Assembly: GCF_001618685.1 (NCBI RefSeq)
Contig: NZ_CP014342.1
Coordinates: forward strand, 1,302,001 to 1,366,000
Source: Geobacillus subterraneus
GTDB lineage: Bacteria; Bacillota; Bacilli; Bacillales; Anoxybacillaceae
Reading direction: 5' to 3'
Length of the DNA: 64,000 nt
The notes under the pieces are model-generated. The model was given only the letters and a program-made list of their open reading frames with translations, was not told the origin of the DNA and made no database searches. Positions within the stretch are counted from its first letter, which is position 1. Every line of letters starts with the position of its first letter. This document shows, one piece after another, positions 1 to 64,000 of the stretch. The position numbers were made by a program, and so were the translations under genes.

Positions 1-821
1 AGCAGTTCGCTAGCATGTGGCCACCGTTCATGAATGAGCACCGTTTCGACGGCGTTGCAGACGGACGGACGCTGCAGTTTGGCGTTTAAGACGATATCGA
101 CCGCCATCGGCCGCTCGGCTGATTCGTCGATGAAAATATGGCAGTTGCCGACACCGGTCTCGAGCACTGGCACGGTGGCGTTTTCGACGACCGAGCGGAT
201 CAGCCCCGCTCCGCCGCGCGGAATGAGGACATCAAGATACTCGTTGAGGCGGAACATGCGCTGGGCCGTTTCCCGGCTCGTGTCTTCGAGCAGCTCAATG
301 GCTGTTTCCGGGATGGCCGTTGTGCGAAGCGCCTCTTTCATGACGGCAACAAGCGCTTTGTTGGAATGAAGCGCTGATGAGCTGCCGCGGAGCAGGACGG
401 CGTTGCCCGTTTTTAGGCAAAGGCTGGCGGCATCGACCGTCACGTTCGGGCGCGCCTCATACACCATGCCGATCACCCCAAGCGGCACGCGCACCGTTTG
501 AATGCGAAGCCCGTTCGGCCGCGTCCACTCCTCGATGACTTCCCCGACCGGGTCAGGCAATGAGGTGACTTGGCGGACGCCGCCGATGATTTGATCGATC
601 CGTTCATTCGTGAGCTGCAGCCGGTCAAGCAAAGCCGGCGACAGCCCTTGCGCGCGGCCGGCGGCCATATCTTTTTCGTTCTCCGCCAAAATGACGGTGC
701 GTTCGCGGTCGATGGCTTTGGCGATCTGTTCCAACGCCGCATTTTTTTCTTCGGTAGACAGCATGGCCAACGTTTGTGACGCCGTTTTCAACCGTTCGGC
801 TTTTTCAAGCAGTTCGTTCAT
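1..821 (-). CDS. proA: Gamma-glutamyl phosphate reductase, C-terminus cut by window edge
   Basis: This enzyme carries out the NADPH-dependent reduction of gamma-glutamyl phosphate to glutamate semialdehyde, the second step of proline synthesis in the cytosol. About 273 of the usual ~415 residues are visible. The start ([12 protein letters not shown]) overlaps the proB stop as ATGA, so the two are translationally coupled. Recognisable segments are the cofactor-binding region with [17 protein letters not shown] and [22 protein letters not shown], and the catalytic-cysteine region [16 protein letters not shown] close to the window edge. The family assignment is firm. The C-terminal part is simply outside the window; nothing suggests a broken gene. 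Confidence 0.97.
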
Positions 822-1942
822 CTTTGTACACGCTCCTTTCGCAAAGTGACCCAATTGTCGCGGTGGATGACTTCCGGGCGGTGAAGGTAAGAGTATTGCC
901 GCGCCTCTTCGCTCGGCCGCCCTTTCACTTTTTTCAAATCGGCGGCGGCGTAATACACTTGGCCGCGGCCGATGGTAATGCCTTTTTCGTTGACGACGTC
1001 GACGACATCCATCGCATGGAAGTCGCCGGAAACGGCCGTGACGCCGGCCGGAAGCAAGCTTTTCCCACGGGCAAGCAGCGCTTCCTCGGCACCGCTGTCA
1101 ACCGTGATCGTGCCGGAAACGGGTGCATGATAGGCGATCCATTGCTTGCGCATTTGCATTTGTTTCGGAAACGGAACGCCGATATACGTACCGTCGCCTT
1201 TTCCGGCTAAAATATCAGCCAGTTTTTCTTGGCCGCTTCCCGTGCCGATGAAGACGCTGACCCCAAATGAGAGCGCCTTTTGCGCGGCGAACAGCTTTGA
1301 GCGCATGCCGCCGGTGCCGACCGCTGAGCCGCTGCCGCCGGCTGAGGCGAGCATCTCGCTTGTAATCTCCGGCAAAAAGGCGTACTTTTTCGCCTGCGGG
1401 TTCGTTTTCGGATTGGCGTCGTACAGCCCGTTAATGTCGGTGAGTAAAACGAGCGCATCGGCGTGCAGAAAGCCGGCGACAAGCGCTGATAGCATATCAT
1501 TGTCGCCAAATGTCAACTCTTCGACGGAAACGGAGTCGTTTTCGTTAATGATCGGCACGGCGCCGTGTTCAAGCAATGTCGTGATCGTCGCAAACAAGTT
1601 GCGAAACCGCTCGCGGCTGTAAAAATCGCTGCGCGTCAACAACAATTGGGCGGCGGTGAAGCCGAATTGGGCGAACGCCGCGCTGTACGCCTGCATCAAC
1701 AAGCTTTGTCCGACGGCGGCAGCCGCCTGTTTACCGGCGATCGTCGTCGGCCGCGCCGGGTAGCCTAACGGCCCGAACCCGGCCGCAACCGCACCGGACG
1801 TGATGAGAATGACGTCATGGCCGAGCTGTTTCATATAGGCGATCGCTTTGACATGGTCGAGCAGCTTGTCATGGCAAAGGCCGCCTTTTGGATCCGTGAG
1901 CGAACTGCTCCCGATTTTGACAACGACGCGCTGCCGTTTCAT
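818..1942 (-). CDS. proB: Glutamate 5-kinase
   Basis: The enzyme phosphorylates the gamma-carboxylate of glutamate with ATP and commits it to proline synthesis; its product passes to ProA. The protein is 374 residues, normal for the two-domain form: an N-terminal amino-acid kinase domain ([12 protein letters not shown] near the start, [11 protein letters not shown], then IINENDSV and FGDNDMLSA) and a C-terminal PUA domain of about 75 residues. The start at 1942 was chosen because AAGGAGGGAA precedes it at good spacing; an upstream in-frame start near 2071 would run into the T-box leader. First gene of proBA; its transcription should be set by that leader. Confidence 0.97.
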
Positions 1943-2011
1943 GGGATTCCCTCCTTTGCGTGTTTTGCCGCTGTCGATGCCATTGTTCTTTGCCGCCAGC
2001 TGGGAAGGCGG

Positions 2012-2275
2012 CCAATAAAAAACGCTTTTCCTCCTTTTGCAAAAGGACGGAAAAGCGTTCCGCGGTACCACCTTTTTTGGCGCACAAAGCGCCCACCTCT
2101 AGCCTGTAACGCAGGCATGCGGCTTATGTTTGCATAAGCGGCCGTCTAGGGCAGGTTCAACCGGCTTCCCGCGAGGAACCTTCCAGCCTATGGGTTCCAC
2201 TCTCTGGCGCGTTCCCTCGGTTTACTAGTCCCGTGCCGTTCCCGTTGGTTGATTGTCAAGCATCCGCTCAACCAT
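2012..2275 (-). promoter_or_regulatory. T-box riboswitch leader of proBA (tRNA-Pro)
   Basis: On the minus strand the leader carries the canonical T-box core GGTGGTACCGCG (2061-2072). It is followed by a terminator stem (AACGCTTTTCC / GGAAAAGCGTT, 2021-2059) and a U-run; core and terminator stem are mutually exclusive, the classic antiterminator arrangement. Upstream are stem-I-like elements with an AGAGAGTGG segment. A GAA-CCT-G string at 2152-2158 is a candidate specifier with proline codon CCU; that choice is inferred from position and the downstream genes. Uncharged tRNA-Pro would stabilise the antiterminator and switch proBA on. Confidence 0.93.
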
Positions 2276-2292
2276 TTTATAGTTTGTAAGAA

Positions 2293-2321
2293 ATTATGCC
2301 CCTAAACGCCGGGAATGTCAA
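2293..2321 (-). promoter_or_regulatory. SigA-type promoter of proBA leader
   Basis: Reading the minus strand, TTGACA (2316-2321) and CATAAT (2293-2298) are separated by exactly 17 bases and lie just upstream of the T-box leader. This is a near-consensus vegetative promoter in the expected position. Confidence 0.8.
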
Positions 2322-2449
2322 GGGGAGCCACCCATTTTTACGCCGCTCTGCCGCAGGAGTCTGATGAAATCAAGCCCGCCTCTGCCGACATGGGGCTGCA
2401 TGAGATGAGAAGCTGATGTGACAACGTTCCTTAGATTTAGGAAATATTG

Positions 2450-2666
2450 TGTGACATACTCCCACCACCTACGCTAACGCTTCGAGGTGGGAGTTTCTCG
2501 GGTCATCCCGTCTAACGGCAGGAAGTTGACCGAGCGATCCCCGTGTGCCCCACGGTTCGAGATCCAGTTAGGCCATACCTAACTGTTTCAGGCCTTCCTT
2601 TTTGAGATTGAACCGAAATTCATCTCCCACTTTCCCTTCGTTTCGAAGTGGGAGACTTCTTTCGGA
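2450..2666 (-). mobile_element. Decayed IS200/IS605-type (PATE-like) element with orphan guide-RNA end
   Basis: Reading the minus strand, the segment begins with a left-end-like hairpin (CTCCCACTT/AAGTGGGAG, 2624-2654, followed by ATGAATT, as in the left end of the intact element at 8.87 kb). It then has the last codons of a TnpB (2568-2612), about 75 bases of compact GC-rich sequence, and a right-end-like hairpin (CTCCCACC/GGTGGGAG, 2459-2493). TnpB guide RNAs are made from the 3' end of tnpB through the right end, so this looks like a deletion derivative that kept both ends and the guide-RNA region. The outer boundaries are estimates. Confidence 0.65.
2568..2612 (-). pseudogene. 3' remnant of tnpB
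   Basis: Minus-strand translation gives FNLKKEGLKQLGMA followed by a stop, matching the usual extreme C-terminus of TnpB proteins. The frame has no catalytic core upstream: it runs straight into the left-end hairpin, so all but the last codons has been lost by internal deletion. Confidence 0.55.
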
Positions 2667-2777
2667 CAGAGGTTACAAAATGTGAAAACGCATTCAGAAT
2701 AAAGATAATTGTCATTTTATTAGAAAAAGTGGTACAATACTAGCAACCTATCAATCTGATCGATGGAGGGACGCTCA

Positions 2778-4457
2778 ATGAAAACACGGCGCAGCGACAT
2801 GATTAAAAAAGGATTTGACCGCGCCCCGCACCGGAGCTTATTGCGGGCGGCGGGCGTGAAAGAAGAAGATTTTGACAAACCGTTTATCGCAGTGGTGAAC
2901 TCGTACATTGACATTATTCCCGGGCACGTCCATTTGCAAGAGTTCGGAAAAATTGTCAAAGAGGCGATCCGCGAAGCGGGCGGCGTGCCATTTGAAATGA
3001 ATACGATCGGTGTCGATGACGGCATCGCCATGGGCCATATCGGGATGCGCTATTCACTCCCGAGCCGGGAAATTATCGCTGACTCGATTGAAACCGTTGT
3101 TTCCGCCCACTGGTTTGACGGCATGGTGTGCATTCCGAACTGTGACAAAATTACGCCAGGAATGATGATGGCAGCGATGCGGCTCAACATTCCGACGATT
3201 TTCGTCAGCGGCGGGCCGATGAAAGCCGGCGTGACGAAAGACGGGCGGAAAATTTCACTCTCGTCCGTGTTTGAAGGAGTCGGGGCGTATCTAGGCGGCT
3301 CGCTTGATGAAGAAGGGCTGATGGAACTTGAGCGGTACGGCTGTCCGACGTGCGGGTCGTGTTCGGGCATGTTTACGGCCAACTCGATGAACTGTTTGGC
3401 TGAGGCGCTGGGGCTCGCCTTGCCGGGCAATGGCACAATTTTAGCGGTTGACCCGGCGCGCAAAGAGCTTGTCCGCGAATCGGCGAAACAGCTCATGTAT
3501 TTGATCGAACACGATATTAAACCTCGTGACATCGTTACGGAAAAAGCGATCGACAACGCGTTTGCGCTCGATATGGCGCTTGGTGGCTCGACGAACACGG
3601 TGCTGCATACGCTCGCGATCGCCAATGAGGCCGGCATCGACTATTCGCTCGAGCGGATTAACGAAGTGGCGGCGCGCGTGCCGCATTTGGCGAAGCTCGC
3701 TCCGGCGTCGGATGTCCATTATATCGAGGACTTGCACGAGGCCGGCGGCGTATCGGCGGTGTTGAACGAGCTGTCGAAAAAAGAAGGCGCACTCCATTTA
3801 GACACGCTCACTGTTACCGGCAAAACGCTCGGGGAAAACATCGCCGGCTGTGAAGTAAAAAACTATGATGTCATCCGGCCAATCGATAACCCGTATTCGG
3901 AAACGGGCGGGCTCGCCATTTTGTTCGGCAACTTGGCTCCAGACGGCGCTGTCATTAAAACCGGTGCCGTTCAAGGCGGTATCACGCGCCATGAAGGGCC
4001 GGCCATCGTCTTCGATTCGCAAGAAGAAGCGCTTGAAGGCATCGCCAGCGGCAAAATCCAACCGGGGCATGTCGTCGTCATCCGCTATGAAGGGCCAAAA
4101 GGCGGACCGGGCATGCCGGAAATGCTCGCGCCGACATCGCAAATTGTCGGCATGGGGCTCGGCACAAAGGTGGCGCTTGTGACCGACGGGCGGTTCTCCG
4201 GCGCCTCGCGCGGCTTGTCAATCGGCCACGTCTCCCCGGAAGCGGCTGAAGGCGGACCGATCGCCTTCATTGAAGACGGCGACATGATCGAAATCGATAC
4301 AGTGAAACGGACGATCAACGTCAAGCTGTCCGATGAAGAGCTCGAAAGACGGAAAGCGAACTGGAAAGGCTTTGAGCCGAAAGTGAAAACCGGTTACCTC
4401 GCCCGCTACTCGAAACATGTGACATCCGCGAGCACGGGGGGGATTATGAAACTTTGA
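2778..4457 (+). CDS. ilvD: Dihydroxy-acid dehydratase
   Basis: This enzyme dehydrates 2,3-dihydroxy-isovalerate and 2,3-dihydroxy-3-methylvalerate to the 2-keto acids, the third common step of valine/isoleucine synthesis. The 559-residue product has the full family layout. Iron-sulfur cysteines sit in [12 protein letters not shown] and [19 protein letters not shown], Mg/substrate motifs in [13 protein letters not shown], and [11 protein letters not shown] and [12 protein letters not shown] lie in the C-terminal domain. The start (MKTRRSD) follows GGAGGG at seven bases; a start five codons upstream would overlap the RBS. It stands alone here without other ilv genes. A SigA-like promoter is not obvious. 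Confidence 0.97.
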
Positions 4458-5041
4458 TAGTGAAAAACAGACGATGACCTCATCAGGAAGTCTCCCGCCT
4501 TTGTGGAAATGAAGGCGGGAGATACGCTTTGATAGTGAAGGAAAGAAGCGTTCCCACTTCTCTTTTTCTCATATGTCATCTTGCTATCGTGATCTATGTG
4601 CTCCTCAACGAGTTGCCTCTCTTTCTGATTGTCTAGCGGGAAGATCTAGTGTGTTTTTTCTGCTGATTCCTTTGTTGCCTCATTGAATGCCATGCCGAGC
4701 CATTTTTTTTGCTTCAAAGTGTTGAACAAAAGCATTGACATTTTTGAATATTTCATCTATTTTAAAGTATAGCAAAGCTATATTGCGTTATATAAACGTA
4801 AGTCATGTAAACGTAATATAGTATTCGATGTTTAAACATGTTTGGAAGCGTTTTTAAAGAGTCGATGGCGACGTCGCTGTTTGACGGCCCGCATCCGTTC
4901 CATCCACACGGTGTCGAAGGCAGTCGCAGGCATGGTGCCTAAGAACGCGTTTATAGATGGATCGGCAATGATAGAACGCGGCCAGACTTTCAGCGTGTTG
5001 CGTCATCCACAATACGAATGAAAAAGAGAGGGGAAAGAACG
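4458..5041. other. Gene-free stretch between ilvD and the hydroxyacyl-CoA dehydrogenase
   Basis: No convincing gene was found in these 584 bases. There is an 11-bp hairpin (TCTCCCGCCTT/AAGGCGGGAGA, 4491-4522) just after ilvD, but no U-run follows, so it is a weak terminator candidate. From about 4740 the sequence is AT-rich and contains the inverted repeat listed separately. Short minus-strand open frames near 4660-4760 lack ribosome sites and were not accepted. Confidence 0.5.
4779..4820. promoter_or_regulatory. AT-rich inverted repeat, candidate operator
   Basis: TATATTGCGTT (4779-4789) is matched by AACGTAATATA (4810-4820), 10 of 11 bases complementary, with GTAAACGTAA-like direct repeats between. 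It lies about 220 bases before the hydroxyacyl-CoA dehydrogenase gene, the first gene of the catabolic pair. The symmetry is seen; a regulator-binding role is inferred. Confidence 0.35.
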
Positions 5042-5899
5042 ATGATTGAACGTCTCGTTGTTGTCGGCAGTGGCGTAATGGGAAGAGGAATTGCTTACGT
5101 CGGCGCTGTCGGCGGGTTTCAGACGACACTGGTTGATGTTAAGCAAGAACAACTAAACAGTGCTCGAAGCGAAATCACCGCCATTTTTGAGCAAGCGGTC
5201 GCTCGGGGAAAATTGACGCCTGGTGCACGTCAAGAAGCGGAAATGCGTCTTTCCTATTCGCTTGATCTGGCTGCTGCGGTGCAGGATGCCGATCTGGTGA
5301 TTGAGGCGGTGCCGGAAAAGCTAGAGTTGAAAAAGCAAGTATTCGAAACGATTGATGCCCATGCGCCGGCGTCGTGCTATTTGGCGACGAACACATCAAC
5401 GATGAGTCCGACGGAAATCGGCTCGTTTACGAAGCGGCCGGAGCGGGTTATCGCCATGCACTTTTTCAATCCGGTGCATAAGATGAAGCTTGTCGAAATC
5501 ATCCGCGGCTTGGAAACGAGCGACGAAACGGCGCAAGTCGTGAAAGAAGCCGCCGAGCGAATGGGGAAAGAGACGGTTGTTGTCAATGAGTTTCCTGGGT
5601 TTGTAACAAGCCGGATCAGCGCGCTTGTCGGCAATGAAGCGTTTTATATGCTTCAAGAAGGCGTCGGCACGCCAGAAGACATTGATAAAGCGATTAAACT
5701 TGGCCTCAACTTCCCGATGGGTCCGTTTGAGCTGGCCGATTTAGTCGGGCTCGATACACGGCTGAATAACTTAAAATATTTGCATGAAAAGTTGGGCGAA
5801 AAATACCGCCCAGCGCCGCTGCTTGAGCAGTATGTGAAAGCGGGGCGGCTCGGCCGCAAAACGGGCAGAGGAGTTTACGATTATACAAAACAAGACTGA
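5042..5899 (+). CDS. paaH: 3-hydroxyacyl-CoA (3-hydroxybutyryl/3-hydroxyadipyl-CoA) dehydrogenase
   Basis: NAD-dependent oxidation of an L-3-hydroxyacyl-CoA to the 3-ketoacyl-CoA. The 285-residue protein has an N-terminal Rossmann motif (VVGSGVMGRGIAY, residues ~7-19), the helical-domain signature FNPVHKMKLVEII, NEFPGFVTSRI, and a C-terminal dimerisation domain (NFPMGPFELADLVGLD). Start MIERLVV follows an AGAGAGGGGAAAG ribosome site; the upstream in-frame ATG has none. The downstream beta-ketothiolase makes a thiolytic pair with it. Together they fit the last steps of the aryl-CoA pathway at 23-34 kb, acting on 3-hydroxyadipyl-CoA; a role in butanoate or fatty-acid oxidation cannot be excluded, so the paaH symbol rests on context. 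Confidence 0.85.
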   Translation: MIERLVVVGSGVMGRGIAYVGAVGGFQTTLVDVKQEQLNSARSEITAIFEQAVARGKLTPGARQEAEMRLSYSLDLAAAVQDADLVIEAVPEKLELKKQVFETIDAHAPASCYLATNTSTMSPTEIGSFTKRPERVIAMHFFNPVHKMKLVEIIRGLETSDETAQVVKEAAERMGKETVVVNEFPGFVTSRISALVGNEAFYMLQEGVGTPEDIDKAIKLGLNFPMGPFELADLVGLDTRLNNLKYLHEKLGEKYRPAPLLEQYVKAGRLGRKTGRGVYDYTKQD

Positions 5900-6005
5900 A
5901 ACCGAGGGACATCGATAGAAGCAAAAAAGCGCGGGGGAGGGGATGCCCTCTAGCGATGCTGTTGCCGTACGGAGTTTCATCTAGCTGTACGATCCATCAA
6001 GAATG

Positions 6006-6030
6006 AAACGGCTATCTAAGGCCGTTTTTT
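6006..6030 (+). terminator. Terminator-like hairpin between dehydrogenase and thiolase
   Basis: AAACGGC (6006-6012) pairs with GCCGTTT (6021-6027) and is followed by a T-run to 6030, only 14 bases before the thiolase start. It may end the upstream transcript or act as a partial attenuator. Confidence 0.55.
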
Positions 6031-6044
6031 AAGGGGGAGAGAGA

Positions 6045-7253
6045 ATGGGAAGAGAAGTCGTGATTGTCGATGCCGTGCGCACGCCGATTGGCCGCTACAA
6101 AGGGGTGCTAAAAGAGGTGCGGCCGGATGATTTGGGTGCGATCGTTATTCGGGCGCTCATTGAGCGAAACCCGAATGTACCGGTTGAACAAATTGATGAT
6201 GTTGTCTTTGGCAACGCCAATCAGGCTGGCGAAGACAACCGGAACGTCGCCCGCATGGCGGCGCTGTTAGCCGGGCTGCCCAAGGAAGTTGCCGGTGTGA
6301 CGGTCAATCGGCTGTGTGGTTCTGGGCTTGATGCTGTGAATTATGCGGCGCGGGCGATTTTCGCCGACGAGGCGGATATCGTGATCGCCGGCGGGGTAGA
6401 AAGCATGACGCGCGCTCCGTTTGTGATGGCGAAGCCGTCAAGCGATTTTCCGCGCGGCAATATCGAAATGTATGATACAACGATCGGCTGGCGCTTTATC
6501 AATCCGAAACTGCACGAAATGTACGGCACCGACAGCATGCCGCAAACGGCGGAAAACGTGGCGAAGCGGTTTGGCATTACGCGCGAGGCGCAAGATGAGT
6601 TTGCCTATGAAAGCCAAATGAAGGCGAAACGGGCGATGGAAACGAACCGATTTGCGGATGAACTAGTGCCGGTCGTTTACCACGACCGAAAAGGCAACCG
6701 GATTGTTGTTGACAAGGATGAACATCCGCGTCCAGATACGACGCTTGAAAAGCTGGCAAAACTGCCGCCGCTGTTTGAAAACGGCACGGTAACAGCCGGC
6801 AATGCTTCGGGTGTGAACGATGGGGCGGCGGCGCTGTTGTTGATGAGTGCCGATAAAGCGAAAGCGCTCGGTTTGAAGCCGTTAGCCAAATACGTGACGT
6901 CGGCTGTCGCCGGCGTCGAACCAGCCGTGATGGGGATCGGCCCGATTTTTGCGACGCGCAAGGCGCTGCGCCGCGCCGGCCTGTCCGTTCATGACATCGG
7001 GCTTGTCGAGCTGAACGAGGCGTTTGCCTCGCAAGCGCTTGAGTGCATCCGCCAGCTTGAACTAGACCGAGAGAAAGTCAATGTCAACGGCGGGGCGATT
7101 GCCCTTGGTCATCCGCTTGGGGCGAGCGGTGCCCGCATTTTGACGACATTGATTTACGAAATGCAAAAACGTGGCGTTACCTATGGATTGGCGACGATGT
7201 GCATCGGCGTCGGCCAAGGGATCGCAACGATTGTGAAAAACGCGGACGAATAA
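6045..7253 (+). CDS. paaJ: Acetyl-CoA acyltransferase (3-oxoadipyl-CoA / beta-ketothiolase)
   Basis: This is a degradative thiolase that cleaves a 3-ketoacyl-CoA with CoA, releasing acetyl-CoA. At 402 residues it has normal family length. Catalytic features are the nucleophilic cysteine in [11 protein letters not shown] (about residue 90), [10 protein letters not shown], the histidine in [17 protein letters not shown], and the second cysteine in CIGVGQG. The ESMTRAP segment is typical of the PcaF/PaaJ/FadA branch. GGGGGAGAGAGA precedes the ATG. Paired with the hydroxyacyl-CoA dehydrogenase 146 bases upstream, though a hairpin lies between. Substrate 3-oxoadipyl-CoA is inferred from the aryl-CoA genes 16 kb away. 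Confidence 0.87.
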
Positions 7254-7294
7254 GGCTTTTTCACATGAATAAGGACAGATGGCTTACCATTGGT

Positions 7295-7329
7295 GAGGGT
7301 GTCCCAAAAGGATCGGGACACCCTCTTTC
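7295..7329 (+). terminator. Rho-independent terminator after thiolase
   Basis: A perfect 11-bp stem (GAGGGTGTCCC 7295-7305 / GGGACACCCTC 7315-7325) is followed by TTT, 40 bases after the thiolase stop. Confidence 0.8.
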
Positions 7330-7464
7330 ATCACTATATATACGCACTGAATACTTATGCTATGCTATATCTTGTATTTCTCTTGGAAACAGACGACCTT
7401 TTGGGTCGGCCTCGTCTTGTATGCACGGACCGGTTTCCCTGCTGACCATCCGTCCTTATTTTGT

Positions 7465-7998
7465 TTAGTCGCGGTTTTGATCGCTTCCCGCCAGCTGCTC
7501 GCGATACTCTTTTCCTTTTTGCACGTATGTATCGATCGACAGCTGGATGAGCGCCAAATCTTTGTCCGTCAGCTCGCGGACGACCTGGCCAGGAGAGCCG
7601 ATGACAAGCGAGCGCGGAGGAATTTTTTTGCCAGACGGAATGAGCGTGTTGGCGCCGATGATGCATTCTTCACCGATTTCCGCCCCGTCTAAAATGGTCG
7701 ATCCCATGCCGATGATCGAACGCCGGCGAATTGTGCAGCCATGGAGCACGACGTTATGCCCAACTGTCACCTCATCCTCGACAACAAGCGGCGAGCCAGC
7801 ATATAAATGGCATGTCGTATTGTCCTGGATGCTCGTGCGGGCGCCGATCGTAATCGGTCCTTCATCACCGCGCAGCACGGCGTTAAACCAAATCGTTGAT
7901 TCTGGACCGACGGTGACATCGCCAATCAAATAAGCGCCCGGCGCAACAAAAACCGTTTCATGAACGTTCGGTCGTTTTCCGTTATACGGATACAGCAT
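7465..7998 (-). CDS. Gamma-carbonic-anhydrase-like hexapeptide-repeat protein (YtoA/PaaY type)
   Basis: A 177-residue left-handed beta-helix protein built of hexapeptide repeats (IGDVTVG, TIWFNAVLRGDEGPITIG, and so on). The family forms trimers with metal between subunits; here the histidines of TCHLYAG and VGHNVVLHGC are in the positions used for zinc/iron. Some relatives are carbonic anhydrases, others (PaaY) are thioesterases found with phenylacetate genes, so a clean-up role for dead-end CoA esters is possible but not shown. Start ATG 7998 follows GAGGGGG; a TTG two codons earlier would sit too close to it. Transcribed alone on the minus strand. Confidence 0.82.
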   Translation of the reverse strand: MLYPYNGKRPNVHETVFVAPGAYLIGDVTVGPESTIWFNAVLRGDEGPITIGARTSIQDNTTCHLYAGSPLVVEDEVTVGHNVVLHGCTIRRRSIIGMGSTILDGAEIGEECIIGANTLIPSGKKIPPRSLVIGSPGQVVRELTDKDLALIQLSIDTYVQKGKEYREQLAGSDQNRD

Positions 7999-8241
7999 TC
8001 CCAATCCCCCTCGAGTGTGTTATTGTTATAATACATTAAGTATAACACATTTATCGCAGGGGAAATGTGACGAATAATGTCTGTTTCCTGATCTTCGTTG
8101 AAAAGTGTGGAAACTTTGGCGACACGAAGGTTCCTACAGAAACGAATTTTTACCGATTTGCCGGCCAGCTTTGCTGCGGACATTCACCTATCCTCCTATG
8201 GCGCGAGCACAATGTAACGGTGCTAAGGGGGATGGGGAGAG

Positions 8242-8664
8242 ATGCAATTGTGTAACCAACAGGCGGATAAAAACCAATGGCTGCCATGGCAGCGGGAGGC
8301 GTTTACGGCTTTTGCAGCTAACATGATGAATCCAAGCCGGCCATTTCCGTGCATTTCGGTGGTGCAGGCGTACGCATTGGGCGATCTGCGCTACGGGTTT
8401 GCCGGCGACCCGTGCAACATAGCGGCAGCCGAGGAGCTCGCGGCGCTTCTTGCCGAGTTTGCCGAAACGTCCCGCCAGGCCGGGACATATCCGGTGCTCG
8501 TCGTCTTTTTTGACACCCCGCCCGAACTGGCGGAAGGCTACACCGTCAGGCAATTTGAACAGCTGTTTTGGCAGCTGCTCGGCCGGACGAGCGCGTTCGA
8601 TGCGGGCGGCTGGCCGGCCGATGTGCCGCTTGATCCGCACGATCCGCTTTGGGAGCTTTGTTGA
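8242..8664 (+). pseudogene. YqcI/YcgG-like protein, C-terminally truncated
   Basis: The 140-residue product matches the N-terminal half of YqcI/YcgG family proteins as I know them: FPCISVVQAYALGDLRYGF, then VLVVFFDTPPEL, then the FEQLFWQLL and DPHDPLWELC segment. In full-length members (about 220-250 residues) the last motif continues into a conserved FAGEP-type region. Here a TGA follows the cysteine directly and no frame resumes the family sequence, so the gene looks truncated. The ribosome site AAGGGGGATGGGGAG is strong, so a short protein may still be made. Molecular function is unknown. Confidence 0.6.
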
Positions 8665-8737
8665 GCGGAGCTAACAGCTTGAAAGAGCTTGTTAAAACAC
8701 CATAACCGCTGCCTGTTTTCCAAGGCAGTGCACTAAG

Positions 8738-8761
8738 CGCCCGGCAGCGGGCACTTTTTTT
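8738..8761 (+). terminator. Rho-independent terminator
   Basis: GCGCCCG/CGGGC stem with GCAG loop followed by ACTTTTTTT, about 75 bases after the truncated YqcI-like gene. Confidence 0.7.
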
Positions 8762-8862
8762 ATCATCGTTTCGAAAAAAGACTTCCGCTTCTCGGTGTGA
8801 GTGTAAGTGGTGGGCGTTCAAAAAAATAAATCGCGACCATTCAGTATTTTTATCTAAAATTA

Positions 8863-8902
8863 GCAATTCATCTCCCACCTCTTTAGGTGGGAGATGAATT
8901 GC
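8863..8902. repeat. Perfect 18-bp palindrome at left end of TnpB element
   Basis: Arms 8863-8880 and 8885-8902 are fully complementary around a CTTT loop. The stop codon of the minus-strand RHH gene lies inside the loop and right arm, so the last codons of that gene are part of the palindrome. It may serve both as the transposon end and as a transcript-ending hairpin. Confidence 0.85.
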
Positions 8903-9056
8903 TTTCTTTTTCTTGACGTTCTGATTGTTCAAGAGCCACTTGCAATAGGTGAAAAATTGCTTGTGTGCGAGTGCCAAACCCTTTTTGTTCTTTGTATTTG
9001 TCTACTCTCTCTAAAAGAGTTTTTGGGAAACGTAATACAACTGATTGTTTTTCCAT
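8883..9056 (-). CDS. Ribbon-helix-helix (CopG/Arc-type) protein inside TnpB element
   Basis: A 57-residue protein beginning MEKQSVVLRFPKTLLERVDKY. The short basic strand (VVLRF) followed by two amphipathic helices (KTLLERVDKYKEQ and TRTQAIFHLLQVALEQ) is the ribbon-helix-helix DNA-binding fold, which works as a dimer. Start 9056 follows AGGGGTGAAAG; a start further upstream would use codons overlapping that site. It is divergent from tnpB across about 80 bases and its 3' end is built into the left-end palindrome, so it is part of the element. Repression of itself and tnpB is a reasonable inference. A role in transposition cannot be excluded. Confidence 0.75.
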   Translation of the reverse strand: MEKQSVVLRFPKTLLERVDKYKEQKGFGTRTQAIFHLLQVALEQSERQEKESNSSPT

Positions 9057-9057
9057 G

Positions 9058-9136
9058 CTTTCACCCCTGAAAATGATATACATTTAATATCAATTATGAT
9101 ATGCTATGTATATAATAACACAAAAGGGGGTGAAAG
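9058..9136. promoter_or_regulatory. Divergent control region rhh/tnpB with mirrored ribosome sites
   Basis: CTTTCACCCC (9058-9067) and GGGGTGAAAG (9127-9136) form a perfect 10-bp inverted repeat containing both Shine-Dalgarno sequences. Between them is AT-rich sequence with repeated ATGATAT and TATATAAT-like strings, suitable for back-to-back promoters and RHH operator half-sites. The role is inferred. Confidence 0.5.
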
Positions 9137-9138
9137 TC

Positions 9139-10263
9139 ATGATGGTCAATAAAGCATACAAATTCCGTATCTACCCAAACAAAGAGCAAGAAGCGTTGAT
9201 GACGAAAACATTCGGTTGCTCGCGTTTTGTATTCAACTATTTTTTAGCGAAATGGGAGGATGCTTACAAAGAAACAGGGAAAGGGCTATCATATAATGCC
9301 TGTTCTTCTCAATTAACACAACTAAAAAAAGAATTAACTTGGTTAAACGAAGTGGATAGTGTTGCTCTACAATCCTCATTGAAAAACCTTGCCGATGCGT
9401 ATGCTCGCTTTTTGAAAAAGCAAAACGACAAACCACGCTTTAAATCGAAAAAGAATAAGGTGCAATCCTACACAACGAAATATACAAACGGAAATATTGC
9501 TATTGATGGAAACAAAATCAAACTTCCGAAACTTGGGTTTGTTCGTTTGGCAAAAAGCCGTGAGGTAGAAGGCCGCATTTTGTCGGCTACGGTGAGACGA
9601 AATCCGAGCGGGAAATACGTTGTGTCCATTTTAGTTGAAGCAGAAGTACAAGAGTTGCCTAAAACGGGTTCAGCCGTTGGCATCGATGTTGGTTTAAAGG
9701 ACTTTGCCGTTCTTTCCGATGGAACAAAGTATGAAAATCTGAAATGGTTTCGTCAGTTAGAAAAGAAACTAGCGAAAGCACAACGCATTCTTTCCAGACG
9801 AAAAAAAGGCGGTTCGAATTGGAATAAGCAACGAATAAAAGTTGCACGATTGCATGAAAAAATCACAAACGCACGACACGATTATCTACACAAAATCTCC
9901 ACCGAGATTGTCAAAAACCACGACATCATCGGTATGGAAGATTTGTCAGTAGGTAATATGCTAAAAAATCATAACCTTGCAAAAGCCATTCAAGAAGTAT
10001 CATGGTCAATGTTTAAAACCATGATCGTATACAAAGCCAAATGGTACGGGAAACAAGTCGTCACCGTAGCGAAAACCTTTCCGTCCAGCCAGCTTTGTTC
10101 GTGCTGTGGCTATCAAAATAAAGACGTGAAACATCTCGCTTTGCGCGAATGGGAATGCCCCGTGTGCCGTACCCATCATGATCGAGATGTGAACGCAAGT
10201 ATGAATATCAAAAACGAAGCCGTCAGGCTTCTAACCGCAGGAACTGTGGGGATCGCCTACTAA
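9139..10263 (+). CDS. tnpB: TnpB RNA-guided nuclease (IS200/IS605 family), apparently intact
   Basis: TnpB proteins are RuvC-type nucleases guided by an RNA from the element's right end; they cut the empty donor site and so favour retention of the element. The 374-residue product begins with the usual [17 protein letters not shown] domain. All three RuvC acids are present: D183 in [10 protein letters not shown]267 in [10 protein letters not shown] and D350 in [12 protein letters not shown]. The zinc ribbon (CSCCG...CPVC) is complete. Start 9139 (MMVNK) is seven bases after GGGGGTG; ATG 9142 is an alternative. There is no sign of decay, so it could be active. It is more AT-rich than neighbouring chromosomal genes. 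Confidence 0.93.
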
Positions 10264-10330
10264 GATATTCGCTCGATAAAGCGAAGTTCGTAGGAATCTC
10301 CCACTTCGAAGCGAAAGTGGGAGTAGTTCA
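10180..10330 (+). ncRNA. Predicted TnpB guide RNA (omega-RNA/reRNA) scaffold
   Basis: By analogy with known TnpB elements, the guide scaffold should overlap the 3' end of tnpB and stop at the right end, with the guide drawn from flanking DNA. The region has two hairpins: TTCGCT/AGCGAA (10268-10285) and CTCCCACTT/AAGTGGGAG (10298-10323). The 5' limit is a guess; the guide would start at about 10325-10331. Confidence 0.55.
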
Positions 10331-10405
10331 ATGAAGTGATATTATTCAGATAAAGTTGAAAAAAACTCGGTTTTTTATGTAATCATAGCTTTCTATAAAA
10401 GTTTT

Positions 10406-10434
10406 TTGACAATATAAACAGAATAAATTATTAT
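10406..10434 (+). promoter_or_regulatory. SigA-type promoter of the peptide transporter gene
   Basis: TTGACA (10406-10411), 17-base spacer and TATTAT (10429-10434) stand about 30 bases before the POT transporter start. Confidence 0.75.
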
Positions 10435-10461
10435 AGTAAAAGAATTAAAGGAGGGTTTGTC

Positions 10462-11952
10462 ATGTCATCAATCAATAAGCAAGAAATCGCTGCCAGCGTT
10501 CCCCAGCGAGGCTTTTTCGGCCATCCGAAAGGGCTGTTCACGCTCTTTTTTACGGAGTTTTGGGAGCGCTTCTCGTACTATGGCATGCGTGCCATTTTAG
10601 TGTATTACATGTATTATGAAGTGTCGAAAGGCGGGCTAGGGCTCGACGAACAGTTGGCGCTCGCGATCATGTCGATTTACGGGGCGCTTGTGTACATGTC
10701 CGGAATCATCGGCGGCTGGCTCGCCGACCGAGTGTTTGGAACTTCACGGGCAGTCTTTTATGGCGGCATTCTCATTATGGCTGGCCATATCGCGTTGGCG
10801 TTGCCTGGCGGGGCGGCGGCGCTGTTTGTGTCGATGGCGCTCATCGTTCTTGGCACCGGGTTGTTAAAGCCGAACGTCTCCAGCATTGTCGGCGATATGT
10901 ACAAGCCTGGCGATGACCGCCGCGACGCCGGATTCAGCATTTTTTACATGGGCATTAACCTCGGGGCGTTTTTGGCTCCACTTGTTGTCGGCACGGCCGG
11001 GATGAAATACAACTTCCACCTCGGGTTCGGGCTCGCCGCTGTCGGCATGTTTCTTGGGCTTGTTGTGTTTGTGGCGACAAGAAAGAAAAATCTCGGGCAG
11101 GCGGGAACGTATGTACCAAACCCGCTGACGCCGGCTGAAAAGAAAAAAACGGCTGTGATCGCTGCGGCCGCAGCGGTCGTCATGGCTGTGCTGCTCGCGA
11201 TCTTGATTCCAAACGGCTGGTTTACGGTGGAAACGTTTATTTCGCTCGTCGGTATTTTAGGCATCATCATTCCGATCATTTATTTTGTCGTGATGTACCG
11301 CAGCCCGAAAACGACGGCCGAAGAGCGGTCGCGCGTCATCGCCTACATTCCGCTGTTTGTCGCTTCGGCGATGTTTTGGGCCATCCAGGAACAAGGGTCG
11401 ACCATTTTGGCGAACTATGCGGATAAACGGACACAGTTGGATGTCGCTGGCATTCATCTCTCGCCAGCTTGGTTTCAGTCGCTCAACCCATTGTTCATTA
11501 TCATCTTAGCGCCGGTGTTCGCTTGGATGTGGGTGAAGCTTGGCAAACGGCAGCCGACGATCCCACAAAAATTTGCCCTTGGCCTTTTGTTTGCCGGCCT
11601 GTCGTTTATCGTCATCCTCGTGCCGGGATATTTCAGCGCCGGAGAGCTCGTCCATCCGATTTGGCTTGTGTTGAGCTATTTCATCGTTGTGCTCGGTGAG
11701 CTTTGCTTGTCGCCGGTCGGCCTGTCAGCGACGACGAAACTCGCCCCGGCGGCGTTTTCGGCGCAAACGATGAGCCTTTGGTTTTTATCAAACGCTGCGG
11801 CGCAAGCGATCAACGCCCAGCTCGTCCGCTTTTACACGCCGGAGAATGAAACGGCGTATTTTGGCACGATCGGTGGGGCGGCGCTCGTCTTAAGCTTGAT
11901 CTTATTCGCGCTCGCGCCAAGCATCCAGCGGTTGATGAGAGGGGTTCGTTAA
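10462..11952 (+). CDS. POT/PTR family proton-dependent oligopeptide transporter
   Basis: An integral membrane symporter importing di- and tripeptides with protons. The 496-residue length and about 14 hydrophobic segments are typical for bacterial POT proteins. The proton-coupling motif is present as FWERFSYYGMRAIL in the first helix, followed by GGWLADRVFG and the signature FYMGINLGAFLAPL in helix 5. AAAGGAGGG precedes the ATG, a clear SigA promoter is present, and a terminator closes the unit, so it is a single-gene transcript. It sits immediately right of the TnpB element, whose right end is within about 80 bases of its promoter. No regulatory site was recognised. Confidence 0.94.
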   Translation: MSSINKQEIAASVPQRGFFGHPKGLFTLFFTEFWERFSYYGMRAILVYYMYYEVSKGGLGLDEQLALAIMSIYGALVYMSGIIGGWLADRVFGTSRAVFYGGILIMAGHIALALPGGAAALFVSMALIVLGTGLLKPNVSSIVGDMYKPGDDRRDAGFSIFYMGINLGAFLAPLVVGTAGMKYNFHLGFGLAAVGMFLGLVVFVATRKKNLGQAGTYVPNPLTPAEKKKTAVIAAAAAVVMAVLLAILIPNGWFTVETFISLVGILGIIIPIIYFVVMYRSPKTTAEERSRVIAYIPLFVASAMFWAIQEQGSTILANYADKRTQLDVAGIHLSPAWFQSLNPLFIIILAPVFAWMWVKLGKRQPTIPQKFALGLLFAGLSFIVILVPGYFSAGELVHPIWLVLSYFIVVLGELCLSPVGLSATTKLAPAAFSAQTMSLWFLSNAAAQAINAQLVRFYTPENETAYFGTIGGAALVLSLILFALAPSIQRLMRGVR

Positions 11953-12005
11953 TTGCCGTCGGATGTTTGTCGTTGCTTATGGAAAACAATCAAATTTAAA
12001 GACAG

Positions 12006-12036
12006 GACGCTCTGCGTTGGCAGGGCGTCTTTTTTA
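12006..12036 (+). terminator. Rho-independent terminator after POT transporter
   Basis: GACGCTCTGC (12006-12015) pairs with GCAGGGCGTC (12020-12029), one G-T pair, then a seven-base T-run. Confidence 0.85.
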
Positions 12037-12269
12037 TCATCCTAAACCGGGAAGACTTATAAGTCAGCCCAACCGAGGGACGTACGGGGACAGCTTGGTG
12101 AACCGTCCTCCGAAGGGCGGGAGGGACAATAATCTCCAAATTTAAAGTGTTAGCGCAGGGAAGAACGTTCAATTACGAAATATTTACATAAATCGAAAAG
12201 TACGTTCAGACAGTATTTACAAAAATGGATTACGATGGAATAGAAAACAGAAAAAGAGGGGGGAAGGGA
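12037..12269. other. Spacer before the ugp operon
   Basis: No gene recognised. Two TTTACA hexamers (about 12182 and 12219) lie upstream of the ugp operon and resemble PhoP half-sites, but they are too far apart for the usual tandem arrangement, so no claim is made. No good SigA promoter was identified. Confidence 0.4.
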
Positions 12270-13370
12270 ATGGCGTTTCTTGAGCTTGTCGAAGTGACGA
12301 AATCGTATGATGGAAAAAAGCGGGCTGTGGAGAATGTGAGTGTGGCGATTGAATCAGGAGAGTTTTTTGCTCTTGTTGGCCCGTCAGGATGCGGCAAAAG
12401 CACGATTTTGCGGCTGATTGCCGGCCTTGAATCGCTGACGTCGGGTTACGTATTGATCGACGGGCAGGTAGCGAACGACTGGCCGCCCCACACCCGTCAA
12501 TTATCCATGGTTTTTCAAAACTATGCGTTATATCCGCATTTAACGGTGGAGCAAAATATGCGAATCGTCTTGCAGGCGCAAAAGGTGTCGAAAGAAGAAC
12601 AAATGAGGCGCTGCATGGAAGCGGCAGAAATGCTTGGGATAACGGACGTATTGCAGCGGAAGCCGCGGGAGCTATCAGGAGGACAGCGCCAGCGTGTCGC
12701 CTTAGGGCGGGCGATCGTTGCAAGAACTCCGCTTTGTTTAATGGACGAGCCGCTCTCCAATTTAGATGCGAAACTGCGGGCTAAAATGCGCAGTGAACTT
12801 CGCCGCTTGCAACGGCAGCTCGGCATGACGGTCATCTATGTCACTCACGATCAAACAGAGGCAATGACGATGGCAGACCGGGTGATGATTTTGCATGCCG
12901 GACGCCCGCAGCAAGTTGGCGCTCCGCTCGATATTTACAATAGCCCAGATAACACGTTTGTCGCTTCATTTATCGGAACGCCGCCAATGAACTTGGCAGA
13001 GGCGCACGTACTTGAACATTCGCTGCTATTGCAAAACGAGCGGCCCGTTCGTTTTATGCACCGCCCTTTGCCTAAGGTGGAACGGGTGACGATCGGCCTT
13101 CGCCCGGAGCATATCTATCGAGCAGAACTAGGCGAGGGGCATGTGACAGCCAAAGTTGTCCATATCGAATGGCTTGGCAATGAGACGTTCGTGACGTTTG
13201 AGCTGACGAAGCATCTTCATTGGACGGCACGATGGAACGGACAATGGAACATAAGACTAGGGGAATTGGCATCATTTTCGTTTGACGAGCGAGCGCTGCT
13301 CTTTTTCGATGAGCACGGGCAACGGATCGGGCCCCCGATCAGGAGGGAGGAGGTGCGGATTGACGGATGA
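12270..13370 (+). CDS. ugpC: ABC transporter ATPase, UgpC/MalK family
   Basis: This is the ATP-hydrolysing subunit of a carbohydrate-uptake-1 type importer. The 366-residue protein has Walker A (GPSGCGKST), the Q-loop in MVFQNYALYPHLT, the signature LSGGQRQRVALGRAI, Walker B (LCLMDEPLSNLDA), the H-loop (VTHDQTEAMTMADR) and a C-terminal TOBE-type regulatory domain of about 130 residues. Start MAFLELVEV follows AGAGGGGGGAAGG; an earlier in-frame ATG lacks a site. First gene of a four-gene operon, overlapping the next by four bases. Glycerol-3-phosphate specificity is inferred from the binding protein. Confidence 0.92.
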   Translation: MAFLELVEVTKSYDGKKRAVENVSVAIESGEFFALVGPSGCGKSTILRLIAGLESLTSGYVLIDGQVANDWPPHTRQLSMVFQNYALYPHLTVEQNMRIVLQAQKVSKEEQMRRCMEAAEMLGITDVLQRKPRELSGGQRQRVALGRAIVARTPLCLMDEPLSNLDAKLRAKMRSELRRLQRQLGMTVIYVTHDQTEAMTMADRVMILHAGRPQQVGAPLDIYNSPDNTFVASFIGTPPMNLAEAHVLEHSLLLQNERPVRFMHRPLPKVERVTIGLRPEHIYRAELGEGHVTAKVVHIEWLGNETFVTFELTKHLHWTARWNGQWNIRLGELASFSFDERALLFFDEHGQRIGPPIRREEVRIDG

Positions 13371-14311
13371 ATGAACGTGTTTCGCCGGTCTTTCCGCCAT
13401 CGCCATGGCCGGCTCAAGCAAAACAGGCGGCTCGGCAAACAACCGTGAAGTCATGGTTGGAAGGAATGATGTACCTTTTCCCTTCCCTTCTTCTGTTCGG
13501 TATATTTTTATTTTATCCGTTAGGTCGAACGTTGTACTTAAGTGTGTTTCATACAGACTACCAAGGGAAGCCGACGGAATTTGCTGGTTTAGCGCATTTT
13601 GCCGCCTTGTTTCAAGACGAGACGTTTTGGCATAGCGTAAAGACGACGTTTCTATTCGCGGCGCTCACTGTCCCGGCTACAATCGTGATTTCGTTCGGTC
13701 TGGCGCTGCTCGTCCATGAAAAGCGGAAAGGAATCGGGATCTTTCGAACGTTTTTCGCTTCTACGATGGGAATGAGCGTGGCCGCCGCTTCTGTCATTTG
13801 GCTGTTTATGTACAACCCAGCGATTGGGATCATTAACCGCTTGTTGTCTACGGTCGGCTTAACCCCTGTTTCGTGGCTGCTTGATCCCGATACGGCGTTG
13901 TATGCGGTGGCGGTAGCAACGATATGGATGAATATTGGGTTTACCTTTTTGTTGTTGCTAGCCGGCCTGCAAAACATCGACCCGTCCTTGTACGAAAGCG
14001 CGCGCATTGCCGGATTTAGCTATTGGCGCCAATTATGGGCGGTGACCGTGCCGCTGCTATCGCCGACATTGTTTTTTGTCACGACTGTCTCGCTCATTCA
14101 AGCGTTGCAAACGTTTGGACAAATCGACTTTTTAACAAAAGGCGGACCGGTCGATGCCACGAATGTGTTCGTTTATGCCATTTACCGGGAAGCGTTCGTC
14201 AACTACCAGTTCGGTTTCGCGAGTGCCCAGGCGATCGTATTGTTTCTAATCATCGCCGTAATCACATTTTTGCAGTTTCGGTTTGCTGAGAGGAAGGTGC
14301 ACTATCAATGA
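13367..14311 (+). CDS. ugpA: ABC transporter permease, UgpA-like
   Basis: Membrane permease of the importer. The 314-residue product has six to seven hydrophobic spans and the cytoplasmic EAA-type loop (LYESARIAGFSYWRQLWAVTVPLLSP) that docks on the ATPase. The ATGA overlap with the upstream ATPase gene and the similar overlap with the next permease show tight translational coupling. The N-terminus has a proline-rich cytoplasmic tail. Similarity pattern and gene order C-A-E-B fit the sn-glycerol-3-phosphate system. Confidence 0.9.
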   Translation: MNERVSPVFPPSPWPAQAKQAARQTTVKSWLEGMMYLFPSLLLFGIFLFYPLGRTLYLSVFHTDYQGKPTEFAGLAHFAALFQDETFWHSVKTTFLFAALTVPATIVISFGLALLVHEKRKGIGIFRTFFASTMGMSVAAASVIWLFMYNPAIGIINRLLSTVGLTPVSWLLDPDTALYAVAVATIWMNIGFTFLLLLAGLQNIDPSLYESARIAGFSYWRQLWAVTVPLLSPTLFFVTTVSLIQALQTFGQIDFLTKGGPVDATNVFVYAIYREAFVNYQFGFASAQAIVLFLIIAVITFLQFRFAERKVHYQ

Positions 14312-15120
14312 GAGCGGTGCGGACAGCTTTAGATTATGGGGTGTTATGCTTATGTTCGGTGCTTCTCTTATTTCCTATGGTCTATGCTCTCTTGATGAGT
14401 TTCATGGATGGAGCCGGTATTTTGGCGGGGCATCTATGGCCTGATCGCTGGGAGTGGGTCAATTATCAAGCGGCTTTTGAACAGGCGCCGCTTGGTCGTT
14501 ATTTGTTCAATAGTGTATTGGTCGCCTCAGTGATTACGGTCGGGCGCCTGATCGTTTCGAGCTTGGCTGCTTTTGCCTTTGTGTTTCTCCGTTTTCCGGG
14601 CCGAGATCTATGGTTTTACGTTTGCATTGCAACGATGCTTGTTCCGTGGGAGGCGACTGTCATTCCGAATTTTTTAACGATCCAGCAGCTCGGCTGGACG
14701 AATGATTACTTAGGGTTAACGGTGCCGTTTTGGGCGATGGCATTTGGCATCTTTTTATTGCGGCAGCAGTTTCGCCAAATTCCTTATGAGCTGTACGAGG
14801 CGGCCCGTCTGTCCGGCATCGGGAATTTCCGCTTTTTTTGCCGCGTCGTGCTTCCGCTTTCGAAAACGGGATTGGTGACGTTAGCTGTTTATAGTTTCTT
14901 AGATGCTTGGAATATGTATTTATGGCCGCTGCTCGTTACGAACGATGACCGCTTCCGCACCGTGCAGATTGGGCTGAAACAGCTACAGACGCAGGAGATT
15001 GCGAGCAGCTGGGGGGTCGTCATGGCAGCGGCTGTCGTCGCGATGCTGCCGACATTGCTGCTGTTGTTTGCCGGCCAGAAGCAATTGCGCAAAGGGTTTA
15101 TGCAAGGAGCGATTCAATAG
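14308..15120 (+). CDS. ugpE: ABC transporter permease, UgpE-like
   Basis: Second permease, 270 residues, six predicted membrane spans, with the EAA loop LYEAARLSGIGNFRFFCRVVLPLSK in the C-terminal half. It overlaps the first permease gene by four bases. It would form a heterodimeric channel with UgpA, driven by UgpC and fed by UgpB, whose gene begins 17 bases downstream. Confidence 0.9.
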   Translation: MRAVRTALDYGVLCLCSVLLLFPMVYALLMSFMDGAGILAGHLWPDRWEWVNYQAAFEQAPLGRYLFNSVLVASVITVGRLIVSSLAAFAFVFLRFPGRDLWFYVCIATMLVPWEATVIPNFLTIQQLGWTNDYLGLTVPFWAMAFGIFLLRQQFRQIPYELYEAARLSGIGNFRFFCRVVLPLSKTGLVTLAVYSFLDAWNMYLWPLLVTNDDRFRTVQIGLKQLQTQEIASSWGVVMAAAVVAMLPTLLLLFAGQKQLRKGFMQGAIQ

Positions 15121-15136
15121 CGGGGAGGAGAAAAAG

Positions 15137-16450
15137 GTGAGAAACGTGCTGATTGTTTTACTGGCTTTAGTATGGCTTGGAGCAGGATGCTCAAGCGTCG
15201 GTTCCAATGGGGGGGCGGCCGGTAAAAAGACGGAAGTCGTGTTTTGGCATTCGATGAGCGGGGACTTGCAGACGGTGTTACATGACATTGTAGCGGATTT
15301 TAATCAAACCCATTCGGAAATTGAGGTAAAGCCTGTGTTTCAAGGTACATATGAGGAAGCGCTGACGAAATGGAACACGGTAGCTGGGACGGAAGAGGCG
15401 CCAACGATCATGCAGACGTTTGAAGTCGGAACGAAATATATGATTGACAGCGGGCAAATCGTTCCCGTGCAAACATGGATCGATAAGGATAAGTATGACG
15501 TTTCGCAATGGGAGAAAAACATTGTCAGCTATTATACCGTTGATGGCCGCATTTACTCGATGCCGTTTAACTCCTCAACGCCTGTGTTGATTTACAATAA
15601 AGATGCATTTCGCGAGGCCGGGCTCGATCCTGAGAACCCTCCGCTCACCTACAGCGAGCTGAAAGAAGCGGCGAAAAAGTTGACGAAGAAAAAAGGAAAC
15701 GAAACGGTGCAATATGGGTTTTCGATTTTGAACTATGGCTGGTTTTTTGAAGAGATGGTGGCGGTGCAAGGTGGATTGTATGTGAACAACGATAACGGTC
15801 GAAGCGGCGATGCAACGAAAGCGGTGTTTAACGAAGAGGAAGGAAAACGGGTGTTTGAGTTGATCCGCGATATGCATCGAGACGGCACGTTTTATAACGC
15901 CGGTCAAAACTGGGACGACATGCGTGCTGCCTTTCAGGCTGGGAAGGTAGCGATGTACTTGGATTCGTCCGCTGGTGTCAAAACAGTGATCAATCATTCA
16001 CCATTTGATGTTGGCGTCTCCTATTTGCCTGTTCCGGATGGTGTTGAACGCCAAGGCGTCGTCATCGGAGGGGCTTCACTTTGGATGATGAAAGGAAGCA
16101 GCGAAGAGGAACAAAAGGCGGCATGGGAGTTCATGAAATATTTGACAACCGCTCCGGTTCAAGCGGAATGGCACGTGCGGACGGGTTATTTTGCCATTAA
16201 CCCCGCTGCCTATAAGGAACCGCTTGTCAAAGATGAATGGAAAACATATCCGCAGTTAAAAGTGACCGTTGACCAGCTGCATGAAACAAAATCAACCCCT
16301 GCCACCCAAGGGGCGCTAATCACAGTTTTTCCGGAATCGCGGCAACATGTGGTGAAGGCGATGGAACGGTTATATGAAGGGGTTGATCCGCAAGAGGCGC
16401 TCAATCAAGCAGTGGAAGAAACGAATCAAGCATTGCAACGGGAGAACTGA
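15137..16450 (+). CDS. ugpB: Glycerol-3-phosphate-type solute-binding lipoprotein, UgpB-like
   Basis: This is the extracellular binding protein anchored by an N-terminal lipid. The 437-residue product starts at a GTG (15137) placed after GGGGAGGAG and shows a signal peptide ending in VWLGAGCSS, with cysteine about residue 17. The mature part carries VVFWHSMSGDLQ, IMQTFEVGTKYMI, MPFNSSTPVLIYNKDAFREA and GLDPENPPLTY, which are close to the corresponding UgpB stretches as I remember them, so glycerol-3-phosphate or a glycerophosphodiester is the best substrate guess. Last gene of ugpCAEB and followed by a strong terminator. A related sugar specificity cannot be excluded. Confidence 0.88.
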   Translation: MRNVLIVLLALVWLGAGCSSVGSNGGAAGKKTEVVFWHSMSGDLQTVLHDIVADFNQTHSEIEVKPVFQGTYEEALTKWNTVAGTEEAPTIMQTFEVGTKYMIDSGQIVPVQTWIDKDKYDVSQWEKNIVSYYTVDGRIYSMPFNSSTPVLIYNKDAFREAGLDPENPPLTYSELKEAAKKLTKKKGNETVQYGFSILNYGWFFEEMVAVQGGLYVNNDNGRSGDATKAVFNEEEGKRVFELIRDMHRDGTFYNAGQNWDDMRAAFQAGKVAMYLDSSAGVKTVINHSPFDVGVSYLPVPDGVERQGVVIGGASLWMMKGSSEEEQKAAWEFMKYLTTAPVQAEWHVRTGYFAINPAAYKEPLVKDEWKTYPQLKVTVDQLHETKSTPATQGALITVFPESRQHVVKAMERLYEGVDPQEALNQAVEETNQALQREN

Positions 16451-16480
16451 TTGAAGTGCCGTATTGAGGATGCAAGCAAG

Positions 16481-16510
16481 GCCACACGGGTTGATCCCGT
16501 GTGGCTTTTT
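16481..16510 (+). terminator. Rho-independent terminator of the ugp operon
   Basis: A perfect 10-bp stem GCCACACGGG/CCCGTGTGGC (16481-16505) followed by TTTTT. Confidence 0.92.
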
Positions 16511-16563
16511 CGTAAATCAGCGGGAGATCCGCATCCTCCTGTCGCCAAAAGGCCGGCCAATGC

Positions 16564-16728
16564 CTGCAGCCGCTTGAAGTGCCTGTGCTGAAACAGCTTA
16601 TGCTAGCCCATGGCATTGATCCGGCCCGCAAAGCGCGGAGATGGCGTGCGAAAGAACGGATCGTCCGGTTTATCGCCGAGTCGGTGGCAAAACAAATGGA
16701 AAAGGGAGACGTTTTCCTGGAGCAATAA
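16564..16728 (+). pseudogene. Coding-like remnant of an unrecognised gene
   Basis: In this frame 54 codons read LQPLEVPVLKQLMLAHGIDP and then ARKARRWRAKERIVRFIAES before a TAA, with charged, helix-like composition that looks protein-coding. There is no start codon with a ribosome site. A second frame just upstream (16512-16560) reads NQREIRILLSPKGRPMPAA, suggesting one gene broken by a frameshift. I do not recognise the family. It ends just before the convergent coiled-coil gene. Confidence 0.4.
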
Positions 16729-16739
16729 CGTTGTGCCTG

Positions 16740-17261
16740 CTAGTTCGCCGTTTTCAGCAAGTGAATCTCCTCTTCCGTACGGGCGATGCGGCTAATTTGA
16801 TAGTCGAGCCGCTGATGAATGAGCGAGATGTCTTCTTTTGTCGCCATTTGTGTGCGAATATCGACGATCTCTCCGTGAATGGCGGCGGTGTCATGGCGCA
16901 TGGCATCTTGAATGCTTCTCTGTTCAAGCTGGTTGTCGCGGACGGCCTTGACCATTTCCGTATTTTCTTTCACTTGTTCTTTCAGCCAATGAAGTTCTTC
17001 TTCTTGCTTGTCCATTCGTTTCTCAAGCTTGTCTACTTTTTGTTTTACTGCCTGTACTTCTTGCTTCATAGTGTCCATATCTTGCTTCATGGTTTCCATA
17101 TCTTGCTTCATGGTTTCCATGTCTTGCTTCATGGTTTCCATGTCTTGCTTCATGGTTTCTATATCTTGCTTCATCGTCTGCATGTCTTGCTTGATCGCAG
17201 CCATATCGTTCGCTAGGTTTTGCACCAGTTCCGTCAATTGGTGAAGAAGCTGTTCCTGCAT
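16740..17261 (-). CDS. Heptad-repeat coiled-coil protein of unknown function
   Basis: A 173-residue, almost entirely helical protein with no signal peptide or membrane span. Residues ~22-80 are tandem heptads of the type MKQDMET, forming a long coiled coil. The rest continues as charged helices (VDKLEKRMDKQEEELHWLKEQ and later DISLIHQRLDYQISR). Start 17261 follows AAGGGAGGTG at good spacing. The family is common in Bacillaceae as variable-length hypothetical proteins; a scaffold or tether role is only a guess. A TATAAT-like -10 lies at 17361-17366 (minus strand) without a convincing -35. Confidence 0.75.
   Translation of the reverse strand: MQEQLLHQLTELVQNLANDMAAIKQDMQTMKQDIETMKQDMETMKQDMETMKQDMETMKQDMDTMKQEVQAVKQKVDKLEKRMDKQEEELHWLKEQVKENTEMVKAVRDNQLEQRSIQDAMRHDTAAIHGEIVDIRTQMATKEDISLIHQRLDYQISRIARTEEEIHLLKTAN
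17064..17195 (-). repeat. 21-bp coding minisatellite (heptad repeat)
   Basis: About six near-identical 21-base units (CTTGCTTCATGGTTTCCAT-type on the plus strand) encode the MKQDMET heptads. The three central units are almost identical in DNA, so unit number can change by slippage without breaking the frame or coiled-coil register. Confidence 0.85.
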
Positions 17262-17639
17262 GGGAGCACCTCCCTTCGATCACATCATTCGGGGCATTTC
17301 CGGAGCAGAAAGGCAGAGGAGTATAACGTGCGAGGGCGGGGAGGAAATGCCTGCATGTTCATTATACCATAGACAAGGCGGGCCATCATCCATAAATGGC
17401 TCAACAATTAATCGAGAAAAAGAATGACAAAAGAAGGAAGAGAAGGGAAGTGTGTCGAAAAACTATAAAGCGGATCGGTTTGCGGTTCAGATGACCGCGG
17501 GAAGGCTACCGAAGACGTTTTTGAGGAGAGGGGAGAGCAGATACATCATGATCGTTGGGCTACGCCCTTCACCCCTTTGAAGTGGGAGACTTCTTTCGGA
17601 ATTATGTTAAAAAACGGCTGATCGATAGGGGAAGGGAGA
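17262..17639. other. Gene-free stretch with a transposon-end fragment
   Basis: No gene recognised. It contains the possible -10 of the coiled-coil gene (17361-17366) and the IS200/IS605 end fragment at 17579-17600. No SigA promoter for the downstream CapA-like gene was identified with confidence. Confidence 0.45.
17579..17600 (-). mobile_element. Solo fragment of an IS200/IS605-type left end
   Basis: These 22 bases are identical to positions 2645-2666, one arm of the left-end hairpin plus its outer flank in the decayed element. No partner arm or right end is seen nearby, so this is either a relic of an excised or deleted copy or a short dispersed repeat. Confidence 0.5.
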
Positions 17640-18791
17640 ATGAACTTGGTTGTTAGGAGAAGAAACGCAGCACTTGCATTTCTTTTGTCATTATTTTTAT
17701 TTTCATGCAGCAACGTACCTGAACGCGGCGCCCAAGAAGTGTTAGCGGCGCGGAACGGGGCGGTGAAGACGGCGGCTATGCATCCGCCGCTGCCCGGTCC
17801 GGCTGACAAAGCGGCGGTAGCGCTCGCCTCAGCGAAACGAGCGGCGCCGAACGAAGTGCGCATCACGGTAAGCGCAGCGGGCGATGTGACGCTTGGACGC
17901 GACGAAAATTACGGCTATGCGTATTCGTTTGACGATGAAGCGAAGCGGCATGGCTTGCGCTACTTTACGAAGTATATTGAGCCGATCTTCAAAAACGATG
18001 ATTTTACGACCGTCAATTTGGAAACGACGCTGACGACAGCAACGCGTAAGGCAAGCAAAACGTTTCGTTTCCGCGGCCACCCGAGTTATGCGAAAATTTT
18101 AACATACGGGGGCATTGATGCCGTGAACTTGGCAAATAATCATACATACGATTATTTGCAAAAAGGGTATGAAGATACGATCGCTAATCTCAAAAAAGAA
18201 AAGGTCGGTTATTTCGGCCGAACGCTCCGGCTGATGAAAACTGTCAAAGGCATTCAAATTGGAGCGCTCGGCTATGAAGGCTGGAGCAATACAAGCACAT
18301 TGCGCAAACAAATTGCTGGTGACATTCGCGCCTTGCGGAACCAAGGAGCCGATCTCGTCCTCGTTCATTTTCACTGGGGGGTCGAACGAAGCTATGTGCC
18401 AAACAGCACCCAAAAGGCGCTCGGCCGCTTTGCCATTGACAGCGGCGCCGATTTGGTCGTCGGCCACCATCCGCACGTCGTTCAGGGGATTGAAGAGTAT
18501 AAAGGCAAATTCATCGTTTACAGCCTTGGCAATTTTCTGTTTGGCGGAAACAAAAACCCGAGCGACAAAGATACGTTTGTCTTCCAGCAGACATTTTCTT
18601 TCCAAAACGGCAAGCGCACGGCAAAGAAAGAAATTCGCGTCATCCCGTTCCGTATCTCGTCAGTGACGATACGAAACAACTACCAGCCGATGCCGCTTAC
18701 GGGAAAAGAAGCGAACCGCGTGAAAGGGAAAATTATTTCATTGTCGGCGAAAATGAAAAAGCCGACATGGACGGCATACGAAGTGAAGTAA
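17640..18791 (+). CDS. CapA-family metallophosphatase-like lipoprotein
   Basis: A 383-residue protein with an N-terminal signal ending in a lipobox-like FLFSCSN, then a low-complexity linker, then a CapA/PgsA-type calcineurin-like domain from about residue 78. Landmarks are SAAGDVTLGRDENYGYAYSF, VNLETTLT, NLANNHTYDY, HFHWGVERSY, GHHPHVVQGIEEY and YSLGNFLFG. Family members take part in poly-gamma-glutamate or capsule handling at the cell surface, but no pgsBC genes are nearby, so the substrate is open. The ribosome site GGGGAAGGGAG supports the start. Single-gene unit closed by a bidirectional terminator. Confidence 0.85.
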   Translation: MNLVVRRRNAALAFLLSLFLFSCSNVPERGAQEVLAARNGAVKTAAMHPPLPGPADKAAVALASAKRAAPNEVRITVSAAGDVTLGRDENYGYAYSFDDEAKRHGLRYFTKYIEPIFKNDDFTTVNLETTLTTATRKASKTFRFRGHPSYAKILTYGGIDAVNLANNHTYDYLQKGYEDTIANLKKEKVGYFGRTLRLMKTVKGIQIGALGYEGWSNTSTLRKQIAGDIRALRNQGADLVLVHFHWGVERSYVPNSTQKALGRFAIDSGADLVVGHHPHVVQGIEEYKGKFIVYSLGNFLFGGNKNPSDKDTFVFQQTFSFQNGKRTAKKEIRVIPFRISSVTIRNNYQPMPLTGKEANRVKGKIISLSAKMKKPTWTAYEVK

Positions 18792-18792
18792 A

Positions 18793-18825
18793 AAGGATGG
18801 CCTCTGTTTCGGCCATCCTTTCGCT
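18793..18825. terminator. Bidirectional terminator between capA-like and sortase genes
   Basis: AAGGATGGCC/GGCCATCCTT stem (18793-18820) has T-rich sequence on the plus side and a TTTTTAC run on the minus side, so it can serve both convergent transcripts. Confidence 0.8.
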
Positions 18826-18835
18826 TTTCACAAGA

Positions 18836-19429
18836 TTAAGAGCGCTCATTGACTAAGTTGGCGATGAGCACGTACCGCTGTGGGGCAGAACCGATGTAGC
18901 GGAACGGGTAGCACGTTGAAACAGTGAGCGTCGCTTTCGGTTTAGGAACGATGACCGTTCGGTCATCGGCGTCAACGATGCGCACTTTGCGCACGTTATA
19001 GGTGAACGTACCGGCAGACGTGCGGACGATGAGGATATCGCCTTGGCCGACTTCGCCGAGCCGGCGGAAGACTGTATCGCGATGGCCGGCGAGGACACAG
19101 TTGTCCGCTTCGCCCGGCAGGACGCTCCCGGCGTAATGGCCGACCCCTTTTTCCAGCTCGTCCTCATCTGTGCCGTGGTAAATCGGCAAGCTGGCGTTGA
19201 GCTTCGGGATGATGAGTTCACCGATTTGTTCACCTGTTTTCGGTCGGTCCGGGTAGAGCGGAGCAGGGGCCTTAACAGGTATAGCGCCTATTTGCTGTTC
19301 CGTTTTCGCTGGCAGCGGTTTGACTGCTTCAAGGCTGTTTTTCCACTTGACCCCGTAGACGCTGACTAAGGCGACCCCGGCTGTTATCAAGCCTGCTCCG
19401 AAGAGGCGCACCATCCGTCGACGGTTCAT
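18836..19429 (-). CDS. Class D sortase
   Basis: A membrane-anchored transpeptidase attaching LPXTA-type proteins to the cell wall. The 197-residue protein has an N-terminal membrane anchor (LFGAGLITAGVALVSVYGV) and the catalytic triad: histidine in VLAGHRDTVFRRLG, cysteine in ATLTVSTCYPF, and arginine in SAPQRYVLIA. Its start follows the stop of the substrate gene with no gap (TAAATG) and a GAGGCG site inside the upstream gene, so the pair is co-translated. The adjacent gene ends in LPKTA, the form preferred by class D sortases. Confidence 0.92.
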   Translation of the reverse strand: MNRRRMVRLFGAGLITAGVALVSVYGVKWKNSLEAVKPLPAKTEQQIGAIPVKAPAPLYPDRPKTGEQIGELIIPKLNASLPIYHGTDEDELEKGVGHYAGSVLPGEADNCVLAGHRDTVFRRLGEVGQGDILIVRTSAGTFTYNVRKVRIVDADDRTVIVPKPKATLTVSTCYPFRYIGSAPQRYVLIANLVNERS

Positions 19430-20746
19430 TTAGTTCGCCTCGGTTTCTCGACGGAAGCGGGCAAGAAATGCGCCGGCAGCGATTAAGGCCAAGCCAAACA
19501 GCATGTGCGTCGCATATGGGGAGGCCGTTTTCGGCAGTTTCGCCCCGGCTTCGGTTCGCTTCAACGGCTTCGGCGGTGCCGGCTTCACCACTTTTTCGAT
19601 TTTCGCCGCTTGTCCTGCGTCTTGCAGGTCTTCACCGATTTCATCGAAAATGTCGGAGGCAAACATTTCTTCATTCATGACAACATCAGCAAGCAGTCCG
19701 CCTTCTGTGCTGTAAATTTCAACAAGCAAATCATAGCCATTCGCCGATTCCATCGCTAGCAGCGCCGATAAGCTCAGCGGCTTTTTCTCACCGTCTTTTG
19801 TCAAATAAAACTTCGCTTCCAATTGAAAGGCAGCGAGGAGGTCATTCCATACATCAGCGATTTCGGCAATTTGCGCCGGCGAGAGTTCCGTGATGCTCGC
19901 AAAGTCGTACGCGCCGATCGCCTCGAGTCGTCTCCCTATTCCTTCCATTTTCTCGGCAAATTGCGGGTCTTCCATATTGAGCGACTCAAAATGGCTGTAT
20001 AACTTCTCTAATTCCGCTTCTGTCAAGCCAAGTTCGTCCAAATCAGGAAGCAAGTAATCGACGACTGCTTCCGAGAGCTCCTCGATGGTCGTATAGTGAT
20101 CAAGCGAATCGTCGTTTCTGGCTAACAGTTTTTCGAGTTGCGGCTTCGTCATGCCGATCTCTTGCAAAAATTCGTTTAATGTCTCATCGGTGAGCGGAGT
20201 TAAGCTTTCATAATAGTCGACCATATCACTTAACTCGCCGATGGAGCCGTAATCATTCACCGATTCACCGTGTCGGCTGAGCAAAGCCATAAGCTCCTCT
20301 TTTGTCATTCCGCGCTCGTTTAGAAAGTCAGCCAGCGTTTCGTCCGTAATCGGGATCGAGTAGTCTTTGAAAAACTCGATATACTCTTTTAAATCATCAG
20401 AAAATATAAATGCATCCGTAATCGCGTCATCAGCCTCAATTTCTCCGTTGTCAATGAGCATTTGCCGGAGTTGCTCCTCGGTTAACCCATATTTTGCGAG
20501 CAGCTGCGCCAAGTTTTCTTCTGTCAGCGGTTCGCCAAGTTCACTGCGAAGTTCGTCGACGCCGTCAAAATCGTCGAGCGTATCCCCCTCATAGTCTAAG
20601 TAATTTTCCAGCTCTTCGACGGTAAGATTGACTTCGTCTAAATATTGGGCTAAAGCCGGGTCGTTGCGCTCAATGGCGAATGCTGAGGCCGGCCATGAAG
20701 CTGCGGCCACAGAGGCTGCCAGAGCGAAAGGAAGAACTTTTTTCAT
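19430..20746 (-). CDS. Processed acidic surface protein with LPKTA sorting signal
   Basis: A 438-residue, strongly acidic secreted protein. It has a signal peptide (MKKVLPFALAASVAAASWPASA), then repeated helical units of the form LT-x-E-x-L-x2-FL-x3-G-MT-x2-L-x-LL spaced about 60-70 residues apart (for example TLADFLNERGMTKEELMALL and TLNEFLQEIGMTKPQLEKLL). The C-terminus has the sorting signal KLPKTASPY, a hydrophobic span and the basic tail RFRRETEAN. This is the sortase-partner family known as processed acidic surface protein. The AGGGGGC ribosome site supports the start. Function at the surface is unknown. Confidence 0.9.
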   Translation of the reverse strand: MKKVLPFALAASVAAASWPASAFAIERNDPALAQYLDEVNLTVEELENYLDYEGDTLDDFDGVDELRSELGEPLTEENLAQLLAKYGLTEEQLRQMLIDNGEIEADDAITDAFIFSDDLKEYIEFFKDYSIPITDETLADFLNERGMTKEELMALLSRHGESVNDYGSIGELSDMVDYYESLTPLTDETLNEFLQEIGMTKPQLEKLLARNDDSLDHYTTIEELSEAVVDYLLPDLDELGLTEAELEKLYSHFESLNMEDPQFAEKMEGIGRRLEAIGAYDFASITELSPAQIAEIADVWNDLLAAFQLEAKFYLTKDGEKKPLSLSALLAMESANGYDLLVEIYSTEGGLLADVVMNEEMFASDIFDEIGEDLQDAGQAAKIEKVVKPAPPKPLKRTEAGAKLPKTASPYATHMLFGLALIAAGAFLARFRRETEAN

Positions 20747-21092
20747 TAAGATGCCCCCTGCTGTGTAAATGTATACGAAACTAAGTATAGGTGCAAGACA
20801 AGGGGATGGAAATAGTCAAATATATGGAAAGTTTGCAAGTCCGGAGAAAAGGGAAGGAATGGTCGGGCTCCATCAAAGAGGGGATGAAAGCCATTGGGGA
20901 GGGAAGATGCTTGTAGGATGCCCGTTTTGCCTTTCTAGTGATGAAATTCAACATATTTCGAATTATTGTGATACAGCTTTTTAACCAAGCCGGACCGCCC
21001 GTGTCCGTTAACGTTTTCCACGTATGACTTTCCGTCAGCAACGTATGCTAACCGTTGAACAGAAGCCGTTAGGCAAAGGAGGTGTACGTGCG
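20747..21092. other. Intergenic stretch with a 25-codon cysteine-motif frame
   Basis: This divergent gap has no accepted gene. A short frame at 20907-20984, preceded by GGGGAGGGAAG, encodes MLVGCPFCLSSDEIQHISNY and ends shortly after. Its CPFC start resembles the first half of a zinc ribbon, including the PaaD-type ribbon at 23424-23630, but the second half is missing. It may be a relic or a tiny gene. Confidence 0.35.
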
Positions 21093-21410
21093 ATGGATCG
21101 CTTATTCCGCCTGTTCGCCGTTCGGCGCGGCCGTGGTCTATGGAATCAATGGCGAATGCTCCCCGGACGGCGGCGAAACAATAACGCGATATGGGCCCTC
21201 GTCAGCTTAGGCTTCGGTGCAGCTGCCGCAGCGATGCTTGGCGCCAGAAGAGGTGCGCGCATGGCACCGATGCCCAGGGGGCCGGTGCAAAATATGATTC
21301 GCGGCTTAAACCGCTGGATGGGGCGCCGGATGGGAACGACGCGGCTTGCCACAGCAGAATTCGCCGAAGAAATGGCTCCTTGGCGGCCGGGAGACGAAGA
21401 GAAAAAATAA
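21093..21410 (+). CDS. Small basic membrane-associated hypothetical protein
   Basis: A 105-residue protein of unknown function. It has an arginine-rich N-terminus (LFAVRRGRGLWNQWR), one hydrophobic segment (AIWALVSLGFGAAAAAMLG) and a second basic region, ending in an acidic tail. The start follows the strong site AAAGGAGGTG. A terminator lies 26 bases after the stop, so it is a single-gene unit. The composition suggests a membrane-bound protein with both tails possibly contacting phospholipid or nucleic acid; that is only an inference from charge. Confidence 0.7.
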   Translation: MDRLFRLFAVRRGRGLWNQWRMLPGRRRNNNAIWALVSLGFGAAAAAMLGARRGARMAPMPRGPVQNMIRGLNRWMGRRMGTTRLATAEFAEEMAPWRPGDEEKK

Positions 21411-21435
21411 TGACGGTTGCCCCTTTGCTCAATCG

Positions 21436-21465
21436 GCCGGCAGCATGGCGCCTGCCGGCTTTTTC
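21436..21465 (+). terminator. Rho-independent terminator
   Basis: GCCGGCAG (21436-21443) pairs with CTGCCGGC (21452-21459), followed by TTTTTCTTTT. Confidence 0.88.
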
Positions 21466-21582
21466 TTTTCATTTTAGCATGCCCTGCTTCGTTTTCCGTC
21501 TATGTATATTGGCTAAACTAACGCTGTAGGAAGGCGCTTTCTGCCGCAGCTTGGCGGAAGTATAGCGAAAGGGGGATGAAGA

Positions 21583-23073
21583 ATGCCAAAACGGGTCATT
21601 CTGTTGATCATTGATTCATTAATGTATCCCGCCCTCGAGAAGGCGGTGAGCGAAGGGGTAGCTCCGGCTTTCCAGTTTTTTATGGAAAAAGGGGCGGTAT
21701 ATCCGAACGTAGTGACCGCCTTTCCGACGATGTCCGTCACGGTCGACAGTTCGCTTTTGACCGGAACGTATGCGGACATCCACCGGGTGCCTGGACTTGT
21801 TTGGTTTCATGACGAAGAGAAGCGGCTGATCAACTATGGAAGTCATGTGCGGGAGTTATGGAAACTTGGTCTTTTGCGGGCGCTTGATGATGTGGTCTAC
21901 CGCTTGAATAACGAACATTTAAGCCAGAGCATCGCTACCATCCACGAGGAGCTGGCGGCCAAAGGGAAGGAAAGCGCCTCAATTAATGCCCTTTTGTATC
22001 GTGGAAATACGGATCATCCGCTTCGCCTGCCGGCGCTGCTTACGTTGTTCAAGCCATTTCGCAGCTGTCGGAAAACGAAAGGAACCTGTTTGTTTACATA
22101 CGGATCATTTGCGCGGCTTGGCCCTTCAAACCAGAACGGCCACTTTTGGCAAAAGTATGGATTTAACAACCGTTTTTCCGCTCAAGAGCTCGTTCATCTC
22201 ATCCGGGCAGACCGTTTGCCGCCTTTTACCATTGTCTATTTTCCGGATATGGACAAAATCGTCCATAAGCACGGACCAATGGATACAAAAGGAATCGCCC
22301 AAACGGACAAGCAGCTGCAAGCTATCCTGCACTGTTACCCGAGCTGGGAGGAAGCGCTTTACGACAAATGCTGGATCATCATGGGGGATAACGGGCAAGC
22401 ACCGATCCGCGCCGACCGAAAGAAAGCGCTCATCGACTTGCGCCAGCTGCTTCGCTCATACAAAATTATGGCATTAAAATGCGGGGTGAAGGAAGACGAT
22501 GAAATTGTGCTGGCGGTCAATGAGCGCATGGCCTTTATTTATACACTCAATTTGCACCGCGTTTCGCTGGCGAAGCTTGCCGAGACGCTGCGACAGGACG
22601 GTCGGATTGATGTCATCGCCTGGCTGGAGAAAGACGCGGCGCACGTCATTTCAGGCGTTCGGAGCGGAAAGCTCACGTTTCGGCCAAACGGGGTGCAAAC
22701 GGATGAGTACGGGCAGCGATGGGATGTTCAAGGGGACCTAGGCGTGCTCGATTTGACAGCCAGCGGCGGGCGCATTTCGTACGGCGATTATCCCGACGCG
22801 TTGGCTCGGCTGTATAGTTCTTTGACGTCGCATCGCGGGACGTTTCTGATTGTCAGCGCCGCCCCGGGGTTTGAATTTATCGGTGAAGGGTCGCCGACCC
22901 ATGTCGGCGGGGCGAGCCACGGCGCATTGCACCGCCACGATTCGCTCGTGCCGATGATCGTCGCCAGAACGGATTCAGCGCCGAAGCATTTGCGCGTCAT
23001 CGACCTAAAAGAATGGATGTTGTCGCTGCTTGAAGGGGAAACTATGCAGGAAATCCGCGAGTCGGATGTGTGA
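21583..23073 (+). CDS. Type I phosphodiesterase / nucleotide pyrophosphatase family protein
   Basis: A 496-residue cytosolic protein of the alkaline-phosphatase superfamily. Metal and nucleophile positions are visible: LLIIDSLMYPAL at the N-terminus, FPTMSVTVDSSLLTGTYAD with the threonine/serine nucleophile, YFPDMDKIVHKHGP, IIMGDNGQAP and HVGGASHGALHRHDSLVP with the C-terminal histidines. Members hydrolyse phosphodiesters or pyrophosphates; the natural substrate here is unknown. No signal peptide is seen. The site AAAGGGGGATGAAG supports the start. It appears to be a single-gene unit with its own terminator. Confidence 0.85.
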   Translation: MPKRVILLIIDSLMYPALEKAVSEGVAPAFQFFMEKGAVYPNVVTAFPTMSVTVDSSLLTGTYADIHRVPGLVWFHDEEKRLINYGSHVRELWKLGLLRALDDVVYRLNNEHLSQSIATIHEELAAKGKESASINALLYRGNTDHPLRLPALLTLFKPFRSCRKTKGTCLFTYGSFARLGPSNQNGHFWQKYGFNNRFSAQELVHLIRADRLPPFTIVYFPDMDKIVHKHGPMDTKGIAQTDKQLQAILHCYPSWEEALYDKCWIIMGDNGQAPIRADRKKALIDLRQLLRSYKIMALKCGVKEDDEIVLAVNERMAFIYTLNLHRVSLAKLAETLRQDGRIDVIAWLEKDAAHVISGVRSGKLTFRPNGVQTDEYGQRWDVQGDLGVLDLTASGGRISYGDYPDALARLYSSLTSHRGTFLIVSAAPGFEFIGEGSPTHVGGASHGALHRHDSLVPMIVARTDSAPKHLRVIDLKEWMLSLLEGETMQEIRESDV

Positions 23074-23118
23074 ACGTTTTGTCGGAAAATAATAAAATGG
23101 AGCGACCGGAAGTAGCGG

Positions 23119-23147
23119 GACGGTGTGTATCACCGTCTCATTTTTTA
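23119..23147 (+). terminator. Rho-independent terminator
   Basis: GACGGTG/CACCGTC stem (23119-23137), then TCATTTTTT. Confidence 0.8.
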
Positions 23148-23337
23148 TGGAAATTTAAGCGATCGTCTTCATTCCGTAGAACAGAAACGTGAATAGAGGA
23201 GGCAGATGGCCGGACGGTAGTGAGGGTGAAAGAATTGGTCGTCCTGGGCTGAGTTTTCTCATTCTCAGAAAGAATGAGGGTGGGAATGTTTCTGAAAAAA
23301 GAATGGTGTAAATTTTCATTTTTTTTTAGTTTTGTAA

Positions 23338-23400
23338 TTGACAAACCGTTGTTAGTTTAATAGTATTATGTTAAACAGACGATATTAAACAAAACATAAT
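23338..23400 (+). promoter_or_regulatory. Promoter and nested operator of the paaD-ribbon/ALDH/ECH operon
   Basis: TTGACA (23338-23343), 17-base spacer and TAGTAT (23361-23366) form a good SigA promoter. Overlapping its start region are two nested inverted repeats: GTTTAATA (23355-23362) with TATTAAAC (23383-23390), and ATTATGT (23365-23371) with ACATAAT (23394-23400). The string ATTATGT-N7-ACGATA (23365-23384) recurs at the paaA promoter at the same distance from the -35 box. PaaX is the obvious candidate regulator; binding is inferred. Confidence 0.65.
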
Positions 23401-23423
23401 AATCACAAAGAGGTGTCTGACGG

Positions 23424-23630
23424 ATGCCGGCACGTAAGGAGGTACGCTGTTCATTTTGCGGTTCAGCGAATGTAGCGCCGTTATCGATGTTTGGAACCGC
23501 TCAGCTTGTGTCGCAATATTATTGCCATCAATGCAGGAGTGTGTTTGAGCGGGTGAGATGGAGAAACGATGCCAATGAGGAAGGGGAGACCATTGATGAC
23601 GATCAAGAAGCATTATCCGCTGTTTATTAA
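23424..23630 (+). CDS. Stand-alone zinc-ribbon domain of PaaD
   Basis: A 68-residue protein whose first 45 residues, VRCSFCGSANVAPLSMFGTA onward to YYCHQCRSVFERVRW, align by eye with the C-terminal zinc ribbon of full-length PaaD (recalled pattern CPRC, then LISEFGSTACKALYRC, then CREPF). The four zinc cysteines (two CxxC pairs) are present. PaaD helps mature or assemble the phenylacetyl-CoA epoxygenase; its other half, the DUF59 domain, is a separate gene at 29295-29615 ending where the ribbon would normally begin. This is the first gene of the operon and overlaps the aldehyde dehydrogenase start by 35 bases. The acidic tail has no counterpart known to me. Confidence 0.75.
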   Translation: MPARKEVRCSFCGSANVAPLSMFGTAQLVSQYYCHQCRSVFERVRWRNDANEEGETIDDDQEALSAVY

Positions 23631-25077
23631 CGGCCAGTATGTTGAAAGCAGCAACGGTGAAGTGTTTGAAACGGTCAATCCGGCGACAGAAGAAGTGATT
23701 GCGACGGTCGCCAAGGCGACAAAAGCGGATGTGGACCGTGCTGTCGAAGCGGCGCGTACGGCATTTGAGTCGGGCAAATGGCCGAAAATGACGGCGGCAA
23801 AACGCGCGCGTTTGCTCAATCAAATCGCCAACCTCATGAGAGAGCGGTTCAACGATTTAGTGTATGCCGAAGTGCTAAATAGCGGCAAAACGGTCGATGC
23901 GGCGAAAGGGCAAATTATGCAGGCAATTGAGGATTTTGAATTTTACGCGGCCGCGGCGATTACGCTGCAGGGAGATACAAACCAAGTGCCGAACGGATTT
24001 TTCAACTATACGGTAAAAGAGCCGGTCGGCGTATGCGGCCAAATCATCCCGTGGAACTATCCGCTGATGATGGCAGCTTGGAAGATAGCTCCGGCATTGG
24101 CAGCGGGATGTACGGTCGTGTTAAAGCCGGCAAGCTACACGCCGATTACCGCTTATATGTTGGCGGAAATTTGCCAAGAGGCCGGGGTTCCCGATGGCGT
24201 CGTTAACGTGATTACAGGAAGCGGTTCCGAAATCGGCCCATATATGACCGAACATCCGGGGATTGATAAGGTGGCTTTCACCGGGGAGACAGAAACCGGC
24301 AAAGACATTATGCGGCGCGCCTCTGGGACGTTGAAACGGGTGACGCTCGAACTTGGCGGAAAATCGCCAAATATCGTGTTTGATGATTGCGATATAGAAG
24401 CGGCTGTCAACGGTTCACTTTACGGTATTTTTTACAATACAGGGCAGTCGTGTGAGGCACGCTCACGGCTGTTTGTCCACGAAGCCATTTACGACGAATT
24501 TATGGAGAAATTTATTGAAAAAGCTTCCCGCATCCGCGTCGGCAACCCGTTTGAAAAAGGGGTACATATGGGAGCGGTCATTTCGCGAAGCCATCAGCAA
24601 GTGATCGACGGCTATGTGAAGCTGGCGGTTGAGGAAGGCGGCGAAGTGCTGTACGGCGGAAAAGTTCCGGAAGGCGACGAGTTTGCGAAAGGCTACTGGT
24701 ATATGCCGACGGTGATCGGAAACGTCACAAACGATATGCGCGTGGCGCAGGAAGAAATTTTCGGGCCGGTCGTCGTCGTCATGAAGTTTCGCGATGAGGA
24801 AGACGTCATCCGGCAGGCGAACGATACGATTTTCGGCTTAGGGTCGGCCGTATGGACGAAAGACCACGGAAGAGCCCATCGCGTCGCTTCGCGCATCCGG
24901 GCAGGGATTGTCATGATCAACTCGCCGATTTCCGCCTTCCCGGGCACGCCGTTTGGCGGGTACAAGCAGTCAGGATTTGGCCGTGAGCTGGCACTGGAAA
25001 CGTTGAATTTGTACACCGAAACGAAGAGCGTCGTCTCTTATATCGGCAGCAAGCCGTTGAACCTGTTTGGCATTTAA
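23596..25077 (+). CDS. NAD(P)-dependent aldehyde dehydrogenase
   Basis: A 493-residue ALDH superfamily enzyme oxidising an aldehyde to the acid. Seen are the cofactor segment IIPWNYPLMMAAWKIAPALA, VLKPASYTP, FTGETETGK, the catalytic glutamate in LELGGKSPN and the catalytic cysteine in NTGQSCEARSR, and the C-terminal FPGTPFGGYKQSGFGRE. Start MTIKKHY is seven bases after AAGGGGAG, inside the preceding ribbon gene. In PaaZ the ring-opening product is oxidised by a fused ALDH-hydratase; this unfused enzyme could take the semialdehyde step of the aryl-CoA route, as BoxD does in the benzoyl-CoA pathway. The substrate is an inference from context. Confidence 0.88.
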   Translation: MTIKKHYPLFINGQYVESSNGEVFETVNPATEEVIATVAKATKADVDRAVEAARTAFESGKWPKMTAAKRARLLNQIANLMRERFNDLVYAEVLNSGKTVDAAKGQIMQAIEDFEFYAAAAITLQGDTNQVPNGFFNYTVKEPVGVCGQIIPWNYPLMMAAWKIAPALAAGCTVVLKPASYTPITAYMLAEICQEAGVPDGVVNVITGSGSEIGPYMTEHPGIDKVAFTGETETGKDIMRRASGTLKRVTLELGGKSPNIVFDDCDIEAAVNGSLYGIFYNTGQSCEARSRLFVHEAIYDEFMEKFIEKASRIRVGNPFEKGVHMGAVISRSHQQVIDGYVKLAVEEGGEVLYGGKVPEGDEFAKGYWYMPTVIGNVTNDMRVAQEEIFGPVVVVMKFRDEEDVIRQANDTIFGLGSAVWTKDHGRAHRVASRIRAGIVMINSPISAFPGTPFGGYKQSGFGRELALETLNLYTETKSVVSYIGSKPLNLFGI

Positions 25078-25160
25078 CAAGGCAGATTGATGCGCTCGGA
25101 TCACCATAGCTGGGATAAGCGGTATTTAAAACAAACATATCATATTATGGAGGGATGAAG

Positions 25161-25961
25161 ATGGCAAATGCGGTAACGGTAGAGAAAAAATATTTGACGG
25201 TTGTGAAAGAAGAAGGGATTGCCGAGATTCATTTGCACATTAACAAGTCGAACTCGTACGATCTGGAATTTTACAAAGAATTCAACGCGGCGATTGATGA
25301 CATCCGCTTCGATCCAGACATTAAAGTGGTCATCATCATGAGCGATGTGCCGAAGTTTTTCTCGGCGGGGGCGGACATTAACTTTTTGCGTTCGGCCGAC
25401 CCGCGGTTCAAAACGCAATTTTGCTTGTTCTGCAATGAGACGCTTGATAAAATCGCCCGCTCGCCGCAAGTGTATATCGCTTGTTTAGAAGGGCATACAG
25501 TCGGCGGGGGCTTGGAGATGGCGCTCGCGTGCGACTTGCGGTTTATGGGGGATGAAGCAGGAAAAATCGGGCTGCCGGAAGTGACGCTCGGGGTGTTGGC
25601 TGGCACAGGCGGGACGCAGCGGCTGGCGCGGTTGGTCGGCTACTCGCGGGCGCTGGATATGAACATTACGGGAGAAACGATCACGCCGCAAGAGGCGCTT
25701 GACATCGGGCTGGTGAACCGGGTGTTCCCGCAGGCGGAAACGAGAGAGCGGACGCGGGAGTATGCGCGCAAGCTCGTTAACAGCGCGACGTATGCGATTT
25801 CAAACATCAAGCTGTCGATCATGAACGGCAAAGAAATGCCGCTTAATGTGGCGATCCGCTATGAAGGCGAGCTGCAAAACTTGCTGTTCCGTTCGGAAGA
25901 CGCCAAAGAAGGGTTGAGCGCATTTTTGGAAAAACGCCAGCCAAATTGGAAAGGGATTTAA
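25161..25961 (+). CDS. Enoyl-CoA hydratase/isomerase (crotonase family), copy 1
   Basis: A 266-residue crotonase-fold enzyme. The oxyanion-hole segments are FFSAGADINFL and GHTVGGGLEMALACD; both catalytic glutamates of the hydratase type are present (GGGLEMALA and GLPEVTLGVLAGTGGTQRL). Start 25161 is seven bases after GGAGG; the ATG two codons earlier is too close. From YLTVV to the end the protein is identical to copy 2 at 30646-31443, only the first ~10 residues differ. Third gene of the ribbon-ALDH operon and followed by a terminator. Likely handles an unsaturated dicarboxyl-CoA intermediate (PaaF/PaaG-like), not proven. Confidence 0.88.
   Translation: MANAVTVEKKYLTVVKEEGIAEIHLHINKSNSYDLEFYKEFNAAIDDIRFDPDIKVVIIMSDVPKFFSAGADINFLRSADPRFKTQFCLFCNETLDKIARSPQVYIACLEGHTVGGGLEMALACDLRFMGDEAGKIGLPEVTLGVLAGTGGTQRLARLVGYSRALDMNITGETITPQEALDIGLVNRVFPQAETRERTREYARKLVNSATYAISNIKLSIMNGKEMPLNVAIRYEGELQNLLFRSEDAKEGLSAFLEKRQPNWKGI
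25191..25961 (+). repeat. 771-bp direct repeat, copy 1
   Basis: Matches 30673-31443 in the same orientation with about nine differences that I can count, all silent and nearly all in the first 190 bases; the rest is essentially identical. The pair encloses paaX, the MBL gene and paaADBC. Confidence 0.92.
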
Positions 25962-25974
25962 CACTTTGTTCATG

Positions 25975-26004
25975 CATATCGGCCGTTTCGGCCGATATGT
26001 TTTT
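25975..26004 (+). terminator. Rho-independent terminator before paaX
   Basis: A perfect 10-bp stem CATATCGGCC/GGCCGATATG (25975-25999) followed by TTTTT. Confidence 0.92.
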
Positions 26005-26040
26005 ATGTAAAAACGATCATTTTATGTAAAAATAATCATT
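26001..26040 (+). promoter_or_regulatory. Tandem 19-bp repeats upstream of paaX
   Basis: Two adjacent copies of TTTTATGTAAAAAnnATCA (26001-26019 and 26020-26038) differ only at the two bases marked n (CG/TA). Each contains TTATGT, the core shared with the two catabolic promoters, and an inverse ACATAAT lies at 26070-26076. Candidate autoregulatory sites for PaaX. Confidence 0.5.
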
Positions 26041-26110
26041 CTAAGATTGAAAAAGAGAGGGGAAATGTAACATAATAAAAGAAAAATCTGAAAAAGACAG
26101 GTGTGTTGCA

Positions 26111-26986
26111 ATGAAGCCAAGGGCACTTATGTTTACGCTATTCGGGGAATATATTCAACATTATGGGAATGAAGTGTGGATCGGAAGTTTGATCCAGATG
26201 ATGTCTCACTTCGGCATTTCCGAGTCGTCCATTCGCGGGGCGGCGCTAAGGATGGTGCAGCAAGAATTTTTTGAAGTGCGGAAAATCGGCAATAACAGCT
26301 ATTACTCGCTGACGCCGAAAGGGAAGCGGACGATGATGGACGGATTCACCCGCGTCTATTCGCTTCGGAACTATAAATGGGATGGCCGCTGGCGCGTGTT
26401 GACATATTCTGTTCCGGAAGAAAAGCGAGAGCTGCGCAGCCAGATCCGCAAAGAATTAAGTTTAATGGGATTTGGCCTTATTTCTCACGGAACGTGGGCG
26501 AGCCCGAACCCGATTGAACCGCAAGTCATGGAATGGATTAAAGATTATCATTTAGAGCCGTATGTGATTTTATTTACGGCGGATTCCATCGTGTCGCACA
26601 GCAACGAGCAAATCATCGAGCGCGGTTGGGATTTTGCCTATATCGCCAAAGAATATGACAAGTTTATTGAAACGTACGAGCAAAAATATGAGGAGTTCCA
26701 AAAGCGGGCTTGGAACAATGAGCTGACCGACCGCGAATGTTTTATGGAACGGACAAAGCTCGTGCATGAATACCGGAGCTTCTTCTTTATTGACCCAGGG
26801 TTTCCGCACGATTTATTGCCGCACGACTGGAGTGGAACGAGAGCGCGGGAGTTGTTTTTCAATGTCCATCAGCTTCTGGCTATTCCTGCCATTCGATACT
26901 TTGAAACGCTGTTTGAGCCCGCTCCGGACCGTGAATCGGCGTTCAACCGCGATAAGGCGATCAACCCGTTTATGGAGATGATTTAG
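26111..26986 (+). CDS. paaX: PaaX-family transcriptional repressor
   Basis: A GntR-related winged-helix regulator that in characterised bacteria represses phenylacetate genes and is released by phenylacetyl-CoA. The 291-residue protein has the full PaaX layout: N-terminal DNA-binding domain (MFTLFGEYIQHYGNEVWIGS, SESSIRGAALRMVQ), the central domain with WDGRWRVLTYSVPEEKRELR and LMGFGLISHGTWASPNP, and the C-terminal effector region (FFFIDPGFPHDLLPHDW). The start has only a weak ribosome site. It lies between the two catabolic operons and after tandem repeats that may be its own operator. The true effector may be benzoyl-CoA or another aryl-CoA given the ligase encoded here. Confidence 0.93.
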   Translation: MKPRALMFTLFGEYIQHYGNEVWIGSLIQMMSHFGISESSIRGAALRMVQQEFFEVRKIGNNSYYSLTPKGKRTMMDGFTRVYSLRNYKWDGRWRVLTYSVPEEKRELRSQIRKELSLMGFGLISHGTWASPNPIEPQVMEWIKDYHLEPYVILFTADSIVSHSNEQIIERGWDFAYIAKEYDKFIETYEQKYEEFQKRAWNNELTDRECFMERTKLVHEYRSFFFIDPGFPHDLLPHDWSGTRARELFFNVHQLLAIPAIRYFETLFEPAPDRESAFNRDKAINPFMEMI

Positions 26987-27077
26987 CGGTCGGACTGAAA
27001 ACATCGGCGGATTCGTTTTTCGATTGGATGTTGCATAGAGACAAAGAGATCACGATGATAGAGGGGAGAGGAAACAG

Positions 27078-28052
27078 ATGCTACATAAAGACATTGAAGC
27101 CGTGGGGGACGGGATTTATCGCGTCCCGATTCCCGTCCCGTTTCCGATGAAGTATGTGTATTGTTACGTATGCCAAGAGGCGGACGGGTGGAGCTTGGTT
27201 GACGTTGGATTTCGTTGCCCTGAGGCCATGCGCGCTTGGGAAGCGGCCTTCCGGCAATTAGGAATCAAGCCGCGGCACGTTCGCGCCATTTATATCACCC
27301 ACTTCCATCCCGATCATTTTGGCCTTGCCGGTTGGATGCAGCAACAGACGGAAGCGCCGATATGGATCAGCGAACCGGATCAGGCGATGGCCGAACGGGT
27401 GTGGGGGGAAGAGAGTTCCCAAGCGAGTGAAGTTGCTGCACTGTTTCGCCGCCATGGCGTTCCGGATGAACTTGCGGCTGAAATTGAAGAGAACATGTGG
27501 AAGTTATCATTGCGCGTCAGCCCGTTTCCGGTGTTAACGGTTTTAGATCACCGCGAGATTGTGCTTGGGCAGCGTCGGTGGACCGTCATCCCGGTTCCAG
27601 GGCATAGTGACGGGCTGGTCAGTTTTTATCAGCCGGAGTCACGCCAACTGTTAGTATCGGATCATGTGCTTGACCGCATTACTCCGAATATTAGTGTATG
27701 GCCGGGCGCCCATCCGAATCCGTTAGAGCAATATTTCGCCTCTTTGCGTAAAGTCGAGGAGCTTGATGTCGATGTTGCCTTGCCTGCCCACGGGGCGGTG
27801 ATCCGCCAGTTTCGCGAGCGGATCGGTGATATTTTCCGCCATCATGAACAACGGTTGCAAAAGATGAAAGCGCTGACAGAGAAGGGGCGCACCGCCTATG
27901 AAGTGGCCCATCTCGTGTTTGGTCATAAGCCGCTGACCGCGCACCAATGGCGGTTTGCGGTGGCGGAAACACTAGCGCATTTAGAATATTTGCGCTCTAT
28001 CGGTCAAGTGCAAACAGAGGAACGTGACAATCTGATCGTGTATGGGTCATGA
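27078..28052 (+). CDS. Metallo-beta-lactamase-fold hydrolase
   Basis: A 324-residue MBL-fold protein with the metal-binding motif THFHPDHFG (about residues 73-81), later ligands in PVPGHSDGLVSFY and LVSDHVLD, and PAHGAVI near the C-terminus, followed by a helical tail that may be a small winged-helix-like domain. Such hydrolases act on thioesters, lactones or phosphoesters. Its position between paaX and paaA suggests a thioesterase or lactonase role in relieving dead-end ring-opening products, an inference only. GAGGGGAGAGG precedes the ATG, and a strong terminator follows. Confidence 0.82.
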   Translation: MLHKDIEAVGDGIYRVPIPVPFPMKYVYCYVCQEADGWSLVDVGFRCPEAMRAWEAAFRQLGIKPRHVRAIYITHFHPDHFGLAGWMQQQTEAPIWISEPDQAMAERVWGEESSQASEVAALFRRHGVPDELAAEIEENMWKLSLRVSPFPVLTVLDHREIVLGQRRWTVIPVPGHSDGLVSFYQPESRQLLVSDHVLDRITPNISVWPGAHPNPLEQYFASLRKVEELDVDVALPAHGAVIRQFRERIGDIFRHHEQRLQKMKALTEKGRTAYEVAHLVFGHKPLTAHQWRFAVAETLAHLEYLRSIGQVQTEERDNLIVYGS

Positions 28053-28057
28053 CGAGC

Positions 28058-28090
28058 AGCCAGCTGTGCAGACAGCTAGGCTTTTTTTTT
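28058..28090 (+). terminator. Rho-independent terminator after MBL gene
   Basis: AGCCAGCTGT (28058-28067) pairs with ACAGCTAGGCT with one bulged base, then a run of nine T. Confidence 0.85.
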
Positions 28091-28280
28091 GTCTCGTTAA
28101 ACAATAAGGGATTACGTTGTGCAGCTTCCTGATTGAATGAAAAATATACGGACGGAAAACAAACATTGAACGTTACAAAAGACGATCTGCAAGGAATGGC
28201 CAAAGCGAGGAAAGGAGATATTTAGAACATCTAAGGAAATAAAAACAAAAAATAATTTTCAGATTTTTTCTATTTTTAAG

Positions 28281-28328
28281 TTGACAACGAACTTTATAGT
28301 GTATTAACATTATGTATAGAATACGATA
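28281..28328 (+). promoter_or_regulatory. Promoter and candidate PaaX site of paaADBC
   Basis: TTGACA (28281-28286) with a TAACAT -10 (28305-28310, 18-base spacer) precedes paaA. ATTATGT-N7-ACGATA (28309-28328) begins at the end of the -10, exactly as at the 23.3-kb promoter. The match of sequence, spacing and location is seen; regulator identity is inferred. Confidence 0.6.
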
Positions 28329-28359
28329 GTCAAAAAAACGTAATAAAGAGGGTGGAAAC

Positions 28360-29295
28360 ATGGATCAAGCGACGTTGCTGAAAGAAAAAGTTCAAAACGG
28401 ATTTATCGTCGAAGGGATCGAGGATATGAATGAGGAGTATTTGGCAGCATTGAAACAGACATTGACGATCGTCGGCGACACCGAACTGTTAAGCGTTCCG
28501 CCGCTATTAACCGTGTACGATCAGGCGCCGACGCTCAACAGCAAAATTACGGCGTTGGCCATTATGCAGGACGAAATCGGCCATGCCCATATCGCGTACC
28601 GGCTGCTGAAAGATTTAGGCGAAGACGTCGATCAGCTGCTTTACGAGCGGGAAGCAAACCGCTGGAAAAACCCGTACGCTTTCGATTTTGAACTGTCGAA
28701 CTGGATTGAACTAGGTGTCTTTAACGCCTTTTTTGACCGGGCGGGCTACACGCTCCTTGGTGACGCGTTTGAACATACGTCCTACGGGCCGTGGAAGCGG
28801 GCGCTCGTGAAAGTCGACAAAGAAGAGCTGTTCCATCTCAGAAACGGGGAAATCATTATGAGAACGGCCATGCAAGATCCAAACTTACGTGAAGAAGTAC
28901 AAAAAGCCGTCGATTGGATGTTTTTAATGGCACTCGAGTTTTTCGGGGTGGAAGACCGGCTGAAAAGCCGCTCGGCGCAACTTGAGTACCGCCTAAAAGG
29001 ACGGTCGAACGATGAACTGCGGCAAAAATGGCTGTCAACGGCCGTTCCGTTCTGCGAATCGATCGGTGTTAAAGTCCCTGCCCATTACGATGAAGAACAG
29101 CAAAAATACGTGCTCGATGTGCCGTTCCCGTGCAAGTTTGATCCGGTGAATAAGAAATGGCTGTTCGACCAGCCGGATACGTGGGATAACGTCATCAAAC
29201 GGTTTAAACAGCGGGGTCCGAAAAATAAAGAATTCGTTGCCCGGATTCAAAAAGGAGCCAAAGAGCTTGAGCAATTGCGAAAGGAAGCGGTGTGA
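28360..29295 (+). CDS. paaA: Phenylacetyl-CoA epoxygenase-like alpha subunit (PaaA family)
   Basis: This is the catalytic subunit of a bacterial multicomponent diiron monooxygenase that turns an aryl-CoA into its ring epoxide. At 311 residues it matches PaaA length. Two ExxH-type metal-binding segments are visible, MQDEIGHAHIAYRLLKDLG (about residue 70) and KEELFHLRNGEIIMRT (about residue 152), in a helical bundle. A good promoter and the site GAGGGTGG precede it. First of four overlapping genes A-D-B-C. With a benzoate-CoA ligase downstream and no phenylacetate-CoA ligase, the substrate could be benzoyl-CoA or a related thioester; the sequence alone cannot settle this. Confidence 0.88.
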   Translation: MDQATLLKEKVQNGFIVEGIEDMNEEYLAALKQTLTIVGDTELLSVPPLLTVYDQAPTLNSKITALAIMQDEIGHAHIAYRLLKDLGEDVDQLLYEREANRWKNPYAFDFELSNWIELGVFNAFFDRAGYTLLGDAFEHTSYGPWKRALVKVDKEELFHLRNGEIIMRTAMQDPNLREEVQKAVDWMFLMALEFFGVEDRLKSRSAQLEYRLKGRSNDELRQKWLSTAVPFCESIGVKVPAHYDEEQQKYVLDVPFPCKFDPVNKKWLFDQPDTWDNVIKRFKQRGPKNKEFVARIQKGAKELEQLRKEAV

Positions 29296-29615
29296 TGGGC
29301 AAGCAGGATACCGAAAAATATTGGCAGGCGCTGAAAGAAGTGATGGATCCAGAATTTCCGATCAGCGTCGTCGATATGGGGTTGATTTACGAAATTGAAA
29401 AAAACGACGATGAATTGCATGTCACCATGACGTATACGGCGGTATCGTGCGCCTGTATGGAATGGATCGAGCAAGATATCCGCGACCGTTTGCTTAAGGA
29501 AGAAGGCATTCGCGATGTGCATATTCACGTCGTCTGGGATCCGCCGTGGACGGTTGAGCGGATCAGCCCGGAAGGACGCGAAAAATTAAAATATTGGGGG
29601 GTGAGCTCAACATGA
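29295..29615 (+). CDS. paaD: PaaD DUF59 (MIP18-like) domain protein without zinc ribbon
   Basis: A 106-residue protein consisting only of the DUF59 domain. It has VMDPEFPISVVDMGLIYEI, TYTAVSCACMEWIEQDIRD and DPPWTVERISPEGREKLKYWGV, the last matching the PaaD stretch that normally leads into its C-terminal zinc ribbon. The protein stops right there. The missing ribbon is encoded separately at 23424-23630. DUF59 proteins work in metal-cofactor delivery; PaaD is needed for the epoxygenase. The start overlaps the paaA stop (TGATG), and the stop overlaps paaB (ATGA). Full-length PaaD is about 165 residues, so this is a domain split and not a random truncation. Confidence 0.87.
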   Translation: MGKQDTEKYWQALKEVMDPEFPISVVDMGLIYEIEKNDDELHVTMTYTAVSCACMEWIEQDIRDRLLKEEGIRDVHIHVVWDPPWTVERISPEGREKLKYWGVSST

Positions 29616-29827
29616 CGGCGACCCAACAACGAAAAACGTTTGATATTTTCGCCCGCGTAAAGCGGGGCGACCAATTGGCCCATATCGGCACAGTGGAAGC
29701 GGAAAATGAAGAGCTGGCGAAAGTGTATGCTTCCTATACGTACGATGAAGAGGACTGGGCGGAAATGGTCGTTGTCGACCGCAGCGAGCTCGTTTGGGTG
29801 AGAAAACCGAAATGGCTGTTTGCCTAG
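29612..29827 (+). CDS. paaB: Epoxygenase small subunit PaaB-like
   Basis: A 71-residue protein resembling PaaB, the small subunit that bridges the epoxygenase complex. Seen is FDIFARVKRGDQLAHIGTVE followed by YASYTYDEEDWAEMVVVDRS, close to the family pattern (EVFVRGKQGLSHRHVGSL in the recalled E. coli protein). It is about 20 residues shorter than that protein, lacking the C-terminal tail. Start MTATQQR was chosen from GGGGGGTGAG and the ATGA overlap with paaD. Third gene of the operon. Confidence 0.85.
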   Translation: MTATQQRKTFDIFARVKRGDQLAHIGTVEAENEELAKVYASYTYDEEDWAEMVVVDRSELVWVRKPKWLFA

Positions 29828-29844
29828 AAAGGGGTGGAGGATCA

Positions 29845-30489
29845 ATGGAACCGATGCAGTCTAGTGTACATTCGCTCGTCGAACTGCTTGAAACGATCGC
29901 TGACAATAAATACGTGCTTGGCGACCGCCTTGTGGAAGTCGGGGTCAGCGGTCCAAATTTGGAAGCGACGCTGGCCGCGATCGCGATGGCCCAAGGAGAA
30001 TTAGGGCACGCGCGCTTGCTGTACAACTGGTGTTTTGATTTACGCGGGTTGAAAGGAAAAAAACCGGAAGTTTACGGACAATCCGGAAAAGCGATGGCAA
30101 GCGCCGTCAACGTTCATAACTGGATCACGCTCATCGCTGCGCTATATACCGTGAACACGGCCATTGATGCGGTCTTGCAATCGGCGCTGCAAGCGAACCA
30201 TCCGGCAGTTGTTTCTAAAATTCAAAAGCTCGTCCGTGAACAGCAAGACCATATCGTTTACGCGAAAAACTGGGCGCAGCAGCTTATCCATGATCAAGGT
30301 GCCGTTCCGCACCGTTTCCGCCAAGCGTTGAATGCTGCGGCGAACGAGGCAGCGGTTTGGTTAAAGAATGTCGAGGACAAGAAAGAGCTGCAGGAGGAAG
30401 GGTATTTGCCGAAAGGAGTCCAACTTGTTGAACATTTGCAACAGGAATTGAAAGCGGTTGCCGCTGAACCATTTGTTCAGTTGAAATAA
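29845..30489 (+). CDS. paaC: Epoxygenase structural subunit PaaC-like
   Basis: A 214-residue helical ferritin-like protein, the structural partner of PaaA. The segment IAMAQGELGHARLLYNWC retains an ExxH-like motif, while the second half (REQQDHIVYAKNW) lacks a clear diiron set, which fits a mainly structural subunit. Start at 29845 follows AAAGGGGTGGAGG; an upstream in-frame ATG lies inside paaB. Shorter than E. coli PaaC (about 248). The operon has no PaaE-type reductase after it; electrons must come from a reductase encoded elsewhere. Confidence 0.85.
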   Translation: MEPMQSSVHSLVELLETIADNKYVLGDRLVEVGVSGPNLEATLAAIAMAQGELGHARLLYNWCFDLRGLKGKKPEVYGQSGKAMASAVNVHNWITLIAALYTVNTAIDAVLQSALQANHPAVVSKIQKLVREQQDHIVYAKNWAQQLIHDQGAVPHRFRQALNAAANEAAVWLKNVEDKKELQEEGYLPKGVQLVEHLQQELKAVAAEPFVQLK

Positions 30490-30645
30490 GAAAGGCACAA
30501 CAGGAGGTGAGAAAAAACAAGCACAAAACGAACGGTGTTCTTCATGTTTTCAGAAATACAAAGACGGAAATGAACTTTCAAAAACGGGTGATTCAAACGT
30601 TGCCTGCATCACATCAAAAAATTCATAAGGAAGGAGAATACAAGG

Positions 30646-31443
30646 ATGGTAGCTGTAGAAACGAAAAAACAATACTTGACGGTCGTCAAAGAAGAGGGGA
30701 TTGCCGAGATTCATTTGCACATTAATAAATCGAACTCGTACGATCTGGAATTTTACAAAGAATTCAATGCGGCGATTGATGACATCCGCTTCGATCCAGA
30801 CATTAAAGTGGTCATCATCATGAGCGATGTGCCGAAGTTTTTCTCGGCGGGGGCGGACATCAACTTTTTGCGTTCGGCCGACCCGCGGTTCAAAACGCAA
30901 TTTTGCTTGTTCTGCAATGAGACGCTTGATAAAATCGCCCGCTCGCCGCAAGTGTATATCGCTTGTTTAGAAGGGCATACAGTCGGCGGGGGCTTGGAGA
31001 TGGCGCTCGCGTGCGACTTGCGGTTTATGGGGGATGAAGCAGGAAAAATCGGGCTGCCGGAAGTGACGCTCGGGGTGCTGGCTGGCACAGGCGGGACGCA
31101 GCGGCTGGCGCGGTTGGTCGGCTACTCGCGGGCGCTGGATATGAACATTACGGGAGAAACGATCACGCCGCAAGAGGCGCTTGACATCGGGCTGGTGAAC
31201 CGGGTGTTCCCGCAGGCGGAAACGAGAGAGCGGACGCGGGAGTATGCGCGCAAGCTCGTTAACAGCGCGACGTATGCGATTTCAAACATCAAGCTGTCGA
31301 TCATGAACGGCAAAGAAATGCCGCTTAATGTGGCGATCCGCTATGAAGGCGAGCTGCAAAACTTGCTGTTCCGTTCGGAAGACGCCAAAGAAGGGTTGAG
31401 CGCATTTTTGGAAAAACGCCAGCCAAATTGGAAAGGGATTTAA
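30646..31443 (+). CDS. Enoyl-CoA hydratase/isomerase, copy 2
   Basis: A 265-residue crotonase-fold protein identical to copy 1 from about residue 10 to the end, with the same oxyanion-hole and glutamate motifs (FFSAGADINFL, GGGLEMALACD, GLPEVTLGVLAGTGGTQRL). The first residues MVAVETKKQ differ from copy 1. Preceded by AAGGAAGGAG. It follows paaC at 156 bases and precedes a hairpin and the CoA ligase. Having the same enzyme in both operons suggests dosage or independent control; near-perfect DNA identity points to recent duplication or ongoing gene conversion. Confidence 0.88.
   Translation: MVAVETKKQYLTVVKEEGIAEIHLHINKSNSYDLEFYKEFNAAIDDIRFDPDIKVVIIMSDVPKFFSAGADINFLRSADPRFKTQFCLFCNETLDKIARSPQVYIACLEGHTVGGGLEMALACDLRFMGDEAGKIGLPEVTLGVLAGTGGTQRLARLVGYSRALDMNITGETITPQEALDIGLVNRVFPQAETRERTREYARKLVNSATYAISNIKLSIMNGKEMPLNVAIRYEGELQNLLFRSEDAKEGLSAFLEKRQPNWKGI
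30673..31443 (+). repeat. 771-bp direct repeat, copy 2
   Basis: Partner of 25191-25961, same orientation, with about nine silent differences clustered near the 5' end. The sharp change from diverged 5' flank to identity is typical of a conversion tract or a fresh duplication. Confidence 0.92.
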
Positions 31444-31456
31444 GCGCTACGGTTAT

Positions 31457-31502
31457 GAAGCCCTTGAAATGGGAAGTCGGCTCATCCATTTCCAAGGGCT
31501 TC
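31457..31502 (+). terminator. Long hairpin between ECH copy 2 and CoA ligase
   Basis: GAAGCCCTTG-AAATGG (31457-31472) pairs with CCATTTCCAAGGGCTTC (31486-31502), one bulge. The following U-run is poor (CTTATG), so it may be an intercistronic processing or partial termination signal. Confidence 0.5.
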
Positions 31503-31555
31503 CTTATGCACACTCATCAAGCAATCTAATTTTCATAGAAATGGGATGGTGAGCG

Positions 31556-33145
31556 ATGGAATTGCGCGGGTTCGGAAGGCTGTACAATGCGGCGGGGCTG
31601 TTTATTGATCATAACGTTCACAGTGGATTAGGCGATAAAACGGCGATTTATTACCGCGATGAGCAAATTTCGTACCGGACATTGCAAGAAAAAGTGAACC
31701 AAACTGGCAATATGCTGCGGCAGCTTGGCTATAAGCTCGAAGACCGCATCGTTATGGTTTGCCATGACACGCCCGAGTTTATTTACACGTTTTTCGGCGC
31801 CATTAAAATCGGGGCGGTGCCGATCCCGGTCAATACGATGATGCAGCCGTCGGATTATGAATACTTTTTAAACAACAGCCGGGCGAAAGGGTTGGTCATT
31901 CATGAAGACTTGTGGGAGCGCCTTGAGCCGGCACGGAAACGGTTTGCTTTTTTGGAGCACGTCATTGTCATCTGTGAAAACGCTAACAAAACTTTAGAGG
32001 GGACACTCTCGTTCCATCGATTGCTTCAACGCGCTGATAAAGAGCTCACAGCGGCTCCCACAAGTAAGGACGATGCTGCGTTCTGGCTGTTCAGTTCAGG
32101 AAGCACCGGGGAGCCGAAAGGAGTCATCCATTTGCAGCACGATATGGAGTATGCATTAAACACTTATGCCAGACAAGTGCTGGAAATGAATGAACATGAC
32201 CGTTGCCTCTCTGCATCCAAACTGTATTTTGCCTATGGTCTTGGCGGAGGCATGTATTTTCCACTGGGTGTTGGCGCTTCGACCATACTCATCAAAGAAC
32301 GTCCGTTGCCGGAAACGATGTTCCAGGCGATTGAAACGTACAAACCGACGATCTTTTTCGGCGTGCCGACGTTGTATGGCGCCATGATTGATTACGTCGA
32401 AAAAACAGGCCGGCGCGTTGATGTCAGTTCATTGCGCGTTTGTGTGTCTGCCGGTGAAGCGTTGCCGCCGTCTTTTTACTATAAATGGAAAAAGTTATTT
32501 GGCGTTGACATTTTAGACGGCATCGGCTCGACCGAAGCGTTGCACATTTTTATTTCCAACCGCATTGGCGATGTCAAACCGGGAAGTTCCGGAAAAGCGG
32601 TGCCAGGTTACGACGTGAAGATTATCGATGGGCAAGGAAAGGAACTGCCGCCGAATGAAGTCGGGGACTTGATTATTCGCGGCGACTCGATCGCTCACGG
32701 ATATTGGAATCTTCATGAGCAAAACAAACAAAAATTCGTCGGTGAATGGCTGTATATTGGCGATAAGTATTACTGTGATGAGGAAGGGTACTACTGGTAT
32801 TGCGGACGTTCCGACGATATGCTGAAAGTCGGCGGCATTTGGGTTTCCCCGATTGAAATTGAAAACTGCCTGCTGCAGCATGAGGATGTGTTGGAAGTCG
32901 CGGTCGTCGGTGTGGAAAATGAAAAAGGCTTGACCGTTCCAAAGGCGTTTGTCGTTCTGAAAGACGGAGTCACACCATCAGCAAATAAGCAAGAAGAACT
33001 GAAACAGTTTACGAAGCAACAGCTGGCCCACTATAAACACCCGCGCATTATCGAATTTATTGACGAACTTCCGAAAACAGCTACAGGAAAAATCCAGCGT
33101 TTTAAATTGCGGCAATTGTTGGAGCATCAGAGCATCAATCAATGA
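31556..33145 (+). CDS. Benzoate-CoA ligase family enzyme
   Basis: An AMP-forming ligase activating an aromatic acid to its CoA thioester. The 529-residue protein has the adenylation P-loop LFSSGSTGEPKGVIHLQHDM, SKLYFAYGLGGGMYFPLGVG, the signature DGIGSTEALHIFISN, GDKYYCDEEGYYWYCGRSDD and the C-terminal lysine in LPKTATGKIQR. The YFAYGLG and DGIGSTE-LHIF motifs mark the benzoate-CoA ligase family as I know it, not PaaK, which is shorter and lacks these. It would supply the substrate of the Paa-type epoxygenase. Benzoate, hydroxybenzoate and related acids are all possible substrates. Confidence 0.88.
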   Translation: MELRGFGRLYNAAGLFIDHNVHSGLGDKTAIYYRDEQISYRTLQEKVNQTGNMLRQLGYKLEDRIVMVCHDTPEFIYTFFGAIKIGAVPIPVNTMMQPSDYEYFLNNSRAKGLVIHEDLWERLEPARKRFAFLEHVIVICENANKTLEGTLSFHRLLQRADKELTAAPTSKDDAAFWLFSSGSTGEPKGVIHLQHDMEYALNTYARQVLEMNEHDRCLSASKLYFAYGLGGGMYFPLGVGASTILIKERPLPETMFQAIETYKPTIFFGVPTLYGAMIDYVEKTGRRVDVSSLRVCVSAGEALPPSFYYKWKKLFGVDILDGIGSTEALHIFISNRIGDVKPGSSGKAVPGYDVKIIDGQGKELPPNEVGDLIIRGDSIAHGYWNLHEQNKQKFVGEWLYIGDKYYCDEEGYYWYCGRSDDMLKVGGIWVSPIEIENCLLQHEDVLEVAVVGVENEKGLTVPKAFVVLKDGVTPSANKQEELKQFTKQQLAHYKHPRIIEFIDELPKTATGKIQRFKLRQLLEHQSINQ

Positions 33146-33165
33146 GGTGAGAGGAACGATCAGCC

Positions 33166-33615
33166 ATGAAACGGAATCAATTTCAAGTCCGCGTAAATTT
33201 TGGTGATACTGATGCGGCCGGCATCGTCTATTATCCGAATTACTTTAAATGGTTTGATATTGCCGGGCACCAATTTTTTCGCAGCATCGGACTGCCGCCG
33301 GCGAAACTGATGAACGAACAAAGCATCATTCTCCCGCTGCTTGACGTCGGCTGTACGTTTGAGCACCCGCTGTATTACGATGACATTATTACGATTAAAA
33401 CGGCGGTCGAAGAAGTGAACCGCAAAACGATCAAGCTGCGCCATGAAGTGTTCCGCGGAGAAGTACGAACCGGCCATGGCTTTGAACTTAGAGGCTGGGT
33501 GAAAGAGGAGAACGGGCGTATTTTTGCGGTTCCCATTCCAGACGATGTTCGGCAGCTGCTTGAAGAAGATGGCATAGGGGAGTGCGCCTACATCAATCCG
33601 TTGCTCAATGCTTGA
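33166..33615 (+). CDS. 4-hydroxybenzoyl-CoA thioesterase (4HBT) family protein
   Basis: A 149-residue hot-dog-fold acyl-CoA thioesterase. The N-terminal active-site loop FGDTDAAGIVYYPNYFKWFD, with its aspartate, is the classic 4-hydroxybenzoyl-CoA thioesterase motif; the rest (LLDVGCTFEHPLYYDDIITI and so on) is normal for the family. It starts 20 bases after the ligase gene, so the two are co-transcribed. A ligase and a thioesterase side by side suggest CoA recycling when ring oxidation stalls, as PaaI does in phenylacetate catabolism. That role is inferred. Confidence 0.9.
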   Translation: MKRNQFQVRVNFGDTDAAGIVYYPNYFKWFDIAGHQFFRSIGLPPAKLMNEQSIILPLLDVGCTFEHPLYYDDIITIKTAVEEVNRKTIKLRHEVFRGEVRTGHGFELRGWVKEENGRIFAVPIPDDVRQLLEEDGIGECAYINPLLNA

Positions 33616-33625
33616 TGGATGTTGA

Positions 33626-33656
33626 AAGCCAAGCTCGCATCGCTGCGTCTTGGCTT
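33626..33656 (+). terminator. Hairpin after thioesterase gene
   Basis: AAGCCAAG (33626-33633) pairs with CTTGGCTT (33649-33656); no good U-run follows, so its strength as a terminator is doubtful. Confidence 0.45.
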
Positions 33657-33690
33657 ATCGTTGCGATAGGCTGTGAAAGGGGGAAGTTCT

Positions 33691-35469
33691 TTGATTCGAA
33701 CAGCGAAGCGAACCGAACTGATTGAAGTAGCGCAAGGGCGCCGCCCGGCCGATATCGTCATTCAAGGAGGAACGGTCGCTAACGTCTATTCCGGTGAATT
33801 TTTGCGCCAAAACGTTGCTATTTATCAAGATGCGATTGCCTATGTTGGGGAAAATGAGGTCGCGGTTGATGAGCATACGGTTGTGATTGACGCAGAAGGG
33901 ATGTATGTGTCCCCTGGGTTCATTGAGCCGCATGCCCATCCGTGGGTGCTTTACAATCCCGTCAGCGTGACCGCCAAAGTGCTGCCGCTCGGCACGACAA
34001 CAACGGTCAATGACAACTTATTTTTTTATTTGCATTTTGGCGCCGACGGATTTCGACAGCTGATCGAAGATTTGCGGGCTTTGCCCGGCCATTTCTTTTG
34101 GCTTGTCCGCCTCGTATCACAGGCCGATTTCCCCGGCGAGCGCGACTGGTTTCATCCGCAATGCATCCAAGAACTGCTGGCGATGGACGATGTCGTTGGG
34201 ACGGCGGAAGTGACACGATGGCCGCTGCTGTATCAAGGCGATCCGTTTTTACTTGAAACGATTGAAGCGGCAAAACGCGCCGGAAAAGTCGTTGACGGGC
34301 ATACGGCCGGCTGTTCGTATGAAAAACTGAACAGCATTGCCGCAAGCGGCGTCAGCGCCTGTCATGAAGCCATCACGGCTGAGGAAGCGCTCCATCGGCT
34401 GCGGCTTGGCATGTGGACGACGCTCCGCCATAGCTCGCTCCGCCCAGATTTTCCCGAAATTATCCGCTTAATTACCGAGAAAAACGTGAGCACGCAGCGG
34501 ATTACGATGACCGTAGACGGTCCGCACCCGGGCTTTATTGAGCGGGAAGGGTTTGTCGACGGATTGGTCCGGAAGGCGGTGGAGCTTGGCGTACCGCCGA
34601 TGACCGCCTTGCAAATGGCGACGATCAATGCGGCGACATATTTGCGGTTGGACGATGAAATCGGCGGCATCGCCCCGGGGAAACTGGCGGATGTCATTTT
34701 GCTTCCTGATCTTGTCACTTTCAAGCCATCGCTTGTGATCGCCAAAGGCCGCATCGTCGCCCGCGACGGCGAGCTGCTTGCGCCGTTGCCTGAGATCGAC
34801 TGGAGTCGATACGTATCGAAAAAACCGTTTCTGTTCGCGAAAGAACGGCTTGATGATGAGCGTTTATACCGCTATCCGCACCCGAAGCCGGATCAGCCGG
34901 TGCCGGTCGCGTATTTTAAAAGCAATGTCATTACCCAACGGAAAGAGGTGGCTCTTCCGTCTGTTGACGGCTATGCGGATCTTTCCCATCATCGAGGGTT
35001 GTTGTATGCCGCGCTCATCGCCCGCAACGGGCAATGGGTGGCTAAAGCCATTTTGGAGCGGTTTGCCGTCGATATTGATGGCATGGCGTCCACCTATAAC
35101 ACCACGACCGAGCTACTTGTCATCGGCAAACGTCCGGAAGCGATGGCGGCGGCAGCGAAGCGCGTGCATGAAATGGGCGGCGGGATTGTTGTCATCGATA
35201 GCGGCCGACCGGTGGTGGAAATTCCGCTGCCGTTTACCGGCATGATGACAACCGACCATTCGTTTGACACGGCTGTCCGTTTCCATGATGAGTTGCTGGC
35301 CGCTCTTCAAGAGCGCGGATTTCCGTTCCATGATATTTTGTACACGCTGTTGTTTTTAACATGCGACTTTTTGCCAGGACTTCGCTTGATTCCGTACGGG
35401 TTGTACGATGTCAAACGGAACGAGATTTTGCTGCCGGCGGAAAAGATCGGGGAAAAAGTAGCGAAATAA
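33691..35469 (+). CDS. Adenine deaminase-like amidohydrolase (YerA type)
   Basis: A 592-residue metal-dependent amidohydrolase. The N-terminal composite domain (VIQGGTVANVYSG) is followed by the metal motif PGFIEPHAHPW, with later VDGHTAG, GVSACHEAI and MTVDGPHPGF, and IAPGKLADVILLPDL; the C-terminal part has GGGIVVIDSGRPVVEIPLP, typical of Ade proteins. True adenine deaminases have PGFIDAHLHIES here; the HAHPW form suggests the YerA-like branch whose substrate is uncertain. Start TTG at 33691 is seven bases after AAAGGGGGAAG; a GTG six codons earlier precedes that site. Function in purine salvage is likely but unproven. Confidence 0.82.
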   Translation: MIRTAKRTELIEVAQGRRPADIVIQGGTVANVYSGEFLRQNVAIYQDAIAYVGENEVAVDEHTVVIDAEGMYVSPGFIEPHAHPWVLYNPVSVTAKVLPLGTTTTVNDNLFFYLHFGADGFRQLIEDLRALPGHFFWLVRLVSQADFPGERDWFHPQCIQELLAMDDVVGTAEVTRWPLLYQGDPFLLETIEAAKRAGKVVDGHTAGCSYEKLNSIAASGVSACHEAITAEEALHRLRLGMWTTLRHSSLRPDFPEIIRLITEKNVSTQRITMTVDGPHPGFIEREGFVDGLVRKAVELGVPPMTALQMATINAATYLRLDDEIGGIAPGKLADVILLPDLVTFKPSLVIAKGRIVARDGELLAPLPEIDWSRYVSKKPFLFAKERLDDERLYRYPHPKPDQPVPVAYFKSNVITQRKEVALPSVDGYADLSHHRGLLYAALIARNGQWVAKAILERFAVDIDGMASTYNTTTELLVIGKRPEAMAAAAKRVHEMGGGIVVIDSGRPVVEIPLPFTGMMTTDHSFDTAVRFHDELLAALQERGFPFHDILYTLLFLTCDFLPGLRLIPYGLYDVKRNEILLPAEKIGEKVAK

Positions 35470-35617
35470 GCCATAGCGCGTGCGGCCGCCTAATCGTCGG
35501 CCATCGGTTTCATGGAAAATGGGTTATTCTCATCAGACGATGACGATGTATAATTAAAAGAGGAGACGAATCGAAGGCGATGATCCTCACTCATGACGAG
35601 ATTTGGAGATGAAACCG

Positions 35618-36595
35618 ATGTGGCAATCGATCAACCGCCGGCTTGAGAAGGCGCTGCCGTTTCTTACGCCGGCAAGCGTGGCGGCCGGCATCTGGCTGGC
35701 GGACGAACTGCACGGCTATGCCGCGCTTGTGCCGTGGCTGTTTGCGTTGATGACGTTTAGCGGCAGTTTGCGCTTGCGTTTGGCTGATTTGAAAGAGGCG
35801 CTCATCCATCCTCGTCCGATCGCTGCGGCGCTATGCCTGCTTCACCTTGTCGTCCCGCTTTGGGCGTTTGGGCTTGGCCATCTGTTTTTTGGCAGCGACC
35901 GTTTGACGGTGATCGGGTTTGTGTTGGCAGCCGCCATTCCGACCGGGGTGACGAGCTTTATTTGGGTGTCGCTCGGCCGCGGAAACTTGGCGCTTGCCCT
36001 TTCTGTCATTTTGATTGATACGTTTTTATCGCCCATCATTGTGCCTCTGACGTTGCTTGTATTGGCCGGAAGCGCGGTCGAGCTCGACGTGGGCCAGATG
36101 ATGCTCGGTTTGTTTTTGATGATTATTTTGCCGTCACTCGCCGGCATGTTCGTGAGCGAACGGCTGTCTACTCAAGCGAACGAGCAGCTGGCGGTGGTGC
36201 TGTCCCCGTTTTCCAAGCTGGCGCTGGCGCTTGTCGTCATGATCAACAGCGCAGTCGTCGCCCCGTATTTTGGCCGTGTTGACGCCCGGCTGTTTTTCAT
36301 GGCGTTGCTTGTCTTGGCGATCGCGAGCTCCGGCTATTTTCTTTCTTGGATGGCGGCCCGATGGCTCAGGTTTGCCCCGTCGGATATTATTGCGTTAACG
36401 TTTACCGGGGGGATGCGCAACATCAGCGCCGGTGCGGTGCTTGCCATGACCTATTTTCCGCCGCCAGTGAGCGTGCCGGTCGTGCTCGGCATGCTGTTTC
36501 AGCAAGTGCTCGCGTCCCTATACCACCGCCTGTTGCATAAAACGTACCATTCACCAACGAGCGGCAGAGCGCCATACGTCGGAAGCGCCCGGTAG
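35618..36595 (+). CDS. Bile acid:sodium symporter (BASS) family protein
   Basis: A 325-residue integral membrane protein with nine to ten hydrophobic spans, typical of the BASS/NTCP family. Recognisable are the half-helix regions VLAAAIPTGVTSFIWVSLGRGN and LTFTGGMRNISAGAVLA, the latter the family signature near the sodium sites. Start MWQSINRR is nine bases after GGAG; earlier ATG/TTG codons overlap that site. Bacterial members import organic anions (keto acids, pantothenate) and the substrate here is unknown. It is a single gene facing a convergent esterase gene. Confidence 0.82.
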   Translation: MWQSINRRLEKALPFLTPASVAAGIWLADELHGYAALVPWLFALMTFSGSLRLRLADLKEALIHPRPIAAALCLLHLVVPLWAFGLGHLFFGSDRLTVIGFVLAAAIPTGVTSFIWVSLGRGNLALALSVILIDTFLSPIIVPLTLLVLAGSAVELDVGQMMLGLFLMIILPSLAGMFVSERLSTQANEQLAVVLSPFSKLALALVVMINSAVVAPYFGRVDARLFFMALLVLAIASSGYFLSWMAARWLRFAPSDIIALTFTGGMRNISAGAVLAMTYFPPPVSVPVVLGMLFQQVLASLYHRLLHKTYHSPTSGRAPYVGSAR

Positions 36596-36653
36596 GGATG
36601 GAAAGGGCAGGCGGTATGCCGGCTGCCGGACAGCGTCTAGCGGGAGTAAAAAG

Positions 36654-36686
36654 GGAAAACACCCCCGTCCTAAGTGGGACGGGGGC
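36654..36686 (-). terminator. Rho-independent terminator of the SGNH esterase gene
   Basis: CCCCCGTCC/GGGACGGGGG stem (36662-36685); on the minus strand it is followed by TGTTTTCCCTTTTT, while the plus side has A-rich sequence. Confidence 0.65.
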
Positions 36687-36741
36687 GGGAAAAAGCAGGT
36701 GAGGCGCTGCCGATGTCACGGTGTTTCGCCGCTGAGGCGGT

Positions 36742-37563
36742 CTAGTGACCGCCTGGCTGAATGGTCTCGTATGGCGAACGGATGAGGTGGCGGCGAAGAG
36801 GGAGATTCAGTTCGACGATGCCTTCGACGACCAAACGGGCGATTTCCTTCGCCCCGCGCTCATGAAAATGGGTGTTGTCTTTGATGCCTTTCGGATAATT
36901 GGGGTGCTCGCCCGGCTCAAGCCATAAAAACCACCGCTTCGTCCGTTCCGGTCCAAGCTGTTCAAACCGTTGTTTGCTTTTCGTTGTCAAATCGATCACT
37001 GGGACACGTTCGTGTTTTCCGAGCGCTTTCATGGCGGCAGGATAGTGTCCGTGGGAATCGAGCGTCTGTCCGTCGGCAGAAAACCGCCGCCGCTCGACCG
37101 GGGTGATGAGGATAGGAATCGCCCCTTTGGCCCGGGCGCCGTCAATATATTGTTGTAAGTACGCTTGGTAAGAGGTGAACGGTTCGGTGTAACGCGTCGG
37201 ATCGTTCGCCTTTTCATCGTTATGGCCAAACTGAATGAACAAATAATCGCCTTTTCTGAGCTCCCGCAAAATGCGCTCAAGCCGCCCTTCCTCAATAAAA
37301 CTTTTCGCGCTTCGGCCAGAAGCGGCCATATTTTTGACTACTACGTGATCGTCAAACCAGCCGTCAAGCATTTCCCCCCATCCGGCTCGCGGGGCGCGGG
37401 AGCGGGGAGCAGCGGCGACCGTCGAGTCGCCGGCCAAATAGATGACAATGGTCGTTCCCCGTCTTGCCTTGGCTGCGTCTCCATTCGTCGCTGTCCTAGC
37501 CATTAGAACGGCGCCGATGGCGATGATGACGGAGCACAAGAAAGCGGCTTGTTTTCCTTTCAA
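36742..37563 (-). CDS. Secreted SGNH/GDSL esterase (rhamnogalacturonan acetylesterase-like)
   Basis: A 273-residue SGNH hydrolase with an N-terminal signal/anchor (AAFLCSVIIAIGAVLMA). Catalytic blocks are present: serine in YLAGDSTVA, glycine/asparagine in NMAASGRSAKS and IQFGHNDEKAND, and the Asp-His pair in KDNTHFHERGA. This set is characteristic of rhamnogalacturonan acetylesterases, which deacetylate pectin side groups. It starts at TTG 37563, preceded by AGGAGG; an ATG seven bases upstream is in another frame that stops soon. No pectin genes are nearby, so the natural target may be another acetylated polymer. Confidence 0.85.
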   Translation of the reverse strand: MKGKQAAFLCSVIIAIGAVLMARTATNGDAAKARRGTTIVIYLAGDSTVAAAPRSRAPRAGWGEMLDGWFDDHVVVKNMAASGRSAKSFIEEGRLERILRELRKGDYLFIQFGHNDEKANDPTRYTEPFTSYQAYLQQYIDGARAKGAIPILITPVERRRFSADGQTLDSHGHYPAAMKALGKHERVPVIDLTTKSKQRFEQLGPERTKRWFLWLEPGEHPNYPKGIKDNTHFHERGAKEIARLVVEGIVELNLPLRRHLIRSPYETIQPGGH

Positions 37564-37662
37564 ACATGTTCCTCCTACTCAACAACAGTTCATCCTATTT
37601 TCGCCAACAGTTCGTTTCGCTGTTATCTTGGCTTGTCAGCCGCTTGTTTATGCGCATCGATG

Positions 37663-38118
37663 CTAGTCAATCCGTTGAAATCGGCGATAAAAGCTCCAGA
37701 TGATGGCGAGAAATACGCCATACCCAGCAAAAGAATACGAATGCCTCCACAGAGCGGCGTGAACGAACAAGCCGTACGCTTCTGCTTTCGTTTCGAATGT
37801 TGCCATCAATGCAGCCGATGCGATGATCAAACCAATGCGTCCGAGGCGGCCAAGCCGCTCCATCAGCCAAAGAAACAAAACGGTGCATAGCGGAAGAACC
37901 ACCATCGTAAAGAAAATATCGATCGAAAAGAGGGAGGGAAACGGGCGCTTCGGAAAGGCGTACACTCCTTTTCTAGTGAAATATAAATCCAAATACGTCC
38001 CGGCCCAAGAGGCAAGCAGCGCCGAGGCGAAATAGGCGCGGCGCCTAGCGCGCGTGGAAGAAGGCGTTTTTGGCGATGATCGCCAGTTCGATTTTTTCAA
38101 GTGTTTCACAATACGCAT
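37663..38118 (-). CDS. Small multi-span membrane protein (CBO0543-like)
   Basis: A 151-residue protein with about four hydrophobic spans (for example YFASALLASWAGTYLDLYF, IFFTMVVLPLCTVLFLWLM and SFAGYGVFLAIIWSFY). The first ~28 residues are basic and overlap the end of the DUF2515 gene in another frame. Start 38118 was chosen for the GGGGAG seven bases upstream. The sequence pattern WxGTYLDLYF...K-x-YxFPxRPFP...FSIDIxFT fits a small Bacillales membrane family of unknown role. Function not known; the overlap suggests co-expression with the DUF2515 gene. Confidence 0.65.
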   Translation of the reverse strand: MRIVKHLKKSNWRSSPKTPSSTRARRRAYFASALLASWAGTYLDLYFTRKGVYAFPKRPFPSLFSIDIFFTMVVLPLCTVLFLWLMERLGRLGRIGLIIASAALMATFETKAEAYGLFVHAALWRHSYSFAGYGVFLAIIWSFYRRFQRID

Positions 38119-39196
38119 GAATGATCTCCCCATTGATCGGTTGTTCCGGTTTAACGAGATAGCGGACGACGTGCGGATCTGTAAACCAGTCGCCAGGTTC
38201 GGCCGCCTCATGGGCGACGTTTTTCCACGCATGGCGAAGCTGCGGGCTGTACAGGCGCGGGGCGCCGGGAACGATTTGGCAGTCGCGGATGCGGCGGCGG
38301 TACGGTTCCCTTGGAAACGATTCACACACATCGTTAAACAAGTGCGGCCAATAATCTTTGCGCGAGCCGGTATGTGGATGGCTGACAGCCCAGCGCACCG
38401 CATTTTCCAGCGTTTCTTCATTGTCAAACAAAATCGAATACAGCCGTTTGCCGAGCAAAATGCGTTCATGGAGCGACTCAAACTGGTGAAGCGTTTGGCC
38501 GATCAAGGCGGTGCCGCCTTGGCCATCGTCATGCGGGAACAAGATGTGATTGAAATGGAGCAGCTCTTGCAGTTGAAATTTGAGTGTCTGAAAGACGGTT
38601 TGCTGAAATACGGGATGTTGAATGACTCGTCGTTCCAAATAGCTTTGTTCGTTAATCACGAGGGCGATGGCCAACGTGTACAGATCGCCGCGGTGCCAAA
38701 AATGGTTCCATATCGTTTCCATAAATGTCGAAACGCCAACATACGGCAATAAATAAAAGAGCGGTCGGCCGTGCTTTTGGCTTTCTTCATACAGCAGAAA
38801 CTGCGGATAAATATCTTGGAAAATCAGCCAGTTGCCGCGCTCCAAAAAAGCAAAAAATGACTGCCGTTCTTCTTCCGAGAGCAGCCGCATGAGCAGCTCT
38901 CCTTTTAAGTCGGTCATATTCCAGCCACCGTTGCGCGACACCATATGCCCTAAAAACGCCCAATGAATTTCGCGATGGCGCAAGTAAAAATCGAGATACG
39001 CCGCCGTTCGGGTCACATTGTTTTCGTTGTGTTCCGCAGTCACCGCCCGGATGCGGCTGATGAACTGCCGTTCTTTGGCGGTTAAGTCACGTTCAGATAC
39101 GGTCGTGTCCCCTTTCTTTTGCTTTTTCTTTAGTTCCCGATAGACGTCAACAAGGGAAAGGGGAAGGGATGACGCTTTCGGCCTCAAGCAACGCAT
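38045..39196 (-). CDS. DUF2515 family protein (YppC-like)
   Basis: A 383-residue soluble protein of the DUF2515 family, of unknown function. Stretches such as NNVTRTAAYLDFYLRHREIH, HMVSRNGGWNMTDLKGELL, RGNWLIFQDIYPQFLLYEES and GQTLHQFESLHERILLGKRLY fit the Bacillus YppC pattern as I remember it. The C-terminal region contains MRAIL-free, basic helices and RDCQIVPGAPRLYSPQLRHAW. Start 39196 follows AAAGGGGGAT; an upstream in-frame start has no site. It is divergent from the cyclase gene across 86 bases. No catalytic motif was recognised. Confidence 0.78.
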   Translation of the reverse strand: MRCLRPKASSLPLSLVDVYRELKKKQKKGDTTVSERDLTAKERQFISRIRAVTAEHNENNVTRTAAYLDFYLRHREIHWAFLGHMVSRNGGWNMTDLKGELLMRLLSEEERQSFFAFLERGNWLIFQDIYPQFLLYEESQKHGRPLFYLLPYVGVSTFMETIWNHFWHRGDLYTLAIALVINEQSYLERRVIQHPVFQQTVFQTLKFQLQELLHFNHILFPHDDGQGGTALIGQTLHQFESLHERILLGKRLYSILFDNEETLENAVRWAVSHPHTGSRKDYWPHLFNDVCESFPREPYRRRIRDCQIVPGAPRLYSPQLRHAWKNVAHEAAEPGDWFTDPHVVRYLVKPEQPINGEIIHAYCETLEKIELAIIAKNAFFHAR

Positions 39197-39282
39197 AGTG
39201 ATCCCCCTTTTGGTGCATCGACGGCCCACCGGACGAATAAATATGGAAGGAAACGGAATTTTGTGAAAAAGGAAGGCGATGC

Positions 39283-41139
39283 ATGGTGGCCGATGAACGA
39301 AGCGCGTTGATTGCCGCGCTCAAACGGTCGCAAGCGGCCGACGGATCGTGGCGGTTTCCGTTTGAAACAGGCATTTCGACAGACGCCTATATGATCATTT
39401 TATTGCGGACGCTTGAAATAAATGATGAACCGTTGATTCAAGCGCTCGTCGAGCGAATAGAGAGCCGGCAAGGGGAAAACGGGGCGTGGAAGCTCTTTGC
39501 GGATGAAGGCGACGGCAACGTCACCGCGACAGCGGAAGCGTATTATGCGCTGCTTTACTCCGGTTATCGGCAACCAACTGATCCGCACATGCAAAAAGCG
39601 AAACAGTACATTTTGGACATGGGCGGCCTTGACCGCGTTCACTTGTTTACAAAGGTGATGCTTGCGTTGACCGGGCAGTACCCATGGCCAGGCCGTTTTC
39701 CGCTGCCGCTTGAATTTTTCTTGCTTCCGCCGTCGTTTCCGCTCAATATGTACGACCTTTCCGTTTACGGAAGGGCGAATATGATCCCGCTTCTCATCGC
39801 GGCCGACAGCCGCTACAGCCGGAAAACGGCCAAAAGCCCGGATCTGTCTGATTTGTTTGCCCTGCGCGGCGATTGGCGGATGCCGGAAGGCCGGTCGCTG
39901 CGATCCTACGTCAAACAGTCGCTCATCGGGCTTCCTGCCGCGCTGCATCAAGCCGCTAAACAGCGTGCGGTCCGTTATTTGTTTGAGCATATTGAACCGG
40001 ACGGCACGCTGTACAGTTACTTCAGCTCGACATTTTTGCTGATTTTTGCGTTGCTCGCGCTCGGCTATCGGAACGATGATCCGCTTATTAGGAAGGCTGT
40101 CCGCGGCTTGCGCTCGTTGCGGACAACAATCGACGGGCATGCGCATATGCAATATACGACCGCCTCGGTTTGGAATACGGCGCTAGCGAGCTATGCGCTG
40201 CAAGAAGCAGGTGTGCCGCTGACCGACCGGACGATCGAAAAAGCGAACCGCTATTTGTTGTCGCGTCAGCATGTCCGCTACGGCGACTGGGCGGTGCATA
40301 ACCCGTATGGCATACCGGGCGGCTGGGGGTTTTCCGATGTCAACACGATGAACCCGGACGTCGACGATACGACTGCCGCGCTGCGCGCCATCCGCCGGGC
40401 GGCAGCGAAAGAGACAGCGTTTCGCCATGCGTGGGACCGGGCCAACCGATGGCTGTTTTCGATGCAAAACGATGACGGCGGCTTTGCGGCGTTTGAAAAA
40501 AACGTCAGCCACCGCTTTTGGCGCTATTTGCCGATTGAAGGGGCGGAGTTTTTGTTGATGGATCCATCCACCGCTGACCTCACCGGACGGACGCTCGAAT
40601 ATTTCGGGACATTCGCCGGGATCACGAAAGACCATCGCGCCGCCGCCCGCGCTGTCGACTGGCTGCTAAGCCATCAAGAGCGAAACGGCGCATGGTACGG
40701 CCGCTGGGGGATTTGCTATATATACGGCACATGGGTGGCCATCACCGGACTTGCAGCCGTCGGCGTTCCCGCTCACCATCCCGCGCTGCAAAAAGCTGTC
40801 CGCTGGTTGTTGAGTATCCAAAACGATGACGGCGGCTGGGGCGAATCGTGCAAAAGCGATGGAGCGAAAACGTACGTGCCGCTTGGCGTCAGCACGCCGG
40901 TCCATACCGCCTGGGCGCTTGATGCGCTAGTCGCCGCTGCCGATCGTCCGACCGCGGAAATGAAAGCCGGCTTTCGCGCCTTATTCCGCCTGCTTCATCA
41001 CCCGGATTGGACCGCCTCGTACCCGGTCGGACAAGGAATGGCCGGCGCCTTTTACATCCACTACCATGGCTATCGTCACATATTCCCGCTGCTCGCCCTG
41101 GCCCATTACGAGCAAAAGTTCGGCCCGCTCGACGATTAG
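39283..41139 (+). CDS. sqhC: Squalene-hopene / tetraprenyl-curcumene cyclase family (sporulenol synthase type)
   Basis: A membrane-associated terpene cyclase of 618 residues. The protonating motif DVDDTT is present in MNPDVDDTTAALRAI (about residue 365), and several QW repeats are visible, for example LLSHQERNGAWYGRWG, LFSMQNDDGGFAAF and LLSIQNDDGGWGES. In spore-forming Bacillaceae without squalene synthesis this enzyme usually makes sporulenol from tetraprenyl-beta-curcumene; true hopanoid synthesis cannot be excluded from sequence. The ribosome site AAAAGGAAGG is moderate. Divergent from the DUF2515 gene. The symbol follows the Bacillus usage. Confidence 0.88.
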   Translation: MVADERSALIAALKRSQAADGSWRFPFETGISTDAYMIILLRTLEINDEPLIQALVERIESRQGENGAWKLFADEGDGNVTATAEAYYALLYSGYRQPTDPHMQKAKQYILDMGGLDRVHLFTKVMLALTGQYPWPGRFPLPLEFFLLPPSFPLNMYDLSVYGRANMIPLLIAADSRYSRKTAKSPDLSDLFALRGDWRMPEGRSLRSYVKQSLIGLPAALHQAAKQRAVRYLFEHIEPDGTLYSYFSSTFLLIFALLALGYRNDDPLIRKAVRGLRSLRTTIDGHAHMQYTTASVWNTALASYALQEAGVPLTDRTIEKANRYLLSRQHVRYGDWAVHNPYGIPGGWGFSDVNTMNPDVDDTTAALRAIRRAAAKETAFRHAWDRANRWLFSMQNDDGGFAAFEKNVSHRFWRYLPIEGAEFLLMDPSTADLTGRTLEYFGTFAGITKDHRAAARAVDWLLSHQERNGAWYGRWGICYIYGTWVAITGLAAVGVPAHHPALQKAVRWLLSIQNDDGGWGESCKSDGAKTYVPLGVSTPVHTAWALDALVAAADRPTAEMKAGFRALFRLLHHPDWTASYPVGQGMAGAFYIHYHGYRHIFPLLALAHYEQKFGPLDD

Positions 41140-41149
41140 CCGTCCGCCT

Positions 41150-41200
41150 GCCGTTTGCCTGTTTGGCTATACTAACAAAAAAGCAAAGGAGGCAAACGGC
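41150..41200 (+). promoter_or_regulatory. Inverted repeat enclosing the RBS of the 41201 gene
   Basis: GCCGTTTGCC (41150-41159) is exactly complementary to GGCAAACGGC (41191-41200). The right arm overlaps the AAAGGAGGCA ribosome site and ends at the ATG. If transcription starts upstream of 41150, the stem could mask the ribosome site. Confidence 0.5.
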
Positions 41201-41485
41201 ATGACCAAAATCAACGGACGCCTGATCACGGGCACGTACGATGAACAAGGCACCGCCTTTACCATTCAGCGGTTCAAAACGTTCCCAGTCGAGTCCGTGC
41301 TCCGGCAAAGCGAGCTTGAGCAGTTGGAAGCATACTTACGGCGCCATGAAACCGAACAGGAAGGACAGGTCGTTATCCTGTACGACCAAATGCCCGTCTG
41401 GCTGTCGGCCGACGAAGTCGGGCAATGTCTCGCTGATTTGGAAGCCATTCGCTCCCAATGGCCGCACCAGCAAACGGAAACATAA
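41201..41485 (+). CDS. Small hypothetical protein
   Basis: A 94-residue, mildly acidic protein with no signal peptide or membrane span, beginning MTKINGRLITGTYDEQGTAF. The N-terminal half suggests short beta strands (FTIQRFKTFPVESVL), the C-terminal half helices (VGQCLADLEAIRSQW). The site AAAGGAGG gives a clear start. I do not recognise the family. It lies between the cyclase and the pterin dehydratase genes and has its own possible RNA-level control. Confidence 0.65.
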   Translation: MTKINGRLITGTYDEQGTAFTIQRFKTFPVESVLRQSELEQLEAYLRRHETEQEGQVVILYDQMPVWLSADEVGQCLADLEAIRSQWPHQQTET

Positions 41486-41593
41486 ACGGCTAACAGAAGG
41501 TTTACGCGCCAGAACCGCCCGCCATCACTTGCTGCGTTTCACTGTTGCCGGGCTAACTTGAAACGAACACGGGTCTTCGTAAGCAGAAAAGGG

Positions 41594-41620
41594 AGGTGCC
41601 ATCGTAGGCAGATGGCATCT
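41594..41620. terminator. Hairpin without U-run
   Basis: AGGTGCCATC (41594-41603) pairs with GATGGCATCT (41611-41620), one G-T pair. No U-run follows, so function is uncertain; it is the only structure between the two small genes that could end transcription. Confidence 0.35.
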
Positions 41621-41627
41621 CTGTTCT

Positions 41628-41657
41628 ATGACAGCTGCAGCCATCTAATGGTATAAT
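41628..41657 (+). promoter_or_regulatory. SigA-type promoter with long leader before phhB
   Basis: ATGACA (41628-41633), 18-base spacer and TATAAT (41652-41657). The next good ribosome site is 250 bases downstream, before the dehydratase gene. Confidence 0.6.
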
Positions 41658-41663
41658 AGAGGC

Positions 41664-41915
41664 AAAGCTGGTGGATCAAGGAATGGACTTGAAACTGTGC
41701 CTAGGCATTCATACGAGCGGTATACACATTCAGCGGACGCCCAATGGGACGGACGGTGCGGGCTGAATGGGTAGAGCCCCCTGTGGCACGGTCTCCCTCA
41801 TTTGTCCATCGCTGGTGAATGGGATGTCGCCTTGCGACCGTTTTTTCGCGATTGTTTGCTAAGCGCCGGGTTCGCCGGCCGACAAATTTCAACATATCGA
41901 GAGCGAGGGATAAAG
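41664..41915 (+). other. Unexplained ~250-base leader of the dehydratase gene
   Basis: GC-rich with many short complementary segments, but I could not match it to a known riboswitch class. No accepted gene lies in it; a frame continuous with the dehydratase exists upstream but the family homology starts only at 41916. Confidence 0.35.
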
Positions 41916-42221
41916 GTGCGGCTGACCGAAACAGAAGTGCAAGCGCTGCTTGCTGAGACAGACGGCTGGAAGCTGACTGACGAGCGGTGGATTGTGAAAA
42001 AATACCGCTTTCAGGACTATTTGCAAGGAATCGAGTTCGTTCGGCAAATCGCCGCCATTTCCGAAAGCGCGAACCACCATCCGTTCATTTCGATCGACTA
42101 CAAGCTTATCACCGTGAAACTGTCATCATGGCGGGCGAAAGGGTTGACGAAGCTCGATTTTGACTTGGCCAAACAATACGATGACGTGTATACACAAATG
42201 AAGCAGGGGGAAGGGGAATGA
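41916..42221 (+). CDS. phhB: Pterin-4a-carbinolamine dehydratase
   Basis: This enzyme dehydrates 4a-hydroxytetrahydropterin, recycling the pterin cofactor of aromatic amino-acid hydroxylases or serving in pterin metabolism. The product is 101 residues, standard for the family. The active-site block [20 protein letters not shown] followed by [10 protein letters not shown] contains the paired histidines and the conserved tail. Start GTG 41916 follows GAGGGATAAAG. No phenylalanine hydroxylase is encoded nearby. A long leader precedes it. Confidence 0.9.
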
Positions 42222-42289
42222 TGGACAGCTGCACAGTATTCATTTTCCATCATGGGATGGCTCGGGAAGTCTTCACTTCAAAAACGTAA

Positions 42290-42472
42290 AGTTCTAATCG
42301 GCATATCATTCAAAATGGAAGAGTCCCCAATTCCCCTTCATCGATAACGGAAGTAGAGACGAAGTTGCATGTCGATGAGAGGGGGCTTCCGGTCAGCGGC
42401 CATTGGCTTAAGGATGACCGGAAACGATTGGGGCGGACAACGTTTTACTATGGCATGAATCTTTTACACTGA
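42290..42472 (+). pseudogene. Coding-like remnant of unknown gene
   Basis: A frame open over 60 codons ends in VETKLHVDERGLPVSGHWLK followed by DDRKRLGRTTFYYGMNLLH and a stop. The composition looks protein-like, but there is no start codon with a ribosome site. It lies exactly at the border between GC-rich chromosome and the AT-richer sugar island, so it may be a relic cut by that insertion. Family not recognised. Confidence 0.3.
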
Positions 42473-42506
42473 ATGTCATTTCGACAGTAAAGAGATACTG
42501 GCACTT

Positions 42507-43364
42507 TTATTTCATACCGGAAATGGTATAACTTTCGATAATGTGTTTTTGGAAGAAGAGAAAAACTATGATAATTGGAACAACCATAAAAGTGGATCCT
42601 GCCATTTGCAGAGCAAAATTTCCTCCATATTGTCCCTTTAATAAAGATAAAGCAACTGATAATGTGTAAAGACTTTCATCGTTAGCAATAATGAGAGGCC
42701 AGAGGAAGCTATTCCAGCCGGCGATGAATGTTAAAATCCCTTGTACTGCAAGAATTGGTTTGCAAATCGGCAAAACAATTTGGGTGAAAACCCGGAATTC
42801 GTTGGCTCCGTCCAGACGAGCAGCTTCCAGCAACTCATCTGGAATCGTTGACATAAACTGTCGGAACAGAAAGATGCTAAACGCCCCCACAAGTCCAGGT
42901 AAAACAATCCCTGCCATTGTATTGGTTAAGTGCATTTCATTTAAGATTAAATACACAGGAATCATTGTAACCTGACCAGGGATCATCATGGTGGCTAATA
43001 CAAGATAAAACAATTTTTCTTTCCCTTTAAATTGAAACTTAGCAAATCCATATCCGGCCATTGCATTTAAAAACAACCCGACAAAAGAGCAAAGGACAAC
43101 AATGATCGTGTTTTTCAAGTATAGCGCAAAGTTCATATTTTCAAATAGATAAACGAAATTTTCCAAGGTGAGCTGGTCAGGCCACAGAGTTGGAGGGATT
43201 TGCATGACCTCACTTTCCGTTTTAAAAGCGGATAAAATCATCCAAATAAACGGAATAGAGATAAGAACCCCGCCTATTGCCAACGCAATACCAGCAATCC
43301 ATTGCTCACTTTTCCCTTTTCCCCAAAAATACGTAGATTGACTTTTTGCCGTTTTCAATGCCAT
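42507..43364 (-). CDS. Sugar ABC transporter permease (MalG type)
   Basis: A 285-residue membrane permease of the carbohydrate-uptake-1 family, six spans, with the EAA loop ELLEAARLDGANEFRVFTQI. Start MALKTAK follows TGAGGTGA; the upstream frame overlaps the other permease gene. Third and last gene of the operon (binding protein, MalF-type, MalG-type); no ATPase gene is present, so a shared MsmX-like ATPase is expected, as is usual in Bacillaceae. By context it imports the oligosaccharides handled by the divergent GH3/GH94 pair. More AT-rich than the ugp genes. Confidence 0.9.
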   Translation of the reverse strand: MALKTAKSQSTYFWGKGKSEQWIAGIALAIGGVLISIPFIWMILSAFKTESEVMQIPPTLWPDQLTLENFVYLFENMNFALYLKNTIIVVLCSFVGLFLNAMAGYGFAKFQFKGKEKLFYLVLATMMIPGQVTMIPVYLILNEMHLTNTMAGIVLPGLVGAFSIFLFRQFMSTIPDELLEAARLDGANEFRVFTQIVLPICKPILAVQGILTFIAGWNSFLWPLIIANDESLYTLSVALSLLKGQYGGNFALQMAGSTFMVVPIIIVFLFFQKHIIESYTISGMK

Positions 43365-43386
43365 AGGTGTCACCTCAGTCTCACTC

Positions 43387-44274
43387 TCAATAATGTCCCT
43401 CTTTATTTTGTAATCGGAATTGAACAAGTGTTACTATAATAATGGCAATAAACAAGATAAATGATCCTGCTGCGGCATAACCGAATTTGCTGAATTCAAA
43501 ACCGTTTTGATAAATGAATAATGCTACGGAGGTGGTACTGTCCAGCGGACCGCCTTTCGTCATGATAAACGGTTCTTCAAAGAACTGCAGCCAGCCAATC
43601 ATAGTGGTAATAGACACAAAGAAGATGGCATATCGCAGCAATGGAATGGTTATCTTTGTAAGTTGCTTCCACCCATTTGCCCCATCAATCTGTGCTGCCT
43701 CGTAATACTCTTTCGGAATTCCTTGCAAAGCGGCTAAAAAGATGATCATGTTGACACCGATAGCTCTCCATAAGGCCAATATAATTAATGAGACTTTCGC
43801 CATCGTCGGGTCTTGAAGCCATGGAATGGTTGGCAAATGGAGTAGTTTCAATATGTAATTAAATAATCCGAATTGAGGATTATACAAATAGCTCCATACT
43901 ACGGCAATCGCTACAACATTGGTAATAGAAGGCATGTAAAATATAACACGGAACATCTTAAAGATGGGTGATTTCCCGAAATTAATAAGAAGAGCGATGC
44001 CCAAGGAGCAAATAATAACGAGTGGAACACCGAAAATGACGTAAAAAAGCGTATTATAGATCGATTTGATAAAAACCGGGTCGGCAAAGATGTCTTTATA
44101 GTTTTGCAAGCCTACAAAACTAATCGCTGACCAGTCGGCTAATCCTGCTAAATCAATATCCGTAAAACTAATGATCAGGGCGATGAAAATCGGCAGAATT
44201 GAAAATAATATTAACAGAATAACGGCTGGTGCGATAAAGAGGTACGGTGTTTTATTACTAGTAAAACCTTTCAC
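43387..44274 (-). CDS. Sugar ABC transporter permease (MalF type)
   Basis: A 295-residue permease with an N-terminal span (YLFIAPAVILLILFSILPIF), five further spans and the EAA loop YYEAAQIDGANGWKQLTKITI. It is separated from the binding-protein gene by a 14-bp intercistronic stem and from the second permease by 22 bases. With its partner it forms the channel of the oligosaccharide importer; expressed from the operator-controlled promoter at 45.97 kb. Confidence 0.9.
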   Translation of the reverse strand: MKGFTSNKTPYLFIAPAVILLILFSILPIFIALIISFTDIDLAGLADWSAISFVGLQNYKDIFADPVFIKSIYNTLFYVIFGVPLVIICSLGIALLINFGKSPIFKMFRVIFYMPSITNVVAIAVVWSYLYNPQFGLFNYILKLLHLPTIPWLQDPTMAKVSLIILALWRAIGVNMIIFLAALQGIPKEYYEAAQIDGANGWKQLTKITIPLLRYAIFFVSITTMIGWLQFFEEPFIMTKGGPLDSTTSVALFIYQNGFEFSKFGYAAAGSFILFIAIIIVTLVQFRLQNKEGHY

Positions 44275-44306
44275 GGGCTCTTTCCTCCGTTATACCTGAA
44301 ATAGTA

Positions 44307-44338
44307 GGTTAACTAGCAGGAGATCCTGCTAGTTAACC
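44307..44338 (-). other. Intercistronic stem-loop after the binding-protein gene
   Basis: Perfect 14-bp inverted repeat GGTTAACTAGCAGG/CCTGCTAGTTAACC with an AGAT loop, 11 bases after the binding-protein stop. No U-run follows. Such stems often protect the upstream mRNA and keep the binding protein in excess over the permeases. Confidence 0.7.
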
Positions 44339-44349
44339 GTGAAGCTAAG

Positions 44350-45588
44350 CTATTTACTTAAAATTTCCTCGGCTTTTGCATTGAATACATCCATTTCTTT
44401 TTGTACGTTTGCTCCGCCGCGATAAATCTTTTCAAAGCTCTTCAAGTATGTTTGGGCAATTTCTTCCCACTGTTTGATCATCGGCATTGGCTTAGAAGCC
44501 TCCATTTGTTGCCCAAATGTTTTATACAATTCATTTTCTTGTAAAGCTTTATCTTGCCATGCTTCTTTTGTAGCAGGAAGGGAATTGGTCATTTCCATCC
44601 ATTTGACTTGCGTTTTCGGACTGCTCATGAATGCGATAAATTTCAATGCAGCGTCTTTATGCTTCGTATATTGGAAAACTGACAAGTTAGAACCGCCCAA
44701 CGCCGAGATGTTGTTTTCCTTTTTTGGGAGAACCGCTGTTGCCCATTTTCCTTTTAAGTCAGGGGCTTGATCGTTGATTAACTTAACCATCCAAGGGCCG
44801 CTGATGAACATCGGAATGATGCCGCTTCGGAAGGCTTGTACGATATCCATTCCTAAGTCTTTCGGTGCAGAACCATCCTTAAAGAAGCTGTTCAAATACT
44901 CTACAGCCTCTACAAATTCTTTTTGGTTGAACAGCGGTTTGTTCTGTTCGTCAAGCAATTTAGAGCCGTTTTGACGGGCGAACATAAACGCCAAAGTTTG
45001 TTCATTAGTATCAATGCTTATCCCATATTTATTGTCGCTCGGTTTAGCTAATTTTTTCGCTGCATCTCGCAATTCTTCCCATGTTTTTGGAGCCTCATTG
45101 TATCCGACTTCTTTCAATAAATCTGTACGATAGTAGAGAACTCGCGTATCAATGTACCATGGAATGCCTACTACTTTGTCTTCATACTTTGTTGTTTCTA
45201 TAGAACCGGGATAGAAGTTATCTTCACTAAACTCAGGATACTTTTGAATATATGGTTTTAAATCCAATAGTGCATTAGCCGATGCAAACTCAGGGATCCA
45301 AGTTGTGCCCATTTGGATAACATCAGGCCCTTTTTTGGATGCTACAGCTGTTAATAGTTTATCGTGGGCTTGATCCCAAGGGATGGCTTGGACTTTCACA
45401 TCGATATCTGGATTTTCTTTTTCAAAGTCTGTTACGATTTTTGGAAGGGATTTTGCCTCTTCTCCCATTGCCCATACGTTAATGGTTGTTTTATCTGTTG
45501 ATGTGCTTGATCCGGACGAACAGCCTGCAAGTGTTCCTGAAATAAGAAATGTACTTAGTAAGGCGGTTGTCAAAAATTTTTTTCTCAT
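44350..45588 (-). CDS. Sugar ABC transporter solute-binding lipoprotein
   Basis: An extracellular oligosaccharide-binding lipoprotein, 412 residues. The signal peptide ends in the lipobox TLAGCSSG (cysteine about residue 22), followed by a serine/threonine linker and a family-1 extracellular binding fold (INVWAMGEEAKSLPKIVTDF, VVGIPWYIDTRVLYYRTDLL, AFRSGIIPMFISGPWM). Start MRKKFLT follows GGGGGAA at eight bases; upstream in-frame starts run into the control region. First gene of the transporter operon. By analogy with the Listeria innocua beta-1,2-glucan locus as I recall it, the ligand may be sophoro-oligosaccharides. Confidence 0.92.
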   Translation of the reverse strand: MRKKFLTTALLSTFLISGTLAGCSSGSSTSTDKTTINVWAMGEEAKSLPKIVTDFEKENPDIDVKVQAIPWDQAHDKLLTAVASKKGPDVIQMGTTWIPEFASANALLDLKPYIQKYPEFSEDNFYPGSIETTKYEDKVVGIPWYIDTRVLYYRTDLLKEVGYNEAPKTWEELRDAAKKLAKPSDNKYGISIDTNEQTLAFMFARQNGSKLLDEQNKPLFNQKEFVEAVEYLNSFFKDGSAPKDLGMDIVQAFRSGIIPMFISGPWMVKLINDQAPDLKGKWATAVLPKKENNISALGGSNLSVFQYTKHKDAALKFIAFMSSPKTQVKWMEMTNSLPATKEAWQDKALQENELYKTFGQQMEASKPMPMIKQWEEIAQTYLKSFEKIYRGGANVQKEMDVFNAKAEEILSK

Positions 45589-45895
45589 TACGACATTCCC
45601 CCAAACATTCTTTTTCCTTATATCATCAAGAAATGCAAATGGTAAAACCATCCTGTTAATTGTCATATTTTACTTATTATACATAAAAATTACTATCTGT
45701 TAGTTGCTATTTTCATTTTTGATTGGTTGGCAGAGCTTCCTCATGAGTGCTCATTGTTTCCTAGGTAGACAAATAAGGCAACTTCTCTCTTTCTGTCCCC
45801 CCCCCTAAATGATAATGGTTTATTGTTAGTCTAAGCCTAAAACAGACGGTTGGCAACTCCCCCCCTGGTATGTGTGGTGATGTTTCAATAAAGGT

Positions 45896-45905
45896 GAAAC
45901 GTTTC
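45896..45905. promoter_or_regulatory. LacI-type operator 1 (GAAACGTTTC)
   Basis: Perfect palindrome in context TGAAACGTTTCGATA, downstream of the transporter promoter in the transcribed direction. Confidence 0.75.
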
Positions 45906-45944
45906 GATATATGACAAAAAGTCAACCGAAACAACCTTTCGATT

Positions 45945-45954
45945 GAAACGTTTC
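45945..45954. promoter_or_regulatory. LacI-type operator 2 (GAAACGTTTC)
   Basis: Same palindrome and same TGAAACGTTTCGATA context as operator 1, lying at the transcription start region of the transporter promoter, where bound repressor would block RNA polymerase. Confidence 0.8.
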
Positions 45955-45963
45955 GATAAAATT

Positions 45964-45992
45964 ATTATAATCCTATCTGTAATCGTTTTCAA
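45964..45992 (-). promoter_or_regulatory. SigA-type promoter of the sugar transporter operon
   Basis: On the minus strand TTGAAA (45987-45992), 17-base spacer, TATAAT (45964-45969). A perfect cre site overlaps the -35 and operator 2 covers the start region. Confidence 0.85.
45978..45991. promoter_or_regulatory. CcpA cre site, transporter side
   Basis: TGTAATCGTTTTCA fits the cre consensus TGWAANCGNTNWCA at all 14 positions and overlaps the -35 region, predicting catabolite repression. Confidence 0.8.
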
Positions 45993-46096
45993 GCATGTTT
46001 TTTAATTCTTTAATCAATTTATTTAAAACATTTATCTTAAGAGGGATTTGTGTATAGAAATAGTAGTAAAAGGTGATGTTTTTTGTGTTTTTTGGA

Positions 46097-46106
46097 GAAA
46101 CGTTTC
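46097..46106. promoter_or_regulatory. LacI-type operator 3 (GAAACGTTTC)
   Basis: Palindrome in context AGAAACGTTTCGATA, ten bases upstream of the GH3 promoter -35 box. Confidence 0.8.
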
Positions 46107-46115
46107 GATAAGAAA

Positions 46116-46145
46116 TTGACTCATCCTAATGAAAGCGTTTATAAT
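46116..46145 (+). promoter_or_regulatory. SigA-type promoter of the GH3-GH94 operon
   Basis: TTGACT (46116-46121), 18-base spacer, TATAAT (46140-46145), flanked on both sides by LacI-type operators. Confidence 0.82.
46130..46143. promoter_or_regulatory. CcpA cre-like site, GH3 side
   Basis: TGAAAGCGTTTATA matches 13 of 14 cre consensus positions and overlaps the -10 box. Confidence 0.65.
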
Positions 46146-46162
46146 CCAATTATAAACCAATC

Positions 46163-46172
46163 GAAACGTTTC
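46163..46172. promoter_or_regulatory. LacI-type operator 4 (GAAACGTTTC)
   Basis: Palindrome in context TCGAAACGTTTCTA, just downstream of the predicted GH3 transcription start. Confidence 0.8.
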
Positions 46173-46236
46173 TATTCTTTGTGATTGCTAGAGAACCAAT
46201 ACGTGTTTGTAGCAACAAAAAATGGGGGATCAGAAA

Positions 46237-48408
46237 ATGACGGAACAAGAAAAAAGGATACTCACTATTATTGAAGAGATGACATTGGATGAGAAAGTTG
46301 CCCAATTGGTGCAGCTAGCCCCACCTTTTTTCGAGGGAGCAGCAAACGAGGGACAGATTACAGGTCCCATGGCAGCGATAAAAGTGAATAAAGAAGTCGT
46401 TCGCAATAGCGGCTCAGTGCTCGGTACCTCAGGTGCGAGAGAAGTTATTCATATTCAAAGAACCCATTTGAAGAACAATCGCTTAGGCATCCCTTTGTTA
46501 TTTATGGCTGATGTGATTCACGGCTATAGAACCATTTTTCCGGTTCCACTGGCAATTGGCTGTTCATGGGATTTGGAACTAGCCGAAAAGAGTGCTGAAA
46601 TTGCCGCTAAGGAAGCCGCGATATCGGGAGTGCATGTGACGTTTGCACCAATGGTTGACTTGGTACGGGATCCGCGCTGGGGGAGAGTGGTAGAATCGAC
46701 AGGAGAAGATCCTTACTTAAACAGTCAGTTTGCCCGGGCGTTTGTTCGCGGTTTCCAAGGGGAGAACTTGCAAAATGATTTTGATCGGGTTGCTGCTTGT
46801 GTTAAACATTTTGCTGCGTATGGAGCACCAGAAGGCGGGCGCGACTACAATACGGTTAACATGTCCGAACGGCAGTTGCGGGAGTCCTATTTGCCTGCTT
46901 ACAAGGCTGCGATTGATGAAGGCTGTGAAATGGTGATGACATCGTTCAATACTGTAGATGGTATTCCGGCTACAGGAAACCGATGGCTGATGCGAGATTT
47001 GCTTCGAGATGAATGGAATTTTGATGGTGTCCTGATTTCGGACTGGGGAGCTGTCAAAGAAATGATTCCACATGGTGTGGCTGAGGATGAAAGGGAAGCG
47101 GCTTATAAAGCCATTCAGGCAGGGGTGGATATTGAAATGATGTCCGCATGTTACATTCACCACCTCAAGGAGCTCGTCGAAAGCGGATGGGTTGACGAAA
47201 CATTAATTGATGAGGCCGTATTCCGCATTTTACGGTTAAAACAAAAATTAGGGCTGTTTGAACATCCGTATCGGGGAGCCGATGAGAAACGGGAAAAAGA
47301 GATCATCCTCTGCGAAGAGCATCGTCAAGCAGCACGTGAATTAGCAACAAAATCATGCGTTTTATTAAAAAATGAAGGGGTTCTTCCGCTTAACCGGGAC
47401 AAGAAGATCGCTTTGATTGGGCCGTTTGCTCAAAGCGGCGATATTTTAGGTCCGTGGTCATGTCTTGGTTCCAAAGATGAGGCGATTCCGTTATATGACG
47501 GGTTCAAAATGAAAGTTGATCCATCGCTTCTTTTGGTTGCTAAAGGATGTGACATTGAAACAACAACGGAGAAACAGTGGCAAGAAGCTCTTGATATTGC
47601 TCGTGAAGCAGATGTCATTGTGTTAGCGTTAGGCGAGCATTCAGACATGAGTGGAGAAGCTGGGTGTCGTGCGGATATTCGTTTGCCAAGAGTTCAACTT
47701 GAATTGATTTCGGAACTAAAACAGTTTAATAAATCGTTGATTGCTGTGTTATTTAACGGGCGTCCTCTCGATTTACACGGAGTGGTCGATCAAGTAGATG
47801 CCGTTTTAGAAGCATGGTATCCAGGAACAGAAGGTGGGGCAGCTATTGCTGATTTATTGTTTGGAGATGCGAATCCTTCTGGAAAATTAACGATGTCATT
47901 CCCATATTCGGTCGGGCAAATACCAGTGTATTACAACTGTTTCAATACCGGTCGCCCGAAAGATGCGCCGGATGCTCAAGAACGTTATGTATCGCAATAT
48001 TTGGATATTCCAAATGAACCGTTGTTTCCATTTGGATTCGGGTTGAGCTATACAACATTTTCATATAGCGAAGTAGTGTTGTCTTCAGATTATATGACTC
48101 CAGACCAACCTCTTTCCATTTCTGTAAACGTAACGAATACAGGAAAAGTGGCTGGTGAAGAGGTGGTTCAGCTTTATGTGCGTGATATCGCAGGAGAAGT
48201 TGTTCGTCCGGTGAAAGAACTAAAAGGGTTTCAAAAAGTCTTTCTGCAACCTGGCGAAACAAAAAAGGTAACATTTACTTTAACAGAGGAGCAACTTCGT
48301 TATTACCATTCGGACTTGCAATTTACAAGTGATGCTGGAACATTTGTTGCTTATATTGGCCCCAATAGCCGGGATGTAATGGCTCTTACGTTCAAGTTGG
48401 TAAAATAA
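46237..48408 (+). CDS. GH3 beta-glucosidase
   Basis: An intracellular retaining beta-glucosidase, 723 residues, no signal peptide. The N-terminal TIM-barrel has LLFMADVIHGYRTIFPVPLA, VKHFAAYGAPEGGRDYN and the nucleophile D269 in GVLISDWGAVKE; the second domain carries VLLKNEGVLPLNRDKKIALI and LALGEHSDMSGEAG; the C-terminus is a fibronectin-type domain (VNVTNTGKVAGEEVVQLYV). Start 46237 follows GGGGG at eight bases; ATG 46222 precedes that site. First gene of the operon, 12 bases before the GH94 gene. Pairing with a very long GH94 enzyme suggests it cleaves sophorose-type beta-1,2 ends; generic beta-glucosidase activity is also possible. Confidence 0.92.
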   Translation: MTEQEKRILTIIEEMTLDEKVAQLVQLAPPFFEGAANEGQITGPMAAIKVNKEVVRNSGSVLGTSGAREVIHIQRTHLKNNRLGIPLLFMADVIHGYRTIFPVPLAIGCSWDLELAEKSAEIAAKEAAISGVHVTFAPMVDLVRDPRWGRVVESTGEDPYLNSQFARAFVRGFQGENLQNDFDRVAACVKHFAAYGAPEGGRDYNTVNMSERQLRESYLPAYKAAIDEGCEMVMTSFNTVDGIPATGNRWLMRDLLRDEWNFDGVLISDWGAVKEMIPHGVAEDEREAAYKAIQAGVDIEMMSACYIHHLKELVESGWVDETLIDEAVFRILRLKQKLGLFEHPYRGADEKREKEIILCEEHRQAARELATKSCVLLKNEGVLPLNRDKKIALIGPFAQSGDILGPWSCLGSKDEAIPLYDGFKMKVDPSLLLVAKGCDIETTTEKQWQEALDIAREADVIVLALGEHSDMSGEAGCRADIRLPRVQLELISELKQFNKSLIAVLFNGRPLDLHGVVDQVDAVLEAWYPGTEGGAAIADLLFGDANPSGKLTMSFPYSVGQIPVYYNCFNTGRPKDAPDAQERYVSQYLDIPNEPLFPFGFGLSYTTFSYSEVVLSSDYMTPDQPLSISVNVTNTGKVAGEEVVQLYVRDIAGEVVRPVKELKGFQKVFLQPGETKKVTFTLTEEQLRYYHSDLQFTSDAGTFVAYIGPNSRDVMALTFKLVK

Positions 48409-48420
48409 GGAGAGATAAAG

Positions 48421-51400
48421 ATGGCGATGATAGCAGATTCAACATTTAACATCGAAGCGGGAGATTACCGATTTACTTTTTTGAATAGTGGCGACCTTTG
48501 TGTAGCAACGCATAAAACAACGATGATTAATCAGGTGATGGCTAACCCGATCGATGGATCATTGAACAATCTGTATTTGCGGATACACAACGATTCTGGT
48601 ATAAGAGTGTTTCCGCTGTTGGGAATTCGCTCTGAAAGCAAAGTAGGTTTTTCAAATTCCCAAGTTTTTTGGGAAGGAAAGATTCATCACATTCGTTATC
48701 GTGTGATCTTTACCCTTACAGAACAGGGAGTTTGGTTTTGGGATGTGACTGTTGATGGTCATGATGCAGAAATCGATATCATTTATGGCCAAGATTTAGG
48801 CCTTGCTGATAAAGGTGCTGTTCGAACAAATGAGGCGTTTATATCGCAATATATTGATCACAAAGTATTTAAAGACGAGCATAAAGGATTTGTTGTCTGC
48901 TCCCGTCAAAACTTGCCTCAACATGGATCTTTTCCTTATATACAGCAGGGGGCTTTAACAAAAGCCGTTGGCTATTCAACAGACGGTTTCCAATTTTTTG
49001 GGTTGTCATATAAGGAAACCAATGAACCTGAAGCATTGACAAAGGAAACTCTTGCTAATGAAGTGTACCAGTATGAGTTCGCTTATATTGCCTTGCAATC
49101 TGAGAAGGTAAAATTAAAAGGGGAAGCACGATTTGTTTTTTATGGTCTTTTTAAAGAAAATCATCCTTCAGCCGTTACTTCCTTAGAGTATGGAAAGGAG
49201 ATATTCGATGCCTGGGAATGTGTAAATGCTAAAGGGGAAACAGCTGTTCAAGTTGTGGATAAGATAAAAATTTCCTCTGTTTTCGGAGCACCTTTGAGAT
49301 CGGAGTCAATGACAAAAGAAGAAGTGGATCATTTCTTTCCCAAGCGTTATCAGGAAGAATGGGATGGAAACCAACTGCTTTCCTTCTTCACGGAAACATA
49401 TGAGCATGTTGTTTTAAAGAAAAAAGAATTGCTTGTTGAGCGGCCACACGGTCATATTATTCTATCTGGAAAAAATACAAAACGGTCATCCAACATCATG
49501 ACGTCGACATCTTATATGTACGGGGTGTTTAATTCGCAAATTGCTGTTGGTAATACATCGTTCAACAAAATGTTAACGAATACCCGTAATGCGTTGAACG
49601 TCATGAAGACACCCGGTCAACGCATTTACGTAGAAATAGATGGTGTATACCGTTTATTAACCATGCCATCGATGTTTGAAATGGGATTTAACTATGCACG
49701 GTGGTTTTATAAAACGACAGACGATTTGTTGATTATTACGAATTATACAACGGTTGATGCACCAGAAGTGCATTTGCATGTCCGCTCTGCCAGCGGCAAA
49801 GCCTATCGTTACCTTGTTACGAACCAAGTATCGATGAATAACCATGAATACGAAGTACCGTTCCTGATGAAAACAAAGGGGCAAACGATTTCGTTTTATG
49901 CGGATCAAGCATCGGATAGTGCTAAAACATATCCTAACTTATGTTATCAGTTGCAGGTATCTGGTGCGGATGTTAAGGTCGCGGATGAACGAAAGTTTGC
50001 ATCAAACGTTTTGCCGCAGTCTGCTTCTCTTGTTGTTCTGGACGTAAGTGCAACGAGTGAGTGGACAATAACAATCCAAGGCCTTCTTGACGGTAAGGAA
50101 ATGCCTTTTGTTGGACGGAAGGCGGAAACAGAAATTGAATGTTATCGTGCCTTTTATCAAACAGTCATGAACGGGTTTTTCTTATCCCAGAATGGGGAAG
50201 TAACGGATGAACTGAGAAGAGTGAATGCTCTTGCTTGGTGGTATACACACAATATGTTTGTTCATTATTTAGTTCCACGCGGACTCGAACAATATACTGG
50301 GGCTGCTTGGGGAACGAGGGACGTATGTCAAGGGCCAACCGAGTATTTGATGGCAGCCCAACATTACGGAGCAGTTCGCGATATTTTAAAAACCGCATAT
50401 TCTCATCAGTATGAAAACGGCAACTGGCCACAGTGGTTTATGTTTGACGAGTACTCTCGGGTTCAGCAGGAAGAAAGTCATGGCGATATTATTGTTTGGC
50501 CATTGAAAGTGTTGGGGGACTATTTGATTGCAACGAAAGATTACGGCATTCTGCAAGAAAGGGTTCCTTATACGAAACGAGACAGTTTCGAGTTTACAGA
50601 AGAAACGGCTACTATATGGGAACACGTCAAAAAAGCGATTGCCTGCATTAAACAACATTTTTTACATGGGACGCATCTATCATCGTACGGGGATGGCGAC
50701 TGGGATGACACACTTCAGCCGGCTAACGCTCAACTGAAACAATATATGGTAAGTAGTTGGACGGTTGCATTAACTTACCAAGCTTTTCGTCAGTTATCGC
50801 GCGCTTTAGTAGATGTGGATGGAGAAGAGGCGACACAACTTAAAGCATTGGCTTCGGCAATCGAGGCAGATTTTCATCGCTATATACTGTCATCAGAAGT
50901 AATTCCGGGGTTCATCTATATGGAGAAACCGGGGAAAGTAGAGATGATGCTTCATCCCGACGATGCAAAAACAGGAATTCACTATCGTTTGATTCCGATG
51001 ACCCGAGGAATCATCAGTGAATTGTTGGCACCAGAACAGGCAGAAGCTCATTATCAACTTATCAAGGAGAAATTGTATTTTCCAGACGGTGTTCGTTTGA
51101 TGGATCGGCCTGCTAGGTATGATGGAGGCGTAAGCACTCATTTTAAGCGTGCCGAACAGGCAGCTAATTTTGGTCGGGAAGTTGGCCTTCAATACGTCCA
51201 CGCTCATATTCGTTTTGTCGAGGCGATGACGAAACTAGGAAAGGCTGAAGAAGCATGGAACGGCTTATCAATTATTAATCCAGTAGGAATTCAAGACGTT
51301 GTGCCGAATGCAGAACGACGGCAAAGTAATGCATATTTCAGTAGTTCAGACGGAAAATTTAACACGCGCTATGAAGCGCAAGAGCAGTTTGACCAATTGC

Positions 51401-51765
51401 GTGAAGGAAAGATACCGGTAAAAGGCGGCTGGCGTATTTATTCAAGCGGTCCAGGGATATATATGAATCAGTTGATTTCCCATTGTTTAGGAATTCGTCT
51501 GTTGGCAGGTGATCTCGTCATTGATCCGGTACTACCGCAAAAGCTTGATGGGCTCGAGTTTCATTTTAAGTGGATGGGGCGTCCAGTTACATTTGTTTAT
51601 CATCTTCGCGGTCAATATATAAATCGTGTTGTCGTTAATGGCCGGGATATTGAAGCACAAACCATGACAAACCGTTATCGTAACAGCGGTGTTCGAATTA
51701 GCCAACAAGATCTCAACGGCTTACTAAGAGAGGATTCGAATATCATTGAGATTTTTATGCAGTAA
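48421..51765 (+). CDS. GH94 phosphorylase, probable 1,2-beta-oligoglucan phosphorylase
   Basis: A phosphorylase splitting a beta-glucoside with inorganic phosphate to glucose 1-phosphate. At 1114 residues it is much longer than cellobiose phosphorylase (about 800) and in the size range of 1,2-beta-oligoglucan phosphorylases. GH94 landmarks lie in the C-terminal half: GAAWGTRDVCQGPTEYL, NWPQWFMFDEYSR, ESHGDIIVWPL, and the catalytic-acid region SYGDGDWDDTLQPA, then MTRGIISELLAP and GGWRIYSSGPGIYM. The first ~550 residues form beta-rich domains. AAGGAGAGATAAAG precedes the ATG. The gene set binding protein, two permeases, GH3, GH94 and LacI resembles the Listeria innocua sophoro-oligosaccharide locus; substrate is therefore inferred. 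Confidence 0.87.
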   Translation: MAMIADSTFNIEAGDYRFTFLNSGDLCVATHKTTMINQVMANPIDGSLNNLYLRIHNDSGIRVFPLLGIRSESKVGFSNSQVFWEGKIHHIRYRVIFTLTEQGVWFWDVTVDGHDAEIDIIYGQDLGLADKGAVRTNEAFISQYIDHKVFKDEHKGFVVCSRQNLPQHGSFPYIQQGALTKAVGYSTDGFQFFGLSYKETNEPEALTKETLANEVYQYEFAYIALQSEKVKLKGEARFVFYGLFKENHPSAVTSLEYGKEIFDAWECVNAKGETAVQVVDKIKISSVFGAPLRSESMTKEEVDHFFPKRYQEEWDGNQLLSFFTETYEHVVLKKKELLVERPHGHIILSGKNTKRSSNIMTSTSYMYGVFNSQIAVGNTSFNKMLTNTRNALNVMKTPGQRIYVEIDGVYRLLTMPSMFEMGFNYARWFYKTTDDLLIITNYTTVDAPEVHLHVRSASGKAYRYLVTNQVSMNNHEYEVPFLMKTKGQTISFYADQASDSAKTYPNLCYQLQVSGADVKVADERKFASNVLPQSASLVVLDVSATSEWTITIQGLLDGKEMPFVGRKAETEIECYRAFYQTVMNGFFLSQNGEVTDELRRVNALAWWYTHNMFVHYLVPRGLEQYTGAAWGTRDVCQGPTEYLMAAQHYGAVRDILKTAYSHQYENGNWPQWFMFDEYSRVQQEESHGDIIVWPLKVLGDYLIATKDYGILQERVPYTKRDSFEFTEETATIWEHVKKAIACIKQHFLHGTHLSSYGDGDWDDTLQPANAQLKQYMVSSWTVALTYQAFRQLSRALVDVDGEEATQLKALASAIEADFHRYILSSEVIPGFIYMEKPGKVEMMLHPDDAKTGIHYRLIPMTRGIISELLAPEQAEAHYQLIKEKLYFPDGVRLMDRPARYDGGVSTHFKRAEQAANFGREVGLQYVHAHIRFVEAMTKLGKAEEAWNGLSIINPVGIQDVVPNAERRQSNAYFSSSDGKFNTRYEAQEQFDQLREGKIPVKGGWRIYSSGPGIYMNQLISHCLGIRLLAGDLVIDPVLPQKLDGLEFHFKWMGRPVTFVYHLRGQYINRVVVNGRDIEAQTMTNRYRNSGVRISQQDLNGLLREDSNIIEIFMQ

Positions 51766-51771
51766 CGTTTG

Positions 51772-51800
51772 AGCGGTCTTGATAGGGCCGCCATATTTTT
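51772..51800 (+). terminator. Terminator after GH94 gene
   Basis: GCGGTC/GGGCCGC imperfect stem followed by CATATTTTTT. Confidence 0.6.
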
Positions 51801-51907
51801 TGGGGAATCAGGGAGAGAATAGAAGCGATCTGGATTTGTATAAAAAATTAAGTAAACAATGTATAATATATGGAAAGAGTACGTGGGTTAGATAGGAGAG
51901 AGTTTTG

Positions 51908-52891
51908 ATGGTTAGTATTAAAGACATTGCGAAAAAAGCGGGAGTTTCTATATCAACAGTTTCTTATGCTTTGAACGGCAGTCCGAAGGTAACAGAAGAA
52001 ACGACCGCGAGGATTTTAGCGATTGCGAAAGAATTGAATTATGTGCCGAACGCAGCGGCGCGAACATTAAAAAAACGGGAAACAAAAATTATTGGCGCTT
52101 TTTTAACTAATTATAGCGGGGCATTTTATGGTCAGCTGCTGCAAGGGATGCTTGAAACTTTGGAGAATAACGGGTATGAACTTATTGTCTGCAGTGGTAA
52201 ACAGTCACATCGTTTTTTGCCGGAACGAATGATTGATGGCGCTATCATTTTAGATCAAACGTTTTCCAGTGAAGAATTGCTTAACTACGCCGACCGTGGA
52301 CATAAACTAGTCGTTCTGGATCGAGAACTGGATCATCCAAACATTAGCCAAGTATTGCTTGATAATAAAGCTGGCGCTACCTTGGCAATGGATTATTTAA
52401 TCGAGAGGGGCCATCGTAAAATCTATGTTGTTACAGGACCGAAGGGTTCATATGATTCTGATCAGCGTTTGAAAGCCGTCAGGCAAGTGATCGAACGCCA
52501 TCCGCATATCGATTATACAGAGATTGAAGGGGACTTTCATAAGCCGTCTGGAGAACGTGCAGCACAGCAAATTATCGAGAAGTATGACCAACCAGTTGCA
52601 GTCTTTTGTTTAAACGATGAAATGGCGATTGGTATGTACAACTTTTTGGATAAGACAGATTATAAAGTCGGTGAGCATATTCACATTATCGGTTTCGATA
52701 ACATTGAAGTGTCTCGTTATACTCGTCCTCGTCTAGCAACCATTGAATATTCAAAGCGCAAATGGGGCTCTATTGCTTCCGAACATCTATTGAAACTAAT
52801 TGCTGGTGAGCCGGTAGAGCCTGAGAGAATTTATGTTACCCTAATTCCAGGAGAATCGGTGCAAATAGTAGATGGAACTGTTGGAAGTTAA
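51908..52891 (+). CDS. LacI-family repressor
   Basis: A 327-residue LacI/GalR regulator: HTH (IKDIAKKAGVSISTVSYALN), hinge helix (AARTLKKRETKIIGAFLTNY) and a sugar-binding core (DGAIILDQTFSSEEL, ERGHRKIYVVTGPKGSYDSD, VFCLNDEMAIGMYNFLD, IIGFDNIEVSRYTRPRL). Start 51908 follows AGGAGAG at seven bases. A TATAAT at 51862-51867 is a possible -10 with a poor -35. It follows the enzyme operon and is the natural partner of the four GAAACGTTTC operators; the hinge residues AARTL fit binding of a central CG palindrome. The inducer is unknown, probably a short beta-gluco-oligosaccharide. Confidence 0.9.
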   Translation: MVSIKDIAKKAGVSISTVSYALNGSPKVTEETTARILAIAKELNYVPNAAARTLKKRETKIIGAFLTNYSGAFYGQLLQGMLETLENNGYELIVCSGKQSHRFLPERMIDGAIILDQTFSSEELLNYADRGHKLVVLDRELDHPNISQVLLDNKAGATLAMDYLIERGHRKIYVVTGPKGSYDSDQRLKAVRQVIERHPHIDYTEIEGDFHKPSGERAAQQIIEKYDQPVAVFCLNDEMAIGMYNFLDKTDYKVGEHIHIIGFDNIEVSRYTRPRLATIEYSKRKWGSIASEHLLKLIAGEPVEPERIYVTLIPGESVQIVDGTVGS

Positions 52892-52936
52892 AAAATGGAT
52901 GGGCAAACAAAGGGGTAAAAGTGGGGGAGGGAGATG

Positions 52937-54307
52937 ATGGAGAACAAATCTACAGTCTTTCAGAACGAAATGCTGAAAACTATTATTGACAGTGCTCATG
53001 AGGGAATTGTCGTTGTGGATGAAAAAGGAAAAATCATTTATATAAATAAAAGTTATTGCGAGTTTTTGGAAAAAGAGCAGGAAGAAGTTATCGGCAAGCA
53101 CGTAACGGAGGTGATTGAAAATACGAGAATGCATATTGTTGTTCAAACCGGAAAAGAAGAGATGGCTGATTTACAATATATAAAAGGAAACTATATGATT
53201 GCCAACCGTATTCCCATTGTGATCAATGGGAGAATCGTCGGAGCGGTCGGAACAGTTATTTTTCGCGATGTTCATGAATGGAAACGGATGAATAGCCATA
53301 TTAAAAGTTTGTTATTGCAATTACAAACGTATTTAGAGGAAAGGAACGAGGACAATGGAGCGAAATATACATTAAGAGATATTGTTTCCCAATCAAAACA
53401 AATGGAAATGTTAAAGGAGCGAGTAAAACGTATTGCTGATAGTGACGTTTCGGTGTTGATTCGCGGGGAAAGCGGCACGGGTAAAGAGTTGTTCGCCCAT
53501 AGCATTCATCAGTTAAGCAGCCGAAGTCATAAGCCGTTTATCAAGGTCAACTGCGGTGCTATTCCCGATCACTTATTGGAATCAGAACTGTTTGGCTACG
53601 AAGAAGGAGCCTTTACTGGAGCGAAAAAAGGCGGAAAAAAAGGAAAGTTTCAATTAGCTGATGGCGGAACGGTTTTTCTTGATGAAATTGGCGATATGCC
53701 GTTGCATATGCAAGTGAAATTGTTGCGCGTTTTGCAGGAGAAGGAGATTGAACCGGTGGGGGCAACAAAAACAGTTCCCGTCGATGTCCGAATTATCGCT
53801 GCTACCAATCGGCCCTTGGAAAAGTTGATCGAAGAAAAACGGTTCCGTGAAGATTTATACTACCGTATTAATGTCGTGTCGATTTTCATTCCTCCTTTGC
53901 GTGAGAGGCCAGAGGATCTCAGCGCATTGGTGCATCATTTCGTGAATAAGATCAGCAAGCGCTTGGGAAAACGAATCACAGCCATTGATGAGAACGTATG
54001 GCATATTTTTTCTCAACATTCATGGCCGGGGAACATCCGTGAACTTGAAAATGTCATGGAAGTGGCTGTTCACTTTGCTGAAGGAGAAACGATTACCGTT
54101 GAAGCATTACCGGAGTATTTAAGAGCCAATTCCGTATATCAATTGCAAGGAAAAACACTAAAGCAGCTGCTTGAAGAAACGGAGAAGGCAATTATCAAAA
54201 AAAGTTTGTCGCTTCATCAGAACGATAAAGTAAAGGCAGCTGAGGCTTTAGGCATTAGCAAGTCAACGATGTATGAGAAGATAAAAAAATACGGTCTGGA
54301 TGGTTAG
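52937..54307 (+). CDS. Sigma-54-dependent transcriptional activator (PAS-AAA-Fis)
   Basis: A 456-residue enhancer-binding protein for SigL. Order: PAS sensor (residues ~10-115, ILIDSAHEGIVVVDE-like segment and INKSYCEFLEKEQEEVIGKH), AAA domain with Walker A IRGESGTGKELFAH, the sigma-54 contact loop EGAFTGAKKGG, Walker B GGTVFLDEIGDMP, arginine finger region FREDLYYRINV, and C-terminal Fis-type HTH (KVKAAEALGISKSTMYEKIKK). Start 52937 fits the GGAGGGAG site better than the adjacent ATG 52934. A strong terminator separates it from a perfect -24/-12 promoter, so it most likely activates the ketone-body operon downstream. The PAS ligand is unknown. Confidence 0.92.
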   Translation: MENKSTVFQNEMLKTIIDSAHEGIVVVDEKGKIIYINKSYCEFLEKEQEEVIGKHVTEVIENTRMHIVVQTGKEEMADLQYIKGNYMIANRIPIVINGRIVGAVGTVIFRDVHEWKRMNSHIKSLLLQLQTYLEERNEDNGAKYTLRDIVSQSKQMEMLKERVKRIADSDVSVLIRGESGTGKELFAHSIHQLSSRSHKPFIKVNCGAIPDHLLESELFGYEEGAFTGAKKGGKKGKFQLADGGTVFLDEIGDMPLHMQVKLLRVLQEKEIEPVGATKTVPVDVRIIAATNRPLEKLIEEKRFREDLYYRINVVSIFIPPLRERPEDLSALVHHFVNKISKRLGKRITAIDENVWHIFSQHSWPGNIRELENVMEVAVHFAEGETITVEALPEYLRANSVYQLQGKTLKQLLEETEKAIIKKSLSLHQNDKVKAAEALGISKSTMYEKIKKYGLDG

Positions 54308-54310
54308 TTT

Positions 54311-54350
54311 TCCGGAATCTTGGAATTTGTTCCGAGATTCCGGATTTTTT
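54311..54350 (+). terminator. Rho-independent terminator of the activator gene
   Basis: A 15-bp near-perfect stem TCCGGAATCTTGGAA/TTCCGAGATTCCGGA (54311-54344) followed by TTTTTTG. Confidence 0.93.
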
Positions 54351-54480
54351 GTGTGAACAACATACAAGTGAAGTAGTGTTTGGGTAAGGAATAAAGTTTT
54401 TATTGAACAAATGTCCGAGTTTTTGGAATAAAGAAAGAGATGTTGAACTCGTTATTCTGTCTGCTCTTAATATATTTTGT

Positions 54481-54497
54481 TGGCATCATTCTTGCTT
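54481..54497 (+). promoter_or_regulatory. Sigma-54 (-24/-12) promoter of the ketone-body operon
   Basis: TGGCATCATTCTTGCTT contains GG and GC separated by exactly ten bases, the hallmark of a SigL promoter, 50 bases before the first CoA-transferase gene. Its position after a SigL activator gene supports the call. Confidence 0.88.
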
Positions 54498-54545
54498 GTA
54501 TAAGTGAACGAAGAAATCAATAACACATAGGGAGGTAAAACACCA

Positions 54546-55232
54546 ATGAAGCAAGTACATTCGTCTTTTATCGAGGCGGTGAAAGACATTCCAGATGGGG
54601 CAACGATTATGGTTGGCGGCTTCGGTCTTGTCGGCATTCCGGAAAACTTAATTCTCGCGTTAGCGGAAACCGGTGTCAAGGATTTAACGGTTATCTCCAA
54701 TAATTGCGGTGTGGATGACTGGGGACTGGGATTGCTCCTCAAAAATAAGCAAATTAAGAAAATGATCGCTTCTTATGTTGGAGAAAATAAAAAGTTTGAA
54801 CGCCAAGTTCTCAATCAGGAAATAGAAGTGGAATTAATTCCCCAAGGAACGTTGGCGGAACGTATTCGCGCTGGTGGGGCCGGAATTCCAGCCTTTTATA
54901 CTCCTGCCGGAGTTGGCACTCCGATTGCCGAAGGGAAAGAAGTCCGAGTATTTAACGGCAAAGAGTATATTCTTGAAACAGCGTTAGTTGCTGACTTTAG
55001 TTTAGTGCGTGCGTGGAAAGGAGATAAAATGGGGAACTTGATTTACAATAAAACAGCGCGCAACTTTAACCCGATGATGGCGGCAGCAGGGAAAGTTACG
55101 ATTGCAGAAGTGGAGGAACTTGTGGAAATTGGAGAATTGGATCCGGATCACATTCATACGCCGAGCATTTATGTACAACGATTAGTAGTTGGAAAACAAG
55201 AAAAACGGATTGAACGTCTAGTTGTTCGCTAG
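54546..55232 (+). CDS. scoA: 3-oxoacid CoA-transferase subunit A
   Basis: Alpha subunit of the enzyme that moves CoA from succinyl-CoA (or acetyl-CoA) to acetoacetate. The 228-residue protein has the family start [62 protein letters not shown] and [26 protein letters not shown] precedes the ATG. First gene of the sigma-54 operon and 29 bases before its partner subunit. Gene order A-B-permease-dehydrogenase-thiolase points to 3-hydroxybutyrate/acetoacetate use. Confidence 0.94.
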
Positions 55233-55261
55233 TATGTCAAAGAAGGGAGCAAGTGAAAACA

Positions 55262-55921
55262 ATGAATAAACAATCCATTCGTGAAAGAATTGCCAAGCGT
55301 GCTGAACAGGAGATTGAAAACGGTTTCTACGTCAATTTAGGGATTGGAATACCAACTCTTGTCGCCAATTTTATTCAATCGCATAAAAAGGTGGTGCTGC
55401 AATCTGAAAACGGATTGTTAGGGATTGGACCTTACCCTCTCAAGGATGAGGTAGACCCCGATTTAATCAATGCCGGGAAAGAAACGATAACGGCTATTCC
55501 CGGAGCTTGCTATTTTAGCAGTGCCGAATCATTTGCCATGATCCGTGGCGGTCATATCGATGTAGCTATTTTAGGAGGAATGGAAGTTTCGGAAGAGGGT
55601 GATCTTGCTAATTGGATGATCCCTGGAAAAATGATTAAAGGCATGGGAGGAGCGATGGATCTAGTGCATGGAGCGAAAAAGATTATTGTTGTTATGGAGC
55701 ATGTTAGCAAGGATGGAAAACCGAAGATTGTGAAAAAGTGTAGTCTTCCGTTGACAGGAAGGAAAGTGGTCAACCGCATTATTACCGAAAAAGCGGTTAT
55801 AGACGTGACCGAGAATGGCTTGAAGTTAGTAGAAATTTTGGATGGAAGTAGCGTCGAAGAGATTCAATCTCTGACAGAACCAACATTGATTATCGATGAA
55901 ACGCTTTTTATTCAGGCATAA
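55262..55921 (+). CDS. scoB: 3-oxoacid CoA-transferase subunit B
   Basis: Beta subunit of the CoA-transferase, 219 residues, with the catalytic glutamate in [16 protein letters not shown] and the family patterns [34 protein letters not shown] and [13 protein letters not shown]. Two starts are possible: GTG 55253 lies three bases after GGGAG, ATG 55262 twelve bases after it; I chose the ATG because it matches the usual N-terminus. It works with ScoA as a heterodimer or heterotetramer. Confidence 0.93.
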
Positions 55922-55943
55922 TTTTGTCTAGGGGTGATCGGGG

Positions 55944-57263
55944 ATGTGGAGCATGATCGGTCTAATTGGGGGATTGGCATTACTCATTTATTTAACCATG
56001 AGAGGAATGAATTTATTTATTGCTGCGCCACTATGCGCATTCGTAGTGGCTGTTTTCAGCGGATTGCCGCTCTTTCCGCAGTTGGTTGGCGGAGGGGAAG
56101 CCAATTTAGTCGGAAATTATATGACGGGATTCTCAAGCTTTATTCAATCTTGGTATCTAATGTTTTTATTAGGTGCTATTTTTGGTAAATTAATGGAAGA
56201 CAGTGGGGCGGCTCATAGCGTTTCGAAATGGATTGTGGATAAGTTGGGAATGAAGCATGCAGCGTTGGCCATTGTGATTGCTTGTGCCGTTTTAACATAT
56301 GGAGGAGTCAGCTTATTCGTCGTGGCATTTTCTGTTTATCCGATGGCTGTGAGTTTGTTTAAGCAAGCTAATTTGCCGCGCCGCTTTATTCCAGCAGCCC
56401 TTGCGTTTGGTTCTGTGACATTTACGATGACGTCAGCGGGGTCTCCCGAAATTCAAAACTGGATTCCGATTGAATATTTAAAGACGTCTCCATATGCTGG
56501 ATGGGAAGTCAGTCTCATCGTTGCAATTTTTATGGCTTTGTTCGGCTACTGGTGGTTGAAGAAAATGATCGATAAAGCAGTGGCGAGAGGGGAGAGATTT
56601 GTTTCTAGATTAGGCGACCCGGTCGAAGAAGGCCAAGAACTGCCTCATCCCGTTCTCGGTCTCATTCCGCTTTTGGTTGTATTAGTGATTTCGTTTGTGT
56701 TTCATGATTCCTTAAAACAATCGGCACTCATTGTGGCTTTGCTTGGTGGTGTCATCGCTACGTATGTATGCAATTATAAGTATTTCAAAAATTTTGAAAA
56801 TGCTGTATCTGAGGGAACGATCGGAGCATTAATCGCCTTAGGGAACACAGCGGCGGTGGTTGGGTTTGGCGGCGTGGCGAAGGCTGTTCCTGCCTTTCAC
56901 ACAGCGGTAGAAACGATTACGAGCATTCCGGGCAGCCCATTAATTGGGGGAGCTATTGCGGTTAGTGTCATTGCAGGAATGACGGGTTCAGCATCTGGAG
57001 GACAGGCTATTGCGTTGCCGCTCATCGCGCCGCACTATCTGGATATGGGAGTCAATCCGGAAGCGCTGCATCGTGTGGTTGCCATTTCTTCTGGAGCACT
57101 CGATTCGTTGCCGCATAACGGATATGTAGTTACAACGATTCGAGCGATTTGTGGGGAAACCCATCAGGATGCCTATAATGCGGTAGGGGCTTTAACCGTG
57201 ATTGTTCCTGCGCTAGGGACGGTGTTGGCAATCATTTTATTTTCCCTTGGTTTAGGAATCTGA
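55944..57263 (+). CDS. GntP-family permease, probable 3-hydroxybutyrate/acetoacetate importer
   Basis: A 439-residue membrane protein with about 12 hydrophobic spans and GntP-like motifs (MTSAGSPEIQNWIPIEYL, GMTGSASGGQAIALPLIAPH, SGALDSLPHNGYVV). The last two fit the subgroup represented by Bacillus YxjC, linked with scoAB. It most likely imports 3-hydroxybutyrate or acetoacetate by proton symport; this is inferred from the neighbouring catabolic genes. AGGGGTGATCGGGG lies before the ATG. Confidence 0.85.
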   Translation: MWSMIGLIGGLALLIYLTMRGMNLFIAAPLCAFVVAVFSGLPLFPQLVGGGEANLVGNYMTGFSSFIQSWYLMFLLGAIFGKLMEDSGAAHSVSKWIVDKLGMKHAALAIVIACAVLTYGGVSLFVVAFSVYPMAVSLFKQANLPRRFIPAALAFGSVTFTMTSAGSPEIQNWIPIEYLKTSPYAGWEVSLIVAIFMALFGYWWLKKMIDKAVARGERFVSRLGDPVEEGQELPHPVLGLIPLLVVLVISFVFHDSLKQSALIVALLGGVIATYVCNYKYFKNFENAVSEGTIGALIALGNTAAVVGFGGVAKAVPAFHTAVETITSIPGSPLIGGAIAVSVIAGMTGSASGGQAIALPLIAPHYLDMGVNPEALHRVVAISSGALDSLPHNGYVVTTIRAICGETHQDAYNAVGALTVIVPALGTVLAIILFSLGLGI

Positions 57264-57348
57264 AGAAGTGCACAAAAGGGAAATGTCGTTTTATTGAAAG
57301 GATAGAGGGCATCACGCTTAGATGAAACATCGGTGGGGGGATCAGATA

Positions 57349-58125
57349 GTGGTAAAAGGAAAAGTAATGTTGATTACGGGAGCAGCGAGCGGAATTGGGT
57401 ATGAAATGGCGAAAACCTTTGCTGAAAACGGCAGTAAAGTTGTGCTCACAGACATCCATAAAACAGCCATGGAGAAAGCGGCTGAATCGCTGCAAAATAG
57501 CGACTATGAGGCGATTGGCCTGAAGTGCGATGTCACGTCTGAGGAAGAGGTTAAAGCGGCCTTGGATGAAACGTTGAACCGATTCGGGCGGATTGATATT
57601 CTGATTAACAATGCAGGATTGCAGTATGTAGCCAATATTGAAGATTTTCCAACGCAGAAATTTAAACAGCTTGTTGATGTTATGCTCGTAGCCCCATTCA
57701 TTGCTATTAAACATGTTTTTCCAACGATGAAACAACAAAACTATGGCCGTATTATTAACATCGCCTCCATTAACGGCTTAGTCGGTTTTGCTGGAAAAGC
57801 AGCATACAATAGCGCGAAGCACGGGGTCATTGGTTTAACAAAGGTGGCGGCCCTTGAAGGAGCACCGTATGGAATTACGGTTAATGCTCTATGTCCCGGA
57901 TATGTCGATACACCGCTTGTCCGTAACCAATTGAGTGATTTAGCGGCTGCCAGAAATGTTCCGTTAGAAAAAGTATTGGAGGAGGTCATTTATCCGCTTG
58001 TGCCACAACGGCGTCTGTTGTCGGTTGAGGAAATTGCAAACTATGCGCTGTTTTTAGCGAGTGAACAAGCAAGAGGTATCACCGGGCAGGCGGTTGTCAT
58101 CGATGGCGGGTATACGGCACAGTGA
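57349..58125 (+). CDS. 3-hydroxybutyrate dehydrogenase (SDR family)
   Basis: NAD-dependent oxidation of D-3-hydroxybutyrate to acetoacetate. A 258-residue short-chain dehydrogenase with the cofactor motif TGAASGIGYEMA, NNAGLQYV, catalytic serine in NIASINGLVGF and the YNSAK pair, and substrate-loop features (LCPGYVDTPLVRNQL, YPLVPQRRLLSVEEIA) typical of 3-hydroxybutyrate dehydrogenases. The GTG start at 57349 follows GGGGGG at eight bases; an earlier ATG precedes the site. Feeds acetoacetate to ScoAB. Confidence 0.9.
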   Translation: MVKGKVMLITGAASGIGYEMAKTFAENGSKVVLTDIHKTAMEKAAESLQNSDYEAIGLKCDVTSEEEVKAALDETLNRFGRIDILINNAGLQYVANIEDFPTQKFKQLVDVMLVAPFIAIKHVFPTMKQQNYGRIINIASINGLVGFAGKAAYNSAKHGVIGLTKVAALEGAPYGITVNALCPGYVDTPLVRNQLSDLAAARNVPLEKVLEEVIYPLVPQRRLLSVEEIANYALFLASEQARGITGQAVVIDGGYTAQ

Positions 58126-58158
58126 AGATGTTATGTGATGAGGGAGGAGCGATACAGA

Positions 58159-59334
58159 ATGAGAGAAGTGGTCATTACAGCAGCCGTGCGCACACCGATT
58201 GGAACATTTGGCGGCGTCTTTAAAGACCTGTTGCCAACAGATTTAATTGTTCCTGTTTTAGAGGAAGCAGTAAAGCGCAGCCAAATTGAGAAAAGCGAAG
58301 TAAACGAAGTGATTTTGGGGCATTGCATTCAGAGGACGGATATACCTAATACAGCAAGAACGGCTGCCTTGCTAGCCGGATTTCCTCATACAACAACCGG
58401 TTTTACGATTCAGCGCCAGTGCGCTTCTGGAATGCAAGCGATTATTTCGGCGGCTATGCAAATTGAAGTCGGGCTGAGCGATGTGGTCATTGCCGGCGGC
58501 GTGGAAGCCATGAGTTCTAGTCCGTATATAGTAAAGCAGTATCGTTGGGGGGCGCGTTTACAGCACCAGCAAGTCTATGATAGCGTTTGGGAAGTTCTTG
58601 AGGACCCCATTCACCATGTGATGATGGGGGAAACGGCCGAGAATCTTGCCGAACAGTACGGGATCACAAGGGAAGAGCAGGATGAGCTGGCGTTGTTAAG
58701 CCATCGACGAGCTATTTTGGCGATGGAATCGGGATACTTTGATTCTCAAATTGTTCCGATCACGGTAAAAACACGGAAGGAAGAGATAGTTGTAACGAAA
58801 GATGAGCATCCACGAGCCGATGTGACGAAAGAAAAATTGGCTTCTTTAAAACCTGTATTTCGAAAAAATGGAACGGTAACAGCAGGGAATGCGTCGGGAA
58901 TTAATGACGGTGCTGCTGCGCTTGTGCTCATGTCCGCCGAGTATGCGCAGCAACGAGGAATCCAGCCGCTTGCGAAAGTAGTTGGTTATGCTGTTGCCGG
59001 AGTGGATCCTCTAGTGATGGGACGCGGTCCGGTTCCAGCGGTACAAAAAGGATTAGAAAGGGTAAATTGGACGTTAGCGGAAGCCGATTTAATTGAAATC
59101 AATGAAGCATTTGCTGCTCAGTATTTAGCTGTAGAAAGGGAACTGCGTTTAGATAGAGATAAAGTGAACGTAAACGGAAGCGGCATCAGCTTGGGACATC
59201 CGATTGGATGCACAGGAGCGCGTATTGTCGTCAGTCTTATTCATGAGTTGCAGCGCCGTCAGCTTGAAAAAGGAATTGCCTCTTTATGCGTGGGCGGTGG
59301 AATGGGAACGGCGGTGTTTATTGAGGCTTTGTAA
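58159..59334 (+). CDS. Acetyl-CoA acetyltransferase (thiolase)
   Basis: Thiolysis of acetoacetyl-CoA to two acetyl-CoA, closing the ketone-body route. The 391-residue protein has the nucleophile cysteine in [24 protein letters not shown], the histidine in [13 protein letters not shown] and the final CVGGGMG motif. Start MREVVITAA is preceded by GGGAGGAGC. Last gene of the operon, followed by a terminator. Distinct in sequence from the thiolase at 6 kb, whose ESMTRAP and GHPLGASG forms differ from those here ([15 protein letters not shown]). Confidence 0.93.
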
Positions 59335-59386
59335 AGACTGGGCATAATATTTGTAAGGTGTTCCTAGAGTCAAAAATCGAACAACG

Positions 59387-59436
59387 AAGGGAGTCCAAAA
59401 GCGTCTGCTTTTAGGCTCCCTTGATCTATTTTTTGT
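59387..59436 (+). terminator. Rho-independent terminator of the ketone-body operon
   Basis: A long stem AAGGGAGTCCAAAAGC/GCTTTTAGGCTCCCTT (59387-59422) with one mismatch, then GATCTATTTTTT. Confidence 0.88.
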
Positions 59437-59532
59437 TTCTTTCTCCTTTGTGGAGCAATTCACAACAATGGCATGAAAATCGAGTAGGATTTTTTCGGGC
59501 AACTGTCGAATAATCCACTATTGAGAATCTAG

Positions 59533-59712
59533 AGGGGCGGTGATTTAGTACAAAATAGTGCTATTCCATCTGTTTCTCAGTTAGAAAAACCTGGCGAAAT
59601 CAGCCTTCTTTTTTGGCGAGATGCCGCTGATTTGCTCGTGGCAGCCATTTTTCACCGGCCTTCTAGAGATGTGCTCAGTTCAACAGGAATTGTTCATCAG
59701 AGGGGGGATTGA
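59533..59712 (+). pseudogene. Start-less open frame before the BTAD regulator
   Basis: A frame open from 59533 to 59712 contains VQNSAIPSVSQLEKPGEISL and continues LFWRDAADLLVAAIFHRPSR before stopping at the start region of the regulator. It has no ATG, GTG or TTG near its beginning, though AGAGGGGCGGTG precedes it. It looks coding by composition. Possible relic or a leader peptide with an unusual start; family not recognised. The rest of 59437-59532 holds nothing I can identify. Confidence 0.3.
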
Positions 59713-62700
59713 ATGAACTATCTATCTTCAGTTATAGAGACAAAGTTTATTCCGCCTTATCTCAAGGAAACGGTGATTGTACGCCCATCCTTGATGAAAA
59801 AATTAATTCGTATGAAAAACTATCCCCTCACCATTATTCACTCGGGACCGGGTTATGGCAAAAGTACATCGTTGGCTTTGTTGCTTAGCAATTCATATAC
59901 ACCGTTTTGCTGGTATACGGTTTCAGAACAGGACGATAACTTTTTTCCTTTTCTTATCCATATGGTCTATTGTGTTCGTACGCTATTTCCTGATTTTGGG
60001 ATGGAACTGCTGACGGTCCTTGAACAAGAGGCTTCTTCTAACTATGATCAAGAAAAAGTTGAATTTATTTGTTCAAAGTTTATTAATGAGATGAAAGCCC
60101 TTCGCGAGGAATTTATCCTTGTACTCGATGATTTTCACTTGCTTGACCGTTCGGAATGGATCAGTCGATGGATGAAACTGTTTATCGTGCACAAGCCAGC
60201 GAATGTTCATCTTGTGATCTCAAGCAGAGGCCGCCCTCCTTGGGATATTTTAGAGACGATGAAAGTCAAAGGGGAAATGTTAGAGATCACGGAGAAGGAC
60301 TTAGTATTTTCGAGAGAGGAAATAGATGTCTTGTTTTCTGATTCCTACGGAATTCCTTTGGACTGGGAGACTGTCGAACAAATCTATACTATGACAGAGG
60401 GATGGATCATCGCTATCCAGATGATTTGGCACCAAATGAAAATGAAGCCGGATTATTCATTTTCTAACACTCAATCGGCCTCTATGGATGATTTATTTCG
60501 TTTTCTGGCTTTAGAAGTGTTTTTTAAGCAGCCAGACGTGGTGCGTGATTTTTTAGAGCGGACCAGTGTGTTTGAAGAATTCTCGGAATCTGTTTGTCAT
60601 CTATGGTTTTCAGAGGAAGATACACGTTATATTTTAGACTACTTAATGAGGCAAAATTTATTTATCAATCCGATTAGTGAGGGACGATACCGTTATCACG
60701 CATTGTTCCGGGAATTTCTGCAATCACAAATCAGTAAAAAGGCAGACGTTTTTTATCATACTCATCAACAAGCTGCTGATTATTATATTCGTTCGCAAAA
60801 CTACGAAAAAGCGATCCTTCATTTGTTAGAGATCAAGGAGTACGAGCGGATAGCTGTCATCCTTCAGCCCAACGGCAGATCGATGTTGGAAGAAGGGAAA
60901 ATCGAGACACTTCTCAAAGTTCTTCTTCAAATTCCCGAACATGTAAAAAATCAGTACTATATGCTTTGGTTTTATCAAGGGGAAATTTATCGATATCGAT
61001 CACAATACGAAGAGGCCCTCGATTGCTATCGACGGATGGAAAGCAACGCGGAGATAAAAAATGATGGAATCGGCATAGGTTTAGGAGTGGAAGGGCAAGC
61101 AAGGGTATATCTTGACACGGTGCAACCGAGCAAAGCAGATCCATTGTTGAGAAAAGCCATTGTATTACTGGATCACCCACACTCTGATCAGTTTGGTGGG
61201 AATGAGAGAAAACGATCACTGTATGTTCTTATGGCTGAAAATTTGCTGAATATGGGGAATACTGTGGATGCGGAAAAGTGGTATTTACAAACGAAATCGT
61301 TCGAAGATGGTACAAAACATTTAAAAATGATTGAATTAGAAGCGCGGCTTTATTTAAGAACAGGGCGGCTTAAACAAGCAAAAGAAATTTTGAAAAACTA
61401 TAGGGAAAAGCAAAACGAGCAGCTATATTTATCGAGAGCGCACCGGACGAGTGAAATTTTACTGGCGCTCATTTGTGTATATATGGGAGAAGTCGAAGAA
61501 GCAAAAAAACTGGCTGAGTCGGGAATCCTCCAGGGAATCAAATGGAAAGCACCTTTTGTTGAGGCTTGCGGATGGATGAGAAAAGGACATGCGTTGCAGT
61601 TCAATCATGTATATGAGCAAACAATGGCTATTCATTGTTATGAAACAGCCATTTGTATGATGGATGATATGAACATTTCACGCGGAAAAGCTGAGCCTTG
61701 GATGGGATTATGCTTGCTGTATGGAAGAAGCGGCTGCTATGATCTAGCATTGGAATGTGGGATGAGAGCGCTTTCGGAAACAGAAAAGGTGAAGGATATT
61801 TGGCTGTCATCATTTATTCTCCTTGCCCTAGGAATTGCGTTGTATTATAGCGGTGATATTCAAAAAGCACGACAAATGTTTCACCAATGTTTATCGATCT
61901 TTCAGCAATGCGGTTGTCAATACGGTTTAATGGTTTCATATTTTTGGATCTCGCTGCTGGAATTTGAGCAAAAAAATGAACAGGCATTTCATGCATCCTT
62001 TCAACAATGTTTGCATCTGATCGATAAACAAGATTATTCATTTTTTGTTGAGAAAAAAACATTGTTTGGTCCGAATGACTTACAAAGCATCATACCGATG
62101 TTAATGAAAGCGAAAAAACAAGGGATCGAAACACATACCGCCAGTCGATTGCTTGAACGAGTGGGAATGAAAGACGTTTCTTTTCATCCTGGCTACACGT
62201 TGAAAGTTCGCACTTTGGGAGAGTTTAAACTGTTTTTGGGACAGAAAGAAGTGAGTGAACGGGAATGGAAGCGGGAAAAGGCCAAAGAACTGTTTCAATT
62301 GTTCATTACCCGGCGCGGCCAGCTGTTGCCGCGAAGCAAAATATTATCTTTGCTTTGGAAGGACAGTCATGAAGCGGCAGCGGAACGGGATTTTAAAGTG
62401 GCGCTGAACGCGTTGAACAAAGTCATCGAACCCCATCGTAAAGCGCGTTCGGAATCATTTTTTATCGAAAGGCGGGGGGTGTTGTATGGATTAAGCAGTA
62501 AAGCGGTCATTGAAATTGATGCTGTCCAATTTCAAACGTTGATTGAAAAAGGATTGGAAGAGAGGGACCGAGACGCGGCTGCCGAAATGTTAAAACAAGG
62601 ACTCGGTCTATACCAAGGCGATTATTTGCCGGATCGTCTTTATGCGGACTGGTGTGCCGAAGAGAGAGAAAGACTGCTCCTTTTATTTTTGAAGGGAGCG

Positions 62701-62952
62701 GAGCGGTTGGCGCAAATTAACGTGTCGCAGGAGAATTTTGATGAAGCGATTTATTGGTGTGATCAAATACTGGCTAGAGACCGTTGTTGGGAAGAAGCCT
62801 ATCGGTTGTTGATGTATTGCTATTATCGGAAAAATAACCGTACTTATGCGGTCAAGCTATATAAAAAATGCTGCGAGCAATTGAAAAACGAGCTTGGTGT
62901 CGAACCGTTGGAAACGACAAAGCAAATGTTTGAAATGATTACAATGAATTGA
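59713..62952 (+). CDS. Large STAND-ATPase regulator with BTAD/SARP-like C-terminus
   Basis: A 1079-residue MalT-like regulator. Order: NTPase with Walker A GPGYGKST (residues 45-52) and Walker B ILVLDDFHLL, a winged-helix-like segment, a long TPR-type helical repeat region (about 350-790), then from about 825 a DNA-binding wHTH of the OmpR/SARP kind (LKVRTLGEFKLFLGQKEVSE, SKILSLLWKDSHEAAAERDF) and a bacterial transcriptional activator domain (YLPDRLYADWCAEERERL, YYRKNNRTYAVKLYKKC, ELGVEPLE). The ribosome site AGAGGGGGGATTG is clear. Such proteins activate catabolic genes on inducer and ATP binding. The target may be the downstream LivJ-type transporter, the ketone-body operon, or remote genes. 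Confidence 0.9.
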   Translation: MNYLSSVIETKFIPPYLKETVIVRPSLMKKLIRMKNYPLTIIHSGPGYGKSTSLALLLSNSYTPFCWYTVSEQDDNFFPFLIHMVYCVRTLFPDFGMELLTVLEQEASSNYDQEKVEFICSKFINEMKALREEFILVLDDFHLLDRSEWISRWMKLFIVHKPANVHLVISSRGRPPWDILETMKVKGEMLEITEKDLVFSREEIDVLFSDSYGIPLDWETVEQIYTMTEGWIIAIQMIWHQMKMKPDYSFSNTQSASMDDLFRFLALEVFFKQPDVVRDFLERTSVFEEFSESVCHLWFSEEDTRYILDYLMRQNLFINPISEGRYRYHALFREFLQSQISKKADVFYHTHQQAADYYIRSQNYEKAILHLLEIKEYERIAVILQPNGRSMLEEGKIETLLKVLLQIPEHVKNQYYMLWFYQGEIYRYRSQYEEALDCYRRMESNAEIKNDGIGIGLGVEGQARVYLDTVQPSKADPLLRKAIVLLDHPHSDQFGGNERKRSLYVLMAENLLNMGNTVDAEKWYLQTKSFEDGTKHLKMIELEARLYLRTGRLKQAKEILKNYREKQNEQLYLSRAHRTSEILLALICVYMGEVEEAKKLAESGILQGIKWKAPFVEACGWMRKGHALQFNHVYEQTMAIHCYETAICMMDDMNISRGKAEPWMGLCLLYGRSGCYDLALECGMRALSETEKVKDIWLSSFILLALGIALYYSGDIQKARQMFHQCLSIFQQCGCQYGLMVSYFWISLLEFEQKNEQAFHASFQQCLHLIDKQDYSFFVEKKTLFGPNDLQSIIPMLMKAKKQGIETHTASRLLERVGMKDVSFHPGYTLKVRTLGEFKLFLGQKEVSEREWKREKAKELFQLFITRRGQLLPRSKILSLLWKDSHEAAAERDFKVALNALNKVIEPHRKARSESFFIERRGVLYGLSSKAVIEIDAVQFQTLIEKGLEERDRDAAAEMLKQGLGLYQGDYLPDRLYADWCAEERERLLLLFLKGAERLAQINVSQENFDEAIYWCDQILARDRCWEEAYRLLMYCYYRKNNRTYAVKLYKKCCEQLKNELGVEPLETTKQMFEMITMN

Positions 62953-63214
62953 CGGCACGTTTGTCTGCGATAATATCGATTTTCACGATGTGTTCATCAT
63001 CTGGGGTTATGGTATACCGCCTCCTTCCTATCTTTCATTGGCATCGCAAGCCTTGTAACGCGTTCAGGGGAGCCTCTTTCAAGGGGCACTGGGTTGTTCT
63101 CCTTGTCCAATGTGGGTGACGTACGTTCAGTCGCTTCCTAGCTCTAGCATATTACGGGCGGGGAGCGTTTTATTTTGGTGCTAGGTGTCGTCAAATCATA
63201 TTTGCCTATGTGTT
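62953..63214. other. Gene-free spacer
   Basis: No gene or known RNA recognised between the regulator and the terminator at 63215. One plus-strand frame immediately after the regulator stop (about 62951-63056) is open for ~35 codons without start or ribosome site. Confidence 0.4.
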
Positions 63215-63239
63215 CCGCCGTTTAGGAGGCGGTTTTTTT
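63215..63239 (+). terminator. Rho-independent terminator
   Basis: CCGCC/GGCGG stem (63215-63232) followed by a run of seven T, about 260 bases after the regulator stop. Confidence 0.75.
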
Positions 63240-63322
63240 GTCGACAGATGTTTGTAACTGAATTGCAACTGTTTTATCTCATAATACATTCAAACGATGT
63301 TAAACCAAAGGGGGAAGGCGAG

Positions 63323-64000
63323 TTGAAAAGAAGGAAAAAATTGTTTAACTGGATGGGGACTCTGGCTGTCGCTGCCCTTTTCTTCGTATCGGCATGTAGC
63401 AGCAAAACAACTGAAGACGATCAAGAGAGTGGGGGAGACACTGTCGGTCAAGGCACAATCAAAATTGGTGTGCTAGCGTCTTTAACAGGTCCGTTGGAGG
63501 CGTATGGAAAACAGACAGTTAATGGATTCGAGTTGGGGCTTGATTATGCGACAAACGGCACTCGAGAAGTAGCGGGCAAAAAAATTAAGGTTATTTACGA
63601 AGATACGGAAACGAAACCAGATACGGCGGTACAAAAGGCAACAAAGCTGTTTGAAGACGACGGTGTAGATATCCTTGTCGGTTCTAGTTCATCAGGCGAT
63701 ACACTTGCTGTTTTGCCGCTTGCGGAAGAATACAAAAAAGTGATGGTCGTTGAACCAGCGGTAGCCGACAGCATCACCGGCGCAAACTGGAATAAGTATA
63801 TTTTCCGCACCGCTAGAAATTCCTCGCAGGATGCGATTGCCGGGGCGCAAGCGATTGCCAAGGAGGGGGGCAAAATTGCTACGCTTGCCCAAGATAATGC
63901 GTTTGGACGTGATGGTGTAGCAGCGTTCAAAAAGGCGGCCGAAAAACTAGGAGCTGATATCGTCTTGGAAGAGTACGCTGATCCGCAAGGGGTGGACTTT
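63323..64000 (+). CDS. LivJ/amide-type ABC solute-binding lipoprotein, cut by window edge
   Basis: The first 226 residues of a family-5-type (branched-chain amino acid / amide / urea or aromatic acid) binding protein. The TTG start follows AAGGGGGAAGG. The signal peptide ends in the lipobox FVSACSSK (cysteine about residue 25), followed by an acidic linker, then the periplasmic-binding fold IKIGVLASLTGPLEAYGKQT, TRKIKVIYEDTE-like segment (VIYEDTETKPDTAVQKAT), LVGSSSSGDTLAVLPLAEEY and YIFRTARNSSQDAIAGAQAI. The gene continues beyond 64000. Its location right after the BTAD regulator makes it a likely target; in related organisms such proteins can bring in aromatic acids, which would fit the aryl-CoA island, but this is speculative. 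Confidence 0.9.
   Translation, partial: MKRRKKLFNWMGTLAVAALFFVSACSSKTTEDDQESGGDTVGQGTIKIGVLASLTGPLEAYGKQTVNGFELGLDYATNGTREVAGKKIKVIYEDTETKPDTAVQKATKLFEDDGVDILVGSSSSGDTLAVLPLAEEYKKVMVVEPAVADSITGANWNKYIFRTARNSSQDAIAGAQAIAKEGGKIATLAQDNAFGRDGVAAFKKAAEKLGADIVLEEYADPQGVDF

Follow-up and report, generated by a model that had tools for sequence, protein, structure and literature searches.

We analyzed a 64-kb stretch of DNA from the thermophile Geobacillus subterraneus (the window, to which all positions refer) and the whole single-contig genome of 3.47 Mb by means of open reading frames and profile searches. The window contains a cluster of forward-strand genes for a divergent Paa-type oxygenase, in which the subunit genes have the order A-D-B-C and the zinc ribbon of PaaD is detached. 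The cluster begins with this zinc ribbon (23424–23630, 68 aa; PF23451 Zn_ribbon_PaaD, 42.8 bits, cut-off 27), an aldehyde dehydrogenase (ALDH; 23569–25077; PF00171, 615 bits), a crotonase related to the solved structure 2PPY (25155–25961; 563.6 bits), and a PaaX-type repressor (26111–26986), which has three PaaX Pfam domains above cut-off and scores 240 bits on TIGR02277, under the cut-off of 264.6. These are followed by an MBL-fold hydrolase (27078–28052; PF00753, 99 bits), whose role as a lactonase or thioesterase is a guess, the divergent PaaA (28360–29295; PF05138, 211 bits), the DUF59/MIP18 half of PaaD (29292–29615; PF01883, 57 bits, cut-off 23.5; NF041868, 97 bits, under the cut-off of 180), a short PaaB-like subunit of 71 aa (29612–29827; PF06243, a weak 18.5 bits, under the cut-off of 27), and a divergent PaaC as the structural subunit (29845–30489, 214 aa when read from this start; PF05138, 68 bits, cut-off 28.5). 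The PaaC frame is open, with zero internal stops; the stops counted in the genome search reflect a match that overruns the gene end. Downstream lie a second crotonase copy (30646–31443) with 99.2% DNA identity to the first across the last 750 bases, a benzoate-CoA ligase family protein (31556–33145; TIGR02262, 621.6 bits, cut-off 375), and a 4HBT acyl-CoA thioesterase of the YbgC/FadM family (33166–33615; TIGR00051, 72.1 bits, cut-off 68.7). COG824 is the YbgC type of thioesterase. The initial annotation had named these genes, including the split PaaD, and the reading frames and profiles bear it out, although weakly for PaaB; the MBL-fold hydrolase was missing from its gene list.

The cluster is conserved. 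Across 54 Bacillota loci, the PaaB-like ORF is present in all, the MBL-fold hydrolase in 36, and the ALDH in 32, as are zinc-ribbon-like ORFs, of which only the window's copy was profile-scanned. Genes for ALDH, crotonase, dehydrogenase, and thiolase recur beside the module, and no reductase gene was seen among the annotated recurrent neighbors. The two catalytic glutamates of the crotonase are kept in 72/72 homologues of at least 70% identity. Another conserved neighbor (25 of the 54 loci) is an adenine-deaminase-like amidohydrolase (33673–35469; PF13382 and PF01979), which fits nowhere in the pathway proposed below; an annotated adenine deaminase is also found near the ligase in Thermus.

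PaaK, PaaE, BoxA, and BoxB had been noted as absent from the window, and their absence extends to the entire 3.47-Mb genome. The best PaaK match reached 27.5 bits (cut-off 646), the best PaaE match 106.8 bits within a 415-aa ORF (cut-off 420.8), and the one BoxA match, at 54.8 bits, lay within a 613-aa ORF. BoxB (TIGR03225) was found in none of 101 Bacilli genomes, this one included, at E 1e-10, and the genome search also found no BenA. The genome has only two PF05138 genes, the PaaA and PaaC of the cluster. The initial annotation had named a PaaK, PaaE, and PaaZ set elsewhere in the genome as a refuter of its own reading; the search for PaaK and PaaE returned nothing over cut-off, and no second PaaA or PaaC was found. 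The missing PaaE and the unfused ALDH are no evidence for an unusual pathway, because the ordinary Bacilli paa operons examined (L085, L087, and L088) show both.

A PaaH-type 3-hydroxyacyl-CoA dehydrogenase (5018–5899) and a PaaJ/PcaF 3-oxoadipyl-CoA thiolase (6045–7253; TIGR02430, 599 bits, cut-off 597) are encoded on the forward strand at 5.0–7.3 kb, as first noted. The dehydrogenase gene is 91% and 89% identical to paaH of two same-genus canonical operons, and the thiolase gene is 93% identical to canonical paaJ. With dN/dS values of 0.042 and 0.049 for the former and 0.059 and 0.068 for the latter, both are retained under purifying selection. In blastn comparisons, the junction at 4458–5017, where a same-genus relative has paaK-A-B-C-D-F-G-ALDH, retains no more than short stretches that match the sequence upstream of paaK (e.g. 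4725–4766). The two genes look like the remnant end of a lost ordinary paa (phenylacetate) operon, and the stretch from paaK through ALDH was apparently lost from the genome, which kept the divergent cluster.

Judged by its sequence, the window PaaA is a member of a separate clade and no ordinary PaaA. Clade members share 65–95% identity among Bacilli and 29–33% with ordinary PaaA; the window protein is 31% identical to E. coli PaaA, scores 136.2 bits on TIGR02156, under the equivalog cut-off of 280, and 20 bits on the BoxB model TIGR03225 (cut-off 499). Its best fold match is of the PaaA type (TM 0.85), and the six diiron ligands are kept in 81/81 clade sequences. The lysine bridge of canonical PaaA is described as Lys68-Glu49-Glu72-Asp126 (PMC4498308). 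Lys68 and Glu49 are present in all 40 canonical PaaA and in none of the 81 clade sequences, while T41, S45, and D40, which correspond to BoxB Thr119, Ser123, and Asp118, are present in 81/81 clade sequences and 0/40 canonical PaaA. The loss of the bridge and the gain of the Thr/Ser pair point to a question of substrate specificity. The window PaaA has GDTExxS and DRxG motifs, the former holding the Thr and Ser that orient benzoyl-CoA in BoxB, and two full-length BoxB likewise read GDTEPASV and DRDG. The window PaaA has matches to two BoxB (47 and 44 bits), whereas the three canonical PaaA listed in the same comparison have no BoxB match. According to the literature, Gln116, Thr119, Ser123, Phe193, Phe206, and Thr210 place benzoyl-CoA in BoxB, and four of the six are found in the window PaaA (T41, S45, F108, and F121). 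However, Phe108 also occurs in canonical PaaA and proves nothing on BoxB likeness, and Phe121 (BoxB Phe206) is replaced by Ala in Thermus, haloarchaeal, and other-phyla members; the BoxB paper is inconsistent in naming this residue, giving both Phe203 and Phe206, and Phe203 would correspond to Leu118. Gln116, which hydrogen-bonds benzoyl-CoA, is changed to Val38, and Thr210 to Phe125. The second shell of the window PaaA is partly BoxB-like.

The ligase resembles benzoate ligases and not PaaK, although TIGR02262 describes a subfamily and is not specific for one substrate. Among its relatives of solved structure, an anthranilate-CoA ligase ranks first (484 bits), and benzoate-CoA ligases follow (448 and 414 bits). 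At the informative columns, where the two benzoate ligases agree and the anthranilate ligase differs, the window enzyme agrees with the benzoate pair in 25, including A226, Y227, L229, and L329 (T, F, T, and F in the anthranilate ligase), and with the anthranilate ligase in 14, including G426 and W429. These counts shift our confidence slightly from benzoyl-CoA as the substrate toward a substituted benzoate.

Of 398 Bacilli genomes, 14 carry a PaaA of the window type, and a ligase with at least 50% identity to that of the window occurs in the same 14 (Fisher p 4e-26, not corrected for descent), no more than 5 kb from PaaA in 11 of them. Twelve of the 14 carriers also have an ordinary PaaA (canonical-scoring PF05138 genes) and PaaK (590–657 bits, 3 of the 12 exceeding the curated 646), so that phenylacetate is already served there; PaaK was not found in the other two, one of which is the window genome. 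Similar modules with a ligase of the TIGR02262 family are carried by one Thermus plasmid and four haloarchaeal plasmids, whose ligases score 370–392 bits (cut-off 375; two of the four are just under). Among the loci of other phyla, only 3/27 show a ligase of at least 43% within the fetched stretch.

We consider it probable that the cluster serves the aerobic, CoA-dependent breakdown of benzoate, with a PaaABC(D) epoxidase of a second and distinct type as its oxygenase; Paa architecture with Box chemistry is our best reading. The initial proposal that a Paa-type enzyme may epoxidize benzoyl-CoA gains support from the ligase co-occurrence, the separate PaaK and PaaA in 12/14 carriers, the partly BoxB-like second shell, the lack of BoxB and BenA in this genome, and the similar modules in Thermus and haloarchaea. 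In such a pathway, the ligase would convert benzoate to benzoyl-CoA, and the PaaA/PaaB/PaaC complex, matured by the two-piece PaaD and fed with electrons by a reductase, would form 2,3-epoxybenzoyl-CoA. The duplicated two-glutamate crotonase, a proposed BoxC-like hydrolase/hydratase, might open the ring with release of formate, as BoxC does, and the ALDH is a candidate for the BoxD-like role of oxidizing the ring-opened semialdehyde to 3,4-dehydroadipyl-CoA. Hydration, PaaH, and the 3-oxoadipyl-CoA thiolase would then yield succinyl-CoA and acetyl-CoA. The thioesterase and the MBL-fold hydrolase could serve CoA rescue or the opening of a lactone formed as a by-product, with PaaX as the proposed repressor of the gene set.

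The conserved crotonase glutamates count for this pathway, as does a BenE-type gene (benzoate transporter family; one member profile-scanned) near 7 of the 54 Bacillota loci. Counted against it were the changed Gln116 and Thr210, the Phe121 replacements, the rank of the anthranilate-CoA ligase, the few ligases in other phyla, and a cluster with no BoxA, BoxB, or BoxC family member and no annotated recurrent reductase. The substrate could instead be a substituted benzoyl-CoA (2-aminobenzoyl-, salicylyl-, or hydroxybenzoyl-CoA), which would accommodate the loss of Gln116, the amidohydrolase neighbor, the first rank of the anthranilate-CoA ligase, and the 14 anthranilate-side ligase columns. We regard this as unlikely given the 25 benzoate-side columns, the BenE-type genes, and the different route reported for anthranilate in G. 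thermodenitrificans NG80-2, which proceeds via 3-hydroxyanthranilate with a FAD-dependent hydroxylase (PMC4539516).

It seems very improbable that the cluster is an ordinary phenylacetate pathway in which PaaA has diverged and an unusual ligase stands in for PaaK. The PaaX, PaaB, and PaaD relatives, the PaaA-like fold, and a genome without PaaK or another PaaA would fit it, but most carriers have the canonical PaaA and PaaK as well, the lysine bridge is missing throughout the clade, the ligase is unlike PaaK, and the window genome apparently lost paaK onward while it kept the cluster. Slightly less credible still is hydroxylation of benzoyl-CoA followed by release of hydroxybenzoate by the thioesterase, a gentisate-type route without ring opening as a CoA ester. 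Besides the thioesterase gene, older reports speak for it, in which gentisate was reportedly proposed in Bacillus stearothermophilus. However, the recurrent ALDH, crotonase, dehydrogenase, and thiolase genes and the identity of the window thiolase fit ring opening on CoA, and the thioesterase is explicable as CoA rescue, the explanation offered in PMC6449761 for one near a box operon.

Aerobic CoA-dependent breakdown of benzoate in B. stearothermophilus was reportedly described by Zaar et al. in 2001, a route that to our knowledge has no assigned genes. The clusters described here are strong candidates, would supply its genes if confirmed, and bring the question within reach of direct tests in laboratory thermophiles. 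More broadly, we lean towards the view that CoA-dependent ring epoxidases include a third family, one that crosses domains (Bacillota, Thermus, and haloarchaea) and comprises benzoyl-CoA epoxidases built on the multi-subunit Paa scaffold with substrate-facing residues shared with BoxB. If true, this family would supply the missing genes behind aerobic benzoyl-CoA metabolism in B. stearothermophilus, and would show that either one active-site solution arose twice or BoxB and PaaA descend from a common ancestor that used benzoyl-CoA. In a 2026 survey (PMC13186573), PaaA and PaaC are put forward as robust markers for phenylacetate potential; the two clade carriers without detected PaaK bear on such a reading of genomes.

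Compared with known systems, the window cluster shares with the phenylacetate paa system (PaaABCE; TIGR02156) the multi-subunit A/B/C epoxidase with its diiron ligands and fold, a PaaD-type maturation factor, and PaaX, and with ordinary Bacilli paa operons the unfused ALDH without a visible PaaE. Unlike paa, it has no PaaK and no Lys68/Glu49 bridge, its subunit order is not A-B-C-D, and PaaD is in two genes. The box pathway (BoxABC; TIGR03225) likewise has a benzoate-CoA ligase family protein, an unfused ALDH, a Liv-type transporter gene (in 20/54 Bacillota loci, one profile-scanned), and the BoxB motifs seen in the window PaaA. A thioesterase gene is a further likeness, COG824 being noted for one box strain in PMC6449761. 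BoxB is, however, a monomeric protein of ∼475 aa, BoxA has no counterpart here, PaaX takes the place of BoxR, and BoxC has two domains whereas the window crotonases have one; like PaaF and BoxC, these have the two glutamates, which PaaG does not both keep. The haloarchaeal Paa subunits (NF041868 and NF041869) share the split PaaD, with the DUF59 part and a small zinc ribbon on separate proteins. Those models are named for phenylacetyl-CoA, while the four haloarchaeal loci nearest the window cluster carry the TIGR02262-family ligases.

Open reading frames (ORFs) and profile searches located all the cluster genes named in the initial annotation at or near the positions it gave. The 5' half of the cluster, on the forward strand, encodes a PaaD zinc ribbon (starting at 23424; 42.8 bits to PF23451), an aldehyde dehydrogenase (ALDH), a first crotonase, PaaX, an MBL hydrolase and PaaA (28360-29295). 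The 3' half, on the same strand, encodes the DUF59 half of PaaD, a PaaB-like protein, PaaC, a second crotonase, a benzoate-CoA ligase family protein (31556-33145), a 4HBT thioesterase and an adenine-deaminase-like protein. The weakest gene call is the PaaB-like protein, with 18.5 bits against a cut-off of 27. The window is part of a single-contig host genome of 3.47 Mb. Between the window PaaA and its counterpart in Geobacillus thermodenitrificans DSM 465, identity is 99%.

We searched 398 Bacilli genomes for relatives of PaaA and the ligase. The PaaA/PaaC family (PF05138) is present in 154 genomes. A divergent PaaA family that includes the window protein (the new clade) is present in 14 genomes from 13 genera, the 13 besides the host having proteins 65-95% identical to the window PaaA; the remaining listed matches were 29-33% identical. 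Four genomes (G015, G072, G081 and G320) had weaker PF05138 matches without a relative of the window PaaA and lay outside the detailed comparison. The window ligase, with the three best candidates per genome scored at E 1e-90, was found in 15 genomes, the same 14 and one more. Besides the window's own, ligase identity was 51-83% in the PaaA-carrying genomes and 44% in the fifteenth, which lacks a new-clade PaaA. Ligase and PaaA genes lie less than 5 kb apart in 11 of the 14 genomes, 22 kb apart in one, and on different contigs of a draft in two. Fisher's test for the co-occurrence gave 4e-26, with the 44% match counted as absent and shared descent uncorrected. PaaK (E 1e-100, four candidates scored per genome) is present in 12 of the 14 carriers, with scores of 590-657 bits (3/12 above the curated cut-off), and missing in the host genome and in G175. 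These 12 carriers have four or six PF05138 genes each, the best of them of canonical score. Hence, the new system and the canonical phenylacetate-type system coexist in carriers, which argues for different substrates. In the PaaA phylogeny that had been suggested for placing the enzyme, built from 53 selected sequences, canonical PaaA proteins cohere (100/99) and are set apart from the new clade; the position of BoxB was not used because its branch is very long.

To compare neighbourhoods, we used the clade alignment to scan genomes of bacteria and archaea and took the best 80 of 378 relatives: 53 from Bacillota and 27 unclassified or recorded under other phyla. Adding the window gave 54 Bacillota loci; the other 27 were covered only partly. 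An ORF similar to the window PaaB-like protein is present in all 54. Homologues of the crotonase were found in 49, of the ligase and PaaX in 45 each, of the MBL hydrolase and thioesterase in 36 each, of the ALDH in 32, HADH in 26, the adenine-deaminase-like protein in 25 and the thiolase in 24. Of the nine Bacillota loci without the ligase, five span 5-11 kb; the other four are longer (L103 and L116, 20.9 kb; L125, 18.0 kb; L134, 17.8 kb). The contig of L103 equals in length the one on which G285 carries its ligase at a distance of 22 kb. A ligase of at least 43% identity was found in 3 of the 27 loci of other phyla, within the stretch compared. Bacillota loci also contain a Liv-type binding protein (20 loci, one protein scanned), a BenE-type gene (7 loci; the single representative scanned passes TIGR00843 with 210 bits, cut-off 203) and a CoA-transferase pair (6 and 7 loci). 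Of 43 long Bacillota loci, 28 hold at least two crotonase copies; the copies align end to end in 25 of these and share 97% DNA identity or more in 7 of the 25. The window copies (25155-25961 and 30646-31443) share 99.2% DNA identity over their last 750 bases, and the sequences suggest gene conversion between copies. The adenine-deaminase-like amidohydrolase (33673-35469), for which the proposed pathway offers no role, recurs near the ligase in 25 of the 54 loci and, by annotation, in Thermus; examples are L194:6743-8338 and L078, L079, L082 and L083.

Similar modules are present on plasmids, where 201 records matched and our figures come from the 60 listed. Among these are Thermus thermophilus plasmid pTF21b (54%) and, at 48-52%, plasmids of Haloarcula sp. 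JP-L23, Haloterrigena turkmenica, Halalkalicoccus jeotgali and Haladaptatus pallidirubidus. All five loci have the order A, DUF59, B, C plus a crotonase. Three of the four haloarchaeal loci encode a separate small protein above the PF23451 cut-off, and at the zinc-ribbon position of Haloterrigena two CxxC pairs are visible by eye in an unannotated frame. Two small ORFs of the Thermus locus had no Pfam match, one of them being PaaB-like by BLAST. The Thermus ligase, annotated as benzoate-CoA ligase family, is 48% identical to the window ligase, and the locus further carries a thiolase, an ALDH and an annotated adenine deaminase. All four haloarchaeal ligases match TIGR02262, the benzoate-CoA ligase subfamily model, better than any other model (380.7, 370.7, 370.3 and 392.2 bits; cut-off 375.25), and two of them fall just below the cut-off. 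A small 2Fe-2S protein, scanned in one case, adjoins the haloarchaeal modules (L189:9118-9402, 94 aa; L190:8775-9059; L191:8898-9179; L192:8091-8372) and could be their electron donor. A PaaA-like type without the DTExxS motif (38% identity) is encoded on an Agrobacterium plasmid (L193:7929-10248) near a coniferyl aldehyde dehydrogenase and a 917-aa AMP-binding protein, which, at E 1e-60, had no TIGR02262 match in the 25 families listed out of 26. This type perhaps acts on another aryl-CoA substrate.

The active sites of the two PaaA groups differ. We aligned 81 new-clade proteins, 40 canonical Bacilli PaaA, the E. coli protein and one BoxB segment; the canonical set is non-random, coming from 51 loci that were mostly best-scoring matches, with repeats removed. 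Residue roles follow section 7 of PMC4498308 for PaaA and PMC5489048 for BoxB. None of the 121 new-clade and canonical proteins lacks any of the six diiron ligands. The lysine-bridge residues Lys68 and Glu49 are present in 40/40 canonical and 0/81 new-clade proteins, while T41, S45 and D40 (BoxB Thr119, Ser123 and Asp118) are present in 81/81 new-clade and 0/40 canonical proteins, the latter having Ser, Gly and Val/Ile/Met. A DRxG motif after the Asp ligand is common to BoxB and the new clade (R127 in 80/81, G129 in 81/81), and all 40 canonical proteins have Gly and Ala at these two positions. Two full-length BoxB sequences read GDTEPASV and DRDG. BoxB Gln116 and Thr210 are not conserved, being Val38 and Phe125 in the window PaaA. 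Phe121 (BoxB Phe206) is present in all 54 Bacillota proteins and was demoted as a benzoyl marker, the 27 others and the Thermus and haloarchaeal members having Ala. The predicted window PaaA model (pLDDT 88.9) has PaaA 3pw8 as its best fold match (TM 0.85) and matches BoxB 3per more weakly (TM 0.61, rmsd 7.7). According to section 15 of PMC4498308, PaaA and BoxB refuse each other's substrate. The title of PDB entry 4ii4 is PaaA E49Q K68Q with benzoyl-CoA, so the lysine bridge has already been altered in a benzoyl-CoA study.

The closest solved relative of the window ligase is an anthranilate-CoA ligase. At columns where two benzoate ligases agree against this protein, the window ligase is benzoate-like at 25 and anthranilate-like at 14. 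Residues A226, Y227, H330 and I331 are invariant in 44 Bacillota ligases (at least 50% identity, more than 400 aa). The pattern STE[A/M]LHI is common to the window ligase family, BadA and a betaproteobacterial box-locus ligase, as well as to Thermus and the four haloarchaea (with T for S in the latter), and is absent from PaaK. Following section 18 of PMC13186573, Ala226 was weighed as a feature separating these ligases from PaaK but rejected, as the aligned PaaK also has Ala. The crotonases have two catalytic glutamates (72/72), as do PaaF and BoxC and unlike PaaG. They match BoxC with 92-93 bits, compared with 54-62 bits for canonical Bacilli crotonases that match it. Among E. coli proteins, PaaF matches them best (144 bits), and with 563.6 bits the solved structure 2PPY is very closely related.

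The absences of PaaK, PaaE, BoxA and BoxB noted earlier for the window hold for the whole host genome: the best matches were 27.5 bits for PaaK (cut-off 646) and 106.8 bits, in a 415-aa ORF, for PaaE (cut-off 420.8), BoxA gave just one match of 54.8 bits, inside a 613-aa ORF, and none of the 101 Bacilli genomes searched at E 1e-10, the host among them, had a BoxB match. The benzoate dioxygenase BenA had no match in the host genome, and the only PF05138 matches are the window PaaA and PaaC genes. Three MaoC (oxepin-hydrolase family) genes above the cut-off, all outside the cluster, carry no weight either way. The missing PaaE and unfused ALDH were dropped as a sign of a new pathway; the ordinary Bacilli paa operons examined share both features.

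The HADH (paaH, 5018-5899) and thiolase (paaJ, 6045-7253) genes, which the initial annotation had matched to the cluster, were rejected as members; they resemble the end of a canonical paa operon. In the same-genus genome G247, paaK-A-B-C-D-F-G-ALDH-paaH-paaJ comes after a match of window gene 2683-4455. The window has 560 bases between gene 2683-4455 and paaH, and these contain short matches to sequence upstream of paaK. The canonical operon appears likely to have been lost from the host genome, with paaH and paaJ left (4458-7253). Their dN/dS of 0.04-0.07 against two relatives supports continued use of both genes but does not prove it, because the loss could be of any age. Retention of just the steps common to a benzoyl-CoA route is what the proposed pathway predicts. 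Directly after the thiolase lies a gamma carbonic anhydrase/PaaY-like gene (7465-8004, reverse strand; NF050158 217 bits, cut-off 250; TIGR02287 PaaY 143 bits, cut-off 320), and a 385-aa ORF close by (9106-10263) resembles, by eye, a TnpB-type transposon protein.

If the route parallels the box pathway (PMC4498308 section 15; PMC6449761 section 10), the ligase step would be followed by epoxidation, hydrolytic ring opening with release of formate, aldehyde oxidation, and beta-oxidation to 3-oxoadipyl-CoA. No reductase gene was seen among recurrent cluster neighbours, and PaaE is missing from the examined canonical Bacilli paa operons too. Among the matches listed in openly licensed literature, titles and abstract openings contained no description of a Paa-type benzoyl-CoA epoxidase; subscription papers may have one.

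The gene order differs from that of the canonical paa operons compared. The order A-D-B-C is present in all 53 Bacillota loci with all four genes found and in 7 of 9 such loci of other phyla, whereas E. coli and the canonical Bacilli operons examined have A-B-C-D. According to section 10 of PMC6449761, box regulons also hold a lactonase, ABC transporters and, perhaps, in one strain, a COG824 thioesterase, resembling the MBL hydrolase (whose role is a guess), Liv genes and thioesterase of the cluster. By membership tests on the sequences, the predicted system is a member of neither the paa nor the box family, and we propose that it would carry out box-pathway chemistry with a paa-type enzyme.
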